Below, one piece after another: positions 1 through 41,832 of a stretch of DNA of 41,832 bases (positions are counted from its first letter, which is position 1; each line of letters begins with the position of its first letter). Origin of the DNA: a virus; IMG/VR virus record IMGVR_UViG_3300028388_002814, positions 1 through 41,832 of that record. One strand, written 5' to 3'. A program made the position numbers and the translations under genes. A model generated the notes under the pieces. It had not been told where the DNA came from and searched no databases. It was given only the letters and a program-made list of their open reading frames with translations.

Positions 1-375
1 GAAATAGAACGCGTACTCGCGTTTCGACGGATGCGTTCGGCGAAAACCGACGATCTCGATCCCCGTCGAGAGCATGAAAGCCGCGAGGCTCATGTCGCCG
101 GTTGACCAGTCGCCGCGCTCGCCAGCGCGTTCGTTCCCGTTCCAGCCGAACGCGAGTTTCTTCAGCGCACGCTGCGAGAGATCGAAGCGAAGGCTCGGGC
201 TATTCAGGAAAGCGATCGCGAGCCGGGCGCAATCGCCCCGTGAGTCGTCGAAGTGAAAATCGAACTGGTTCGACGGCCGATGCGAGAGACGTGCGGAGTG
301 CAACTCGACGCCGCAGGCGTGAAGGTACGCCGCGATCGAGAAATCCGCCGTCGACCATGTGCCATGCGTCGACAT
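1..375 (-). CDS. DUF5659-like protein, 3' end cut by window edge
   Basis: This open frame starts with ATG at 375 and reads to base 1 without a stop (125 codons visible). The protein appears to hold two related segments. Each has a pattern of small/aliphatic residues, then Gly, then a run ending in an aromatic F-x-F strand: AAYLHACGVEL near residue 17 and LAAFMLSTGIEIVGF near residue 102. This resembles DUF5659, a small domain often found in phages and of unknown function. It begins 12 bases after the gp32 stop codon and in the same frame. Codon use is much more GC-rich (TCG, ACG, GCG, CGC) than the genes to its right. The family call is by eye. Confidence 0.6.
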   Translation of the reverse strand, partial: MSTHGTWSTADFSIAAYLHACGVELHSARLSHRPSNQFDFHFDDSRGDCARLAIAFLNSPSLRFDLSQRALKKLAFGWNGNERAGERGDWSTGDMSLAAFMLSTGIEIVGFRRTHPSKREYAFYF

Positions 376-387
376 GCGGGGCCGTCG

Positions 388-1395
388 CTACTTGCTGCGC
401 TTGCGACGCCCTGTCGTCGACCGCTTCGTTCGCGGCTTGCTCTTCGGCTTCGAGGTCGCCTTCGGCTTCGGCTTCCGATCGGGCTCGGGCTCTTCCTCGG
501 GCTCTTCCTCCCATTCTTCCTCGTCCTCGTCTTCCCATTCTTCCTCGTCCTCGTAGTCGTCATCTACCACGACTTTTTTGCGGGAACGGGTAGGGGCTTC
601 CTCTTCCTCATCCTCCTCCTCTTCGGCAAGGTCTTCGGGCTCTAACTCCAAAAACATCGCCTCCAATTTCTTGTAGTCGTGAATGGCGAGTACTTCATCC
701 AAGTTGGGTATTTCATCGAGGATGCTTGGTTCGTACGTATGGGAACGTTCTTTGAAGTCAATTCGGGAGGCTTCCGCAAACGGATTGCCTTCTCCAATTT
801 GGCGACTGTCAAAGCGGATCCGCAGTGTTAATCCTTCCTCAAGATCGGGGAAGACGGCATAGTCCTCATCCTCCTCCAATTCCGTGTTCAACAGGTTTTG
901 GAAAAGGAACTGGCTCATCTCCCAAATGTGAGGTACCTGCTCATATTTCTTGGACCCAATTGGGATCACTACATACAGATTCCGCTGAGACGTTTTCAGT
1001 TCTTTTACTTCATCCCAATCCGCGCCTTCCTTGAGGCGTTTCTCCCGGTAATCACAAATAGGGCATCGCTTGCCTATGGAACGTGGGCACACGACGGAGT
1101 CATTGCCAACTCCAATATCTCTGTGGATTTCAAATGGGCGCTTGTACCAAATTTCTCCCGGTACCGCAATCCCTTCATCATCATACCTGTCCGGGTGGTT
1201 TTCATCGGTTACGATGTAGGGCATGACATCCAATTGAATTCGCCCGCCCGGTTCCGGGGTGTACACAGGCACACCATTAGGGAGTTCAAGGTATCCGTAC
1301 CCGCTTCTTGCTTTTTGCTGTCGTTCGCTGTCGCGGCGGACTGCTTTTTTGAAATTCGTGGAGAATTTCTTTTTGGTTGATCGTTTTTTTGCCAT
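388..1395 (-). CDS. gp32-like single-stranded DNA-binding protein
   Basis: Probable phage ssDNA-binding protein of the T4 gp32 type, coating template strands at the fork and in recombination. The N-terminus is basic (MAKKRSTKKKFSTNFKK). A cysteine cluster C-x7-C-x2-C (VCPRSIGKRCPICDYREK, near residues 100-117) looks like the gp32 zinc site. An OB-like core follows, then a long Glu/Asp tail from about residue 255. Unusually, the acidic tail is followed by about 30 Lys/Arg/Pro/Ser/Thr-rich residues at the extreme C-terminus, whereas gp32 normally ends acidic. These last codons are GC-rich like the DNA to the left. The gene follows the small membrane protein gene with a 4-base gap, and a UvsY-like gene lies just upstream, a T4-like neighbourhood. 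Confidence 0.8.
   Translation of the reverse strand: MAKKRSTKKKFSTNFKKAVRRDSERQQKARSGYGYLELPNGVPVYTPEPGGRIQLDVMPYIVTDENHPDRYDDEGIAVPGEIWYKRPFEIHRDIGVGNDSVVCPRSIGKRCPICDYREKRLKEGADWDEVKELKTSQRNLYVVIPIGSKKYEQVPHIWEMSQFLFQNLLNTELEEDEDYAVFPDLEEGLTLRIRFDSRQIGEGNPFAEASRIDFKERSHTYEPSILDEIPNLDEVLAIHDYKKLEAMFLELEPEDLAEEEEDEEEEAPTRSRKKVVVDDDYEDEEEWEDEDEEEWEEEPEEEPEPDRKPKPKATSKPKSKPRTKRSTTGRRKRSK
511..554. repeat. Direct repeat with 24-bp period in the gp32 acidic tail
   Basis: A 20-base block starting at 511 recurs at 535. It encodes repeated Glu/Asp/Trp units in the acidic tail of the gp32-like protein. GC content and codon use change close to this repeat, so it is a plausible site of recombination or of an assembly join. 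Confidence 0.75.
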
Positions 1396-1399
1396 TGGT

Positions 1400-1555
1400 T
1401 TATTGGTTGTTTGATGTTGAATTTTTGTTGTGCTTTAAGGCAGTAATTTTCGCGATTGTCGCCATGTACGTACACAGGTAAGCTAATAGTGGCGCCAGTG
1501 TTATCACAAGAAGAGCAGCCACGAGAATTATTACCAAAATCGTAATGAATGTCAT
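1400..1555 (-). CDS. Small single-pass membrane protein (51 aa)
   Basis: A 51-residue frame of unknown function. Its ATG overlaps the TGA of the upstream UvsY-like gene (ATGA), which suggests coupled translation. Residues 3-30 form one strongly hydrophobic segment (TFITILVIILVAALLVITL and following), then comes a short polar tail ending in KHNKNSTSNNQ. It stops 4 bases before the gp32 start, so it is packed tightly between two real genes. No family recognised. Confidence 0.6.
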   Translation of the reverse strand: MTFITILVIILVAALLVITLAPLLAYLCTYMATIAKITALKHNKNSTSNNQ

Positions 1556-2037
1556 CGTCGTTTGAGTTTGACTTTTTTATTGGAACGGACTTGGGATTGT
1601 TTCCTTTCCCATTCCGCTGAAAGGTCCCTTGGCATCTTAGGTCCGGCGAAATAATTCTGCCCGTAAAGACGTACCAAGTTTTCCAGTGCATCTTTCTTTC
1701 CGTACATGCTACGGACGGCGGCGGAAGCCATGTTCAATTCGTACTCAGCTTCCCGGAGTTCTTCCTGGGCTTCCTTGTACTCCTTTGACATTATGACAGC
1801 GTTCTTGACAGCGGTCTCTGTCACTTTTGGAATGCCATACCTATCGGGGTTGGACCGGACGTCTCCGTCGATCTCTGCTTCCACGACATTTAGGTTAGCC
1901 TTGGCCGTATCATATTGGCGTCTGCACCGGGCTTCGTGTTTGGTGTAGGCAAGCATTAGGCGAGGCTGTTCTAGCCATTCTGTGTCCAACTGATCGGGGT
2001 CAATGGACACGTCTCGTTCATAGTTAAGTTCTTTCAT
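1552..2037 (-). CDS. UvsY-like recombination mediator candidate
   Basis: A 161-residue, charged, mostly helical protein. The N-terminal pattern DVSIDPDQLDTEWLEQP-x-LM-x-Y resembles the start of T4 UvsY, the protein that loads UvsX recombinase onto gp32-coated ssDNA. A long helical region with many Glu, Lys and Arg follows, and a basic end (RSNKKVKLKRR). The position next to a gp32-like gene supports the idea. Similarity is weak and judged by eye; it could instead be a structural coiled-coil protein. The start ATG lies 23 bases after the clamp-loader stop. Confidence 0.5.
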   Translation of the reverse strand: MKELNYERDVSIDPDQLDTEWLEQPRLMLAYTKHEARCRRQYDTAKANLNVVEAEIDGDVRSNPDRYGIPKVTETAVKNAVIMSKEYKEAQEELREAEYELNMASAAVRSMYGKKDALENLVRLYGQNYFAGPKMPRDLSAEWERKQSQVRSNKKVKLKRR

Positions 2038-2060
2038 TTTTCCTCGTGTGACGTTTTGGT

Positions 2061-2972
2061 TTAGGATTTTGAAACGGCATAAGAGGCGTAAACCAACCCT
2101 GCCATTCCCGTGTCATAAAATGGGTGCATGAAATGTTCAAAAATCATTGCCGCTCGTTCGTTGTCACTGTTAAGCAAAACGGACTGACAGTAAGCAACAA
2201 CGTGGCGCCTCACACCCTCGGGATCCTCATCTTTCAATCCCTTTACAATGGTTTTAACCGTGTGCCAACTTTGACCTTTCAACAAGGCTCGGCAGAGTTC
2301 TATGGATTGGTTCTGTTGCTCCGCCTGTCGCTTGGCTGCACTTAGGCGCTCCTCCTTGGGCACACGTAGGACCTGGTCCAAGATTTGAAGGCCGGCACGT
2401 GGGTGGCCCATACTGTCTTGAATAATTTGTTTTCCGACCTTCCCGCTTATCCGTTCCCCCTCCGCTTTACAGACGCTCATGATAAGGGATTTCATCTCCT
2501 CATCCGTTAGGGGCTGAACAAGGAAATCAGTACACCGATCTTTCACCGTCGGAAGCAGCTTCTGCGGGTCCGTTGTACAAAGGGCGAAGTACACGTGGTT
2601 GGGGGTATCCTCTAGGATTTTGAGCAAGGCACTTTGAGCGTCTTTTGTGAGCTGATGACACTCATCCAAAATCCACATTCGCCGTTCTCCCTCTAGGGGT
2701 CTGTAAGATGCCTGCTTTCGGATCTCCCTCACACTGTCTATACCGCGGAAGTCTGCGGTGTCAAGCTCCCGCAAGTCCGACCCTTTGATACCAAGTTCTT
2801 TAGCCACTATTCTTGCCAGTGTCGTCTTCCCGTTTCCCTTGGGTCCGTGGAACAAAAAAGAATGAGGGCATTCCTCCTTGTTAGCTACCATAGTTTTGAG
2901 GGCAGATACTGTGGCTTTATTGCCGTACATTTCATCGAAACTTGACGGACGGTATTTTAGGTATAGATTCAT
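2061..2972 (-). CDS. AAA+ sliding-clamp loader subunit
   Basis: Loads the sliding clamp onto primed DNA using ATP. The N-terminus YLKYRPSSFDEMYG matches the RFC/DnaX opening. Walker A is GPKGNGKTT (about residues 44-52), Walker B is ILDECH (about residue 100), sensor 1 is ALCTTDP, and the arginine-finger region is VKDRC. Length (303 aa) fits a small-subunit loader or the ATPase part of DnaX, and no second loader subunit is seen here. It is preceded by the 32-bp repeat array and, further upstream, a TATAAT promoter, so it likely heads the clamp-loader/UvsY/gp32 unit. The partner clamp is at 6598-7617. Confidence 0.9.
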   Translation of the reverse strand: MNLYLKYRPSSFDEMYGNKATVSALKTMVANKEECPHSFLFHGPKGNGKTTLARIVAKELGIKGSDLRELDTADFRGIDSVREIRKQASYRPLEGERRMWILDECHQLTKDAQSALLKILEDTPNHVYFALCTTDPQKLLPTVKDRCTDFLVQPLTDEEMKSLIMSVCKAEGERISGKVGKQIIQDSMGHPRAGLQILDQVLRVPKEERLSAAKRQAEQQNQSIELCRALLKGQSWHTVKTIVKGLKDEDPEGVRRHVVAYCQSVLLNSDNERAAMIFEHFMHPFYDTGMAGLVYASYAVSKS

Positions 2973-2985
2973 ACTTTAGACTTTT

Positions 2986-3212
2986 TTATTTAGGTAATAT
3001 TCGTTAGGATTCCTTACTTTTTTAGGCGCTATTCGTCAAAAAACTTTAAAAAATTAGGTTGCCCGTTTTGGTAGATTTTGCTCGAGTAAACAACGGAAAA
3101 CCTCGGTTAATTTTTTTAGGCACTATTCTTCGCAATTCCTTAGAAATTAAAGCCGTATTCGTCGCTTGAGGCAACTTATTAAGGCATTATTCGTTACGAA
3201 ACCTAAGAAAGT
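2986..3212 (-). repeat. 32-bp-period repeat array upstream of the clamp-loader gene
   Basis: Degenerate units contain, on the plus strand, TTAGG-N4-TATTCGT. TATTC cores lie at 2998, 3030, 3124, 3156 and 3188, so the spacings 2998-3030, 3124-3156 and 3156-3188 are exactly 32 bp. A degenerate unit sits at about 3056. Read in the direction of transcription, the motif is close to GACGAATACCGCCTAAATAA. The last unit ends (CCTAAATAA, 2994 to 2986) 13 bases before the clamp-loader ATG. Some units contain the palindrome TTCGTnACGAA. Three helical turns per unit suggests a protein-binding array, but the function is unknown. Confidence 0.85.
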
Positions 3213-3255
3213 TTGGTTATCACTTTACACGGTTTCCGCTGTCTGTTGTATTAAT

Positions 3256-3284
3256 ATTATACAACGTGCTTTTTCTTTTTGAAA
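3256..3284 (-). promoter_or_regulatory. Promoter, TTTCAA-N17-TATAAT
   Basis: On the minus strand a perfect TATAAT (3261 to 3256) follows TTTCAA (3284 to 3279) with a 17-base spacer. Three further minus-strand gaps carry the same arrangement (11754-11783, 13094-13123, 16899-16928). It would drive the clamp-loader operon, with the 32-bp array in its leader. Confidence 0.6.
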
Positions 3285-3288
3285 TCCT

Positions 3289-3456
3289 TTATTTCGCAGG
3301 TCGGTAGGCGGATAACTTTTCCACCTTTTTCTCTAGGCTTTTGACAGCATCTCTATGGGATATAAAACCCGGGTGACGAGATCCTATAGAATACTGCTTT
3401 AAGGCTTCCAATAAAACGTGTTTTTCGTGCACGCTAACTTCAAATGTATTATCCAT
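3289..3456 (-). CDS. Hypothetical small protein (55 aa)
   Basis: A complete 55-residue frame starting at ATG 3456, 15 bases after the DNA polymerase stop codon and on the same strand. It is polar and helical with a Lys/Glu-rich C-terminal part (KSLEKKVEKLSAYRPAK). No known family is recognised. The downstream promoter begins just after its stop codon, which fits the end of a transcription unit. Confidence 0.55.
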   Translation of the reverse strand: MDNTFEVSVHEKHVLLEALKQYSIGSRHPGFISHRDAVKSLEKKVEKLSAYRPAK

Positions 3457-3471
3457 AATCAGGTATAGGTT

Positions 3472-4872
3472 TTAGGGTAAGGGTATGGTTTTCAAATCGT
3501 TCCAACTGGCGTCAATATCTCCCATGTCTACTTCCACGTCTAAGGGTACGATAATCCAAGGCCAAGCCTCTTTCAAAGCGTCTATCATAATAGGCCGTAG
3601 CATGGACAAGAACTCATCCTTTTCGACAGGCACGACATCTGCGATAATGGCATCGTGGATCTGTCCAATTAAACGTGTCTCCATCTTCCTGCGACGGAGT
3701 TCTTTGTCAAGTTCAATGAAGGCCCACAACAGGCAGTGGAAAGCGGCTCCTTGGATGGGGTAGTTTGTGGCATCGTTTCTGCCCATTGGACCGTAGCATT
3801 TAAAGCCTGTAAGCAGTTCCACGTATCCTGTGCGCTGGTACTTTCTATACACCTTCTCCTTCCACGTATTGTACACGGCAAACCGCTCCTCCCAAAAGTG
3901 TCGTTCAATTTCTTTTAAGTGATTGGTGAACGATGTGATGGACTTAATTCCGTTGGCCCGTAAGTGGTCGGAAAGAAAAAGCCCGTCCTCAATTTCAATG
4001 CCTTGTCTTTGCCCCCAACGACCCTCGGGTAACTTCCCCCAATCGTGAGCCAATGACATAGCGTTGTTTCCGTAATAATCCCCGTAGAACTGAGGAAAGA
4101 CGAATCCGTTTTTCGCGGCACTCCGCAGGGTCTTATGACCGGCGATTGACTTGTCCAATTTGTCTAGGAAGAAAATCTGTTCCGCCATGTCTCCGTGCAT
4201 GTCACTGGAGGGGTCCTTAATGTATTTTATCATATTAGGATCCTTGTGGTAACAGGCGGAGATACTTACTTCAATTCCACTGTAATCAACTTCTAAGAGC
4301 TGGCACCCTTCTCTTGGGTACAATGCCTGCCTACAAATGGCTGCCGCTTCTGCGTCGCGCTTTGGTATGTTTTGGAAGTTGGGACGGTCGGAGGAACTGC
4401 GGTGGGTGCGGACCGTGTGGAGGTTAAAGAAAGGGTGGACGAATCCATCCACTTGCTCTTTAATGAACCCGTTCAAATACGTGTCTCGGATTTTCAAAAG
4501 TTTACGCATCCGCAAGAGCTTCTCAAGCTCGGGAATGCCTAATCCAAGCAGGGCCTCCTCGTCCGTTGACCCCTTCCCTGTGGCTGTGGTTTTTTTGGGT
4601 TTGATCTTTTTGGTTTTGTACAGGAAGGATCCAAGTTGTGCATTGGACGTTAGGTTAGGCTTCTTGCCCCGTAGGCTATGCTTCCAATGCCGGTAGAACT
4701 TCGTCTGTTGAAACTCCGTTCGCAAGTCCTCAATTTCTTCCGTCAGCTGCTTGGTAGTTTGTTTGCAATAATCCAAGTCAATCCGAATCCCTTGCCGCTC
4801 TGCTCTACCGAATGCAAGAATGCCTTGATGGACGAGGCGGTAGGCGTCTTTTTGTGTGGCTTGTTCACTCAT
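3472..4872 (-). CDS. Family A DNA polymerase, polymerase domain only
   Basis: Replicative polymerase of the Pol I/T7 family, without its exonuclease. Motif A is LLEVDYSGIEVSISA. Motif B is in RSAAKNGFVFPQFYGD. Motif C is QIHDAIIAD, which keeps the essential Asp but has Ala where Pol I has Glu (HDE). The 3'-5' exonuclease lies in the separate gene 5403-6596, so the enzyme is split. I chose ATG 4872 (MSEQATQK) over an upstream TTG at 4884. A 16-codon frame (4865-4915) begins on the ATGA of the preceding stop codon and ends on this start, which suggests translational coupling. Final length is 466 aa. Confidence 0.92.
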   Translation of the reverse strand: MSEQATQKDAYRLVHQGILAFGRAERQGIRIDLDYCKQTTKQLTEEIEDLRTEFQQTKFYRHWKHSLRGKKPNLTSNAQLGSFLYKTKKIKPKKTTATGKGSTDEEALLGLGIPELEKLLRMRKLLKIRDTYLNGFIKEQVDGFVHPFFNLHTVRTHRSSSDRPNFQNIPKRDAEAAAICRQALYPREGCQLLEVDYSGIEVSISACYHKDPNMIKYIKDPSSDMHGDMAEQIFFLDKLDKSIAGHKTLRSAAKNGFVFPQFYGDYYGNNAMSLAHDWGKLPEGRWGQRQGIEIEDGLFLSDHLRANGIKSITSFTNHLKEIERHFWEERFAVYNTWKEKVYRKYQRTGYVELLTGFKCYGPMGRNDATNYPIQGAAFHCLLWAFIELDKELRRRKMETRLIGQIHDAIIADVVPVEKDEFLSMLRPIMIDALKEAWPWIIVPLDVEVDMGDIDASWNDLKTIPLP

Positions 4873-4915
4873 GTTTGTTGTCAATTATTTCCACGTCGTT
4901 GTATGATTCTTTCAT
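4865..4915 (-). CDS. Possible 16-residue coupling peptide before the polymerase
   Basis: The short frame MKESYNDVEIIDNKHE starts on an ATGA overlapping the stop of the 77-aa gene. It ends in a TGA inside the first codons of the polymerase. It probably matters, if at all, by carrying ribosomes to the polymerase start. No independent function can be assigned. Confidence 0.3.
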   Translation of the reverse strand: MKESYNDVEIIDNKHE

Positions 4916-5145
4916 CGGTATTCAGGTTTGGGGGCGTTTTTAATCTGATTAACATGGCACACAACGTCTTCTTGGTTGTCTATTCCTGTTAATTGTTTTG
5001 TTTTGTACAATGCATTTTTAGCACATTCCTTCCTCTGCGCTTTACAGGCTTCATCCCATTTAATTTTGGCATATTCTTCCAACATTCTCTCTAACTTCCC
5101 GCCATCAAACATTTTTTGGCTTTGTAGATATTCCTTTGCTGTCAT
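4912..5145 (-). CDS. Hypothetical protein (77 aa) between polymerase and exonuclease genes
   Basis: A lysine- and glutamate-rich, probably helical protein with three cysteines. The start ATG overlaps the stop of the upstream zinc-ribbon gene by 4 bases, and the stop overlaps the following mini-frame, so the genes form a continuous translational chain. No domain recognised. Its place within a split polymerase cluster suggests a replication accessory role, but this is only inferred from context. Confidence 0.65.
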   Translation of the reverse strand: MTAKEYLQSQKMFDGGKLERMLEEYAKIKWDEACKAQRKECAKNALYKTKQLTGIDNQEDVVCHVNQIKNAPKPEYR

Positions 5146-5339
5146 TGGTTACCCCTTATTTTAGTTTGATTGAAAACACTTTCCTCAACTGTCCAACAAA
5201 ATTCACACTGTTCAGGCTCCCAATCTTTATACTCTCTGCCATAAGCATCCATCTGCATAACAGGTCGGGCAATCACTCCTGAATTATCACAGTTTGGGCA
5301 ACTTTTCCATTCTTCTTTTGGTACTTTCTTTTCTGTCAT
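5142..5339 (-). CDS. Small zinc-ribbon-like protein (65 aa)
   Basis: Contains two CxxC pairs: SCPNCDNSG near residue 14 and QCEFCWTVEE near residue 44, separated by about 28 residues. This is typical of a single zinc ribbon or DnaJ-type zinc knuckle. Function unknown. It is coupled to the downstream 77-aa gene by a 4-base overlap. Confidence 0.7.
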   Translation of the reverse strand: MTEKKVPKEEWKSCPNCDNSGVIARPVMQMDAYGREYKDWEPEQCEFCWTVEESVFNQTKIRGNQ

Positions 5340-5406
5340 TGGTTACTCCGTTTAAAGAGGCTTCTGTATCATATGCTGGGTCGCCTTTTTCTACTGATAC
5401 TCTCAT
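5287..5406 (-). CDS. Possible 39-residue overlapping protein
   Basis: An ATG at 5406 overlaps the TGA of the exonuclease gene (ATGA). The frame runs 39 codons, and its last 53 bases overlap the start of the zinc-ribbon gene in a different frame. The start context matches the coupled pairs nearby. It could be a real small protein or simply bridge ribosomes to the next start. Confidence 0.35.
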   Translation of the reverse strand: MRVSVEKGDPAYDTEASLNGVTNDRKESTKRRMEKLPKL

Positions 5407-6596
5407 GTCAAGATCTCCATTTGTTTTTTGGCAAGTCGGTATTCGTAAGCGGAGTCTAAGGCGCAGTATTCTAGCAAGGACTGCCTGCCTTTGGTGCTCC
5501 TCATTAATTCCTTGACCCGGTTTATAGCATTGCCGCCCTCCCCCTCATCACTGCTCCTCAGATAGGGGCTCACATCATCGGAATAATCCACGATGCCAAA
5601 ATTGACATACGTTTGGAATTTCAGCGAAGAAATTCCCGGGCGATTGTCTAGGACGTGAGTGGCGAGCATGCTATCCCATTCCCATCCGCGAACGGGTACT
5701 TTTAGGATCTCCCTGCTCCATGTGTCTTCATACTTGAGATTGTGTGCCATCTTTGGAGTGGTACTGTTTAACCACTTCCTCCATGGTAGCCAGTCTCTCG
5801 CGGAATTTGGCGCCTCAAACACGTAAACAAGGTCCTCCCTAGGGGCCACTGACACGCATACAATTTCGTGCTTCCGTCCTTGCGGCTTCAAACCCGTTGT
5901 CTCATAGTCAAAAGCAGTGAGTCCTTTTAGGCTCTTTAGGAAGCCCAAATCCTTGGTAATTTCAATCTGTGGTTTTGGGTAACGTGGAAAGACGGCGTGA
6001 AGCACAGAAAGCGCCCGTTCAATATCTTGCTCCCAAATGGTCATAATGTCTGTCGCCTTCTCCTTGTAATACACGTACCCAGGATCAAACAATGGACAGA
6101 CCCACGCCTTTAGTTCTTGGTCGGGAATAGTCCATCCACGGTACCGTTCCAAGCCCGCCTTCCCCATCCTGTGAGTAATGACACTATCAATGGCAAAGTT
6201 ACCTAAGACAAGAATCAATTTGGGTTGGTACTTCTGCAGAGCCTTCCACACAAGCACGCTACGGCAGTGGTCCACTTCTACGCCGGTAGGAACCCTGTCG
6301 GGTGGACGACAATTGACGGCATTCAACGACAGGCAATCTCGGAAAAGATTGATGCCATACTTGGACAGGATTTTGCGCAGGAGCCGCCCGCCTTTACCCT
6401 GCCAAGGTTTGCCTCGTTCATCGTCCACCCAATCCGGGTACTCACCAATCACCATAATTCCTTTTTCAAACTTCCCGTAGGGTTTCATTTTCGGGCTTTG
6501 GCAACCCTTGTAAAGCCCACACGAAACACAGGAATGAATCTTGCCTCCTATGGCGGATATGGATTCGGTTTCTTTTTGTGAAAAGAATCCTTGCAT
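5403..6596 (-). CDS. Uracil-DNA glycosylase-like domain fused to 3'-5' exonuclease
   Basis: Residues about 20-200 resemble family 4 Fe-S uracil-DNA glycosylases: cysteines in CVSCGLYKGC, the nucleotide-pocket segment VIGEYPDWVDDERGKPW (GEAPG-like but with Tyr), and NAVNCRPPD. The usual HPS motif appears replaced by FDPGYV, so glycosylase activity is uncertain. Residues about 220-397 form a DEDDy proofreading exonuclease: FDYETTGL (motif I), MAHNLKYEDTW (motif II) and YCALDSAYEY (motif III). Together with the gene at 3472-4872 it completes a Pol I-type polymerase. A UDG-like N-terminal domain on a phage Pol A is known from SPO1-like phages. It follows the clamp gene by one base. Confidence 0.88.
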   Translation of the reverse strand: MQGFFSQKETESISAIGGKIHSCVSCGLYKGCQSPKMKPYGKFEKGIMVIGEYPDWVDDERGKPWQGKGGRLLRKILSKYGINLFRDCLSLNAVNCRPPDRVPTGVEVDHCRSVLVWKALQKYQPKLILVLGNFAIDSVITHRMGKAGLERYRGWTIPDQELKAWVCPLFDPGYVYYKEKATDIMTIWEQDIERALSVLHAVFPRYPKPQIEITKDLGFLKSLKGLTAFDYETTGLKPQGRKHEIVCVSVAPREDLVYVFEAPNSARDWLPWRKWLNSTTPKMAHNLKYEDTWSREILKVPVRGWEWDSMLATHVLDNRPGISSLKFQTYVNFGIVDYSDDVSPYLRSSDEGEGGNAINRVKELMRSTKGRQSLLEYCALDSAYEYRLAKKQMEILT

Positions 6597-6597
6597 G

Positions 6598-7617
6598 CTA
6601 TGCCTCTTTCTTAGACGCCTTAAGGACTGCTAGGTACTCCCAACCCTCCCCGTTGAACATTATTTTCTCGGTGCCAAGGTTGCACGTATTGGAGCGGTCT
6701 AGAATGTTCCGCAGTAGATCGGGATGGATGGAAAACCGTACGGGGTCTCCCTCGTATTCCACGGAGGTTTTTTCTTTAAACCACCCGTAGGAATTCTGTC
6801 CGTGAACTAAGAGCGTGTCGTCCCCATTCAGTAGAATTTCAAGCTCCTCTTCCATTTCGTGTTCTTTCTTTGCAAAGACAGAAGCCCGTTCCAAAACCTC
6901 GTTCATTTTTTCCGGAAACACTACAGACGCCCCTTCCATTTCAAAATGCTCTGTCGTGGATGGGTACGCATCCTCTAGCACACGGCAGCTCAGTTCTGTT
7001 CCATCTGCGTTCTTAAAGTGTAACCAGCTCTCACTGAGAGCCATTTGGATAGGGTTGATTTTCTTGATTTCGGGAATGACTTCCGCAGGAATCAGCGTAT
7101 TTTCAAACGGCCACTTGGCATCGTACAATCGCATTATCGCGAACCCATCTGAGGATTCCATGAGGTTTTCCGTGCAGTGTACGCACGTCAGCATCCGCCG
7201 CCCCATATCTGAGCTACAGGAATCCTTGACGAACATAAGGTTGTCAACGAACTCCTCGGGCAAGTCCACCCAATCCTTTTCCGCTTCGATTTCAGCCAAC
7301 GGCAGAGTGATTTTTTGTTGCAAACGAATGCCTGCTTTGCTACGGCCGGACTTGAATAAGATTTCGTTTTCTGTAAACTTCAAAAGCACTTCCTCGCTCT
7401 TGGCGTGCTTAAGAAATCCGTATAGTTCATCCGCCCGTATTGCCCCCTTCAGTTTAAGGCCTGTGATGGGATGGCTGACACTGATGACATCGTTGTACGT
7501 CACCACCCGATTGCCAAGGAAGGCGAAACTGCTGCTTTGCTCAATTATTTCCAAATTCGCAAGACCTGGTTTTACAACTTGCAAGGCTTTGAGTACTTCT
7601 GTTCTGTTTACTTTCAT
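6598..7617 (-). CDS. DNA polymerase sliding clamp (beta-like)
   Basis: A 339-aa ring-clamp protein that would tether the polymerase to DNA. The sequence has the repeating beta-alpha-beta pattern of DnaN-like clamps, with shared segments such as FLKHAKSEEVLLKF, the central EVIPEIKKINP, and the C-terminal FSIHPDLLRNIL. Weak in single motifs but consistent in length, fold pattern and context (polymerase, exonuclease and clamp loader nearby). The leader is AATCAAAACCACACC-ATG, without a Shine-Dalgarno sequence. Confidence 0.8.
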   Translation of the reverse strand: MKVNRTEVLKALQVVKPGLANLEIIEQSSSFAFLGNRVVTYNDVISVSHPITGLKLKGAIRADELYGFLKHAKSEEVLLKFTENEILFKSGRSKAGIRLQQKITLPLAEIEAEKDWVDLPEEFVDNLMFVKDSCSSDMGRRMLTCVHCTENLMESSDGFAIMRLYDAKWPFENTLIPAEVIPEIKKINPIQMALSESWLHFKNADGTELSCRVLEDAYPSTTEHFEMEGASVVFPEKMNEVLERASVFAKKEHEMEEELEILLNGDDTLLVHGQNSYGWFKEKTSVEYEGDPVRFSIHPDLLRNILDRSNTCNLGTEKIMFNGEGWEYLAVLKASKKEA

Positions 7618-7630
7618 GGTGTGGTTTTGA

Positions 7631-8602
7631 TTAAATTAAATTTTGCAATGGCTCGTACGGAGTCATGCTCTTGTACCAATTGATATCGTTTTGCATTCGG
7701 AGAAAGAAATGGAGGTTGATACGGGCCCGTCCCAAGTGGGATTGGAGGTCCTCGTAAGTGTACCCATCTCGCTCAAATTGCTTTAGGATTTCATCGGTTA
7801 TCGTGTACCCCCGTCCACCCGTCCGATCACTCACTCTCCATATGGTGAAATTGCTATTGGAAATAACACGGGTATCACTGCTAAACCCCCAGTGGGGGAA
7901 GATGACTTTTCCGTACCCTGCGAACAGCCGCCACGTGGTAGAGTCGCAGGAATGCCAAGGCAGGTCTCGGATGGACGTGATGGCGGTAACGGCGAACCCG
8001 TGCGTCCGAACCTTTACGCCATTTTTATACAGGTAGTCAAACACGGAATCCATCCATGCCTTTTTGGAGGTTTGTGACATATCGTTAGCGGGAGAAATCC
8101 CAATATAGTCTGTCAGCTCTAACATCTTGTCTAACCACTTCCAATCCTCCCCTTGGTGGAATACGTGTATGGGAGTGATACCGTTGGACAGCATGATTTT
8201 CAAATTCTTCAACCCTTCCGCGGCTGCCTTGTTTATGATCTCCTTATTCTGCTGTTTGACTTCGGGGTCACGCAAGGCATTAAGCAAGTCTTTGGTTTCT
8301 CCTTTCTTACCGGGGATCACGTCCAAGTTTACCACATGAACTTCCTTGTTAGCTTCCGCAGACATTTCGATGATCTCGTGGGCCTGTTTGATGTAGGCAT
8401 CCAAATCAATCACGTCCCCTTTGTTCCAAGCGGAGAACGCCCCGGAGTCCAAGATTATTTCTCCCGGCTCCGTGGGGTTCATTTGTAACCAACGTTTGAT
8501 CTGGGAGGGGTAGGCATGAGAAACCAGTCGGCACTTAACCAACGGGGCATCTTCCTCGGGTGCCGCCCACCTCCCTGCGAAGTATAGCTTAATTGGCTCC
8601 AT
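7631..8602 (-). CDS. dpdA: DpdA-like 7-deazaguanine DNA transglycosylase
   Basis: A phage relative of tRNA-guanine transglycosylase that exchanges guanine in DNA for a 7-deazaguanine base. The catalytic region ILDSGAFSAWNKGD (about residue 50) matches the DSGAF signature. HVVNLDVIPG, GISPANDMSQ and SCDSTTWRLFAGYG are the other barrel motifs, including the second conserved Asp. Length 323 aa is typical for phage DpdA. It overlaps the QueF stop by 14 bases and lies in one unit with queF, folE and queC, so preQ1 is the expected donor base. Sequence specificity cannot be read from this window. Confidence 0.9.
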   Translation of the reverse strand: MEPIKLYFAGRWAAPEEDAPLVKCRLVSHAYPSQIKRWLQMNPTEPGEIILDSGAFSAWNKGDVIDLDAYIKQAHEIIEMSAEANKEVHVVNLDVIPGKKGETKDLLNALRDPEVKQQNKEIINKAAAEGLKNLKIMLSNGITPIHVFHQGEDWKWLDKMLELTDYIGISPANDMSQTSKKAWMDSVFDYLYKNGVKVRTHGFAVTAITSIRDLPWHSCDSTTWRLFAGYGKVIFPHWGFSSDTRVISNSNFTIWRVSDRTGGRGYTITDEILKQFERDGYTYEDLQSHLGRARINLHFFLRMQNDINWYKSMTPYEPLQNLI

Positions 8603-9056
8603 CGCCCTCGTTGTTTTGGAGGTATTTTCTGTTGTCGTACTCCGCGGTGATGTTAATCAGTGTACCCCCGCGGGCATTGAACTCTCCGATCACTTCCATC
8701 CACCTTGGCTTGGCGACAGAAACGCAATGCTCAAGCACGTTGTTGGTGATGGTTTCCATGAAAGATCCGTGCTGCCGGTAGGCAAGGAAATAGAGCTTCA
8801 AGGACTTGGTTTCAATACAGAGTTCATCGGGTATATACCGAACGGTCATTTTGGCGAAATCCGGTTGCCCTGTCTTTGGGCAAAGACTGCTGAATTCCAA
8901 AAAGACAAACTCAGTCACATAGTCTCTATGGGGGAACTGATTGGGGAACGTCTCAAGCAATTCAGCCGTGGGTTCCGTGTACTTGTATTTGGTTTTGGCG
9001 GATCCAAGTTCCGTCAGTTGATCGGTATTATCTACTTTCAAATTTTCGTTTGACAT
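8589..9056 (-). CDS. queF: NADPH-dependent preQ0 reductase (QueF)
   Basis: Reduces 7-cyano-7-deazaguanine (preQ0) to 7-aminomethyl-7-deazaguanine (preQ1). The active-site motif SSLCPKTGQPDFA carries the catalytic Cys and Asp. YFLAYRQHGSFMETITN is the family's second signature. At 155 aa this is the short, unimodular form. Its presence indicates that the phage makes preQ1 rather than stopping at preQ0. It overlaps dpdA, which supports direct use of preQ1 for DNA modification. Confidence 0.95.
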   Translation of the reverse strand: MSNENLKVDNTDQLTELGSAKTKYKYTEPTAELLETFPNQFPHRDYVTEFVFLEFSSLCPKTGQPDFAKMTVRYIPDELCIETKSLKLYFLAYRQHGSFMETITNNVLEHCVSVAKPRWMEVIGEFNARGGTLINITAEYDNRKYLQNNEGDGAN

Positions 9057-9082
9057 GGTGAGTTTATGTGTTGGTTTTAAAG

Positions 9083-9550
9083 TTAGGTACCCTCAATCCA
9101 AGGGTGCTTTTTTTCTAAAGATAGTTGGCGTCTTTTGTAGAACGTGGAGACAAACCTTTCCTCCTCCTCAGGCATTTCGTAATTCCCCGGAGTTCCACGT
9201 CGCTTTTCAACCCTATAAGAGTTCAGACATCGTCGTTTGTCTCTTTTGTAATCTATAGGGCGAATCTGCCAGTACCCATTGTTGGTCCTTTCCAAAAATC
9301 CTCCCTTCCACGCACATACTCGCAGAACCATAAGGACTCTGTTTCGCAGTGCTTTATAGGAAACGCCTTCCACCTCCTCGGGGTATTCCTCTTGGTACAT
9401 TTGAACGAGGGTGTTTGCATCATCCCCACGGGAGTGGGAAGTGCTGATGAATTTGCGCTCCCAAAACATCGTCCGTTGGGGCGTTTTTTGGTTGAGTAGT
9501 TCTACAAGGTGATCGAAATGCTTGCTTGGGATTGATTGGTTTGTTCCCAT
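9083..9550 (-). CDS. Hypothetical basic protein within the 7-deazaguanine operon
   Basis: A 155-aa protein from ATG 9550, 4 bases after the folE stop; a TTG at 9568 would overlap folE and is less likely. It is rich in Arg/Lys and aromatics. The central stretch SYKALRNRVLMVLRVCAWKGGFLERTN may be a winged helix, followed by RPIDYKRDKRRC. No family recognised. The position between folE and queF makes a role in DNA modification, or in protecting the modified DNA, possible, but nothing in the sequence proves it. Confidence 0.65.
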   Translation of the reverse strand: MGTNQSIPSKHFDHLVELLNQKTPQRTMFWERKFISTSHSRGDDANTLVQMYQEEYPEEVEGVSYKALRNRVLMVLRVCAWKGGFLERTNNGYWQIRPIDYKRDKRRCLNSYRVEKRRGTPGNYEMPEEEERFVSTFYKRRQLSLEKKHPWIEGT

Positions 9551-9554
9551 GGTA

Positions 9555-10121
9555 TTATTTCCTATCAATTAAGGCGAAAAGTTCCTGCCGTGCCGTGGCG
9601 TCCTCGTACAAGACACCTTTGACACTGGAGGTGGTCATTACGGAATTTTGCTTGCCTACACCACGGGCGCACATGCACATGTGACGGGCTTCAATAACAC
9701 AAGCAGCCCCCTTGGCATTTAGGTGGTCCATAAGGGCTGAGGTTACCTCCTCTCCAATCCGTTCTTGGATCTGTAGGCGGCGGGCATAAATGTCAAGCAG
9801 TCGTGCCAGCTTTGAAATTCCTATCACCTTTCCATCGGGTATGTAGGCCACGTGTGCCTTCCCGTAGAAAGGGAGCATGTGATGCTCACAGGTACTATAC
9901 ATTTCAATATCTCGAAGGAGAATGATTTGGTCATACGACCCTGCCTCGAAAACAGTCAAAACGTCCTCGGGCTTTTGGTTGTATCCTGCGAACAATTCCC
10001 TCCAAGACTTCACCACCCGCTTGGGCGTATCTTGGAGTCCTTCCCGCTCGGGGTCTTCCCCGATTTCATAAAGGATTTGTTTGATTAAGGCTTCACGTCC
10101 GTCTCTCATATTCTGCATCAT
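9555..10121 (-). CDS. folE: GTP cyclohydrolase I
   Basis: Opens GTP to 7,8-dihydroneopterin triphosphate, the first step to preQ0. Zinc and active-site motifs are [39 protein letters not shown] and [12 protein letters not shown]. The start is ATG 10121 ([12 protein letters not shown]), whose ATGA overlaps the queC stop. A longer upstream frame is only read-back into queC. Predicted length is 188 aa, normal for the bacterial enzyme. Confidence 0.96.
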
Positions 10122-10798
10122 ATCCATCCTTTGGCTTTGGCTTCCTCGTACCCTTTGGCACGGATAACGCTTGCGGGATTGTCTAGGCGTCCATAGCCCC
10201 AATCGTGCTTTTCATCTCGGTTGCCGTTGTAGTCCGTATGGGACAGCTCAACAACCACGTCTACGCAATTGAGTTCTTTGGCTAGACGCCACGTCTCGGC
10301 TTTGGTTAACCACATTAGGGGCGTCCAAATTTCAAGCCTGTCATCGTCCAATCCCAACGCCAGTGCAGTCCGCATTGCTTGGACGAAATTATTTCGGCAA
10401 TCTGGATAGCCGGAATAGTCCGTTTGGCATACGCCTGTCACCAAATGATGGATATCATTTTCACGGGCAAAAGAAGCGGCAATGGTAAGGAAAAGAATGT
10501 TCCGTCCCGCCGTAAAACTTGCCGGCAGATCCTCATCCAAATGGGATTCCGCAGACACGTCTTGCTCGTGGTTTACAAGGGCACCTCCAGTAAGGAGTCC
10601 TTGCACATTAAATACCTTAAATGGTACGCTTGCCCTGTCGGCTATTTTGGCTGCTTGCTCCAGTTCAACTTTGTGCTTTTGTCCGTAGTCAAAGCCTATG
10701 GCAATCACGTGATTGAATTGCGACAGAGCCCAGTGCAAACAAGTGGTGGAATCTTGCCCTCCAGAAAAGAGTACAAGAGCGGTTTCATCGGTTTTCAT
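10118..10798 (-). CDS. queC: 7-cyano-7-deazaguanine synthase (QueC), zinc site lost
   Basis: ATP-dependent conversion of carboxydeazaguanine to preQ0. The PP-loop SGGQDSTTC is intact (residues 12-20), as are [40 protein letters not shown] and the segment [12 protein letters not shown]. In most QueC proteins four cysteines near the C-terminus bind zinc (TCYNG, then CGxCxxC). Here the region reads SHTDYNG, then [17 protein letters not shown], with no cysteine. This is a real family oddity if the sequence is correct. The gene starts 9 bases after the last unit of a 32-bp repeat array. Confidence 0.94.
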
Positions 10799-10807
10799 AT
10801 GAAATAT

Positions 10808-10925
10808 TTATTTAGGTGTTATTCTTGTGATTTCTTTAGAAATTAAAGCCAAATTCGTGACGAATCCTTACTTTCTTAGGCGGTATTCGTCACGAAACTT
10901 AACTTTTTTAGGCAATTCGAGGGTG
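10808..10925 (-). repeat. 32-bp-period repeat array upstream of queC
   Basis: TATTC or AATTC cores at 10820, 10852 and 10884 are exactly 32 bp apart, and a fourth at 10914 is offset by 30. The unit at 10878 reads TTAGGCGGTATTCGTCACGA and includes the palindrome TTCGTCACGAA. The unit nearest the gene ends CCTAAATAA (minus strand) 9 bases before the queC ATG. Same motif and orientation relative to the gene as the arrays at 2986-3212 and 35495-35583. Confidence 0.85.
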
Positions 10926-10929
10926 CGAA

Positions 10930-11152
10930 TTATTTAAAGGTTAGTCCTCCTTCCTCTGTCTCTACAACCAACCGGTCAAATCTGTTGTATTTGGGGTTCT
11001 TGCTGTCCGTCAAAAGAACAGTGATTGTGGACTTGGCAAGGTCGACGTGGCCCATAGCCATTTCCACTAATTCTTTTTGACTGTAGGTCCCTTCCTCAAG
11101 GAGGGGTGTGAGGAACTCACGTACCTGTTGCGACTTGGATACGCGTTTACGG
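10930..11152 (-). pseudogene. Out-of-frame C-terminal winged-helix-like domain
   Basis: In the -1 frame relative to the acidic-protein gene an open frame ends at TAA 10930. It encodes a coherent domain with segments QQVREFLTPLLEEGTYSQKE, LAKSTITVLLTDSKNPKYN and LVVETEEGGLTFK. This looks like the wHTH-type C-terminal domain seen at the end of some phage Lys/Glu-rich proteins. It has no good start codon of its own. Adding one base to the C3 run at 11151-11153 (minus strand) would join it to the upstream protein as EAKPRKRVSKSQQ. It is thus either a frameshifted C-terminus (mutation or sequencing error) or a product of -1 frameshifting. Confidence 0.55.
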
Positions 11153-11714
11153 GCTTGGCTTCTACCGCCTCTTCCGGCTCCTCTTTCTTTTTCTTTTTCG
11201 CCTCTTTTTTCGGCTTGCTCTTTTTGGGTTCCTTTTTGGGTTCGGGTGCGGGTTCCTCTTCCTTGACCCCTGCCACGCTTAGCATGGCATCTCGAAGGTC
11301 AGAATAGGCTCCGTGTTTCGCGACGTTGACGTCCCAAAAATAATCCTCGTATTCTTCAGTCAAGGTAACAAGTTCTCGGCGGTTTGAGCAACCCTCGATA
11401 AGGGCAACCATTTCCTCGTCAGATACTTCCTCTTCCTCGGAGGCTTCCTCCTCTTCCACTTCCTCCTCAAGGATCTCTGCCTCTTCCACTTCCTCCTCCT
11501 CAGCTTCGGCATTCATAAGCCTTTCCAAAACGGAAGCAGTGTCATCCGTGAACTCATCATCGGCAGTAATCAGCCCAAGAGCTTCAGTCAACTTTGCCTC
11601 CAGTTCATCAATGGTTGTCTTTGTGGTTGCGATTGCCGGTTCCAATCCCAGCGTCTTGTTCAACTCTTTGGCGGCTGCCACTAAAAGTTGTTTAGGTGTC
11701 TTTTGCTTTGCCAT
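11067..11714 (-). CDS. Acidic/lysine-rich protein, probably frameshifted near its C-terminus
   Basis: A 215-aa protein from ATG 11714 (MAKQKTPKQLL). The upstream TTG at 11762 lies inside the promoter and is rejected. Layout: an N-terminal helical domain (residues 1-75), a Glu-rich linker, a second small domain (SDEEMVALIEGCSNRRELV to RDAMLSVAGV), then a Lys/Pro/Glu tail. The visible C-terminus YPSRNRYVSSSHPSLRKG looks unnatural, while the -1 frame gives a folded-looking domain (see 10930-11152). Function unknown; perhaps a DNA-associated protein. It has its own promoter at 11754-11783. Confidence 0.7.
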   Translation of the reverse strand: MAKQKTPKQLLVAAAKELNKTLGLEPAIATTKTTIDELEAKLTEALGLITADDEFTDDTASVLERLMNAEAEEEEVEEAEILEEEVEEEEASEEEEVSDEEMVALIEGCSNRRELVTLTEEYEDYFWDVNVAKHGAYSDLRDAMLSVAGVKEEEPAPEPKKEPKKSKPKKEAKKKKKEEPEEAVEAKPVNAYPSRNRYVSSSHPSLRKGPTVKKN

Positions 11715-11753
11715 AATAGTATTATTTGGTGATGGTTGTCTATTGGTATCTGT

Positions 11754-11783
11754 ATTATACAACAGGTACCAAGTCCTTTGAAA
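11754..11783 (-). promoter_or_regulatory. Promoter, TTTCAA-N18-TATAAT
   Basis: Minus-strand TATAAT (11759 to 11754) follows TTTCAA (11783 to 11778) with an 18-base spacer. It lies just after the queE stop codon and about 40 bases before the ATG at 11714. The spacer end reads CTGTTG next to TATAAT, as in the promoter at 3256. Confidence 0.6.
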
Positions 11784-11789
11784 TCTTTG

Positions 11790-12560
11790 TTAGACCCCCG
11801 TCGTTTGATTCCAAAGATTTATTTGTAAACGGCTGCTGAACTGAAAGCCAAATTCCTTGCACAGTTCCGCAACCAAAGGCCCGTTCCTCTCAAATTCCTC
11901 ACGGGTACTGCACCCGGGCATCAAGTACACTTTAGGAATAGAAATGCTAAAGGGGTCAATGTAGTCTCGGAACATTTCTTCCACATCGTCCTCGTGGGTT
12001 ATCACGAACTTGAAAATGGATTGCCCCAAATGAGACAGGGCGGCAAGTTGTGTGAGGGGTTCGTCTTTGATGCGACGTCGTTCGGGCATTCCGGAATTGG
12101 CGAGTTTTGGAGACACGTTGAACTGATCGATAAGACCCGTGAAATTATTCTCCAATTCTACAGTTCCATTCGTCTCAACCTCAATACGGATATGGGGGTT
12201 ACCTGCTTGGCTTTGCCCCTGCCTGCGAAGTATGTTAATGAACGGGATCAATTGGGATTGTTGCATAAGGGGCTCGCCTCCTGTGATTACCAGCTGACTG
12301 CCTCCATGAAATTCCCCATAGTAATTGTCCACAACGTCCATTGCATAGGATTGGGGATCGTACCCGTCTCCTTTCAGCCAAACTTCAATGGTATCACATC
12401 GCCACGTGGCCCCATCGTGCAGTTCCTTATCCCGTTCCGTACCGTTACCTCCGCACATGAGATTGCACCCTTGGAGCCGGAGGAAGACCGATGGTTTCCC
12501 CATGGTGTTTCCTTCTCCTTGCACACTGTGAAAAATCTCGCTAACTCGTAATTTCTTCAC
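11790..12560 (-). CDS. queE: 7-carboxy-7-deazaguanine synthase (QueE)
   Basis: Radical SAM enzyme that turns 6-carboxytetrahydropterin into 7-carboxy-7-deazaguanine. The N-terminus EIFHSVQGEGNTMGKPSVF is characteristic. The cluster region is an expanded variant, GCNLMCGGNGTERD followed by TWRCDT, rather than compact CxxxCxxC. ITGGEPLMQQ (SAM contact) and EVETNGT are also present. Length 256 aa. It follows queD with a one-base gap, so the two are co-translated. Confidence 0.95.
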   Translation of the reverse strand: MKKLRVSEIFHSVQGEGNTMGKPSVFLRLQGCNLMCGGNGTERDKELHDGATWRCDTIEVWLKGDGYDPQSYAMDVVDNYYGEFHGGSQLVITGGEPLMQQSQLIPFINILRRQGQSQAGNPHIRIEVETNGTVELENNFTGLIDQFNVSPKLANSGMPERRRIKDEPLTQLAALSHLGQSIFKFVITHEDDVEEMFRDYIDPFSISIPKVYLMPGCSTREEFERNGPLVAELCKEFGFQFSSRLQINLWNQTTGV

Positions 12561-12561
12561 T

Positions 12562-13005
12562 TCAGTTGCCTCCGTGGTATGTGGATTTATTCTTATAATC
12601 CTCGTGGACTGTGACAGAGACTACACGGACTCTCGTTCCTTCCGATTCCGCGATCCTTGTAACCAGTTCTCTGTACACCATTTCCGCAAGCCCCTCACAA
12701 GAGCAACTTGAAACGAGTACAATGTCTGCCAATCCCTCATCCCGCAATTTCAACAGCCGTGAGGCTTCCGGGTCACTGTGATTGATTAAACAGGTGTGAT
12801 CGAACATAGCTGTCAGCCATTCTTTAAACTCTTTGAACTTTCCGAAATCGTAAACGAAGCCGCACTCATCAAGCTCGTCAGCCTCCAGTGTTACCTCGAA
12901 ATCCCAGTTGTGCCCGTGGATTAAAGAACAGTGGCCCTCATGCTCGGGTTGGCGGTGTGCAAAGGGGTATCCTTTGAATATTTTGGTTATCGTATATGGT
13001 GCCAT
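12562..13005 (-). CDS. queD: 6-carboxytetrahydropterin synthase (QueD)
   Basis: Converts dihydroneopterin triphosphate to 6-carboxytetrahydropterin. Zinc ligands appear as FAHRQ near residue 16 and HGHNW near residue 30, with a catalytic Cys in GHCSLIHGH. FVYDFGKFK and MFDHTCLIN are family motifs, and the C-terminal Glu is in VTVHEDYKNKSTY. Length 147 aa. It is first in a queD-queE transcript driven from the promoter at 13094-13123. Confidence 0.94.
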   Translation of the reverse strand: MAPYTITKIFKGYPFAHRQPEHEGHCSLIHGHNWDFEVTLEADELDECGFVYDFGKFKEFKEWLTAMFDHTCLINHSDPEASRLLKLRDEGLADIVLVSSCSCEGLAEMVYRELVTRIAESEGTRVRVVSVTVHEDYKNKSTYHGGN

Positions 13006-13093
13006 AATTGGTGTATTGGTTTAAGTGAATATAATTGTGAGAATGTAGGGAATAGCCTCCTAAAATGAAAACAACAGAAGGCGAATTTAATGT

Positions 13094-13123
13094 ATTATAC
13101 AAGGCTCTGGTATGGCCTTGAAA
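13094..13123 (-). promoter_or_regulatory. Promoter, TTTCAA-N18-TATAAT
   Basis: Minus-strand TATAAT (13099 to 13094) follows TTTCAA (13123 to 13118) with an 18-base spacer. It sits in the 121-bp gap between the helicase stop and queD, so it would drive queD-queE. The surrounding bases (CCTTG before TATAAT) resemble the promoters at 3256 and 11754. Confidence 0.6.
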
Positions 13124-13126
13124 TTT

Positions 13127-14692
13127 TTACCAATAACTTGTTAGGATCGGTTGCCCCCGTTTAAGGTTTTGGAGGACGTGAACAACCCTATTGGGATTGC
13201 TCGCCCCCTCCCGCACCACAAGCTGATTGAGCCTCATAATTCCTACGTCTTTTTCCTTGCCCATAGGGTCTTGGTTGAGTCCAAACATGGCGGTGACGTG
13301 TGCATATTTTCGTTTGTCTTCACTGAAGTTGGACAGCCGTAGCAGTCCCATCTCATAGCTTTTGGCGTCTGCCTGTGTAGCCGTAACGACAAGGGCGTGA
13401 AACTCCTCAGACAAACTACGAAGCCCCTTCCAAATTTTATCTTGTTTATGGCGAAATTCGCTGGTGGGGTCGTCCAACAGGTCGGCATAGTCTATGACGA
13501 TGAGATCGGGCACGAAACCCTTCCGATACCATGCCTCCAAAATGCCTTTCATTTTTGGAATCGTCAACGTGTTATTGGGATGGGTGGACAGCATGAAAGA
13601 GCGTTTATTGTTCACGAAATATTCCTCAAATAATCGCATGGCTTCATTCTTCTGCAGAGGCGCTCCTACATCTACTTTTTGGATCCACGCACACCCCCAC
13701 GGCTTGGACTGATATTCTAGGCAGTTATGGCAGGGTCTGTACTTGGGGTTCTCCTTGTGTAGTTCTATGAGCTGTTCTTTGGTTAGCCCCTCCCGTGCCA
13801 CTTCCTCCTCGTAGGGGGCCTCCTCCCCCTCCAGTCCAAGTTGTCTTTCTCGGATTTTGAGGTTGCATGTATCCGCTTGGTTTTTGATGCAGTCCTTTAC
13901 AGGCTCCCACATTTTGCCCGCATAATGCTCCAAGTCCGATTTCTTAGCAAGTTGTATGCCAAGCCTGCGAAGTTGTTGGGCCTCGCTCATATCTCCTGCT
14001 TGGAAGAAGGCAACGTTCAATCGCTGGCGTACTGCCCGCCTAGCCATATCCAACATGAAGTAACTCTTCCCCCTCTTTTCCGGCGCCAAAAACGAGACGA
14101 AAGAATCCCGTGTTAAGAACTCGTTTAAGAATTCCCCAACCGCCCCCGGATATTCCAAAAGCGGATCCTTGTGGGTGCCAAACGCATGCTCCACACGTTT
14201 CAGTGATTGGGGATCACTGAGGAGGATTTCCGAGGTGGTACTATGTACCACGGGAGCATAGGATTGTGCCAGCCGTTCTGCCTGCTCAATTTCTCCCCCA
14301 TCCCGCAAGGTTTGAATTTGCTGTTGCCACAGCTCTAAATTCCGTTCGGAGAAGTATTTCTTTGTTCGGTCAAGCAGGTATTGAACGTTGAACTTTTTTG
14401 CCCGTTCGTACTCTTGGGAAAGGTCGGGCAGAATATCCTCCTCCAGTTCCTCGGCAACGTCCTCGGGCAGACGGCCCTTCCGCAGTTCCTCAAAGTAAAT
14501 GGCTTCCACGTCTGGGCCGGGGGCTTTTTGGTAGGTGTCATAATAGTCTAAACACCACCCCGCGACTATCCGGGCGAACTCTGTTTGGAGAAATTGTATG
14601 TCAAACACCTCCCGGATTTCGTGGAGGTATTCAGTGGAGGTAATGAGGCCGATCAGTATGTGTCGTTCTACCGGAGTTTTCTTATTCGCCAT
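13127..14692 (-). CDS. DnaB-like replicative helicase
   Basis: RecA-fold hexameric helicase for fork unwinding. An N-terminal helical domain (residues 1-160) is followed by an ATPase domain. Walker A is atypical (LAPEKRGKSYF, about residue 203) but has the G-K-S core. Walker B is LIVIDYADLL. A late motif includes VREGASNP and the C-terminal VLQNLKRG. An insertion of about 80 residues after Walker A carries cysteines (DTCNLKIRE, RPCHNCLEYQSKPWGCAW) and may bind zinc. The partner loader is at 15130-15744. Confidence 0.88.
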   Translation of the reverse strand: MANKKTPVERHILIGLITSTEYLHEIREVFDIQFLQTEFARIVAGWCLDYYDTYQKAPGPDVEAIYFEELRKGRLPEDVAEELEEDILPDLSQEYERAKKFNVQYLLDRTKKYFSERNLELWQQQIQTLRDGGEIEQAERLAQSYAPVVHSTTSEILLSDPQSLKRVEHAFGTHKDPLLEYPGAVGEFLNEFLTRDSFVSFLAPEKRGKSYFMLDMARRAVRQRLNVAFFQAGDMSEAQQLRRLGIQLAKKSDLEHYAGKMWEPVKDCIKNQADTCNLKIRERQLGLEGEEAPYEEEVAREGLTKEQLIELHKENPKYRPCHNCLEYQSKPWGCAWIQKVDVGAPLQKNEAMRLFEEYFVNNKRSFMLSTHPNNTLTIPKMKGILEAWYRKGFVPDLIVIDYADLLDDPTSEFRHKQDKIWKGLRSLSEEFHALVVTATQADAKSYEMGLLRLSNFSEDKRKYAHVTAMFGLNQDPMGKEKDVGIMRLNQLVVREGASNPNRVVHVLQNLKRGQPILTSYW

Positions 14693-15020
14693 GCTTGTAT
14701 GCGTTCTCCTCTATTTGGTGAAAAACTTGGTATTCCTGACGGGCTTGCGGGGAAGCCGCGATGTCTTTGAGTTTTTGAATGAGCGCTTTGATAGCCGCAT
14801 AAGGCGTGGGGTGGTTAAAGCCGCTCCGGATGGTCCCTTCCAGCCCGTCAAAGTTAAAGGAAATTTCTAAGGAGGAAGACCAGGTTTTATCTGAACTGCA
14901 ATGCAAATTCGGGCGGCCGTATTTAGACAGCTCAATCATCAAACTGTTTAGGTAGGAGTCATTCACCTTGGCGTAGTATTCCGCGCGGTTGTCTATCGTC
15001 TTTGACACGGGGTTTTTCAT
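14682..15020 (-). CDS. Hypothetical protein (112 aa) between helicase and loader
   Basis: A 112-residue protein overlapping the helicase start by 11 bases. It mixes helices with the segment SLEISFNFDGLEGTIRSGF, then PTPYAAIKALIQKLKDIAAS. The alternating hydrophobic strands and C-terminal helix suggest a small globular fold. No family recognised. Its tight position in the replication block suggests an accessory role. Confidence 0.65.
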   Translation of the reverse strand: MKNPVSKTIDNRAEYYAKVNDSYLNSLMIELSKYGRPNLHCSSDKTWSSSLEISFNFDGLEGTIRSGFNHPTPYAAIKALIQKLKDIAASPQARQEYQVFHQIEENAYKHGE

Positions 15021-15112
15021 TGGTGGTAAATTTTGGGTTTATCGTGTTCACATACCTTCCTGGTATGATTTGTCCTGTTTTGTACGAGATACTGAGAGAT
15101 CCAAAATCTCAC
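15017..15112 (-). CDS. Possible small hydrophobic protein in the gap after the loader gene
   Basis: In the 109-base gap between two replication genes there is a frame ending in a TGA that overlaps the next ATG (ATGA). Read from GTG 15112 it gives 31 residues beginning VRFWISQYLVQNRTN. The same frame is open further upstream into the loader gene, where a hydrophobic stretch VAIVLLAVRFWISQYLV could form a membrane helix (TTG start at 15172). Weak evidence only. Confidence 0.25.
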   Translation of the reverse strand: MRFWISQYLVQNRTNHTRKVCEHDKPKIYHQ

Positions 15113-15129
15113 AGCGAGAAGTACTATTG

Positions 15130-15744
15130 CTACCCTCTCGTCCAGTCTCGTTTCTTTATTTCCGTGCAGCAACGCACAATGCGGGAGGATATCCGTTCAT
15201 CTCCCAAAAATTCTGTCAGTCCTTCCAAGCTGTGATTGGAGGTGTAGATGGTGGGTTTCATTTTCCTGTACCTCCCATCCACGATCAGGTACAGGCATTC
15301 CAGCAACCAGTCCGTAGGCTTGCCCATTCCGATTTCATCCATCACCAAAAGGTCGGCCTCCAAACAAGCCCCCATCAACTCCCTCTCGGATAAGGGGTTG
15401 CCCGGCTCCCAGGATTGCTTGATTTGGCTCAGCAGGTGGGGGTCGTTTTGGAACATGACTCCCTTGTGGGCGCCTAGGTTCTTTTCAAAAAACTGCTGGC
15501 GAACATAGGCTTGGCAGATTTGGGAAGCCATAATGGTTTTGCCTGTGCTTAGATCCCCGTAAATGAAAAACACCTCTCCTGTGTCTATGTTAGGCAAGGG
15601 AATGTCATCGGGTAGGGGGATCTCCCGCAGGACCTGAAAGATGCGAGTGTTGGTTCGGAACATGCGGCGGAGGATATTCAGCTTTCGCCGCTCCCATTGC
15701 TCCTGGGTAGGTTCCCAAGGAATGTCTTCCTCAATTTCGTTCAT
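15130..15744 (-). CDS. DnaC-like helicase loader ATPase
   Basis: AAA+ protein that would load the DnaB-like helicase at the origin. Walker A is IYGDLSTGKT (about residues 82-91), Walker B is LLVMDEIGMGK, and sensor-1-like TIYTSNHS is followed by the arginine region RISSRIVRCC. Length 204 aa is short but near DnaC/IstB loaders. It is preceded by the O-like initiator and an FWxxYP protein, an order like lambda O-P. The leader is CCAACCACACCACC-ATG. Confidence 0.88.
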   Translation of the reverse strand: MNEIEEDIPWEPTQEQWERRKLNILRRMFRTNTRIFQVLREIPLPDDIPLPNIDTGEVFFIYGDLSTGKTIMASQICQAYVRQQFFEKNLGAHKGVMFQNDPHLLSQIKQSWEPGNPLSERELMGACLEADLLVMDEIGMGKPTDWLLECLYLIVDGRYRKMKPTIYTSNHSLEGLTEFLGDERISSRIVRCCTEIKKRDWTRG

Positions 15745-15758
15745 GGTGGTGTGGTTGG

Positions 15759-16136
15759 TTAGTATTCGATTCGTTTCTTGTCACGTTCTTCCTTCATGCG
15801 TTCTAGGTATCCGTCAACGTGGCCGGATTTGACTTGGCCGTTTGACTTGGTGAATTCTTTAGGGTGAAATTCTTTGTTCCAACGTTCTTGGTTGAGCCAA
15901 GTTGACATCAGTGGAATGAATTTTGGGTCCTCCCATTGGACTGTCTTCTTGTGCGTTTCTAGGGACTCCATAACCTTAGGGAATAGGTGGCGGCACTTGG
16001 TGGGCGTGTCAAAAATGGCAAGCCACTTAGACTTGGCTGAGGACTTGGTAACTTTCCTACCAGTGGGATAGGCTTTCCAAAATTCCTCAAACTGTGAAAG
16101 TGCCAATTCCTGTGTAGTGGGTACTATGCTCCTCAT
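15759..16136 (-). CDS. Replication-associated protein with FW-x-x-YP motif
   Basis: A 125-aa protein with FEEFWKAYPTGRKVTKSSAKSKW near residue 17, the pattern found in the C-terminal part of phage replisome organisers and DnaT/DnaD-type proteins. A second segment, FIPLMSTWLNQERWN, is also typical of that region. It overlaps the end of the initiator gene by 50 bases. Together the two genes may be a split initiator: winged helix here, loader-binding part there. Confidence 0.7.
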   Translation of the reverse strand: MRSIVPTTQELALSQFEEFWKAYPTGRKVTKSSAKSKWLAIFDTPTKCRHLFPKVMESLETHKKTVQWEDPKFIPLMSTWLNQERWNKEFHPKEFTKSNGQVKSGHVDGYLERMKEERDKKRIEY

Positions 16137-16653
16137 GCTTATGCTTTTGCTCTCTTGTAGAATTCTTTAAATGCGCACTTAAAGAATTCTTTAAAGGCGC
16201 ACTTAAAGGTTTCTTTAAATGCGACTTTTGATTGGTTGCAACTGATTCCTGGTTGGTTTTAGTTGGTTTCGCCGTTTTGCTTCTCATTTTGGCAATTTGG
16301 CGGTCCTGCTCCTCAATAGCTTCCACCAGCGTTTGCCTATGGTGTTCTAGGTACTGCCTATTGACACGGAGTTGGCGCCTTTGCCCGTTTTGGGTTTTGG
16401 TGTATTCCGCCTTTAAAAAATCCAATTTGATTAGGCGGTTGACAGATTTAGAAATGGAAACAAATGACCGGTTTAATTTGATACCAAGGTACTTATTGGA
16501 GGCCCAACAGCCTCGGGTGGTGTGCTCCAAATTTGACACCAATCCAAACACGTATCCATCCAGGTCGTTGGTGTCCGGGTGGAGGAGAATTTCTGCAGGA
16601 ATGAAAAGCCCGCTCATCCCCATTTGCTGAAACTTGTCGTCATTTTTGTCCAT
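16087..16653 (-). CDS. Lambda O-like replication initiator with internal iterons
   Basis: A 188-aa protein from ATG 16653 (MDKNDDKFQQMG). An upstream ATG at 16698 lies inside the terminator hairpin and is rejected. Residues about 12-90 form a winged helix: LFIPAEILLHPDTNDLDGYV, RGCWASNKYLGIKLNRSF, SVNRLIKLDFLKAEYTK. This is the usual N-terminal DNA-binding domain of phage initiators. The C-terminal part has an 8-residue repeat (LSAPLKNS, LSAHLKNS) encoded by 24-bp DNA repeats. The lambda analogy (origin inside gene O) suggests self-recognition of these repeats. Expression is probably controlled by the attenuator-like leader upstream. Confidence 0.75.
   Translation of the reverse strand: MDKNDDKFQQMGMSGLFIPAEILLHPDTNDLDGYVFGLVSNLEHTTRGCWASNKYLGIKLNRSFVSISKSVNRLIKLDFLKAEYTKTQNGQRRQLRVNRQYLEHHRQTLVEAIEEQDRQIAKMRSKTAKPTKTNQESVATNQKSHLKKPLSAPLKNSLSAHLKNSTREQKHKHEEHSTHYTGIGTFTV
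16164..16235. repeat. 24-bp iterons, candidate replication origin
   Basis: Three tandem 24-bp units start at 16164, 16188 and 16212. Units 1 and 2 contain CTTTAA-N8-TTAAAG inverted repeats around GCGCAC; unit 3 is degenerate in its second half. They lie inside the gene for a winged-helix initiator, just like lambda ori within O. Conservation at the base level is high, though the 24-bp length also equals eight codons, so a protein-level repeat is an alternative. Confidence 0.6.
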
Positions 16654-16673
16654 AGGGGGTTTGTTTGGAGTTG

Positions 16674-16730
16674 AAAATAAAAAAGGCCCGCCGCCCAAGC
16701 CACAAAACTAACTTGGAACGACAGGCCTTT
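16674..16730 (-). terminator. Rho-independent terminator upstream of the initiator gene
   Basis: Minus-strand hairpin: AAAGGCCTGTCGTTCCAAG pairs with CTTGGGCGGCGGGCCTTT with a single bulge and several G-U pairs (18 base pairs), loop of 12. It is followed by T6 and then ATTTTC. It would end the transcript from 16899 before the initiator ATG unless read through. Confidence 0.8.
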
Positions 16731-16892
16731 ACGTTTCTCCGTTTCGAGGGGAGTTGTACGTGTGAAGATCTACGGGGTACACCATTGCAGGTGTATTTTG
16801 TATCCCGCCCCGTTCGGCTACCTACCACATAGGAACTCGTCAAAAATACAATTTCCTCGAAACGTAGACAACGGAAAAAACCCGCCGCCTGT
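16675..16892 (-). ncRNA. Structured leader RNA or small RNA with attenuator-like fold
   Basis: A promoter at 16899 should start transcription near 16892, and a strong terminator hairpin ends at 16674, about 30 bases before the initiator ATG. Between them, base pairing is extensive. CGTTTCGAGG (16865 to 16856) is perfectly complementary to CCTCGAAACG (16748 to 16739). ACGGGG pairs with CCCCGT around a TACACC/GGTGTA hairpin (about 16772-16813). The 5' segment containing GGCGGCGGG (about 16879-16887) repeats the 3' arm of the terminator, so it could compete for the terminator's other arm. This fits a riboswitch/attenuator or a stand-alone small RNA. No known RNA family is recognised. Confidence 0.55.
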
Positions 16893-16898
16893 GATGTT

Positions 16899-16928
16899 AT
16901 TATACGAAGGCGTTTGAAGTTCATGAAA
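16899..16928 (-). promoter_or_regulatory. Promoter, TTTCAT-N18-TATAAT
   Basis: Minus-strand TATAAT (16904 to 16899) follows TTTCAT (16928 to 16923) with an 18-base spacer, one mismatch to the TTTCAA element of the three other promoters. It lies just after the primase stop and would drive the structured leader and initiator operon. Confidence 0.5.
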
Positions 16929-16933
16929 AAATT

Positions 16934-17830
16934 TCAAAATATTTTTCGTATCAGCCGGCGGGCTTGTTTGGGTGTCAGGTCTCCAGGGTCAGAGGGCAGG
17001 TCTAAAAGAACTCCTTCCACGTATCGTTCACGGAGTTCTGCCATGAGCTTTTTGGCTTGGAGTTGGGCTTGGGGTTCCGGGTCAAAGGCAATAAGAACCC
17101 GATCAAAGTTCTTGGCAATGTGGCGGAGTTGCCTCCGTGTAAAGTCTATGCCAAACGTGGCAAAAGCTACAGGCCCAAATCGCCAGGCGTCTGTAATGCC
17201 TTCCACACAGATTCCCACCCGTTGCCACTCCTCCTGTTTTCCGTACAAGATGTCTTGGTGGTTAATGAGTTCACGGTCCTTGGGACAGGCGAGATATTTG
17301 ATCGGGTGCTTGCCGGTCACATCACGGGCCTGGAAACTCACTTGCTCCCCTTCCCAAAAGATCGGGGCTACGATTCTGTGCTTGTAGTCTATGTGGTCGA
17401 GTTTGGCTATAGGTCCCGTTCCTTGCACGCCCCACACCTCCGCCAATTGGTCGGGGTCAAACTTGCGTTTTTGCAGGTACCTCTTGTGGCGGGAATTGAG
17501 GGGCATTGTACCCGTGGGCAGTTTGTGTGCTTTGGTGCGAGGCTTCCGCTTTACTTCCGTTGGGGTGGGGGCGGCAATAGGAACCTCATATTTCGTAAGG
17601 ATGGGTCCTAACTTCCGCTCATCTATTCCCAGTATCTTCCCTAAGGCTTGCCGCAGTGGATGGGCTCCGCATCGCCAGCAGTTTGTGGCGCCGGAATCCG
17701 CGATCCCTAAATGCTTAGAATGGTCGGCACAGAAAGGGCATCGTACATTAGTCCACCCATCCCGGTAATTCCCATCACCGGGTTGGGCGACCGGTACTCC
17801 ATAGTCGCGAAACAGTCGTGCAACGTCCAT
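16934..17830 (-). CDS. DNA primase (zinc-binding and TOPRIM domains)
   Basis: Makes RNA primers. The N-terminal zinc domain has VRCPFCADHSKHLGI and ATNCWRCGAHP (residues about 30-58). The RNA-polymerase-like core includes HKRYLQKRKFDPDQL and HRIVAPIFWEGEQVSFQARD. The TOPRIM region has GICVEGITDAW (Glu) and VLIAFDPEPQAQ, where a usual DxD is FDPEP. At 298 aa it is short, with no helicase domain, fitting the separate helicase at 13127. It overlaps the sigma-like gene at TGATG. Confidence 0.85.
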   Translation of the reverse strand: MDVARLFRDYGVPVAQPGDGNYRDGWTNVRCPFCADHSKHLGIADSGATNCWRCGAHPLRQALGKILGIDERKLGPILTKYEVPIAAPTPTEVKRKPRTKAHKLPTGTMPLNSRHKRYLQKRKFDPDQLAEVWGVQGTGPIAKLDHIDYKHRIVAPIFWEGEQVSFQARDVTGKHPIKYLACPKDRELINHQDILYGKQEEWQRVGICVEGITDAWRFGPVAFATFGIDFTRRQLRHIAKNFDRVLIAFDPEPQAQLQAKKLMAELRERYVEGVLLDLPSDPGDLTPKQARRLIRKIF

Positions 17831-18321
17831 CAGACGAGCGCTTTCAGATCGCGGAATGCTTGTTCAATATCCAAGTGCAACCACCCCCGATCGCGCAACT
17901 CCTCCCGAAGGCGAGCCTTTACAGGTCCACAGCCTTTGAAATTTGGAGTCTGCGAAAGGAAACGGTCGGGATCCTCCAACACTATGGCCGCGATCTCTTT
18001 GTACTCTTTCGGCCAAGATGTCGCGTATTCTGCAAGGTCGAAATCCTCTTTCAGTTCTTCCTTTGGATGGAGGTAGGATGGAAGGGATTCATAGAGGGAC
18101 GTATTTTGGGAGAAACGTGTCTCCTGCTTGCAGAAATTAATGAGGTGATTTTTCATGCAGGTGTAGGCATACGTGGTCAGCTTTACCCCCTTGTCTTTTT
18201 GGAAAGAACGCTCGGCGGAGAGGTATGCTAACCGAGCCTCGCAAAACAGCTCATCGTAATCTATTCCTGTGGTGTTTTGAAAGGTGTGTGCTAGGTGGTG
18301 GATTAGGTTAGAGTTTTCCAT
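17830..18321 (-). CDS. Sigma-70-like protein (region 2)
   Basis: A 163-aa protein with a sigma region 2 pattern: IDYDELFCEARLAYLSAERS, then KGVKLTTYAYTCMKNHLINF, the core-binding and -10-recognition helices. A C-terminal segment, GPVKARLREELRDRGW, resembles a short helical domain seen in phage sigma-like proteins rather than a classical region 4. It may direct host RNA polymerase to phage promoters. The leader is CTCACACCCACACCACA-ATG without a Shine-Dalgarno sequence. Confidence 0.75.
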   Translation of the reverse strand: MENSNLIHHLAHTFQNTTGIDYDELFCEARLAYLSAERSFQKDKGVKLTTYAYTCMKNHLINFCKQETRFSQNTSLYESLPSYLHPKEELKEDFDLAEYATSWPKEYKEIAAIVLEDPDRFLSQTPNFKGCGPVKARLREELRDRGWLHLDIEQAFRDLKALV

Positions 18322-18350
18322 TGTGGTGTGGGTGTGAGATTTAAGATTGT

Positions 18351-18398
18351 AAGAGGAGGAAGTTAGTAAAACTGCTTTAAAAAATCCTCCTCTTTTTT
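18351..18398. terminator. 10-bp inverted repeat with T-run, upstream of the sigma-like gene
   Basis: AAGAGGAGGA (18351-18360) is perfectly complementary to TCCTCCTCTT (18385-18394), which is followed by T's on the plus strand to 18398. As a terminator it works best for rightward RNA. On leftward RNA it places a stable hairpin about 30 bases before the sigma-like start codon. Direction of action unclear. Confidence 0.5.
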
Positions 18399-18430
18399 AA
18401 GAAATCTAAGTGGGGTTCATGTACGTGAAA

Positions 18431-19072
18431 TCATCCGTAGTCCTCCCGCCACAGATCCCTCATTGCATTCTCCATCCAGCACCTCTTCCACCCCCCGTTT
18501 CGAAGGAAGTGCTTGTAGGTCCGGTGGAGGGTTTTCATATGGGGCCACCAGTCCGCGCAAACGGTCGGCCATATATCAAAGTAAATGGTGTCGTAGTACA
18601 GGTCCTTTTTCTTAGGCTCTCCCCACGTGAAAATGTCTCCTTGTTCCACTGTCACTTTGGATACGTCGAGGTTGGCTGTGGAACGTTTCCAAAGCTCTAT
18701 CACGTCTTTGTTCTTTTCCACGACAGTAATGGATGTGACAGCGGGATTTTCTAGGAGAGGCATTAAGGTAATACCCATGCCAAGTCCTCCCACCAGTACG
18801 TCCCCTTTCGCTTTGCTCATGAACTCTCTGTTGGTGTGGATTTCATTGGGGGTATCACTCATCCAAATAGTCCGGCCTTGGAGGAGGCGTGTGTACTCGT
18901 AATTCGCCTTCAGTTCCAAGTCGTGAATGAAGCCATTTCCAAGCATAGCGCGCATTCGAATCATAGACAGTTCACTTTCTGAGAGCGTAAAGGTTTCAAG
19001 TGTTAAGTCCCCATAGGAGACAGGTAAGGTGAAGTAGTCCACCCCGCGAGGTGTATAGGTTTGCGTTTTCAT
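18431..19072 (-). CDS. SAM-dependent methyltransferase, spermidine-synthase-like
   Basis: A 213-aa protein from ATG 19072 (MKTQTYTPRGVDYF). A longer upstream frame runs into the preceding gene's end. Rossmann motif I is DVLVGGLGMGITLMPLLENP, motif II has ITVVEKNKDVIELW, motif III is VTVEQGDIFTW, and motif IV is DTIYFDIWP. The arrangement resembles spermidine synthases and related phage methyltransferases. No NPPY or PC motif for DNA methylation is visible. The target is unknown; modification of DNA, protein or a small molecule is possible. Confidence 0.75.
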   Translation of the reverse strand: MKTQTYTPRGVDYFTLPVSYGDLTLETFTLSESELSMIRMRAMLGNGFIHDLELKANYEYTRLLQGRTIWMSDTPNEIHTNREFMSKAKGDVLVGGLGMGITLMPLLENPAVTSITVVEKNKDVIELWKRSTANLDVSKVTVEQGDIFTWGEPKKKDLYYDTIYFDIWPTVCADWWPHMKTLHRTYKHFLRNGGWKRCWMENAMRDLWREDYG

Positions 19073-19086
19073 AGTGGTAGGTAGTT

Positions 19087-19428
19087 TTAATTGTCGTTGT
19101 CGCTGGCAAGTTCTTCCTTGCAAGCCATTATGGTTTCGGTTAGGAATTCTGCCGCTTCTTTGGCCGGAAACGCTTTGAAGGGCTTGACGTGGTGCGTGTA
19201 TTTTCCGAGCCTTATAGGGCCTATAGAATAGAACCGAAGGTGAAACATTCTGCCGTCTGGAAGGTAGACAGTGTACGTGGTTTCAAATCCTAGGTCTTGA
19301 ATGTGGGAATGGAAGTAGTCCAAGGACTTTTTGAGAATGGCTTGATCCGTTGTCATTTCGTCCAACAGTTCCTTGATGACTCCAATATGCTCTTCACCTT
19401 CAATGTGGTCTTGGTTTTTGGAATTCAT
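19087..19428 (-). CDS. Hypothetical protein, paralogue of 21537-21887
   Basis: A 113-aa acidic protein. Its core YTVYLPDGRMFHLRFYS parallels YVCHFPDGMAFQMERFYF in the protein at 21537-21887. Both have an N-terminal helix, the F/LPDG-x-x-F strand pair and a C-terminal helix. The SNF2 gene lies between the two paralogues. Function unknown. Confidence 0.65.
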   Translation of the reverse strand: MNSKNQDHIEGEEHIGVIKELLDEMTTDQAILKKSLDYFHSHIQDLGFETTYTVYLPDGRMFHLRFYSIGPIRLGKYTHHVKPFKAFPAKEAAEFLTETIMACKEELASDNDN

Positions 19429-19446
19429 AGTGTTCTCCGTATGTGG

Positions 19447-21495
19447 TTATTGGTATTGGTTCATTAGTTCCGAAAGGAGGCTTTCCTCCTCTGTGGCTTG
19501 CCCGTCTAAGACAGCGTCAAGGATTTTCCTTTTCTTGTCAATTAGGTAGGCGATTTTCTCTTCTATCGTATCCTGTGCCAGGAGGTAGTAGATAGACACA
19601 CTTTCCTTCTGTCCGATCCTGTGTACCCTGTCCTCCGCCTGTTGCAAGTCTCCGGGCGTCCAAGGCAGTTCTAGGAAGGCGACAGTACTGGCGGCGGTAA
19701 GGGTGAGGCCTACCCCTGCGGCTTTGATATTGCCCACGAATAGGCGGATACTGTCATCGGTTTGGAAACGTTCCACAGCGTCCTGTCGTGCCGCGCCGGA
19801 AACGGATCCGTCTACCTTGACTGCACGTCCTTTGAATTCATCCATTATAGCATCAATCACGAATTTGTGGACAGCCATTACCACCAGTTTCTTCCCGCTG
19901 GCAAGGTAGTCTTTTATCCAATCCACAGCCTGCGGCAACTTGCCTTTGACGGCTAATTGTTTAAGGCCGTTTATCTCCGCAAGGGCTTGGGCGTTTGAGG
20001 CACGCTCGGCAGCCTCCTCCCCCTTCCGGTTGCGTGTGAATTCGATAAAGTCTTTCTCCGCCTGCAGGTACTCCCGTTCGTTGTTTAATTCCATTGGGAG
20101 GAAGGAGCGAAGTTTGGCAGGAAGGTCGGTAAGCACGTCCTCTTTCTTCCTGCGGATCATCACTGTCTTGGTAAGGAGTTTGTGGAGCTCCTCGGTGTTG
20201 GAGGCGCCGGAAAAGTCCCATCCAAAACCATTGTGTTTGGGTCCACAGTATCGTTGGAGGAAGTCCCACCTATCTGGGGCGATAGTTTTGTCAATCATTT
20301 GGAGGGCCGTTAGGATCTCAATGGGTCGGTTGACGATTGGGGTTCCTGTCAAGCCAATCACATGCGGGATACCCTTGGCAAGTTTCTTGGCTGCTTTGGT
20401 TCGTTTTGCCTTCGTGTTCTTTAGGTAGTGGACCTCATCCATAATCAGTGCCTGCGGCTTGGTGGCAGTGAGTTCTTTGACCCAATGTCTGAGAATGTCG
20501 TAGTTGATGACAAAGATTTCTCCGATAAGGGGCGTGGTGGGTTTGGTCCCGTTTAAGATTTGCACTTTAGGATCCGGGCTCATCCATTTCTCGGCTTCCT
20601 TTTTCCAGTTCAGTTTTAGGGAGGCAGGTACCGCTAAAATGGCAGGGCGGGCTTGCGGATTTTTTTGGAGCCAAGCGAGGGCCTGTACTGTCTTACCTAG
20701 GCCCATCTCGTCTCCAATCAATGCACGTCCATTTCGGGCTTGCAAGAACGCGACGCCTTTGGCTTGGAAGGGAAACAGTTCCCCATTCAGTCCTGGGATG
20801 GAGACGTCGGCTTTCATGTCGTCCACGTGGAGGGTGGATTTGTCTAGGAAGGATTGGAGTTGGGAGTCAATCTCAAATCCAAATTTCTTTAGCAGTTCCA
20901 CGGCACGAATTCCAAGAGGGGCGCTCCAGTATTTCTCCCTCCCTTCACTGTGGAACTTCCGTCCGGGTATCTTTTTCACATTGGAGATGGTGGCATGGTC
21001 AAAAGGAAAGGAAATTTTGATGCCGGGCTGTCCTGTCTTTTGGAAGGTAATGGCTTCGGCTTTTTTGGTGCTCACTTTTTTGGTAGGCGTGTAGGGTTGG
21101 AGCATTTTGTGATCGGAAGGAACGACAACGTCTTCACTCACTTCCACCTCGTGGACGTGTTGGATCACGGACTTGGGTAGCCATGTGTCAATTTGGATGC
21201 GCTGGTGGACGACTTTCTTAAGGCGTTCTACGTTCTCTTTGGTGTATCCTCCCACGGCATTCCAATCCCAATAATGCTTGCCGCATTCCGGACCTACACC
21301 AAGCTCTACGGATACGGGATGAGTAAGCTCCCGTCCGCATACAGAGCAGGCGTTCATCTTGGCTGTCTCTGTGGTTCCCTGCCCGTACAGATATAGAGCC
21401 TTATCGGACTCCGTGAGTTGCTTAGCAGCGAAATATACAGGCAGTTTATTCTTCCGCGCAAACAGTCGATTGATTTCATAGATTTTAGTTTTCAT
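19447..21495 (-). CDS. SNF2-family DNA helicase/translocase
   Basis: A 682-aa ATPase. An N-terminal small zinc module (NACSVCGRELTHPVSVELG with GPECGKHYWDW) resembles DUF6011. A HARP-like middle follows, then the SNF2 core: IGDEMGLGKTVQAL (motif I), IMDEVHYLKN (II), GLTGTPIVNRPIE (III), then helicase C-terminal motifs VGLTLTAAS and QQAEDRVHRIGQ (VI). The SMARCAL1-like layout suggests remodelling of forks or annealing of strands in phage replication or repair. No nuclease domain is seen at the C-terminus. Confidence 0.9.
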   Translation of the reverse strand: MKTKIYEINRLFARKNKLPVYFAAKQLTESDKALYLYGQGTTETAKMNACSVCGRELTHPVSVELGVGPECGKHYWDWNAVGGYTKENVERLKKVVHQRIQIDTWLPKSVIQHVHEVEVSEDVVVPSDHKMLQPYTPTKKVSTKKAEAITFQKTGQPGIKISFPFDHATISNVKKIPGRKFHSEGREKYWSAPLGIRAVELLKKFGFEIDSQLQSFLDKSTLHVDDMKADVSIPGLNGELFPFQAKGVAFLQARNGRALIGDEMGLGKTVQALAWLQKNPQARPAILAVPASLKLNWKKEAEKWMSPDPKVQILNGTKPTTPLIGEIFVINYDILRHWVKELTATKPQALIMDEVHYLKNTKAKRTKAAKKLAKGIPHVIGLTGTPIVNRPIEILTALQMIDKTIAPDRWDFLQRYCGPKHNGFGWDFSGASNTEELHKLLTKTVMIRRKKEDVLTDLPAKLRSFLPMELNNEREYLQAEKDFIEFTRNRKGEEAAERASNAQALAEINGLKQLAVKGKLPQAVDWIKDYLASGKKLVVMAVHKFVIDAIMDEFKGRAVKVDGSVSGAARQDAVERFQTDDSIRLFVGNIKAAGVGLTLTAASTVAFLELPWTPGDLQQAEDRVHRIGQKESVSIYYLLAQDTIEEKIAYLIDKKRKILDAVLDGQATEEESLLSELMNQYQ

Positions 21496-21536
21496 AACCA
21501 GTCCTCGTTAAGGTTTTATGGTTGGGTGGTGTGGGT

Positions 21537-21887
21537 TTATCTTTTTGCTTTCTGTATGGTGTTTTTGACGCGGTTAATAGCGTCTTCAATTTCGATGGAT
21601 TTGAATGGAGGAAGTTCTCCAATATAGCACATGCAAGCCTCCTCGGGATCTTCCTCGAAATAAAAGCGTTCCATTTGGAAGGCCATGCCGTCTGGAAAAT
21701 GGCAGACGTATAATATTTCATCCTCATCCTCTTTCAGGATGAATACATGGAACACCTCTAAAACATAATCCAAATTGATGTTAGGATCCTCGAAAATAGA
21801 ATCAAGCAGTTCCAACAGTGTGGTGTGGTTCCTTTGTATGTTCATCCATTTCCGTTTACGGGCTTCGTTTGATTTTTCCGTTTTCAT
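21537..21887 (-). CDS. Hypothetical acidic protein, paralogue of 19087-19428
   Basis: A 116-aa protein from ATG 21887 (MKTEKSNEARKRKWM); an earlier start overlaps the upstream gene's end and its hairpin. Very acidic in the middle (KEDEDEILYVCHFPDG). It shares the PDG-x-x-F and RFY pattern with the protein at 19087-19428, so the pair likely arose by duplication. Confidence 0.65.
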   Translation of the reverse strand: MKTEKSNEARKRKWMNIQRNHTTLLELLDSIFEDPNINLDYVLEVFHVFILKEDEDEILYVCHFPDGMAFQMERFYFEEDPEEACMCYIGELPPFKSIEIEDAINRVKNTIQKAKR

Positions 21888-21912
21888 GGTCGTCACTTTT
21901 AATTGGTAGGTT

Positions 21913-21942
21913 AAAAAGAAAGGAGGACGTTGCCGCCCTCCT
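21913..21942 (-). terminator. Terminator-like hairpin after the 71-aa gene
   Basis: On the minus strand AGGAGG and CCTCCT pair around a 10-base loop and are followed by TTTCTTTTT. It begins 6 bases after the stop codon at 21949. Other hairpins in a similar place follow several early genes. Confidence 0.6.
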
Positions 21943-21948
21943 GTTGGG

Positions 21949-22164
21949 TTAGTTGTCTTCGCTGAAGACGATGATGTCACCCCTTGTGAAAAGTTGTGCC
22001 ATCCGTACGTCTCCGGTTTCACTTCCGTCCGGGTTAAAGTCTCGGAAACAGACGACAAGCATCCGGGCGCTGATTTGCTTCTCCCACATGACTACAGAGT
22101 CAGGGTAGAACTTACGCAAACGATCTTTCGCTTCTGTGAATGGGTATGGTTTTGTGGTAGGCAT
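21949..22164 (-). CDS. Hypothetical protein (71 aa)
   Basis: A small protein with an N-terminal polar helix (FTEAKDRLRKFYPDS) and strands MLVVCFRDF and GDVRMAQLFTRGDIIVF. No family recognised. It sits 4 bases after the upstream gene and ends just before a terminator-like hairpin. Confidence 0.6.
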   Translation of the reverse strand: MPTTKPYPFTEAKDRLRKFYPDSVVMWEKQISARMLVVCFRDFNPDGSETGDVRMAQLFTRGDIIVFSEDN

Positions 22165-22168
22165 AGGT

Positions 22169-22429
22169 TTATGATTTGGGTTTAATGATGTGAAGTCTAT
22201 CCCAGCTTCCGTGCCACGTACGAAGGGCGGAATTGTATCCTTCTTTTCGGGCGGCGAGCTTCCATCCGTCCTTGCGAACGAATATGTAGATGAACTCCGA
22301 TTGGTTGTAATTGTAATACTTCAATTGGTTAGGGGCGAGTCCAAGCTCTTGCCTGTCGTCCCAATAACGTCTAACGCCTTTTAAGGCTTCTTTAAAGTGG
22401 GTTTCCGATAAAGGTTCTATTATCATCAT
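22169..22429 (-). CDS. Hypothetical protein (86 aa)
   Basis: An 86-aa protein rich in aromatic residues (KYYNYNQSEFIYIFVRKDGW, SALRTWHGSWDRLHI). Probably a small alpha-beta fold. No family recognised. The gap upstream (22430-22537) has only two near-identical blocks GTGtAAAGTGTC and GTGcAAAGTGTC, 22 bases apart, and a 7-bp inverted repeat GCTGTCT/AGACAGC. Confidence 0.55.
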   Translation of the reverse strand: MMIIEPLSETHFKEALKGVRRYWDDRQELGLAPNQLKYYNYNQSEFIYIFVRKDGWKLAARKEGYNSALRTWHGSWDRLHIIKPKS

Positions 22430-22537
22430 GCTATGCTGGTGAGTATTTGGCTGTCTCGCTTACGAGCTTTGGATCTCTCAGCTTCTAGACAGCGATTGGT
22501 GTAAAGTGTCTAGGGAGGGTGCAAAGTGTCATTTCGC

Positions 22538-22726
22538 CTAAAACTCAGGGTCTGTGACACGTTCCAAGTAGTCCTCCTTCCTGTGTTCAGGTATGTAGTC
22601 CAAAATGGACCGGACAAGATAATCGAAATCAGTCCATTGTATGTTCGCGATTGGCATTAAACTTTCTGCCGTGTATTGGTGGGCGGCGTCAATGTACTTG
22701 AATGGGTCTATTCTTTCTGTTGTCAT
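22538..22726 (-). CDS. Hypothetical protein (62 aa)
   Basis: A short acidic helical protein (DPFKYIDAAHQYTAESL, DYIPEHRKEDYLERV). No family recognised. Supported by the conserved leader TAATCCCTACCACA directly before its ATG, shared with neighbouring genes. Confidence 0.6.
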   Translation of the reverse strand: MTTERIDPFKYIDAAHQYTAESLMPIANIQWTDFDYLVRSILDYIPEHRKEDYLERVTDPEF

Positions 22727-22743
22727 TGTGGTAGGGATTAGGG

Positions 22744-22947
22744 TTATTTGTAAATGCCGTAAACGGTGTCACTTTCATCGTATTTGATGAAAATGCCAGC
22801 AACCTTTTCTTGCCCCTTGCCACGCTTGACGAAGAAGTTAAGATCGAAACCATATGTACCTCTGTAATACCAAGTTGACAAGTTGCTAAAACGAGCGATA
22901 TGCTCTGCGAATTCTTTGTGGGTAACTTTGTGAAATGTCTTTTTCAT
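22744..22947 (-). CDS. Hypothetical protein (67 aa)
   Basis: A short basic protein with probable beta strands (STWYYRGTYGFDLNFFVKRG, VAGIFIKYDES). No family recognised. The leader TTAATCCCTACCAAA-ATG matches the conserved early-gene leader. Confidence 0.6.
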   Translation of the reverse strand: MKKTFHKVTHKEFAEHIARFSNLSTWYYRGTYGFDLNFFVKRGKGQEKVAGIFIKYDESDTVYGIYK

Positions 22948-22967
22948 TTTGGTAGGGATTAAGTAAT

Positions 22968-22989
22968 GGGAGGGACCTAAGCCCCTCCC
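22968..22989. terminator. GC-rich intercistronic hairpin
   Basis: GGGAGGG (22968-22974) pairs with CCCTCCC (22983-22989) around an 8-base loop. It lies 7 bases after the stop at 22997 and has no strong U-run, so it may be a stability or pausing hairpin rather than a full terminator. Confidence 0.55.
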
Positions 22990-22996
22990 GTTGTGA

Positions 22997-23365
22997 TTAG
23001 ATGTCAGGATTGTTCTTGTGCATGCTTACCCAAGGTCCGCGTTCGTCGATCTCCTTTTGGAGCTGCTCCTTGAACTTGTCAATGTCTTTCCAGTTCAAGT
23101 TGTGCTCTTGCATGTACTTGCATCCCCATCGGATAAGAGCGTGGAGATGCAACCAAGCATCCGGGTCATTGACGTACATCTCATGCAAGTCAACGCCTAT
23201 TGCTTTGGCCCGTACAAGGCTTGGTCCGCTCATGTGGTGATCGTAGTTGGTTGACGTGTTCCACGCCATGCTGTCTCCTTCATCCAACATGTAATACCAT
23301 GTATGAACTTCCCCGTCCCATTCTAGGGAGGCAACGGGTTTGGGTTCGCGCGTTTTTTCTTTCAT
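22997..23365 (-). CDS. Hypothetical protein, DUF5664-like (122 aa)
   Basis: A 122-aa protein with histidine-rich helical segments (STNYDHHMSGPSLVRAKAIG, DAWLHLHALIRWGCKYMQEH). The pattern recalls dATP/dGTP diphosphohydrolase-like or DUF5664-type small phage proteins, which carry similar tryptophan and histidine helices, but I cannot confirm it. The leader is AAAAATAAACCTACCACACA-ATG. Confidence 0.5.
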   Translation of the reverse strand: MKEKTREPKPVASLEWDGEVHTWYYMLDEGDSMAWNTSTNYDHHMSGPSLVRAKAIGVDLHEMYVNDPDAWLHLHALIRWGCKYMQEHNLNWKDIDKFKEQLQKEIDERGPWVSMHKNNPDI

Positions 23366-23397
23366 TGTGTGGTAGGTTTATTTTTGGTTTTAGTGAA

Positions 23398-23467
23398 CCC
23401 CGTTAGGGGAGGACCTACCGGGCTGTCATACCCGGCAGGTCAATCATCTACCTGTACGGCTTACAGG
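23398..23467. terminator. Cluster of three hairpins after the DUF932-like gene
   Basis: CCTGTA (23451) pairs with TACAGG (23462-23467) across the stop codon. GACCT-a-CCGGG (23412-23422) pairs with CCCGG-c-AGGTC (23431-23441). CCCC (23398) pairs with GGGG (23406-23409). No long U-run follows. They probably stabilise or separate the mRNAs of neighbouring genes. Confidence 0.55.
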
Positions 23468-24147
23468 TTAAACTCAGCTGCTACAAATTGGTGTAGCTTT
23501 TGGTGCTGTTCAATGTAGTGATAGGGATGGGTTTTCTTGAGGGCGTGTGTGGTGTGATTGTACAGGCCCCACAAGTTGTCTTCCGCCAGTTCCGGGTAGG
23601 TGGGTGTCTTCAGCTCTTGGCGGATAATGGACAGCTGAGACGTGGTGATAATTTCATGCTCCATTAGCATGCGTCCGCACAACTCGGCGGTGGCTGTTTT
23701 GTCAAGCTCAACGGACTTCATCCGTTCGGCTTGGGCAATCGTAATCCGCATCATTTCGCCGATTTCTCCGATGGTGGATTCGATCCGTTGTTGGACCTCG
23801 TTACGTACCGTTCCCGTATGGCGACGGAAGTACTGGCTCTCCCCAAGTATCATTCCGTTTGAGCATATGAGCACGGACGTACCGGCCACGAATGCAACAG
23901 GCCGGCTCTTATTGTAACTATTTCTCCAAGCCAGTCTATAACCAAATTCGGCGGAGTCTGCGGCAAGGTCCAAGTAGCCTACAACCTCTTGGCCACCGTT
24001 GGCGGCATTGTATGTTTTGCCTGTGATTGTGAGCCCCTGCTTGTCAACGTTCTCGGCAATCATTTCTGCCAGGAATTGATGTGACACAGGCTTGTAGGTT
24101 TCAGTTGCTACGGGGACGGGTACGTTAAACAGTTCTTGTTCTTTCAT
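23461..24147 (-). CDS. DUF932-like phage/plasmid protein
   Basis: A 228-aa protein resembling DUF932, a family common on phages and plasmids whose role is not established. Recognisable parts are SHQFLAEMIAENVDKQGL, AEFGYRLAWRNSYNKSRP, VAGTSVLICSNGMILGES and HTGTVRNEVQQRIESTIG. The C-terminal half is helical with LWGLYNHTTHALKK. Stop codon overlaps a small hairpin. Confidence 0.75.
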   Translation of the reverse strand: MKEQELFNVPVPVATETYKPVSHQFLAEMIAENVDKQGLTITGKTYNAANGGQEVVGYLDLAADSAEFGYRLAWRNSYNKSRPVAFVAGTSVLICSNGMILGESQYFRRHTGTVRNEVQQRIESTIGEIGEMMRITIAQAERMKSVELDKTATAELCGRMLMEHEIITTSQLSIIRQELKTPTYPELAEDNLWGLYNHTTHALKKTHPYHYIEQHQKLHQFVAAEFNL

Positions 24148-24179
24148 GATAGTATGGATTAAGTGTGTGGATGGTTTTG

Positions 24180-24437
24180 TTAGTTGGTAACGGGTTCGAG
24201 ATCGAACCTGAGTTGGTTAAGTTGTTCCAATCCCTTTTTGCTCAGGAATTGCATTTTTTGATGACGGGCTATCTCCTCAGAGGACAAGTCATTTTTGTCT
24301 GCATTTATCAATGCAAAGATTGCCTCGTCTTTTGCGACTTCCAATTTACGTATTGAAAGTTCTAAACTCTCCAGCAGAGAAATTTCATTTTCAAATTCCT
24401 CTGCCAGTTCCGCTTGGTCTGCTATGTTAGGTATCAT
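24180..24437 (-). CDS. Hypothetical coiled-coil protein (85 aa)
   Basis: A leucine/glutamate-rich protein with heptad-like spacing (ELAEEFENEISLLESLELSI) over about 50 residues. Likely a coiled coil. Its start overlaps the upstream gene's stop by 4 bases, indicating coupled translation. Confidence 0.6.
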   Translation of the reverse strand: MIPNIADQAELAEEFENEISLLESLELSIRKLEVAKDEAIFALINADKNDLSSEEIARHQKMQFLSKKGLEQLNQLRFDLEPVTN

Positions 24438-24823
24438 TTGCTTGTTGTTTTGGGTTGTGTTTTCATTGTCTTTTCAGCGTCGGCAAAAATAACTTTCATT
24501 GCTTCTGCGATCTCTTCGGGTTCGCATGAAACAGTGCCGCCACTGCCATACCCAATATCCCATTCGTGGTCCTTGCCGTAACGGCTTTCGTATCTCAGCG
24601 TAACGGCATCCGTCCAATGGATGGAAGATTGGTATTGAATGTACAGGCGATCGGGATCGTAATGTTCTGCCGTGTTGCGGACAGTTCGTTTCAGTACAAT
24701 CAAGTCTCCGCTTTCATATACGATTTCAGTTTGGTCCAAGTTGCTTTCTTTGGCTTGGATGGCTTCGTGAAATTCTTCAAGTTTTTCGCGATAAATTTGG
24801 ATGTCTTTTCTTTCGTCTTTCAT
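24434..24823 (-). CDS. Hypothetical protein (129 aa)
   Basis: An N-terminal coiled coil (IYREKLEEFHEAIQAKESNL) followed by strands DLIVLKRTVRN and LYIQYQSSIHWTDAVTLRY, and a Gly-rich turn GYGSGG. No family recognised. Unusually for this cluster its leader, ATAGGAGAAACCA-ATG, contains a Shine-Dalgarno-like AGGAG. Confidence 0.6.
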   Translation of the reverse strand: MKDERKDIQIYREKLEEFHEAIQAKESNLDQTEIVYESGDLIVLKRTVRNTAEHYDPDRLYIQYQSSIHWTDAVTLRYESRYGKDHEWDIGYGSGGTVSCEPEEIAEAMKVIFADAEKTMKTQPKTTSK

Positions 24824-24856
24824 TGGTTTCTCCTATGTGGTTGGTTGGTAAGTAGT

Positions 24857-24873
24857 GGGGGCACAAGGCCCCC
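24857..24873. terminator. GC-rich intercistronic hairpin
   Basis: GGGGGC (24857-24862) pairs with GCCCCC (24868-24873) around a 5-base loop, 7 bases after the stop at 24881. No U-run follows on the minus strand. Confidence 0.55.
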
Positions 24874-24880
24874 GTGAATG

Positions 24881-25168
24881 TTAGTCCTCGACAGGGCGAA
24901 GCCAAACCGTCTTGCCGTACATCTCTTCGTGGATGTCATTGACGATTTCGTCAAGTACTGTCTTGTCCAAATACAGTTTGCCAAATGGCGTGTCTGTTCT
25001 GTGGAGGTGGAAGATGACGATGCTTAAAAGTTGTGCTCTCAACTTCGCCTGCTCCGGATTGTATGTAACCTCTGTCCTCAAGTCGTTGGCATGTGACATG
25101 AGTGCTATTTCAGCTTTCACTGAATTCAAATTGTCGCGGTCGGTAAAAAGGTTTTCGTAAATTTTCAT
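24881..25168 (-). CDS. Hypothetical protein (95 aa)
   Basis: From ATG 25168 (MKIYENLFTDRDN); an earlier start would overlap the upstream gene. Helical, with LRAQLLSIVIFHLHRTDTPF in the middle. No family recognised. Preceded by the clearest copy of the conserved leader (CCTAATCCCTACCACA-ATG). Confidence 0.6.
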   Translation of the reverse strand: MKIYENLFTDRDNLNSVKAEIALMSHANDLRTEVTYNPEQAKLRAQLLSIVIFHLHRTDTPFGKLYLDKTVLDEIVNDIHEEMYGKTVWLRPVED

Positions 25169-25187
25169 TGTGGTAGGGATTAGGTGA

Positions 25188-25550
25188 TTAGAGTTGTACG
25201 TAAACTGCTGTTCGTCTGCTGTCATCAACTCCGTAGTCGATGATCAAATAATACTCATCTGAAAGAGCCGTGCCGCTGTCAATCTTGTAACCCTGCTCGG
25301 CAAGTTCCAACAGCTTTTTGGCACGTCGTTTGTTCGTGCTGTCTTTCTCGCTCCAGGTGCCTTTGCACCCGCACATGCAACCAACCTCTCCGTTGTAGGA
25401 ATTAACAATCTCCTCGGGATGGTCAATCACTCTCTTAAGCAGTGCGATGTCTTGTCGTCGGGCGGCACGTTCCTTCTCTTGCTGCTCTTTCGCGAACTCG
25501 ATTTCTGCTTGGAAAAATTCTTCAAGTGCTTGGTCAAAAGAATGTTTCAT
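25188..25550 (-). CDS. Hypothetical protein with CxCGCK motif (120 aa)
   Basis: Residues 1-45 are a charged coiled coil (FAKEQQEKERAARRQDIALL). A cysteine motif GCMCGCKGTW follows and then an alpha-beta end (YYLIIDYGVDDSRRTAVYV). First gene of the leftward early block, next to the divergent control region. Function unknown. The leader contains CTCCG rather than a Shine-Dalgarno sequence. Confidence 0.6.
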   Translation of the reverse strand: MKHSFDQALEEFFQAEIEFAKEQQEKERAARRQDIALLKRVIDHPEEIVNSYNGEVGCMCGCKGTWSEKDSTNKRRAKKLLELAEQGYKIDSGTALSDEYYLIIDYGVDDSRRTAVYVQL

Positions 25551-25631
25551 TTTATTCTCCGTTAGGTGGTTTGTTAAGTGTGTTAGACGCCCACACTATA
25601 TAAGCGTGAGCGTTTCGCCTAATTAAGGCTC

Positions 25632-25646
25632 ATCAGTAACACTGAT
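25632..25646. repeat. Perfect dyad, candidate operator
   Basis: ATCAGT (25632-25637) and ACTGAT (25641-25646) are perfectly complementary around AAC, with two further outer pairs. The short symmetric form fits a dimeric repressor site between the divergent blocks, but no repressor gene is identified here. Confidence 0.45.
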
Positions 25647-25674
25647 TAGGTAGGTAAGGTGCGGGGGCGAGTGG

Positions 25675-25841
25675 CTGTTAGGTTAGGATAGTAGAAAATC
25701 CTGCCGGGGCAGAACACGTTCTCGGGACTAATTATCTAACAGGCAGTTCTGTTTGCTGCTAAGTTTTGAAACCCTGCAGTAAGCTGCTTTCTTCAAAACT
25801 ATGTTTGCTTCTTCCGGGCGTCGGTCTGCCGATCAAGGCAG
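25675..25841. other. Hairpin-rich segment, candidate packaging site or structured RNA
   Basis: CTGTTAG (25675) pairs with CTAACAG (25736-25742) and encloses AGGAT/ATCCT and GAAC/GTTC stems. AGTTTTGAA (25762) pairs with TTCAAAACT (25792-25800) around GCAG/CTGC. CTGCC (25826) pairs with GGCAG (25837-25841). The density of perfect stems is well above the surroundings. It does not form a tRNA. Confidence 0.45.
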
Positions 25842-26024
25842 TGTGGCAAGTTACAGGCAGTAAAGAGGACTCTCAACAAGCAGCCTTATACCGTATCGCG
25901 ATGCTCTGCGACAAAACCCTCCACGTTTCCGATCTTTGTGGCCTTCCAGTACGTCAACGAGTTGTTTACTTAACTCACTTAAATATACGTATGACGTTTA
26001 AAAAAACAATAGGTTTTATAAAAA

Positions 26025-26053
26025 AAGTTTTCACAAAAAACCGCTGTTATAAT
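26025..26053 (+). promoter_or_regulatory. Candidate late promoter for the packaging/structural block
   Basis: A perfect TATAAT lies at 26048-26053 in AT-rich DNA; no good -35 is present at 17 bases (AAGTTT). It points to the terminase genes, about 160 bases upstream of the terS ATG. The element may need an activator or a phage sigma factor. Confidence 0.4.
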
Positions 26054-26067
26054 ATAGTATAGGCGGA

Positions 26068-26093
26068 TTCTGCGAAAACCGCGGAAATTTTTT
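26068..26093 (+). terminator. Terminator-like hairpin just downstream of the late promoter
   Basis: TTCTGCG (26068-26074) pairs with CGCGGAA (26080-26086, one G-U) around AAAAC, followed by ATTTTTTAAA. It begins about 8 bases after the likely start of transcription from TATAAT at 26048, so it could act as an early pause or termination site that late transcription must overcome. Confidence 0.55.
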
Positions 26094-26213
26094 AAAAAAA
26101 GTTTTGTCTGAATGGAGGAATTCTGTGTCCAATAAGGCGGTATTTGGCAGATTGTGTGTGAAATCGTGAATTTGTATTTTCTTGGATCCACCCCATTCAA
26201 CCACACATATCTT

Positions 26214-26870
26214 ATGGAACGAACAAAGACCCCATCCAATACCAAACGTACCCTCAAACGGGAAAGTGGTAGCGCTCGTAAATGCTCCAAAGACGTCATT
26301 GCCAAAGTCACGGGCCTGTGCAAGCTGGGATTGACGGACTGGCAGCTGGCGGAATATTTTGAAGTGCATATTGACACGTTGGCCTATTGGAAGCGTACCA
26401 ACCGAGCCTTCCGCGTGGCTGTGGAACGGGGTCGGACGGAGGCGGATGTCAGGGTGGCGGAGGCGTTATATAACAATGCTGTGGGTCATTATAAACCTGC
26501 TGTCAAATTTTTCAAGAATCGGGTAACGGTAAAGGAGTTTGATGGGGAGGGCAATGTCACCAAAGAAAAGAGTTGGGATGAAATAATTGAGCACCCCTAC
26601 CAGCATTATTACCCACCCGAGACCCATGCCGCCAAAGTCATCCTTGCCACCCGCCACAGAGACAAGTGGCAGGAGCGCCTACAAGTTGACCATCTCCACG
26701 CCCACCTTCACACGGGTTCCCAAATGGACCTAAACGACTTCCTAGAACAGCTTCAAGACAGGGAGGAATTGAGTGATGAGGAGCTTAAAATAATTGCCAA
26801 TTGGGGCCAACAATTACCAACAACTTTTGACCCCTCCAAACAGGTACAAGAAGCCCCCACAGAATCATGA
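26214..26870 (+). CDS. Terminase small subunit
   Basis: DNA-recognition subunit of the packaging motor. Start chosen at ATG 26214 (MERTKTPS); the same frame extends upstream without a better start. The N-terminal part is basic, and a helix-turn-helix follows: CKLGLTDWQLAEYFEVHIDT then LAYWKRTNRAFRVAVERGR, typical of TerS. A middle beta/charged region and an acidic C-terminal tail that may contact TerL complete it. Length 218 aa. Its stop overlaps the terL start by 4 bases. Confidence 0.85.
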   Translation: MERTKTPSNTKRTLKRESGSARKCSKDVIAKVTGLCKLGLTDWQLAEYFEVHIDTLAYWKRTNRAFRVAVERGRTEADVRVAEALYNNAVGHYKPAVKFFKNRVTVKEFDGEGNVTKEKSWDEIIEHPYQHYYPPETHAAKVILATRHRDKWQERLQVDHLHAHLHTGSQMDLNDFLEQLQDREELSDEELKIIANWGQQLPTTFDPSKQVQEAPTES

Positions 26871-28438
26871 AAGAATTACGGCGAATGAAGCGTACCAAAA
26901 TGCCTAAAAATTACCTACTGAATCAGCTGGTGAAAAACCCCCTGTTGGCCCAACGGGAATTGAACAACAGATCCTTCTTTGAATTCCTAAAATATATGTG
27001 GCCGGAACTCTCCCCTGAGGACTTCCAATCCAATTGGCATATTGAGCTGATGTGTGCCAAGTTGCAAGCCTTGGCAGAGGACGTCGCCAGCCGGCGCATA
27101 ACCAAGGATTATACGACCCCAATCTTAGACTTGGTTATAAACGTACCGCCCGGCAGTACAAAGACGACGACGGTGATGATTATGTTCCCTGCTTGGTGTT
27201 GGACGCGGTGGTGGTGGATGGAGTTTATCTGCCTGTCATATAGTGCAAGCCTATCCTTAGAAAGCGCGGAAGCCAGTAGGGACCTAATACGAAGTGAACG
27301 GTACCAACAGTGTTATCCGGATATTGGCATTAAGGCTGACAAGGATCAAAAAAGCAACTTCCAAGTGGTAAAGAAAATGAAGCCAACGAAAGCCGGCTAC
27401 CTCCCACAAGAACGAGGGGGCGGGAGTAGGTATAGCACATCGGTAGGGGGAACGGTAACAGGCTTCCACGCCCATATGATTTTAGTGGATGATCCCATTA
27501 ACCCCGAACAGGCGGTAAGCCCGGTGCAGTTAGCCAATACCAATAGGTGGTTGTCTAGCACAATGCCTACACGTAAGATCCATAAGGCGGTAAGCCCGAC
27601 GGTTATGATTATGCAGCGATTGCATGAGGATGACCCAACTGGCAATTGGCTGAAATTGAAGGCGGAATCTTTGGATCACGTATGCCTGCCTGCCGAGATA
27701 AAAAATTACGAGAATATGGTTACCCCCGCCCACCTAAAGCAGTACTATTCCGAGGATGGGTTATTGGATCCCGGGCGGATGGGTTGGAAGGTGCTTGACA
27801 AGCTGACAAAAGAGCTGGGCCAGTACGGAGCCGCGGGCCAGTTGGGCCAAAGCCCTACACCTCCAAGCGGGGGTATGTTTAAGGTGGATCGTTTGGTGCA
27901 CGTAGACAGAGTGCCCCACGAACATCAAATTGCTATGGTGGTCCGGTATTGGGACAAGGCAGGGACCGCCTCCAAAGACATCCGCAGTACCAGCGGACCC
28001 GCATGGACGGTTGGGCTCAAAATGGCACTGCTAACCAGCGGGCGATTTTTGGTGTTAGACGTGGTTCGTGGAAGGTGGTCCACGGAGGATCGGGAGGCTA
28101 CCATAAAAGCCACAGCACAGGCGGATGGGGTGGACGTATGGATAGGCATTGAACAGGAGCCGGGAAGTGGGGGCAAGGAATCCGCGGAGGCGACGGTCCG
28201 GAACCTAAGCGGGTACCGGGTACACGTGGACCGCCCCACAGGAGATAAAGTGTATAGGGCAGACCCGTTCAGTGTCCAAGTCAACAACCGCAACGTCAGC
28301 CTACTGTCTAGCGACTGGAATCACGACTATAAAGAAGAGCTTAAATACTTCCCGTTCAGTACCTATATGGATCAAGTGGATGCCAGTTCCGGCGCCTTCA
28401 ATATGCTAACCTCCAAAAAGAATGCAAGTGTTTGGTAA
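26867..28438 (+). CDS. Terminase large subunit
   Basis: ATPase and nuclease that pumps and cuts phage DNA. Walker A is VPPGSTKTTT (about residue 94), Walker B is MILVDDPI, and motif III lies in PTVMIMQRLHEDD. The RNase H-like nuclease shows VVRYWDKAGT and GIEQEPGSGGK in its C-terminal half. Length 523 aa is normal for TerL. Translation is coupled to terS by an ATGA overlap. A 90-base gap follows before the portal gene, without clear signals. Confidence 0.94.
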   Translation: MKELRRMKRTKMPKNYLLNQLVKNPLLAQRELNNRSFFEFLKYMWPELSPEDFQSNWHIELMCAKLQALAEDVASRRITKDYTTPILDLVINVPPGSTKTTTVMIMFPAWCWTRWWWMEFICLSYSASLSLESAEASRDLIRSERYQQCYPDIGIKADKDQKSNFQVVKKMKPTKAGYLPQERGGGSRYSTSVGGTVTGFHAHMILVDDPINPEQAVSPVQLANTNRWLSSTMPTRKIHKAVSPTVMIMQRLHEDDPTGNWLKLKAESLDHVCLPAEIKNYENMVTPAHLKQYYSEDGLLDPGRMGWKVLDKLTKELGQYGAAGQLGQSPTPPSGGMFKVDRLVHVDRVPHEHQIAMVVRYWDKAGTASKDIRSTSGPAWTVGLKMALLTSGRFLVLDVVRGRWSTEDREATIKATAQADGVDVWIGIEQEPGSGGKESAEATVRNLSGYRVHVDRPTGDKVYRADPFSVQVNNRNVSLLSSDWNHDYKEELKYFPFSTYMDQVDASSGAFNMLTSKKNASVW

Positions 28439-28528
28439 CCAACTTAGATTAGAAAGGTATTTCAAACTTTTGGATTCATTTTCCAATTCCGTTGTTTAAC
28501 ACAGAACCCCTTCAAGATACTTTCCTAT

Positions 28529-29980
28529 ATGGCACAACAGAACGGCACTTCAAAACGTACTATTGGCAGCGCACCTGCCTCCTTGCAAAACTTGTCCACA
28601 CTTACCACCCGCCTATCCTTAGCCTACCAACTTGGCATGTCGCACCAGGGGGAACGAAACGTATATGAAACGCTTGGTTACCCCAAAGAAATCACCCCCG
28701 CCGATATGGTGGAGCAGTGGAGGCGCCAAGACATAGCCCGCGCCATTGTAGACAGACCCGTCAAAGCCACATGGCAGGGAGAGGTCACGGTGTCTGAGTC
28801 TACGGAGGAGGAAGATACGGAACTGGAGAAAGCCTACCAGGTACTTGACAGGAAATTGAATTTGAAGCACACGTTTCTCCGCGTAGATCGGCTGAGCCAA
28901 TTGGGACGGTTTGCCATTATACTGTTGGGGTTTGATGATAGCGCCCAAGACACATGGGGCCAGCCCGTCTCCGAGGGAGAGCGTGAGCTTCTCTATACCA
29001 AAGTTTACGGGGAGCACTCCTGTGAGGTGCAGTACTGGGAGACAGACCCCTCCAATCCCCGTTACGGTCTCCCCCGCATGTATAAAATCAAGTTCATCAA
29101 ACGCGGGGAGGAAGACACCTACACAGAACTCCAAGTACACTATACACGGGTGATCCATGTATGCGTGGAGAACTTGGATGATGAGGTGGAGGGGGATCCT
29201 ATAATGATCACTGCCTACAACCGCCTCAAAGACTTGGAAAAACTTGTAGGGGGTTCCGCGGAGATGTTTTGGCGTGGTGCCCGTCCGGGATACTTCGGTC
29301 AAGCCAATCCGGATTATAAGATTGACGATGCCCTAAAGGAGAAATTCCAAGATCAGATTAAGGAGTACGAACACGATCTTCGCAGGGTATTAATCGCGGA
29401 AGGAATTGACTTGGAATCCTTGGCGCAACAAATTGCCGATCCCACAGGCCACGTGGAAGTCCAAATGAAAATGATAAGCGCCTTGTCAGGAATCCCACTA
29501 CGGATTCTAATGGGCAGTGAGCGTGGCGAGCTTGCCAGCTCACAAGACTCCGCCACATGGAAGGAGTATATACAGGCCCGCAGACTCGAAACGTGTGAGC
29601 CCCACATCGTGCGCGCCTTCGTTGACACTATGATAGAGAGAGGAGTCCTCCCCCCTCCCCAAACCGAGGAGGAAGGATACACGGTTGCCTGGTCTGACCT
29701 GTTCGCTCTGTCTGAATCCGAAAGGAGTGAAATAGGCAGCAAGCGGGCCACAGCCTTAACAAACTATACCAATAATCCGCAGACAGAAATGATGGTGCCG
29801 CTGGAGGCGTTCTTGCGCAACATCTTGAAATTGGAAGAGGATGAGGTCGAACAAATCATGGCCGTTCAAATGGACTTCCAAGAGCGGGTAACACGAATAG
29901 AAGATGAACTTGAACGAGAAGCACAATCTGCAGGTGGTAGCAATGAACCCAGTAGGGGCGAAGAGCCTGCTCAAAGTTAA
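28529..29980 (+). CDS. Portal protein (DUF1073-like)
   Basis: Dodecameric portal for DNA entry. The sequence matches the DUF1073 portal type: YPKEITPADMVEQWRRQDIA, RVDRLSQLGRFAIILLGFDD, HYTRVIHVCVENLDDEVEG, and the downstream SGIPLRILMGSERGELASSQ with DSATWKEYIQARR. The C-terminal half is helical and acidic, as in other portals. Length 483 aa. No fused nuclease or anti-CBASS domain is seen. The start lacks a strong Shine-Dalgarno sequence. Confidence 0.9.
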   Translation: MAQQNGTSKRTIGSAPASLQNLSTLTTRLSLAYQLGMSHQGERNVYETLGYPKEITPADMVEQWRRQDIARAIVDRPVKATWQGEVTVSESTEEEDTELEKAYQVLDRKLNLKHTFLRVDRLSQLGRFAIILLGFDDSAQDTWGQPVSEGERELLYTKVYGEHSCEVQYWETDPSNPRYGLPRMYKIKFIKRGEEDTYTELQVHYTRVIHVCVENLDDEVEGDPIMITAYNRLKDLEKLVGGSAEMFWRGARPGYFGQANPDYKIDDALKEKFQDQIKEYEHDLRRVLIAEGIDLESLAQQIADPTGHVEVQMKMISALSGIPLRILMGSERGELASSQDSATWKEYIQARRLETCEPHIVRAFVDTMIERGVLPPPQTEEEGYTVAWSDLFALSESERSEIGSKRATALTNYTNNPQTEMMVPLEAFLRNILKLEEDEVEQIMAVQMDFQERVTRIEDELEREAQSAGGSNEPSRGEEPAQS

Positions 29981-30356
29981 ATGGCACAGGAAGATTCAAA
30001 TGCAATTGATAGGATATTTTTTAATTCTTATGTCAATGATCTGGGCCCAAGTATCCCCTTCAATACCTACGGCGGACGGACTGCTTGCACTTGGTTTTGA
30101 TCAGCTATTTTCTATCGGCCTATTGGTGGTAGGAATCATAGTCGTAAGCCGGTACCATTTGAAATATGAACGGTACACGCAAAAAGTCATTGAACAGTTA
30201 CACAAGGACAAAGATACCAAGGCCGACGACTTCCAAGAATTAAGCAAGGAGTTCATCGAACTTATGAAAGAGCAATCGGCAACCAACCGTGAGCTCCGTA
30301 GGTCCATTGAGTTCCTTGTTACCAAAGTAAACAACTCCAATTCCAACCAAAATTAA
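29943..30356 (+). CDS. Small membrane protein with coiled-coil tail
   Basis: 137 aa from ATG 29943, overlapping the portal gene's last 38 bases; another ATG at 30000 directly precedes the first membrane helix. Two hydrophobic segments (LIGYFLILMSMIWAQV, about residues 21-36, and FSIGLLVVGIIVVSRY, about 52-67) are followed by a charged coiled coil (HKDKDTKADDFQELSKEFIE). The layout recalls two-helix holin-like proteins, but the position between portal and MuF genes is unusual for a holin. Function unresolved. Confidence 0.65.
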   Translation: MNPVGAKSLLKVKWHRKIQMQLIGYFLILMSMIWAQVSPSIPTADGLLALGFDQLFSIGLLVVGIIVVSRYHLKYERYTQKVIEQLHKDKDTKADDFQELSKEFIELMKEQSATNRELRRSIEFLVTKVNNSNSNQN

Positions 30357-30359
30357 AGC

Positions 30360-32039
30360 ATGTGCCAAGCGGCTCTTAGCTCTGCGGATTTACAGGTTTT
30401 AAACGCCCGACGTGACCCCACACGGACTACGGCTATCCGCAACCGTTTTGCCGCCGATATGAACAAACGCTTCCGCATCATTCGCGGATTGATTTTGGAT
30501 GCCATTGTCAATAAAGACTGTTTTGGACTGGCGGACGTTCCTCCCTCGGAGAGAGGAATCACTGCCAACACACTCACCCTCACCAACAATGCGGAAAGCG
30601 GGTTGCCAAGAAGGGCATTCGCCTTCACACGCTCGGCGGATAAAGTGTCCGCCTTCATGCGGTGGTTGGAGCAGCAAGCCAATGCCAATCTTTTAGAACT
30701 TTCTATGCGCCAAAGGATCGGCATGTCTATTGAGGGGGCATGGCACAATGTCTATATCGAGGATACGTACAAACGGGGCGTCTTGCGTGCCGCCTACGAA
30801 ATGGACAGGATGGGGATCGTAGGAAACAATCCGATCCTAGACATGAACACCATCCAAGGAGGATTGAATGCTGTATTAAACGGGGGTGCACATGCCGACC
30901 GCTTAGGGGTCTTGTACACACGGGCCTTCAACGAATTGAAAGGGATCACTGCCGCAATGGATCAGCAGATCTCCCGTGTATTGACCCAAGGGCTGGCGGA
31001 CGGGGACGGACCTCGTTTGCTGGCCCGGAAATTAAACGCCACCATTAGTGGTAAAGGCCGTCAGTCGCTTGGTATCACAGATTCCCTAGGTCGCTCCATT
31101 AGCCCCCAGCGGCGAGCGGAGATGCTGGCCCGTACGGAAACCATACGAGCGCACCATCAGGGAATGATGCAAGAATACAGAAACTGGCAACTCCAGGGGG
31201 TGGTGTTGATGGCGGAATTAAGTACGGCGAATGACGACAGAGTCTGCGCAATCTGTGCCGGTCTAGAAGGACAAGTGTTCTCCTTGGACGAGGCCCAGAA
31301 CTTGATTCCCCTTCACCCCATGTGCCGTTGCATTATGCTGCCAGCACGTGAGGAAGATTTTCGGAAGACGTTGGAGGGGCAGGTGGCTGAGAATGTGGAA
31401 TGGCAAGACATGGAGACGGCTGAGGAGTTTATCAATCAGTTTAAGGAAATGAATGTGGTATACGGCATGCACTCAGGAATACCCCAACAGACAAGCCGGC
31501 TGGCAGAATGGTTAGATAAAATGCCTGAGGCGAAGCGTAGGGTCAATGATGTAGGACGCGCTCTCCGAGAAGACATATTCAACAAACTGCCCAGACTCCA
31601 TGCGGAATATAAAAAAATGGAATATGGGCGGCGGAGTTTAGGATTTATGTATACTGATCGATTAGGTGTGGGGACCAGCGGGACGCAATACTCCACGTAT
31701 ATTAACCTCAAAATGAAAAGGTTTGCAAGTAGTACCAGTGAGGTGAGCATAGGGCGGTGGTTCACGGGTGATTCTGCCAGGCACACTGTGAGGCATGAAT
31801 TTGGTCATTTTATTGATAACAACATGTGGACCCCCCAAACCAAAGCCCGCTGGAAAAGTTTGTTTGACTCTCAAGGGGGTGTGAATTCACAGTATTGGAA
31901 AGACCGCGTTTCTCAATATGGGGCGTCAGAACCGGCTGAACTTTGGGCGGAGGCCTTCGCGGCTTATACCAGTCCTAAGTATAAAAAGGGCATGTTGCCG
32001 CAGGAGATTGAAGATTTTATTATGGAAGAATTATTCTGA
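30360..32039 (+). CDS. MuF head protein fused to a zinc-metalloprotease domain
   Basis: Residues 1-330 form a Mu gpF-type head morphogenesis domain: LARTETIRAHHQGMMQEYRN, DDRVCAICAGLEGQVFSL and LIPLHPMCRCIMLPAR with the conserved cysteines. Residues about 400-559 hold a separate domain with the zinc motif RHEFGHFIDNN (HExxH) and a downstream Glu in EPAELWAEAFAAY, typical of gluzincin-like proteases. MuF proteins carrying C-terminal toxin domains are a known class of phage polymorphic toxins, so this may be an injected or head-packaged effector. The C-terminal DNA is less GC-rich than its neighbours. A small cysteine-bearing gene follows directly. Confidence 0.82.
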   Translation: MCQAALSSADLQVLNARRDPTRTTAIRNRFAADMNKRFRIIRGLILDAIVNKDCFGLADVPPSERGITANTLTLTNNAESGLPRRAFAFTRSADKVSAFMRWLEQQANANLLELSMRQRIGMSIEGAWHNVYIEDTYKRGVLRAAYEMDRMGIVGNNPILDMNTIQGGLNAVLNGGAHADRLGVLYTRAFNELKGITAAMDQQISRVLTQGLADGDGPRLLARKLNATISGKGRQSLGITDSLGRSISPQRRAEMLARTETIRAHHQGMMQEYRNWQLQGVVLMAELSTANDDRVCAICAGLEGQVFSLDEAQNLIPLHPMCRCIMLPAREEDFRKTLEGQVAENVEWQDMETAEEFINQFKEMNVVYGMHSGIPQQTSRLAEWLDKMPEAKRRVNDVGRALREDIFNKLPRLHAEYKKMEYGRRSLGFMYTDRLGVGTSGTQYSTYINLKMKRFASSTSEVSIGRWFTGDSARHTVRHEFGHFIDNNMWTPQTKARWKSLFDSQGGVNSQYWKDRVSQYGASEPAELWAEAFAAYTSPKYKKGMLPQEIEDFIMEELF

Positions 32040-32050
32040 AGGTGATTATT

Positions 32051-32248
32051 ATGATTAATGAATCGAATTGTACAAAACGGGGTTGCATACATTACATTGG
32101 CGTCGTAAATGATGGGGATGAAAGAACAGAACGGCATACTTGTCGGGCGTTTCGAGATGGCATTCCTGATGAGATCGCCTTTGGAGATGATCCACATACT
32201 GAAGTTCATCCCAAACAGAATAACGACATAACATTTGAAACTTCATGA
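32051..32248 (+). CDS. Small cysteine-containing protein after the MuF-protease gene
   Basis: 65 aa from ATG 32051 (MINESNCTKRGC), with GGTG 6 bases upstream as a weak ribosome site; a GTG at 32042 is an alternative. Conserved-looking elements are NCTKRGCIHYIGV, RHTCRAFRDGIPDEIAFGDD and HTEVHPKQNNDITFE. This pattern (C-x4-C..., C-x-AF-x-x-GIPDEI) recurs in phage genomes next to head genes. It could be the immunity partner of the protease domain upstream or a zinc-binding structural protein. It overlaps the DUF2213 gene by 4 bases. Confidence 0.7.
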   Translation: MINESNCTKRGCIHYIGVVNDGDERTERHTCRAFRDGIPDEIAFGDDPHTEVHPKQNNDITFETS

Positions 32249-33768
32249 AAATGACTGAGGCTACACTTCTCCAACTTAACGAAATCTCTCTAGGTGCCTA
32301 CACACTTAAGGAGGAAACGATTCAAGGACGGGACCACCTGGTGGTGCCTGTGGTTATGATGGTGGAGGGCGTGCACAACGGAAGCGGAGGTCCTATCCTC
32401 CATTTGGAAGAAAACTTTACCCCCGTTGCCCCACAGTGGAATGGGGTGCCGTTGACAGCCGGTCATCCGGAGATAGATGGGGGCTTCGTAAGTGTCAATG
32501 ACGCCCCCGAAAAAGAGTGGGTAGTTGGGATGGTTAGAAATGCTCGCACGGAGGAGGGAAAGTTGAAAGCCACTGCCTATATTGACGTTCAACGGGCGCT
32601 GGCAATTAACCCGGAAATCATTAATTACCTACGGGAGGGTAAGCCCCTAGAAGTATCAACAGGCGCCATGACCCGAGACGCCCAACGAAGCGGACAATGG
32701 AATGGAGAAAACTTTATTGCAGTCACCATCGAGTACCAGCCCGATCACTTGGCTTTACTGCCCGGAGATATTGGGGCGTGCAGTTGGCAAGACGGCTGCG
32801 GAATCCGAACAAACAAACAACAGGAGGAGCCACATGGCACTATGAATGAGTCATTAGACGTGTTGGTTGATTTGAAGCAGTCACAGCCTACTGATTTCAT
32901 CAACCAATATGTAACCAACAAACTATCGGTAAACGAAATGGGATTCGTGGAACTTTCTAGCAAATTGCAAAAGATGCTAGACGCCCGTGATACCCAAGCC
33001 AACGTCCACTTCCTTTCGGAGGTGTTTGACGATGTTTTCGTTTATGCAGTCCGCGACACCAATAGCGGAGAAAAACAATATTACCGCCAATCCTACAGTA
33101 CCAATGAACAAGGTGAAATAACCTTGGACGGGCAGGCTGAACAAGTACGGCGGAAGGTAGAATTTGTTGCAATGCAACAGAACGAGGACGGCGGTGAGTG
33201 CGGGTGCACGATGCGTCGTACCAAATACAATAACAACCAAAAACAAACCGGAGACGATATGTCATCTGAATCTACACCTACGAAGCCAAGCGGCGAGGTA
33301 ATGGATAAGGTGGTTGCGTTAATCAACAACCAGCGCACCCGCTTCACCAAATCCGACCGAGATTGGCTTTTGAATCTCAATGAATCCCAACTTGACAAAT
33401 TGGAGCCCACAGAGGCGCCCAAGGCGGAAGTAACACGGGAGGAGGCAGTGCAAGCACTTGCCGAGGATCTGTCAAGCATTGACACCGCGAAGGAACTGCT
33501 TCCCGAGGAAGTGAAAAGCCAAGTAGAGCTTGGCCTGAAAACGTACCAGGAGCAGCGTGGTACGATTATCAAATCCATCCAAGCCAATACGAGCGAGGAT
33601 ACATGGCCGACGGCAACGTTGGAAGCCATGGACATGGACACTCTCCAACGCCTCAATAAGTCTGTACGAAAGGCAGATTATTCTGGCCAAGGCGCGAGTG
33701 CAATCGTCAACAACCAAGCCGCAGAAGAGGACTTTCTTCTCCCTGCAGGCGTTGAACTGAAATCCTAA
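32245..33768 (+). CDS. DUF2213 head protease with scaffold-like C-terminus
   Basis: Residues 1-190 match DUF2213 phage proteins, probable prohead proteases: GVPLTAGHPEIDGGFVSV, EVSTGAMTRDAQRSGQWNGE, DHLALLPGDIGACSWQDGCG. The C-terminal 300 residues are acidic and helical, like scaffolding proteins (EEAVQALAEDLSSIDTAKEL and following). An AGGAGGAG at 32822 lies before a three-codon frame whose TGA overlaps an in-frame ATG at 32842, and another in-frame ATG at 33259 follows CGGAGA. The scaffold could therefore also be made separately. Length 507 aa. Confidence 0.85.
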   Translation: MKMTEATLLQLNEISLGAYTLKEETIQGRDHLVVPVVMMVEGVHNGSGGPILHLEENFTPVAPQWNGVPLTAGHPEIDGGFVSVNDAPEKEWVVGMVRNARTEEGKLKATAYIDVQRALAINPEIINYLREGKPLEVSTGAMTRDAQRSGQWNGENFIAVTIEYQPDHLALLPGDIGACSWQDGCGIRTNKQQEEPHGTMNESLDVLVDLKQSQPTDFINQYVTNKLSVNEMGFVELSSKLQKMLDARDTQANVHFLSEVFDDVFVYAVRDTNSGEKQYYRQSYSTNEQGEITLDGQAEQVRRKVEFVAMQQNEDGGECGCTMRRTKYNNNQKQTGDDMSSESTPTKPSGEVMDKVVALINNQRTRFTKSDRDWLLNLNESQLDKLEPTEAPKAEVTREEAVQALAEDLSSIDTAKELLPEEVKSQVELGLKTYQEQRGTIIKSIQANTSEDTWPTATLEAMDMDTLQRLNKSVRKADYSGQGASAIVNNQAAEEDFLLPAGVELKS

Positions 33769-33784
33769 AAGGAGGTAAACGAAC

Positions 33785-34210
33785 ATGGCTTCAAAACGAA
33801 CCATCAAAGTCAAAAAGTACCAAGATATCATCGAGGAACTTCCCGCAGGAGGAGCAATCCTTCCCGGTTCCCTCGTTGATCTGCAAGCCGACGGCACGGT
33901 AGACGCCAACGCGGCTGCCGGAGCGATTATTCCCGTGTCCGTAGCATTGGAGGATGAACTCCAAGGCAAGTCCACCCGTGACAGCTACGCCAGTGGCGAC
34001 CCTGTCCAGGTGTGGCACGTACAACCCGGGGAGGTATTCCTTGCTGTCGTAGATGCCGCTTTCTCTCCCGCCATCGGCGACGTGTTGGAAGCATCCGCGA
34101 CAACCGGGCAACTTCAAGCGATTACAACCGGCCATCCAATCGGTCAGGTAGTGGGCGCCAAAATCATTGACGAAGACACGAACCACAGGGTTCCTGTCCG
34201 CGCAATCTAA
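33785..34210 (+). CDS. Capsid decoration protein (DUF2190-like)
   Basis: A 141-aa beta-rich protein just upstream of the major capsid gene, the usual place for a head-stabilising cement protein. It contains GGAILPGSLVDLQADGTV, AAGAIIPVSVALEDELQGKS and GDPVQVWHVQPGEVFLAVV, typical of DUF2190-like cements. A strong ribosome site (AAAGGAGG, 10 bases before the ATG) fits high expression. Confidence 0.85.
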   Translation: MASKRTIKVKKYQDIIEELPAGGAILPGSLVDLQADGTVDANAAAGAIIPVSVALEDELQGKSTRDSYASGDPVQVWHVQPGEVFLAVVDAAFSPAIGDVLEASATTGQLQAITTGHPIGQVVGAKIIDEDTNHRVPVRAI

Positions 34211-34234
34211 ACCAAAAAAGAAAGGAGAAATACT

Positions 34235-35338
34235 ATGTCTTTTGAAGCAAGTGTAGACTTGGTTGGTAAGAACGGCGGACAGGGAGCTGTTGCGTCTCAA
34301 CTGACCAATTCAAGCAGACTCAATATCGGACGTATGCGCCCGTTCATTGGCAACGATGGCAAGACGTATATGACCGTTTACAAGGGTGGAGACCCTACCA
34401 GCAAGAACAGCTGGGCACAACTCCAAGTGAACGCCCCCGGAACCCTCCGGCGGGATGAATGGAAAATGCTGGATGAAGCGGTCCTTGGTATTGCCGAGAA
34501 ACGCCTCACAGGTATTTCGGATTTGATTTCCAAAGGGTTGACGTACAACCTCGGAAACGGAATGGGAACCACAGTTCTTGAGTACCATGACATCAGCGAC
34601 GCCATGGAGGCGCAACTGAGCATGGATGCCGTGACCCGTGGGGACAACGACCGGCCGGAATTCAATACCGTATATCTACCCTTGCCGATCATCCACGTGG
34701 ATTATGAAATCAACCAACGAGTGCTTGAAAACTCTCGGCGGTTAGGCAATCCACTGGACGTTTCCTCTGCGGAACGCGCGGCTCGGAAGGTATCCGAGAA
34801 ATTGGAGGACATGCTGTTCACTGACACGTCCTACTCTTTTGGAGGAGGTGCCATTTACAGTTACCTCAACTTCCCCAACAGGATCCATCCTGCCGGCGGA
34901 GGTTTCAACATCACTGATTGGAGTCTTGCAGGCACCACTGGTGAAACGATCGTGAATGAAGTTCTGCTGATGAAGCAGGCGGCGATTGACGACCATTTCT
35001 ATGGTCCATATACGCTTTACATTCCGACGAATTTCGAGACCAAAATGGACAAGGACTATTCCTCGTCCAAAGGCTCGAATACGATCCGCGAACGGATACT
35101 GGCAATCAACAATATCCAAGACGTCGTTGTCGTGGATACCCTGCCCGCGTCCAACGTGGTACTCGTTCAAATGACTTCCGACGTGGTTCGGCTTGTCAAC
35201 GGAATGGGAATGCAGAACGTGGAATGGAGCACGGAAGGAGGCATGGTGAACAAGTTCAAAGTCATGACCATCCAAGTGCCGCAGATCCGCGCAGATCAGA
35301 ACGGCCGAACAGGGATCGTTCACTCCCTGCCAGCCTAA
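34235..35338 (+). CDS. Major capsid protein (HK97 fold, encapsulin-like)
   Basis: Main head protein of 367 aa. The N-terminal arm is followed by LRRDEWKMLDEAVLGIAEKR, a middle with SSAERAARKVSEKLEDMLF, and the C-terminal domain VVDTLPASNVVLVQM and VKVMTIQVPQIR-like strands. This resembles encapsulin/linocin-type capsid proteins used by some siphophages. Ribosome site AAAGGAG precedes the ATG. No N-terminal protease target is obvious, though a DUF2213 protease is nearby. Confidence 0.9.
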   Translation: MSFEASVDLVGKNGGQGAVASQLTNSSRLNIGRMRPFIGNDGKTYMTVYKGGDPTSKNSWAQLQVNAPGTLRRDEWKMLDEAVLGIAEKRLTGISDLISKGLTYNLGNGMGTTVLEYHDISDAMEAQLSMDAVTRGDNDRPEFNTVYLPLPIIHVDYEINQRVLENSRRLGNPLDVSSAERAARKVSEKLEDMLFTDTSYSFGGGAIYSYLNFPNRIHPAGGGFNITDWSLAGTTGETIVNEVLLMKQAAIDDHFYGPYTLYIPTNFETKMDKDYSSSKGSNTIRERILAINNIQDVVVVDTLPASNVVLVQMTSDVVRLVNGMGMQNVEWSTEGGMVNKFKVMTIQVPQIRADQNGRTGIVHSLPA

Positions 35339-35356
35339 GGTTTAGTGCTGGGGCAC

Positions 35357-35415
35357 GAAGTAGAGCTCGCCCTTGGATTTTTTATGTTTTGGTCTTGGGG
35401 CGGGCCTACTACTTC
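35357..35415 (+). other. Large hairpin after the capsid gene
   Basis: GAAGTAG (35357-35363) pairs with CTACTTC (35409-35415), and GCTCGCCC (35365-35372) with GGGCGGGC (35398-35405, one G-U). It starts 18 bases after the capsid stop and lacks a U-run, so it may protect the capsid mRNA end or slow transcription. Confidence 0.6.
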
Positions 35416-35432
35416 ACAAGGGATTCCTTATA

Positions 35433-35476
35433 TGATTCCACGTGCGTTACAGTGTGTGGGATCACATACGGAATCA
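35433..35476 (+). other. Second hairpin in the capsid-connector gap
   Basis: TGATTCC (35433-35439) pairs perfectly with GGAATCA (35470-35476); an inner TGTG/CACA stem strengthens it. It separates the capsid hairpin from the 32-bp repeat array. Confidence 0.5.
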
Positions 35477-35494
35477 CAGTTAATTAAATAAGGT

Positions 35495-35583
35495 GAGGCG
35501 ACGAATAAGGGTTTAATTAGTTAGGAAAGGCAAAGAATACCGCCTAAATAATTAAAGAATCCTGACGAATACCGCCTAAATAA
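35495..35583 (+). repeat. 32-bp-period repeat array upstream of the connector gene
   Basis: Three units with GAATA cores at 35503, 35535 and 35567, each exactly 32 bp apart. The last unit reads GACGAATACCGCCTAAATAA (35564-35583) and ends 13 bases before the ATG at 35597. This is the plus-strand counterpart of the minus-strand arrays at 2986 and 10808, in the same orientation relative to the gene. Confidence 0.87.
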
Positions 35584-35596
35584 CCATGGAGGCAAG

Positions 35597-35968
35597 ATGG
35601 CCAGAGTAACCGCCGCAGAAGTAAAAGAAATTCTAGACACCACACTCACTGACGCCCGTGTGGATGCCTTTATTATCGCCGCCAGTGCAGCCGTGGATGA
35701 GATGCTAGGAAATTCCAACCTAGGAGCCACACTGCTTAAGGAGATTGAAAGGTGGCTTGCCGCCCACTACATTGTGGCGACAATTGAACGCCAAGCCACA
35801 CACGAAAAGGCGGGTCCTGTGGAGCAACGTTTCGCGGACGTGTTTGGGCAATACTTACTCTCCACCACGTACGGACAGACGGCCGCTCAGTTGGATACGA
35901 CAGGTACACTGAGCAACGCCGGAAAGAAGGTCCCAAACCTTAAGGCAATAAACGAGGATTATAGCTAA
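35597..35968 (+). CDS. Head-tail connector protein
   Basis: A 123-aa helical adaptor, in the usual place after the capsid gene. Sequence features (VKEILDTTLTDARVDAFIIA, ERWLAAHYIVATIERQ) match the adaptor family built of helices around the portal. GGAGG lies 6 bases before the ATG. Stop overlaps the next start by one base. Confidence 0.75.
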   Translation: MARVTAAEVKEILDTTLTDARVDAFIIAASAAVDEMLGNSNLGATLLKEIERWLAAHYIVATIERQATHEKAGPVEQRFADVFGQYLLSTTYGQTAAQLDTTGTLSNAGKKVPNLKAINEDYS

Positions 35969-36354
35969 TGAGTGTTCTGTCATTCATAGAAAAGGTTTGC
36001 GTCCAGGACGCTGTCTATTGGGCCTACGAGGGCTCGGATGGGTTTGGGGGGACGGAGTTCGCAGACCCCGTGGACATCAAAGTCCGTTGGGATTCACATA
36101 CGGAAGTGATGGCACAGAATAACGGAAAAGAATTTGTCTCCAATGCCCAAGTTCTAACCCCTACTGATTTGCTAGAGCAGAGCGTCATTAAGCTCGGCAC
36201 GGTGGCGGAATTGGAACTGGCAGTATTGAATGGAGAGCTTAATGACTACCCCGCAGACCCTAGGGTGCTTGATGGGGCTTTTGAAATTAAACGAATGGAC
36301 AGGCACCCCCTGTTTCGTTCGGCAACCATGGACGTCTTTGTCGCCTACTTATGA
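35968..36354 (+). CDS. Head closure protein candidate
   Basis: A 128-aa beta-rich protein following the adaptor, the usual slot for the stopper/closure ring. Segments AVYWAYEGSDGFGGTEFADP, VRWDSHTEVM and the end RSATMDVFVAYL fit a small OB-like or beta-barrel connector. Assignment depends mainly on gene order. Confidence 0.6.
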   Translation: MSVLSFIEKVCVQDAVYWAYEGSDGFGGTEFADPVDIKVRWDSHTEVMAQNNGKEFVSNAQVLTPTDLLEQSVIKLGTVAELELAVLNGELNDYPADPRVLDGAFEIKRMDRHPLFRSATMDVFVAYL

Positions 36355-36830
36355 AAATAAAATGGAAAGGAATGAGCACGGTAATGAATAATCTCAATTA
36401 TGAGATTCGTCAGCTGAATGGCCGTACATTAGAGGGATTGATTGACGCTGTCATTATCCTCCAGCGGGCCGCCGACAAGTCCATTCCATTAGACACAGGA
36501 AACCTCAGGGCCAGTTGGTTTGTCGTAACCAGCGGCAGTGATAATGGGGACATGGTTATAGGTAAATTCAAAGGACCCAATGCCAGCGAAATGACACAAG
36601 ATTTTTCTAGTGTAACTACACAGGCGAAACAAGTTGCCAAAGCCAATGGACGCGAATGGCGCCCGCTTGTCTTGTTTGGATATACTGCCAATTATGCAGT
36701 GTTCGTCCACGAGAAAGTAGATGCGAAATTCAAACGCCCAACGGCGAAGGCTCGGTGGTTATACTCGGCCTTGAAAAACAACAGAAAGGAAATGATTGAA
36801 GCCATACGAAAGAAAGCTAAGTTTAAATGA
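36351..36830 (+). CDS. HK97 gp10-like tail completion protein
   Basis: A 159-aa protein of the gp10 type: an N-terminal amphipathic helix, IPLDTGNLRASWFV (the family's DTG-x-LR-x-S signature), GYTANYAVFVHEKVD, and a basic helical C-terminus. Works at the head-tail junction or tail end. It overlaps the upstream gene by 4 bases. Confidence 0.82.
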   Translation: MKIKWKGMSTVMNNLNYEIRQLNGRTLEGLIDAVIILQRAADKSIPLDTGNLRASWFVVTSGSDNGDMVIGKFKGPNASEMTQDFSSVTTQAKQVAKANGREWRPLVLFGYTANYAVFVHEKVDAKFKRPTAKARWLYSALKNNRKEMIEAIRKKAKFK

Positions 36831-37219
36831 CAGCCGTATCTATTGACATAAAAGATTTAATTGAGGCAGGCACGTCTTTGGTGTTTAAGACGGACCTGTT
36901 TATTGGACGTGAACCCACGTCCCCTCATAATACGGTTACGATTTTTGACGTCCCCGGTGCCGGGCCATTTCTGAGCCTGTCAAAAAGTGATCCCTTGTAT
37001 GACTATGCCGCCTTCCAAATACGTGTGCGGAATACCAGCTACCCGGAAGCCTTTAGGCTGTCCAATGAGCTGATTGCCTTGCTACACGGAGACGGCAATA
37101 AGGTTATCAACGGAACCACATACACCTTAATCGAGGCGTTGGATAGTCCAGCGCTTTTAGATTACGATGAAAACAACCGTCCGCGAGTGATTGTGAATTA
37201 CGGAATCCAACGGACGTAA
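36827..37219 (+). CDS. Tail terminator candidate
   Basis: A 130-aa protein in the tail-terminator slot just before the tube gene. FQIRVRNTSYPEAFRLSNEL and LIALLHGDGNKVINGTTYTL resemble minor capsid/terminator proteins. The assignment is from order and fold pattern. It overlaps the gp10-like gene by 4 bases. Confidence 0.7.
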   Translation: MTAVSIDIKDLIEAGTSLVFKTDLFIGREPTSPHNTVTIFDVPGAGPFLSLSKSDPLYDYAAFQIRVRNTSYPEAFRLSNELIALLHGDGNKVINGTTYTLIEALDSPALLDYDENNRPRVIVNYGIQRT

Positions 37220-37260
37220 AAAAACTGAATCAACAGTAAACTAAAAGGAGGAAACAACTC

Positions 37261-37665
37261 ATGGCAATTACAGGAATAGGTGCCACACTCGGTAGAGATG
37301 ATGGAATAGGTGGTTACACCCCCATCGCAGAAGTGTTCAATATCAGTGGTCCGAGCATGTCTCGGGAGATGATTGATGTTACCACGTTCGGTTCTACCGG
37401 AGGGTACCGAGAAAAAATTGGCGGTTTGCGAGATGCCGGTCAGCTGACTTTCACTTGCAACTTTACTGCCGCAGAATACGCTCTTATCAAAGCGGATTTT
37501 GAGTCTGACACACCTGTGGAATACCAGTTGGCGCTACCGGACGATCCGTCCACCACAATGACCTTCACAGGCCTTGTGACTGAGTGCCCCCTCACTATTC
37601 CCGAAGGTGATCGAGTGACGGTAGATGTAACGATTGAAATCAGCGGTACCGTTACCGTAGCATAA
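37261..37665 (+). CDS. Major tail tube protein
   Basis: A 134-aa beta-rich tube subunit with characteristic segments: ISGPSMSREMIDVTTFGST, TFTCNFTAAEYALIKADFES and the end DVTIEISGTVTVA. A strong ribosome site (AAAGGAGG) precedes its ATG, fitting a highly made protein. The 137-base gap after it has a short GGAGGGGT/ACCCTTCC hairpin and nothing else clear. Confidence 0.88.
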   Translation: MAITGIGATLGRDDGIGGYTPIAEVFNISGPSMSREMIDVTTFGSTGGYREKIGGLRDAGQLTFTCNFTAAEYALIKADFESDTPVEYQLALPDDPSTTMTFTGLVTECPLTIPEGDRVTVDVTIEISGTVTVA

Positions 37666-37802
37666 TGGGTAAGAGTTTCACTTAACACGTGGTATCTTGC
37701 CTGTAATTTACTGACAGAATGGCGCTCGGAGTGGGAGGGGTACAAGACCCTTCCTACACGGGTAGCCGCTGTCTAAACCCCAGCATTAATACTTGAAATA
37801 TT

Positions 37803-38186
37803 ATGGTAGAATACATCACAATTCGCGATAAAAAGTACCCGGTAAGAATTGGGTACTTTGTTATGAAAAAGGTCCAAGAAGAATTTGGAATGTCTTTGGG
37901 GCAGGCTCTAAAGCAGTCCGAGGAGAACCCCCAAGTCCATGAGGTCATTTTGTACGGAGCGCTGAAGGTAGGAGCCTTCGCCGAAGATGCAGAAATGCCG
38001 TTTGACCGAGAGGATATGCCAATGATTCTTGATTTGTGCTTCCCGGAGTATATCGGCCTGTTTACGTCCCCTAAATTCTTCCCGCCCGAGCTTGTTGAAA
38101 AGCTGGAAGAAAAAGTGGGAAAGGTACAGGAGGCGACACGGAAAGAATCGCCAATGAAACGATCACCGAAGAAGCCGAAGACTTAA
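37803..38186 (+). CDS. Tail assembly chaperone G
   Basis: A 127-aa short product of the frameshifting pair. YFVMKKVQEEFGMSLGQALK and FDREDMPMILDLCFPEYIGL are helical chaperone segments. A slippery GGGAAAG near its end shifts some ribosomes to the GT form. The C-terminal tail after the slip site (SPMKRSPKKPKT) is basic. Confidence 0.88.
   Translation: MVEYITIRDKKYPVRIGYFVMKKVQEEFGMSLGQALKQSEENPQVHEVILYGALKVGAFAEDAEMPFDREDMPMILDLCFPEYIGLFTSPKFFPPELVEKLEEKVGKVQEATRKESPMKRSPKKPKT
38117..38123 (+). promoter_or_regulatory. Programmed -1 frameshift site GGGAAAG
   Basis: The heptamer is placed as G GGA AAG in the chaperone reading frame, exactly the lambda G-T slippery sequence. After the slip the -1 frame stays open to 38530. 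It lies 60 bases before the zero-frame stop. Confidence 0.88.
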
Positions 38187-38530
38187 ATAAGCTTTGTGGT
38201 ATTGCCATTAGCCGTTTTGGGCTGAGTAGCAAGGAGTTTTATCAGCTCACGCCCGCGGAGTTCTTTTACGCAATGGAAGATTTTGATGAGGTCAATTTCG
38301 GACCTATGCGCCGGATATGCGAGACCCTTAGAATGAACGGGGTGATTGCCCATAATACGGCAATGGGCAGGAAGCAAAAAGACATCATCAGCGATCCCGT
38401 AAAACTTTACGAGTTTAGTTGGGACAAGCCTAAAAAGACGCAGACCCTAGAGGAGATGCGTGCTTTTATTTTAGGAATGGCCGGACATGAAAACGTCACA
38501 GTCAAACAAGGCGACAAGGAGATAAAATGA
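38123..38530 (+). CDS. T part of tail chaperone GT (made by -1 frameshift)
   Basis: The -1 frame adds 135 residues to the first 107 of G, giving a GT protein of about 242 aa. It begins KGTGGDTERIANETITEEAE and continues GIAISRFGLSSKEFYQLTPA and FFYAMEDFDEV, typical of gpT. An ATG at 38273 is inside it but the upstream coding signal argues against a separate start. The stop overlaps the tape-measure ATG by 4 bases. Confidence 0.85.
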   Translation, partial: GTGGDTERIANETITEEAEDLNKLCGIAISRFGLSSKEFYQLTPAEFFYAMEDFDEVNFGPMRRICETLRMNGVIAHNTAMGRKQKDIISDPVKLYEFSWDKPKKTQTLEEMRAFILGMAGHENVTVKQGDKEIK

Positions 38531-41500
38531 TAGGCGGAAAAGATTTAGGAGCCTTAATTGGCCAAATAGGAGCGGACCTATCCCAATGGGATGCTTCCAT
38601 GGCGAAAGTCAAAACAGATTTTCGTGACATCCGTGCCGCCAGTGCCGTAATGTCTCGGCGGATGGGTGCGCAGTTTAAAGAACTTGCCAATAAGGCAGAC
38701 ATGCTCGGGCGAAAGCTCACCACCTCCCTTACCCTGCCCATTGCAGCCATAGGGGGTGCAAGTGTGAAAGCGTTTGCCAGCTTCGATGACAAGATGACCC
38801 AATCCCTTGCCATCATGGGCAACGTGTCTGCGGAGATGCGCAACCAAATGGAAGACGTGGCACGGGCGATTGGACGTGATACAATTAACACGGCCACCCA
38901 AGCCGCTGAAGCCTACTTCTTCCTTGCCTCCGCCGGTCTAGATGCCGAGCAGTCTATCGCGGCACTACCTGCCGTTTCTGAGTTTGCCATTGCGGGTATG
39001 TTTGACTTGGCAACGGCGACGGACTTGGCAACAGATGCCCAATCCGCATTGGGGCTCACTGTCTCGGATTCAGCCAAGAATCTAGAGAACATGAAACGGG
39101 TGACCGACGTCCTCGTGAAAGCCAATACACTTGCCAACGCAACGGTAGAACAATTCTCCACAGCATTGACGCGGGAGGCGGGTTCTGCCTTAAAGACATT
39201 CGGCAAAGAAATTGAGGAAGGTGTCGCGGTACTTGCCGCCTTTGCCGATCAAGGTATCAAAGGGGAGATTGCCGGTACGGGTCTGTCTCGTGTGATACGT
39301 TTGCTTTCACAAGCCGCCACCAAGAACAAGGCGGAACTGGAAGAGCTTGGAGTATCCATTTTTAATTCCTCGGGAGAAATGAGGAATATGGCAGACATCA
39401 TTCAAGACCTTGAAGTAGCATTCAAGTACATGAGTGATGAACAGCGAACGGCGGCACTGGAGTCCATTGGCTTCACGGCACGGGTGCAAGGAATGATCCT
39501 ACCGCTGATTGGTACTTCCCAGGAGATCCGAAATTACGAGGAAGCCTTGCGCGATGCCAGTGGCATTACCAAGGAGGTTGCCGAGAAGCAAATGACAAGT
39601 TTCTCCGCCAAGGCAAAACTGTTATGGAGCCAAATAACGGACCTAGGAATCGTGATAGGGGAAACCCTTGCCCCTGCCCTAGAAAAAATGGCAGAGCATC
39701 TAGGTAAAGTTGTTCGCAATTTCGCCACCATGGAGGAGGATGCCCGAAACAATATTCTTAAGGTGGTTGGACTCCTTGCAGTCAGTGGCCCGTTAATGAT
39801 GGCCCTTGCCAAAGCTGCCAAAATCATTATCGCCTTTTCCGTTCTCGTTCGGAGTCGTTTTTTCTTAATCGCCGCCGCTTTCGCTACCGGTGTCGTTATT
39901 GGGCAATGGTTCGTGGACAACTGGGAACGATTAATGGAAAGAGCCAAGCAGGCTACCATTGATTTCTTTACCACGGAAATGGAATTCGATGGGATCTTTG
40001 GGGGACTGTTTGAATCCATAAACGAGCTTGCCAATACGACCCAAGGCATGGCAAGCGGACTCGTAAGTTTCACCAAGTGGGTGGCGGGGGCGTTTGCGGA
40101 AACCGATGCAGCCATCACCGATTCTGCAGAAACAGTGGAGGGAGCCGCAGGCAGTGTCAGTGAAGCCACAGCCAAAATGGAATCCTCCGCAGGTTCCTTG
40201 AACGAGGTTGCAACGGGTATGGGTGCTGTCAGCCAAGCCGTAGGGGATGCGGGAGACGTGCTGGAGGATACGTCAAATTCCCTCGAGACGGTGGGGGCAG
40301 ATACGGCCCAGACATTTGATACCGCGGAAGGGTCGGTCGTTGGTTTCTCGCGGAGTGTCGCGGCAATAGGCACAACTGCACGGGAGGCTGGCACCCAGGT
40401 AGAGGGAGCTGTCGGTCAAATGAACGATTCCTTGAATAAAGTGGACGGGGATCAAGCGGTCCGAGCCATTGCAGACTCCGCAGGAGAAATGGCGGATACG
40501 CTAGGCAATGTAGAAGTGGATGTGGAAGGCTCTGCCCTCCAAGGCAGTACACGGCAAGTCCAAGCCTCTTTACTCACCATCCGCCAAGGCGCTGAACAGA
40601 CAGCCGGTGCCATTGATGGAATGAATGATCGGATCCGTTCCGCCACAGGCAGCTTGGCAGAAAATGTGGACCAGGACGTGGCAGCCGCCTCCCAGTCTCT
40701 CGCAGGGTTAGGAGATGCGGCCGCAGGCACGGAAGCCGCCACAGTAGATTCTACAAGTGGGGTCATGGGAGCCTTAAGGAGGGTACGTGAATCCATAGAA
40801 GACGACATGAATAATTCCGTTGTCGCATTGGATAGAATTCCACAGTCTTTCCAAGGCTTAGAGGAATCGGGATCACAAATGGAACGGGGGGTTTCCGATA
40901 GCCTAATGGCTGTCAGTGAAGGCTTCCAAGAAGTAGGTTCCAGCGCCTCCGGAGCCGCCATCGGTGCCGAGCAGGATTTGGAACGGATTAATCGGGCGGC
41001 AGAAAACACTGAAGCCGTTACACGTGAACAAGGCGAACAGATTTCTCAAAACCTAGACAAGGCCTTAGACCCGTTTACGGAACTGGGAGAAGCGGGTGAG
41101 CAGACGGCGGATTCTACAGACAGTTTGAGTGGGGCCGCTTCCGTTGCCGGTGGGGTAATGCAAACGGCAGGGAGCAGGGCAGAAACGGCCGCCGGTCAGT
41201 TTACCACTTTAGGGGAGTCCGCGGCCAATGCCGTCAGCATCGTTGGAGGTGCCTTGAAAACGATGTTCCAGTCGTTAGATATTGCGGGTATGTTTGGTGC
41301 CGATGAAGCCGTCGCAGATTTCTTCAAATTGTTTGAGGAGTCCCCTGCAGAAGTAGAGGAGGTTGAGGTCCCTGACCCAACCGAATCCATTCGGAAGGCA
41401 CGGCGGCAAGTGGAGGCGGAGACGTTTGGACTTTGGGAGGGTGTCAAAAACCTCAGCAAGGCAGGCGTAAAAGGATTGGAAGAAATCACACTCGCCTCCA

Positions 41501-41832
41501 ATGAGCAGTTAGGGACTATTGCAGAAATTTCGGACGAGTTGGCGGTACGTGTCAACCAGGCCATCGTGAGTATGGTGGAATCGTTTGCCACCGGCATCGC
41601 CAACATTGCAGTCTCGGGGGGTAGTTTCGGGGACGTGGTTAAAGGCTTGTTGACAGTGATTGCAGATTTGGCAATCCAAATGGGTAAGATAATCTTGACG
41701 GCGGGTCTTGGGATCGAGGCATTGAAAAAATCATTGCTTGCCTTCACAGGCCTTCCTGCCATTGCCGCAGGAGCCGCCCTTATCGCCATTGGTGCCGTTG
41801 CCAAAGCAGGGTTGGCTTCAATGGGATCAAGC
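38527..41832 (+). CDS. Tape measure protein, 3' end cut by window edge
   Basis: Sets tail length and takes part in DNA injection. The frame runs 1102 codons to the window end without a stop. Residues about 40-300 match the TP901-type tape measure core: LGRKLTTSLTLPIAAIGGAS, AARAIGRDT-like TQAAEAYFFLASAG, LGVSIFNSSGEMRNM. Membrane-like segments appear near residue 410 (VVGLLAVSGPLMMALAK) and in the last visible part (FTGLPAIAAGAALIAIGAV). Residues about 510-960 are repetitive Ala/Ser/Glu/Gly-rich helices. ATG overlaps the GT stop. Confidence 0.92.
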   Translation, partial: MIGGKDLGALIGQIGADLSQWDASMAKVKTDFRDIRAASAVMSRRMGAQFKELANKADMLGRKLTTSLTLPIAAIGGASVKAFASFDDKMTQSLAIMGNVSAEMRNQMEDVARAIGRDTINTATQAAEAYFFLASAGLDAEQSIAALPAVSEFAIAGMFDLATATDLATDAQSALGLTVSDSAKNLENMKRVTDVLVKANTLANATVEQFSTALTREAGSALKTFGKEIEEGVAVLAAFADQGIKGEIAGTGLSRVIRLLSQAATKNKAELEELGVSIFNSSGEMRNMADIIQDLEVAFKYMSDEQRTAALESIGFTARVQGMILPLIGTSQEIRNYEEALRDASGITKEVAEKQMTSFSAKAKLLWSQITDLGIVIGETLAPALEKMAEHLGKVVRNFATMEEDARNNILKVVGLLAVSGPLMMALAKAAKIIIAFSVLVRSRFFLIAAAFATGVVIGQWFVDNWERLMERAKQATIDFFTTEMEFDGIFGGLFESINELANTTQGMASGLVSFTKWVAGAFAETDAAITDSAETVEGAAGSVSEATAKMESSAGSLNEVATGMGAVSQAVGDAGDVLEDTSNSLETVGADTAQTFDTAEGSVVGFSRSVAAIGTTAREAGTQVEGAVGQMNDSLNKVDGDQAVRAIADSAGEMADTLGNVEVDVEGSALQGSTRQVQASLLTIRQGAEQTAGAIDGMNDRIRSATGSLAENVDQDVAAASQSLAGLGDAAAGTEAATVDSTSGVMGALRRVRESIEDDMNNSVVALDRIPQSFQGLEESGSQMERGVSDSLMAVSEGFQEVGSSASGAAIGAEQDLERINRAAENTEAVTREQGEQISQNLDKALDPFTELGEAGEQTADSTDSLSGAASVAGGVMQTAGSRAETAAGQFTTLGESAANAVSIVGGALKTMFQSLDIAGMFGADEAVADFFKLFEESPAEVEEVEVPDPTESIRKARRQVEAETFGLWEGVKNLSKAGVKGLEEITLASNEQLGTIAEISDELAVRVNQAIVSMVESFATGIANIAVSGGSFGDVVKGLLTVIADLAIQMGKIILTAGLGIEALKKSLLAFTGLPAIAAGAALIAIGAVAKAGLASMGSS

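Follow-up and report, generated by a model that had tools for sequence, protein, structure and literature searches.

Three non-coding stretches of a viral genome, each placed directly before a gene, carry tandem arrays of a single asymmetric motif of about 31 bp, TAAGGAnTnnTGACGAATAnnGCCTAAATAA, repeated at steps of 32 bp. The arrays lie in the window (the whole stretch of DNA that was analysed, one IMG/VR virus record of 41,832 bases) and together hold 11 clear and three decayed units. Their conservation and placement indicate that they are real and probably a functional regulatory element, and an element acting at the level of DNA was favoured over one acting in RNA. We propose, with about an even chance of being right, that the arrays are cooperative protein-binding regions for the control of transcription, carrying or flanking a promoter at three internal operon starts.

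Array structure and conservation

2986-3212, minus strand: array A, non-coding, before the clamp-loader gene
about 10808-10936, minus strand: array B, non-coding, before queC
35471-35583, plus strand: array C, non-coding, before the DUF4054-like connector gene

Array A contained five clear units, with GAATA cores starting at 3192, 3160, 3128, 3034 and 3002, and one decayed unit at 3066 that keeps only the CCTAA half. Three clear units were found in array B (cores at 10888, 10856 and 10824), along with a decayed unit at 10920 that has a 2-bp internal deletion. Array C likewise held three clear units (35503, 35535 and 35567), and its decayed unit at 35471 retained GAAT and the AT-rich tail. The step from core to core was 32 bp throughout, with the sole exception of 62 bp between 3128 and 3066 in array A, and the top self-match lag was 32 in every array (0.42 in A, 0.52 in B and 0.64 in C). 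The last CCTAAATAA ended 13 bases before the ATG of the clamp-loader gene (start 2972), 9 bases before that of queC (10798) and 13 bases before that of the DUF4054-like gene (35597).

The first-pass annotation had reported the arrays at these places and strands, had described the units as non-coding and had given the same three distances to the start codons, all of which the sequence bore out. Its 32-bp phasing held for nearly all steps, the 62-bp step in array A being the single departure. A motif common to the arrays is real, but the 20-mer that had been quoted for it has a single exact copy (35564), all other units being at least 2 bases off. All three arrays do lie in the sense orientation, as had been claimed, but with three arrays this would happen by chance one time in eight.

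The 11 clear units gave a consensus with three blocks, TAAGG (positions -14 to -10), ACGAATA (-2 to 4) and GCCTAAATAA (7 to 16), with variable bases between them. Eight of the 32 columns were invariant, and the 90 non-consensus letters were crowded into the remaining columns; such unevenness did not arise in any of 20,000 random placements. This uneven pattern of substitution along the unit is as would be expected for a recognition site. When matrices were built with one array left out, every clear unit of the held-out array was recovered at 20.0-37.2 bits. The best place in the window outside the arrays scored 13.1 bits, and composition-shuffled windows reached a maximum of 14.9. A degenerate two-unit pattern matched six times in the window, always inside the arrays (0 expected, none in 100 shuffles). 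The matrix scan of the 41,832-base window, which is an incomplete genome, detected no single-unit sites before other genes.

Mean unit identity was 0.645 between arrays and 0.605 within an array. Because units from different arrays are at least as alike as those from the same array, recent local expansion of a repeat does not account for them. The units have diverged by 35-40% and their 32-bp spacing is still exact, which suggests selection on spacing. Every array also contained a variant unit, with GGCTTTAATTT or GGGTTTAATTA replacing GCCTAAATAA, followed by a unit with AAGAATA replacing ACGAATA, and the order was constant.

3113-3176, minus strand: two-unit variant of array A, a TTTAATTT-type unit and then an AAGAATA-type unit (cores 3160 and 3128)
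10809-10872, minus strand: two-unit variant of array B (cores 10856 and 10824)
35487-35550, plus strand: two-unit variant of array C (cores 35503 and 35535)

The common ordered pair implies either that the arrays share one ancestral array or that the pair has a role. The palindrome TTCGTnACGAA, seen earlier in some units, was present in three of the 11 (3192, 10888 and 10856); the site is therefore mainly asymmetric, and a dyad operator was rejected on this count. Two further candidates were rejected: intrinsic bending through phased AA/TT (P=0.14), and a CRISPR array, as the units are contiguous and diverged and have no spacers between them.

Genome context and search in relatives

The window is a fragment, with the tape-measure gene (38527 onward, plus strand) running off its right end. 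Early and replication genes occupy the minus strand from about 25.5 kb down to 0.4 kb, virion genes occupy the plus strand from 26.1 kb onward, and a divergent non-coding region lies near 25.6-26.1 kb. The replication genes encode a split family-A DNA polymerase, clamp loader, clamp, DnaB/DnaC-like proteins, primase and an O-like initiator, and those on the virion side encode terminase, portal, capsid and neck proteins. The genes that follow the arrays are these:

2061-2972, minus strand: clamp loader of DNA polymerase, after array A (PHROG 5846, E=6e-66)
10118-10798, minus strand: QueC-like protein, after array B (PHROG 1550, E=8e-57)
35597-35968, plus strand: DUF4054-like protein, probable head-tail connector, after array C (PF13262, E=1e-4, just under the cut-off; PHROG 37884)

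The connector label that the gene after array C had received is weak, given the sub-threshold Pfam match, but it fits the position of the gene after the capsid gene. Array B occupies the gap between two genes and begins right where the preceding reading frame ends, so that any promoter there must lie within the array or far upstream. Of the three genes downstream of arrays, that after array C alone is preceded by a Shine-Dalgarno site; phage-wide, such sites were seen in 12 of 52 genes. The nearest cultured terminase relatives were Cellulophaga and Croceibacter phages (35-37%). The distant cultured relatives and the rarity of Shine-Dalgarno sites suggest a little-studied, Bacteroidota-like phage group.

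Other features were observed in the window. A 7-deazaguanine gene set at 7631-13005 comprises FolE-, QueC-, QueD- and QueE-like genes, a second GTP-cyclohydrolase-family gene and a tRNA-ribosyltransferase/DpdA-like gene, a set that makes guanine modification in the phage's own DNA probable (compare PMC6884629). DNA polymerase A is split in two genes (3472-6596) with two small ORFs between them; the N-terminal part (5403-6596) has a uracil-DNA-glycosylase domain and weak 3'-5' exonuclease similarity, and the polymerase part covers 3472-4884. In the frame of the O-like initiator, 16149-16223 holds three palindromic 27-nt copies (AAAGAATTCTTTAAA) at 24-bp steps, which may mark an origin of the lambda type, although a step of 24 equals eight codons as well. 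A second start-associated motif, TTAATCCCTACCAnAATGAAAA-like, stands directly before several early genes (22720-22742, 22941-22963, 24141-24172 and 25162-25184), and one relative (L161) has AAACCTACCAAATGAAA at a start. A long stable hairpin (z -4.2) follows the major capsid gene at 35350-35415.

Relatives were searched at the sites orthologous to the arrays and beyond them. The motif was absent upstream of 24 clamp-loader homologues (30-62% identity) and of 25 homologues of the DUF4054-like gene (29-62%), where the maximum upstream score was 11.2 bits against 20-31 for true units under the same matrix. No array was found at 80 queC loci, and across all 238 loci (2.75 Mb) the matches were isolated ones only. 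A double match at locus L034 was rejected, its halves being separated by 64 bp and the DNA there likely coding. Arrays were entirely absent from relatives at 50-67% protein identity. In two loci with orthologues of the gene after array C (L030 and L031, 62% and 53%), the gap from capsid to connector has no array; a GCTGGGGC- or CTGGGGC-type sequence and a hairpin-like stretch follow the capsid gene there.

Exact motif and tandem patterns run over IMG/VR, and one pattern run over GTDB genomes, returned only unrelated isolated, coding or simple-repeat matches, and a megablast of 25000-41832 matched no phage record. An unbiased search of the relatives' loci for periodic repeats and repeated intergenic motifs found other repeats, none of them array-like. 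A distant terminase relative carries a different tandem array (L047, 14471-14800), made of near-identical copies of GTTCACATATAGCAATTATCGTGCCAAA of about 28 bp, with no long open frame. All relatives compared are distant, and near-identical records may be missing from the searched sets. So far, then, the arrays have been seen in a single genome and, since no known relative carries them, their function is one that we infer.

Proposed transcriptional control and its alternatives

In the reading that we prefer, a putative phage-encoded or phage-induced protein would bind the asymmetric units side by side. The 32-bp step, equal to three helical turns, would bring neighbouring molecules onto the same side of the double helix, where they could cooperate, and the fixed orientation would aim the complex towards the gene. 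The final unit lies 9-13 bp ahead of the start codon and has AAGGAA and TAAATA separated by 17 bp; it would direct a transcript start just before the gene. Whatever the sign of its effect, the bound array would then set the timing of expression of the clamp-loader, queC and connector genes, separately from that of the long operons whose starts lie in the divergent region. The eight invariant columns, the leave-one-out recovery, the kept spacing, the common variant pair and the position abutting start codons all argue for control arrays. Against this stand the small number of arrays, three in an incomplete genome, and their absence from the relatives' orthologous sites and from the neighbourhood of sigma relatives. 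The promoter-like boxes are also loose, and the strongest block, ACGAATA, sits in the spacer, of which sigma factors normally read little. Nor could every unit be used as a promoter at once, because RNA polymerase covers more than 32 bp. A bolder version, which we consider rather doubtful, has the sigma-like protein described below, or some other factor of the phage, assembling on tandem promoter-operators of about 31 bp into a complex of several units in helical phase. Acting from internal positions, such a complex would switch genes for replication, DNA modification and the virion in concert, and the arrays would be a type of operator array undescribed before.

The window encodes one candidate partner of the arrays:

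17830-18321, minus strand: 163-aa sigma-70 region 2 protein (PF04542, E=3e-9; PHROG 351, E=2.8e-11; PDB 8b3z, E=1.3e-6; Foldseek)

The SigE N-terminal domain was the best structural match to the model of this protein in Foldseek; region 2 was modelled at pLDDT 70-85, and the C-terminal half is unreliable. By position counts, each unit has an AAGGAA-like and a TAAATA-like box 17 bp apart, a geometry that resembles that of bacterial promoters. With such a geometry in the last unit, the transcript would start a few bases before the start codon and have a very short leader. Each unit could accordingly be imagined as a complete promoter for the sigma-like protein, with the array as a tandem row of promoters, and the boxes inside the unit, the presence of a region 2 protein and the placement of the last unit are consistent with this. 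We consider it unlikely, however. No single-unit sites stand before other genes, and no region 4 that could read the -35 box was recognised in the protein. Its three relatives (38-46%) are on contigs without arrays or a like motif, so a link between sigma-like protein and arrays is possible only. The Bacteroidota promoter TTTG-N-TAnnTTTG was a further candidate and is not present at the arrays.

A repressor bound to the arrays might instead act as a roadblock to transcription entering from upstream, like the stoperators of phage L5, whose asymmetric, oriented, intergenic sites within operons (PMC9283540) resemble those seen here. A loose sigma-70-like match at 3283-3256, upstream of array A, means that this array could be transcribed. 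We regard roadblocks as quite unlikely, given that no repressor or integrase was recognised in the window, an incomplete genome, and that the sites form three tandem arrays and not many single 13-bp sites.

The first-pass annotation had proposed either an operator/activator array or an RNA element. The former proved the best fit, in view of the uneven conservation, the exact spacing despite divergence, the internal gene starts and the sigma-like gene; the RNA element found neither an Rfam family nor covariation in its favour. An RNA leader controlling translation or message stability would suit arrays that lie in sense and end 9-13 bases before start codons, and array B did fold better than shuffles (z -3.96). 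That fold, however, arises from the palindromes in its DNA, and array A folded no better than shuffles (z 0.38; array C, z -1.9). The sole repeated stem candidate, TTAGG/CCTAA, paired less often than when letters were shuffled among units, and Rfam gave no relevant match to the arrays at gathering or permissive thresholds. A PreQ1 riboswitch, an idea raised by queC and a unit of about 33 nt, was rejected for want of an Rfam match and a consistent stem. These results make an RNA leader very unlikely.

Similarly improbable is a functionless tandem repeat, spread by recombination or copying and now decaying. Its confinement to one genome, the decayed units and the common ancestral two-unit block would agree with decay, but the conservation of columns is very uneven, the spacing has been kept, units are as alike between arrays as within them, and all three arrays stand at start codons. 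Replication, partition or packaging sites (iteron- or parS-like) adjacent to genes by chance are the least probable reading: as tandem direct repeats spaced by helical turns the arrays do recall plasmid iterons, and a replication gene follows array A, but the arrays lie in three separate places, one among virion genes, and the different repeat cluster at 16149-16223 in the O-like gene is a better origin candidate.

Comparison with known regulatory repeats

T4 late promoters are read by the gp55 sigma at TATAAATA; each consists of one box, with neither phased repeats nor a conserved block upstream. The combination of a small region-2 sigma and an AT-rich -10-like box has its likeness here in the 163-aa protein and CCTAAATAA; the phased repeats set the arrays apart, and the sigma-like protein is only their candidate partner.

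The stoperators of L5 and TipsytheTRex, cluster A mycobacteriophages, are asymmetric 13-bp sites, more than 20 per genome, in short intergenic regions; they follow the orientation of transcription and are bound by a monomeric repressor (PMC9283540). The arrays are likewise asymmetric, intergenic and sense-oriented (n=3). They differ from these dispersed sites in having units of about 31 bp that are grouped into just three tandem sets with a 32-bp step. An immunity repressor with the HTH and stoperator domains was not among the proteins recognised in the window, an incomplete genome. SAS/ESAS repeats of cluster K mycobacteriophages, 13-bp copies of GGGATAGGAGCCC, occur 11-19 times per genome, 3-7 bp before the start codon and mostly in one orientation (PMC3203893). 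Asymmetry, nearness to start codons and a single orientation are common to both, whereas SAS/ESAS are non-tandem and the motif here, TAAGG-ACGAATA-GCCTAAATAA, is tandem and 9-13 bp before the start. SPBRE, a 15-bp motif at about ten SPbeta promoters, is bound by MrpR, a repressor with a tyrosine-recombinase fold (PMC10516654). It too is a phage-specific repeat in front of several genes of one phage, but it is not described as phased or tandem, and the unit here is about 31 bp and tandem. No recombinase-like (MrpR-like) protein was found among the ORFs scanned in this incomplete genome.

Dispersed phage regulatory repeats such as SPBRE were spotted in sequence long before their proteins. Coming from one genome only, the arrays are a lead and not yet a system. 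A limited search of the open-access literature found no published helically phased tandem arrays of units of about 31 bp. On the tests made in this incomplete genome, the arrays could be assigned to none of stoperators, SAS and SPBRE, which by their descriptions are the nearest kinds. Compared with these, phased tandem arrays of long asymmetric sites before functionally different genes would be a distinct architecture, one suggesting that a little-studied group of phages has a regulator that binds cooperatively.

Follow-up and report, generated by a model that had tools for sequence, protein, structure and literature searches.

A terminator-like leader hairpin ahead of a phage replication initiator gene and a putative class of kissing-loop leader RNAs in related phages

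The window analyzed here, a full IMG/VR virus record of 41,832 bases, carries a strong leader terminator before a replication initiator gene, an element that is real and ordinary in kind; a switch in the window is unproven. We interpret the stretch between the primase and initiator genes as a 5′ leader preceding the initiator-helicase-loader section of the phage replication operon, and its last hairpin, T2, as a transcription attenuator with an unspecified regulator, a reading to which we give an even chance. That the terminator-like hairpin directly before the initiator is a real attenuating element is very likely, because the stretch from T2 to the initiator ATG showed no promoter and because a sense terminator recurs at this junction in 57 of 111 loci, compared to 35 of 111 for an antisense one. 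In many distantly related phages, the same position is occupied by what looks like an apparently undescribed class of leader RNAs.

RESULTS

Genome context

All features of the leader lie on the minus strand, the leader RNA corresponding to positions 16892 to 16675. The genes around it follow one another on that strand in the order sigma-70-region-2 protein, primase, leader, O-like initiator, second initiator-like protein, DnaC-like loader, and DnaB-like helicase:

17830-18321, minus strand, sigma-70 region 2 protein, directly upstream of the primase
16934-17830, minus strand, primase gene, upstream of the leader (PHROG 47 DNA primase, E 2.5e-34)
16087-16653, minus strand, O-like replication initiator gene, downstream of T2 (PHROG 2880, E 7.7e-8)
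15759-16136, minus strand, second initiator-like protein
15130-15744, minus strand, DnaC-like loader
13127-14692, minus strand, DnaB-like helicase

An earlier note on this DNA had named the gene after the leader a replication initiator, and its resemblance to O-like initiators bears this out (besides PHROG 2880, it matches PHROG 678 replication initiation O-like at E 2e-5). The primase also matches Pfam DNAG_N, at an E value of 6.9e-5 that is under Pfam's gathering score. The initiator ATG is at 16653; a Shine-Dalgarno-like sequence is absent there, as it is for most of 30 genes inspected. Three 24-bp direct repeats within the initiator gene (16149 to 16223) are an iteron-like origin candidate. 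By eye, small ORFs similar to the sigma-70-region-2 protein seem to precede the primase in two related loci as well (L005 and L007).

The leader RNA and its parts

The leader folds with a minimum free energy of −89.3 kcal/mol (z −6.23), a value equaled by none of 200 dinucleotide shuffles, in agreement with the earlier claim of about 190 bases of strongly paired RNA. Its parts are as follows:

16899-16904, minus strand, TATAAT, candidate −10 hexamer of a leader promoter with a weak −35 (pattern position)
16875-16965, minus strand, T1, second terminator-like hairpin (fold z −5.0, with 0 of 300 shuffles as good, for a stretch picked after its inverted repeat had been seen)
16866-16890, minus strand, H1, 5′ hairpin containing GGCGGCGGG (z −4.9 and prefix folds)
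16740-16864, minus strand, P2, branched domain whose closing helix is a perfect 10-bp CGUUUCGAGG/CCUCGAAACG pairing (MFE fold, z −2.7)
16679-16730, minus strand, T2, leader terminator hairpin (16730 to 16682) with the UUUUUU tail that follows it (z −7.1)

Among 88 terminator-like candidates on both strands of the window, T2 ranks first, at −31.6 kcal/mol against −21.8 for the next, and its U-run ends about 25 nt ahead of the initiator ATG; the terminator that had been placed before the initiator is thus confirmed as a terminator-like hairpin. In T1, the 5′ arm is the 3′ end of the primase gene (AAGCCCGCCG) and the 3′ arm is CGGCGGGUU plus a U-run. The T1 pairing spans the primase 3′ end and GGCGGCGGGUUUUUU, and the −10 hexamer sits in its loop. 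An 18-codon ORF, MVYPVDLHTYNSPRNGET (16729 to 16785, minus strand), has a stop codon that overlaps the first bases of the T2 5′ arm and is a possible leader peptide. As far as computation from the sequence goes, these parts, their order, their exceptional stability, the recurrence of the sense terminator in relatives, and the loop complementarity described below for these relatives are established.

The plus strand of the leader region also folds well (z −3.62), and P2 folded as RNA does somewhat better on that strand (z −3.6) than on the minus strand (z −2.7). This, together with the position adjoining the initiator, would fit a structure acting as DNA, i.e., as a replication origin or primosome site, rather than as RNA. 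We consider this very improbable, as the U-run and the strongest hairpin indicate a minus-strand RNA and the 24-bp repeats in the initiator gene make a better origin candidate.

A 94-amino-acid ORF spans the leader. Its codon score is 0.03, compared to a minimum of 0.039 among 125 real 95-codon segments, while spurious ORFs reach 0.219, and no homologues were found in Pfam, PHROGs, or the collected relative loci. A protein encoded across the leader was rejected on the score and the lack of homologues, and the ORF appears to be noncoding.

Promoters and the proposed mechanism

Of the leader promoter described in the earlier note, the perfect TATAAT at 16904 to 16899 stands, but a consensus scan of 15700 to 18400, restricted to sigma-70-type sites, yielded nothing at 9 of 12 matches. 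With the same scope, no plus-strand (antisense) sigma-70-type promoter reached the scan threshold. As the search gave no promoter downstream of T2 and ahead of the ATG, initiator transcripts from the promoters that were found must cross T2.

In the proposed mechanism, RNA polymerase that starts at the local promoter or continues out of the primase gene would transcribe the folded leader with H1 and P2, and T2 would stop a large share of transcription about 25 nt before the initiator ATG. The initiator and the genes following it would then be made solely from transcripts that read through T2. Termination at T2 in the cell and regulated read-through are both inferences.

The roughly 215-nt leader ended at T2 could instead act in trans, or be targeted by an RNA that does, limiting replication or superinfecting phages much as the P4 CI RNA or the antisense attenuation of plasmid rep genes does. 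The controlled gene would be the initiator, as in pIP501 repR, where an antisense RNA makes transcription of the leader end prematurely (PMC4981023); the plus strand, moreover, folds well (z −3.6). The absence of a plus-strand sigma-70-type promoter at the scan threshold and of a second leader copy in the record argues against this possibility, which we regard as improbable.

The repeated segment and strand exchange

Counting both strands, GGCGGCGGG has three copies in the window, two of which lie in the leader, on the same strand and 194 nt apart. The 5′ segment had been described as a copy of the T2 3′ arm able to pair with the T2 5′ arm. The repeat is real, but the pairing is just marginally above chance (P 0.02 to 0.12). 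The pairing energy of the first 30 nt with the T2 5′ arm, −17.3, is equaled or bettered by 51 of 2767 minus-strand 30-mers, 47 of 2763 plus-strand 30-mers, and 47 of 2000 shuffles, and a test against the whole upstream leader gave P = 0.12.

The two mutually exclusive folds said to result are likewise sustained in part. In prefix folding, the 5′ segment on the T2 5′ arm is the predicted optimum only at 180 to 200 nt transcribed, with the T2 3′ arm still untranscribed; by 210 nt, T2 and H1 become favored, and the best fold with the T2 3′ arm blocked is at −70.8 versus −89.3 when free, a difference of 18.5 kcal/mol. Duplex energies are −15.1 for the 5′ segment with the T2 5′ arm and −14.0 with the H1 3′ arm. 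The segment also closes T1 with the primase 3′ end, and therefore three partners compete for it.

The 5′ GGCGGCGGG could accordingly be an antiterminator strand on the T2 5′ arm, with a ligand, protein, or RNA selecting between that fold and T2. The location of two of the three copies in the leader, the optimum at 180 to 200 nt, and the balanced duplex energies speak for such a switch. Against it are the marginal P values just given, the 18.5 kcal/mol advantage of the free fold, the lack of a match to any known aptamer in the leader (Rfam), and the behavior of the relatives described below, in which upstream contacts at P ≤ 0.05 involve the hairpin middle in 18 of 52 cases, the 5′ arm in 4 of 52, which is chance level, and the 3′ arm in 1 of 52. 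We consider a switch of this kind unlikely, and the arm exchange of the earlier note is not upheld by these figures; the case for switching through GGCGGCGGG is suggestive but weak.

The earlier idea of a ligand or preQ1 sensor found no backing either. No Rfam family reached the gathering score in the window, and a relaxed scan of 16600 to 17000 returned three chance-level matches only, none of them a riboswitch. For lack of an Rfam match, preQ1 and other known riboswitches were rejected as candidates. A deazaguanine (preQ0-type) gene set, comprising GTP cyclohydrolase and QueC-like, QueE-like, and QueD-like genes, is located at 9555 to 13005 on the minus strand.

The primase-initiator junction in related phages

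Megablast of positions 5000 to 26000 against phage records gave no match. Megablast, exact 23-mer, and sensitive blastn searches of phage records and viral contigs gave no leader homologue, and the window's own record had no second copy. The nearest primases found were 50% identical. Primase-based searches gave 5, 80, 13, and 80 loci, and an initiator search gave 6; the 13 loci, obtained from genome contigs scanned for named hosts, were all in metagenome-assembled genomes. Removal at ≥90% protein identity reduced 181 loci with a complete primase to 111, the window included.

Scored in noncoding gaps at ≤110 nt from a following ORF of ≥80 amino acids, a sense terminator-like hairpin lies upstream of the next gene in 57 of these 111 nonredundant loci and an antisense one in 35; by the same criteria, 54 relatives have no such terminator, and the window's T2 falls outside the 57 due to masking by the 94-amino-acid ORF. 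Loci retrieved with window-like initiators were mostly without a leader (30 inspected), several having almost no gap.

A few other elements were seen in the collected loci. By eye, the primase-initiator gap of L009 (4715 to 4950) contains three pairs of complementary segments that interleave, with a U-run at the end of the outer pair, and an SNF2-type helicase ORF in L006 (2115 to 4595) is apparently interrupted by an intein. Two phage contigs have Rfam matches, L046 to a permuted tmRNA (7745 to 8032, E 4.7e-12) and L077 to a twister-sister ribozyme (1076 to 1146, E 1.3e-7).

Loop-loop complementarity in the relatives' leaders

In a first, noisy kissing survey, P was ≤0.05 in 11 of 52 gaps after the primase versus 4 of 47 control gaps. 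Among 64 junction hairpins, the apical loop was complementary to the upstream 200 nt in 27 at P ≤ 0.05 (3.2 expected) and in 14 at P ≤ 0.01 (0.6 expected). The corresponding numbers for control terminators elsewhere in the same loci were 47 and 14 of 1205, the controls being hairpins of −12 kcal/mol or better taken without a position rule and the 64 being of −8 or better, with 18 of 52 in the −12 subset. When each loop was matched against the upstream sequences of other loci, its own was preferred in 32 of 64 cases at the 5% level (3.2 expected; binomial p 9e-25).

Choosing from the 64 by P ≤ 0.15 and a distance of 12 to 75 left 37 kissing pairs with 34 distinct sequences, a diversity that is conditional on this filter. 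A stem of ≥5 pairs closes the partner in 19 of the 37, compared to 246 of 1133 random stretches (p 1.6e-4). The upstream hairpin is often of the form TATGA-loop-TCATA or similar, with an ATG in the 5′ arm (leaders L019, L030, L063, L068, L081, and L140), i.e., a possible leader peptide. In three loci, hairpin loops are complementary to stretches that overlap the Shine-Dalgarno region (CTGCTA/TAGCAG before GAGG, and similar; L021, 5351 to 5400; L036, 4049 to 4105; L041, 5335 to 5390), which may represent a kissing leader acting on translation.

One subfamily, R1, has a GGAGUA/GAAAC internal loop in the terminator, which we take to resemble the loop-E motif. A first motif pattern was misspecified and gave one match, L093, found to be a member; a second gave 14 stretches, with L094, L098, L102, L104, L105, and L106 dropped as chance matches by sequence context. 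Aligned, 15 R1 sequences have 93.8% of cells paired, a percentage biased upward by the hand-picking of these stretches as hairpins, and a covariation score of 0.873 versus 0.233 in shuffles. L090, misplaced by MAFFT, was excluded from alignment A4.

The R1 covariance model carries no information on the upstream partner. Beyond its training set, R1 members were L135, L063 (also L182 and L177), L081, L039 (also L164), L149 (at E 0.57 in the model search), L017 (also L125), and L141. All seven of these distinct held-out leaders have an upstream 6- to 7-nt loop partner (P 0.033, 0.035, 0.059, 0.018, 0.003, 0.006, and 0.127), L039 and L081 being held out of the model rather than unseen, as they had already been noticed by eye or in surveys. 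Matches in L062 and L064 were dropped as false, having no convincing partner (P 0.135) and being judged to lie within coding sequence. Between L068 and L135, whose leaders are nearly identical, the kissing loops have changed in a compensatory way, from AGGCGG/CCGCCT to AGTCGG/CCGACT, as has the inner stem. No Rfam match was found at the leaders of the 16 relative loci scanned, two matches there falling elsewhere.

The loop sequences of the relatives thus change while their complementarity persists, which looks like the mark of an apparently undescribed class of kissing-loop leader RNAs. In these leaders, a small hairpin farther upstream probably controls the terminator by kissing its apical loop; we think that this hairpin docks there and alters terminator efficiency in cis.

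The recurrence at the junction and the conserved loop pairing also bear on a simpler explanation for the window, namely that transcription from primase to initiator is damped, without regulation, by T1 and T2 acting as plain constitutive terminators, the folding of H1 and P2 being incidental. Both are simple strong hairpins with U-runs, and terminators are common in phage genomes, as illustrated by the 1205 control hairpins elsewhere in the loci. However, the operon gene that T2 directly precedes showed no other promoter, and the pattern in the relatives suggests a controlled element. We find unregulated termination rather unlikely and prefer to read T2 as an attenuator.

The window leader and the kissing-loop class

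Like the relatives' leaders, that of the window lies between primase and initiator, with everything on the minus strand, and ends in a terminator hairpin about 25 nt before the ATG. In a beyond-chance test, its terminator loop was not complementary to an upstream loop (P 0.17 and 0.40; mid-hairpin P 0.75). A P of 0.059 was the best for any loop-loop pair of the leader, but this pair is P2's own closing helix and was rejected as a kissing loop. R1 had no match in the window leader, its best match in the window lying elsewhere at E 0.77, and none in the search of the record. Because loop complementarity fails and the leader has no R1 match, we did not file the window in the kissing-loop class. 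Its leader may work like that class through another contact; on weak support, this may be a GGCGGCGGG exchange among the primase end (T1), H1, and the T2 5′ arm, in place of the loop kiss.

DISCUSSION

Transcription attenuation controlled by antisense RNA is known from the initiator gene of plasmid pT181, and in phage P4 the CI RNA controls the alpha replication gene. The window resembles the P4 case in having a phage replication gene with a leader RNA, internal complementary segments, and predicted premature termination, a likeness by description; it differs in that no CI-like small RNA or duplicated target was identified in it. It also differs from the pIP501/pT181 type, no antisense promoter having been detected for the window in the sigma-70-type scan. 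Loop-loop contacts reportedly matter in pIP501. In having a leader terminator before a replication initiator whose level is set by premature termination, pIP501 repR is similar (PMC4981023), whereas its partner is a separate antisense RNA, and in the relatives terminator and partner loop belong to one strand and one transcript. Extrachromosomal mycobacterial prophages have RNA-based replication systems in which an RNA replaces the RepA protein as initiator, according to PMC7157519; they share with the window a noncoding RNA adjoining phage replication functions, but the window RNA sits upstream of a protein initiator gene and does not replace it.

The window leader also has the layout of riboswitches and T-box/attenuator leaders, i.e., a structured 5′ leader and then a terminator directly upstream of the gene, and differs from them in that neither it nor the 16 relative loci scanned had an Rfam match at the leader. 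Riboswitch aptamers are conserved in sequence, unlike the contacting loops of the relatives, which vary. We did not find such a kissing-loop leader described in the open literature, a scope that leaves most subscription journals outside, so that absence from print is not established; in a structured-RNA survey of human microbiomes (PMC8040213), the words "replication" and "kissing" are absent from the main text.

Since the loops diversify and complementarity is kept, each phage's leader would recognize itself. The same contact is possible between two leader molecules, and the RNA could therefore report phage copy number and gate initiator expression, although a trans contact serving as a copy-number sensor is speculation. 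A wider picture would be that of an undescribed class at this junction in a large group of uncultivated phages, in which a 5′ hairpin loop kisses the loop of the initiator-proximal terminator and self-recognizing leaders could sense copy number or superinfection, with the window as a divergent version using GGCGGCGGG strand exchange (T1, H1, and T2). We offer this as a possible but doubtful account.

The window itself, with its strong leader terminator and an unproven switch, is of smaller value; the surprising part is the kissing-loop leader class of its relatives at the same place. As the two loops can be disrupted or exchanged through point mutations, the idea is testable with reporters, and the diversity of the loops represents many candidate orthogonal terminator switches. 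If an RNA contact that the leader itself encodes indeed controls these terminators, the phages would set the amount of their initiator without a protein, in a manner comparable to plasmid copy-number control minus the separate antisense RNA.
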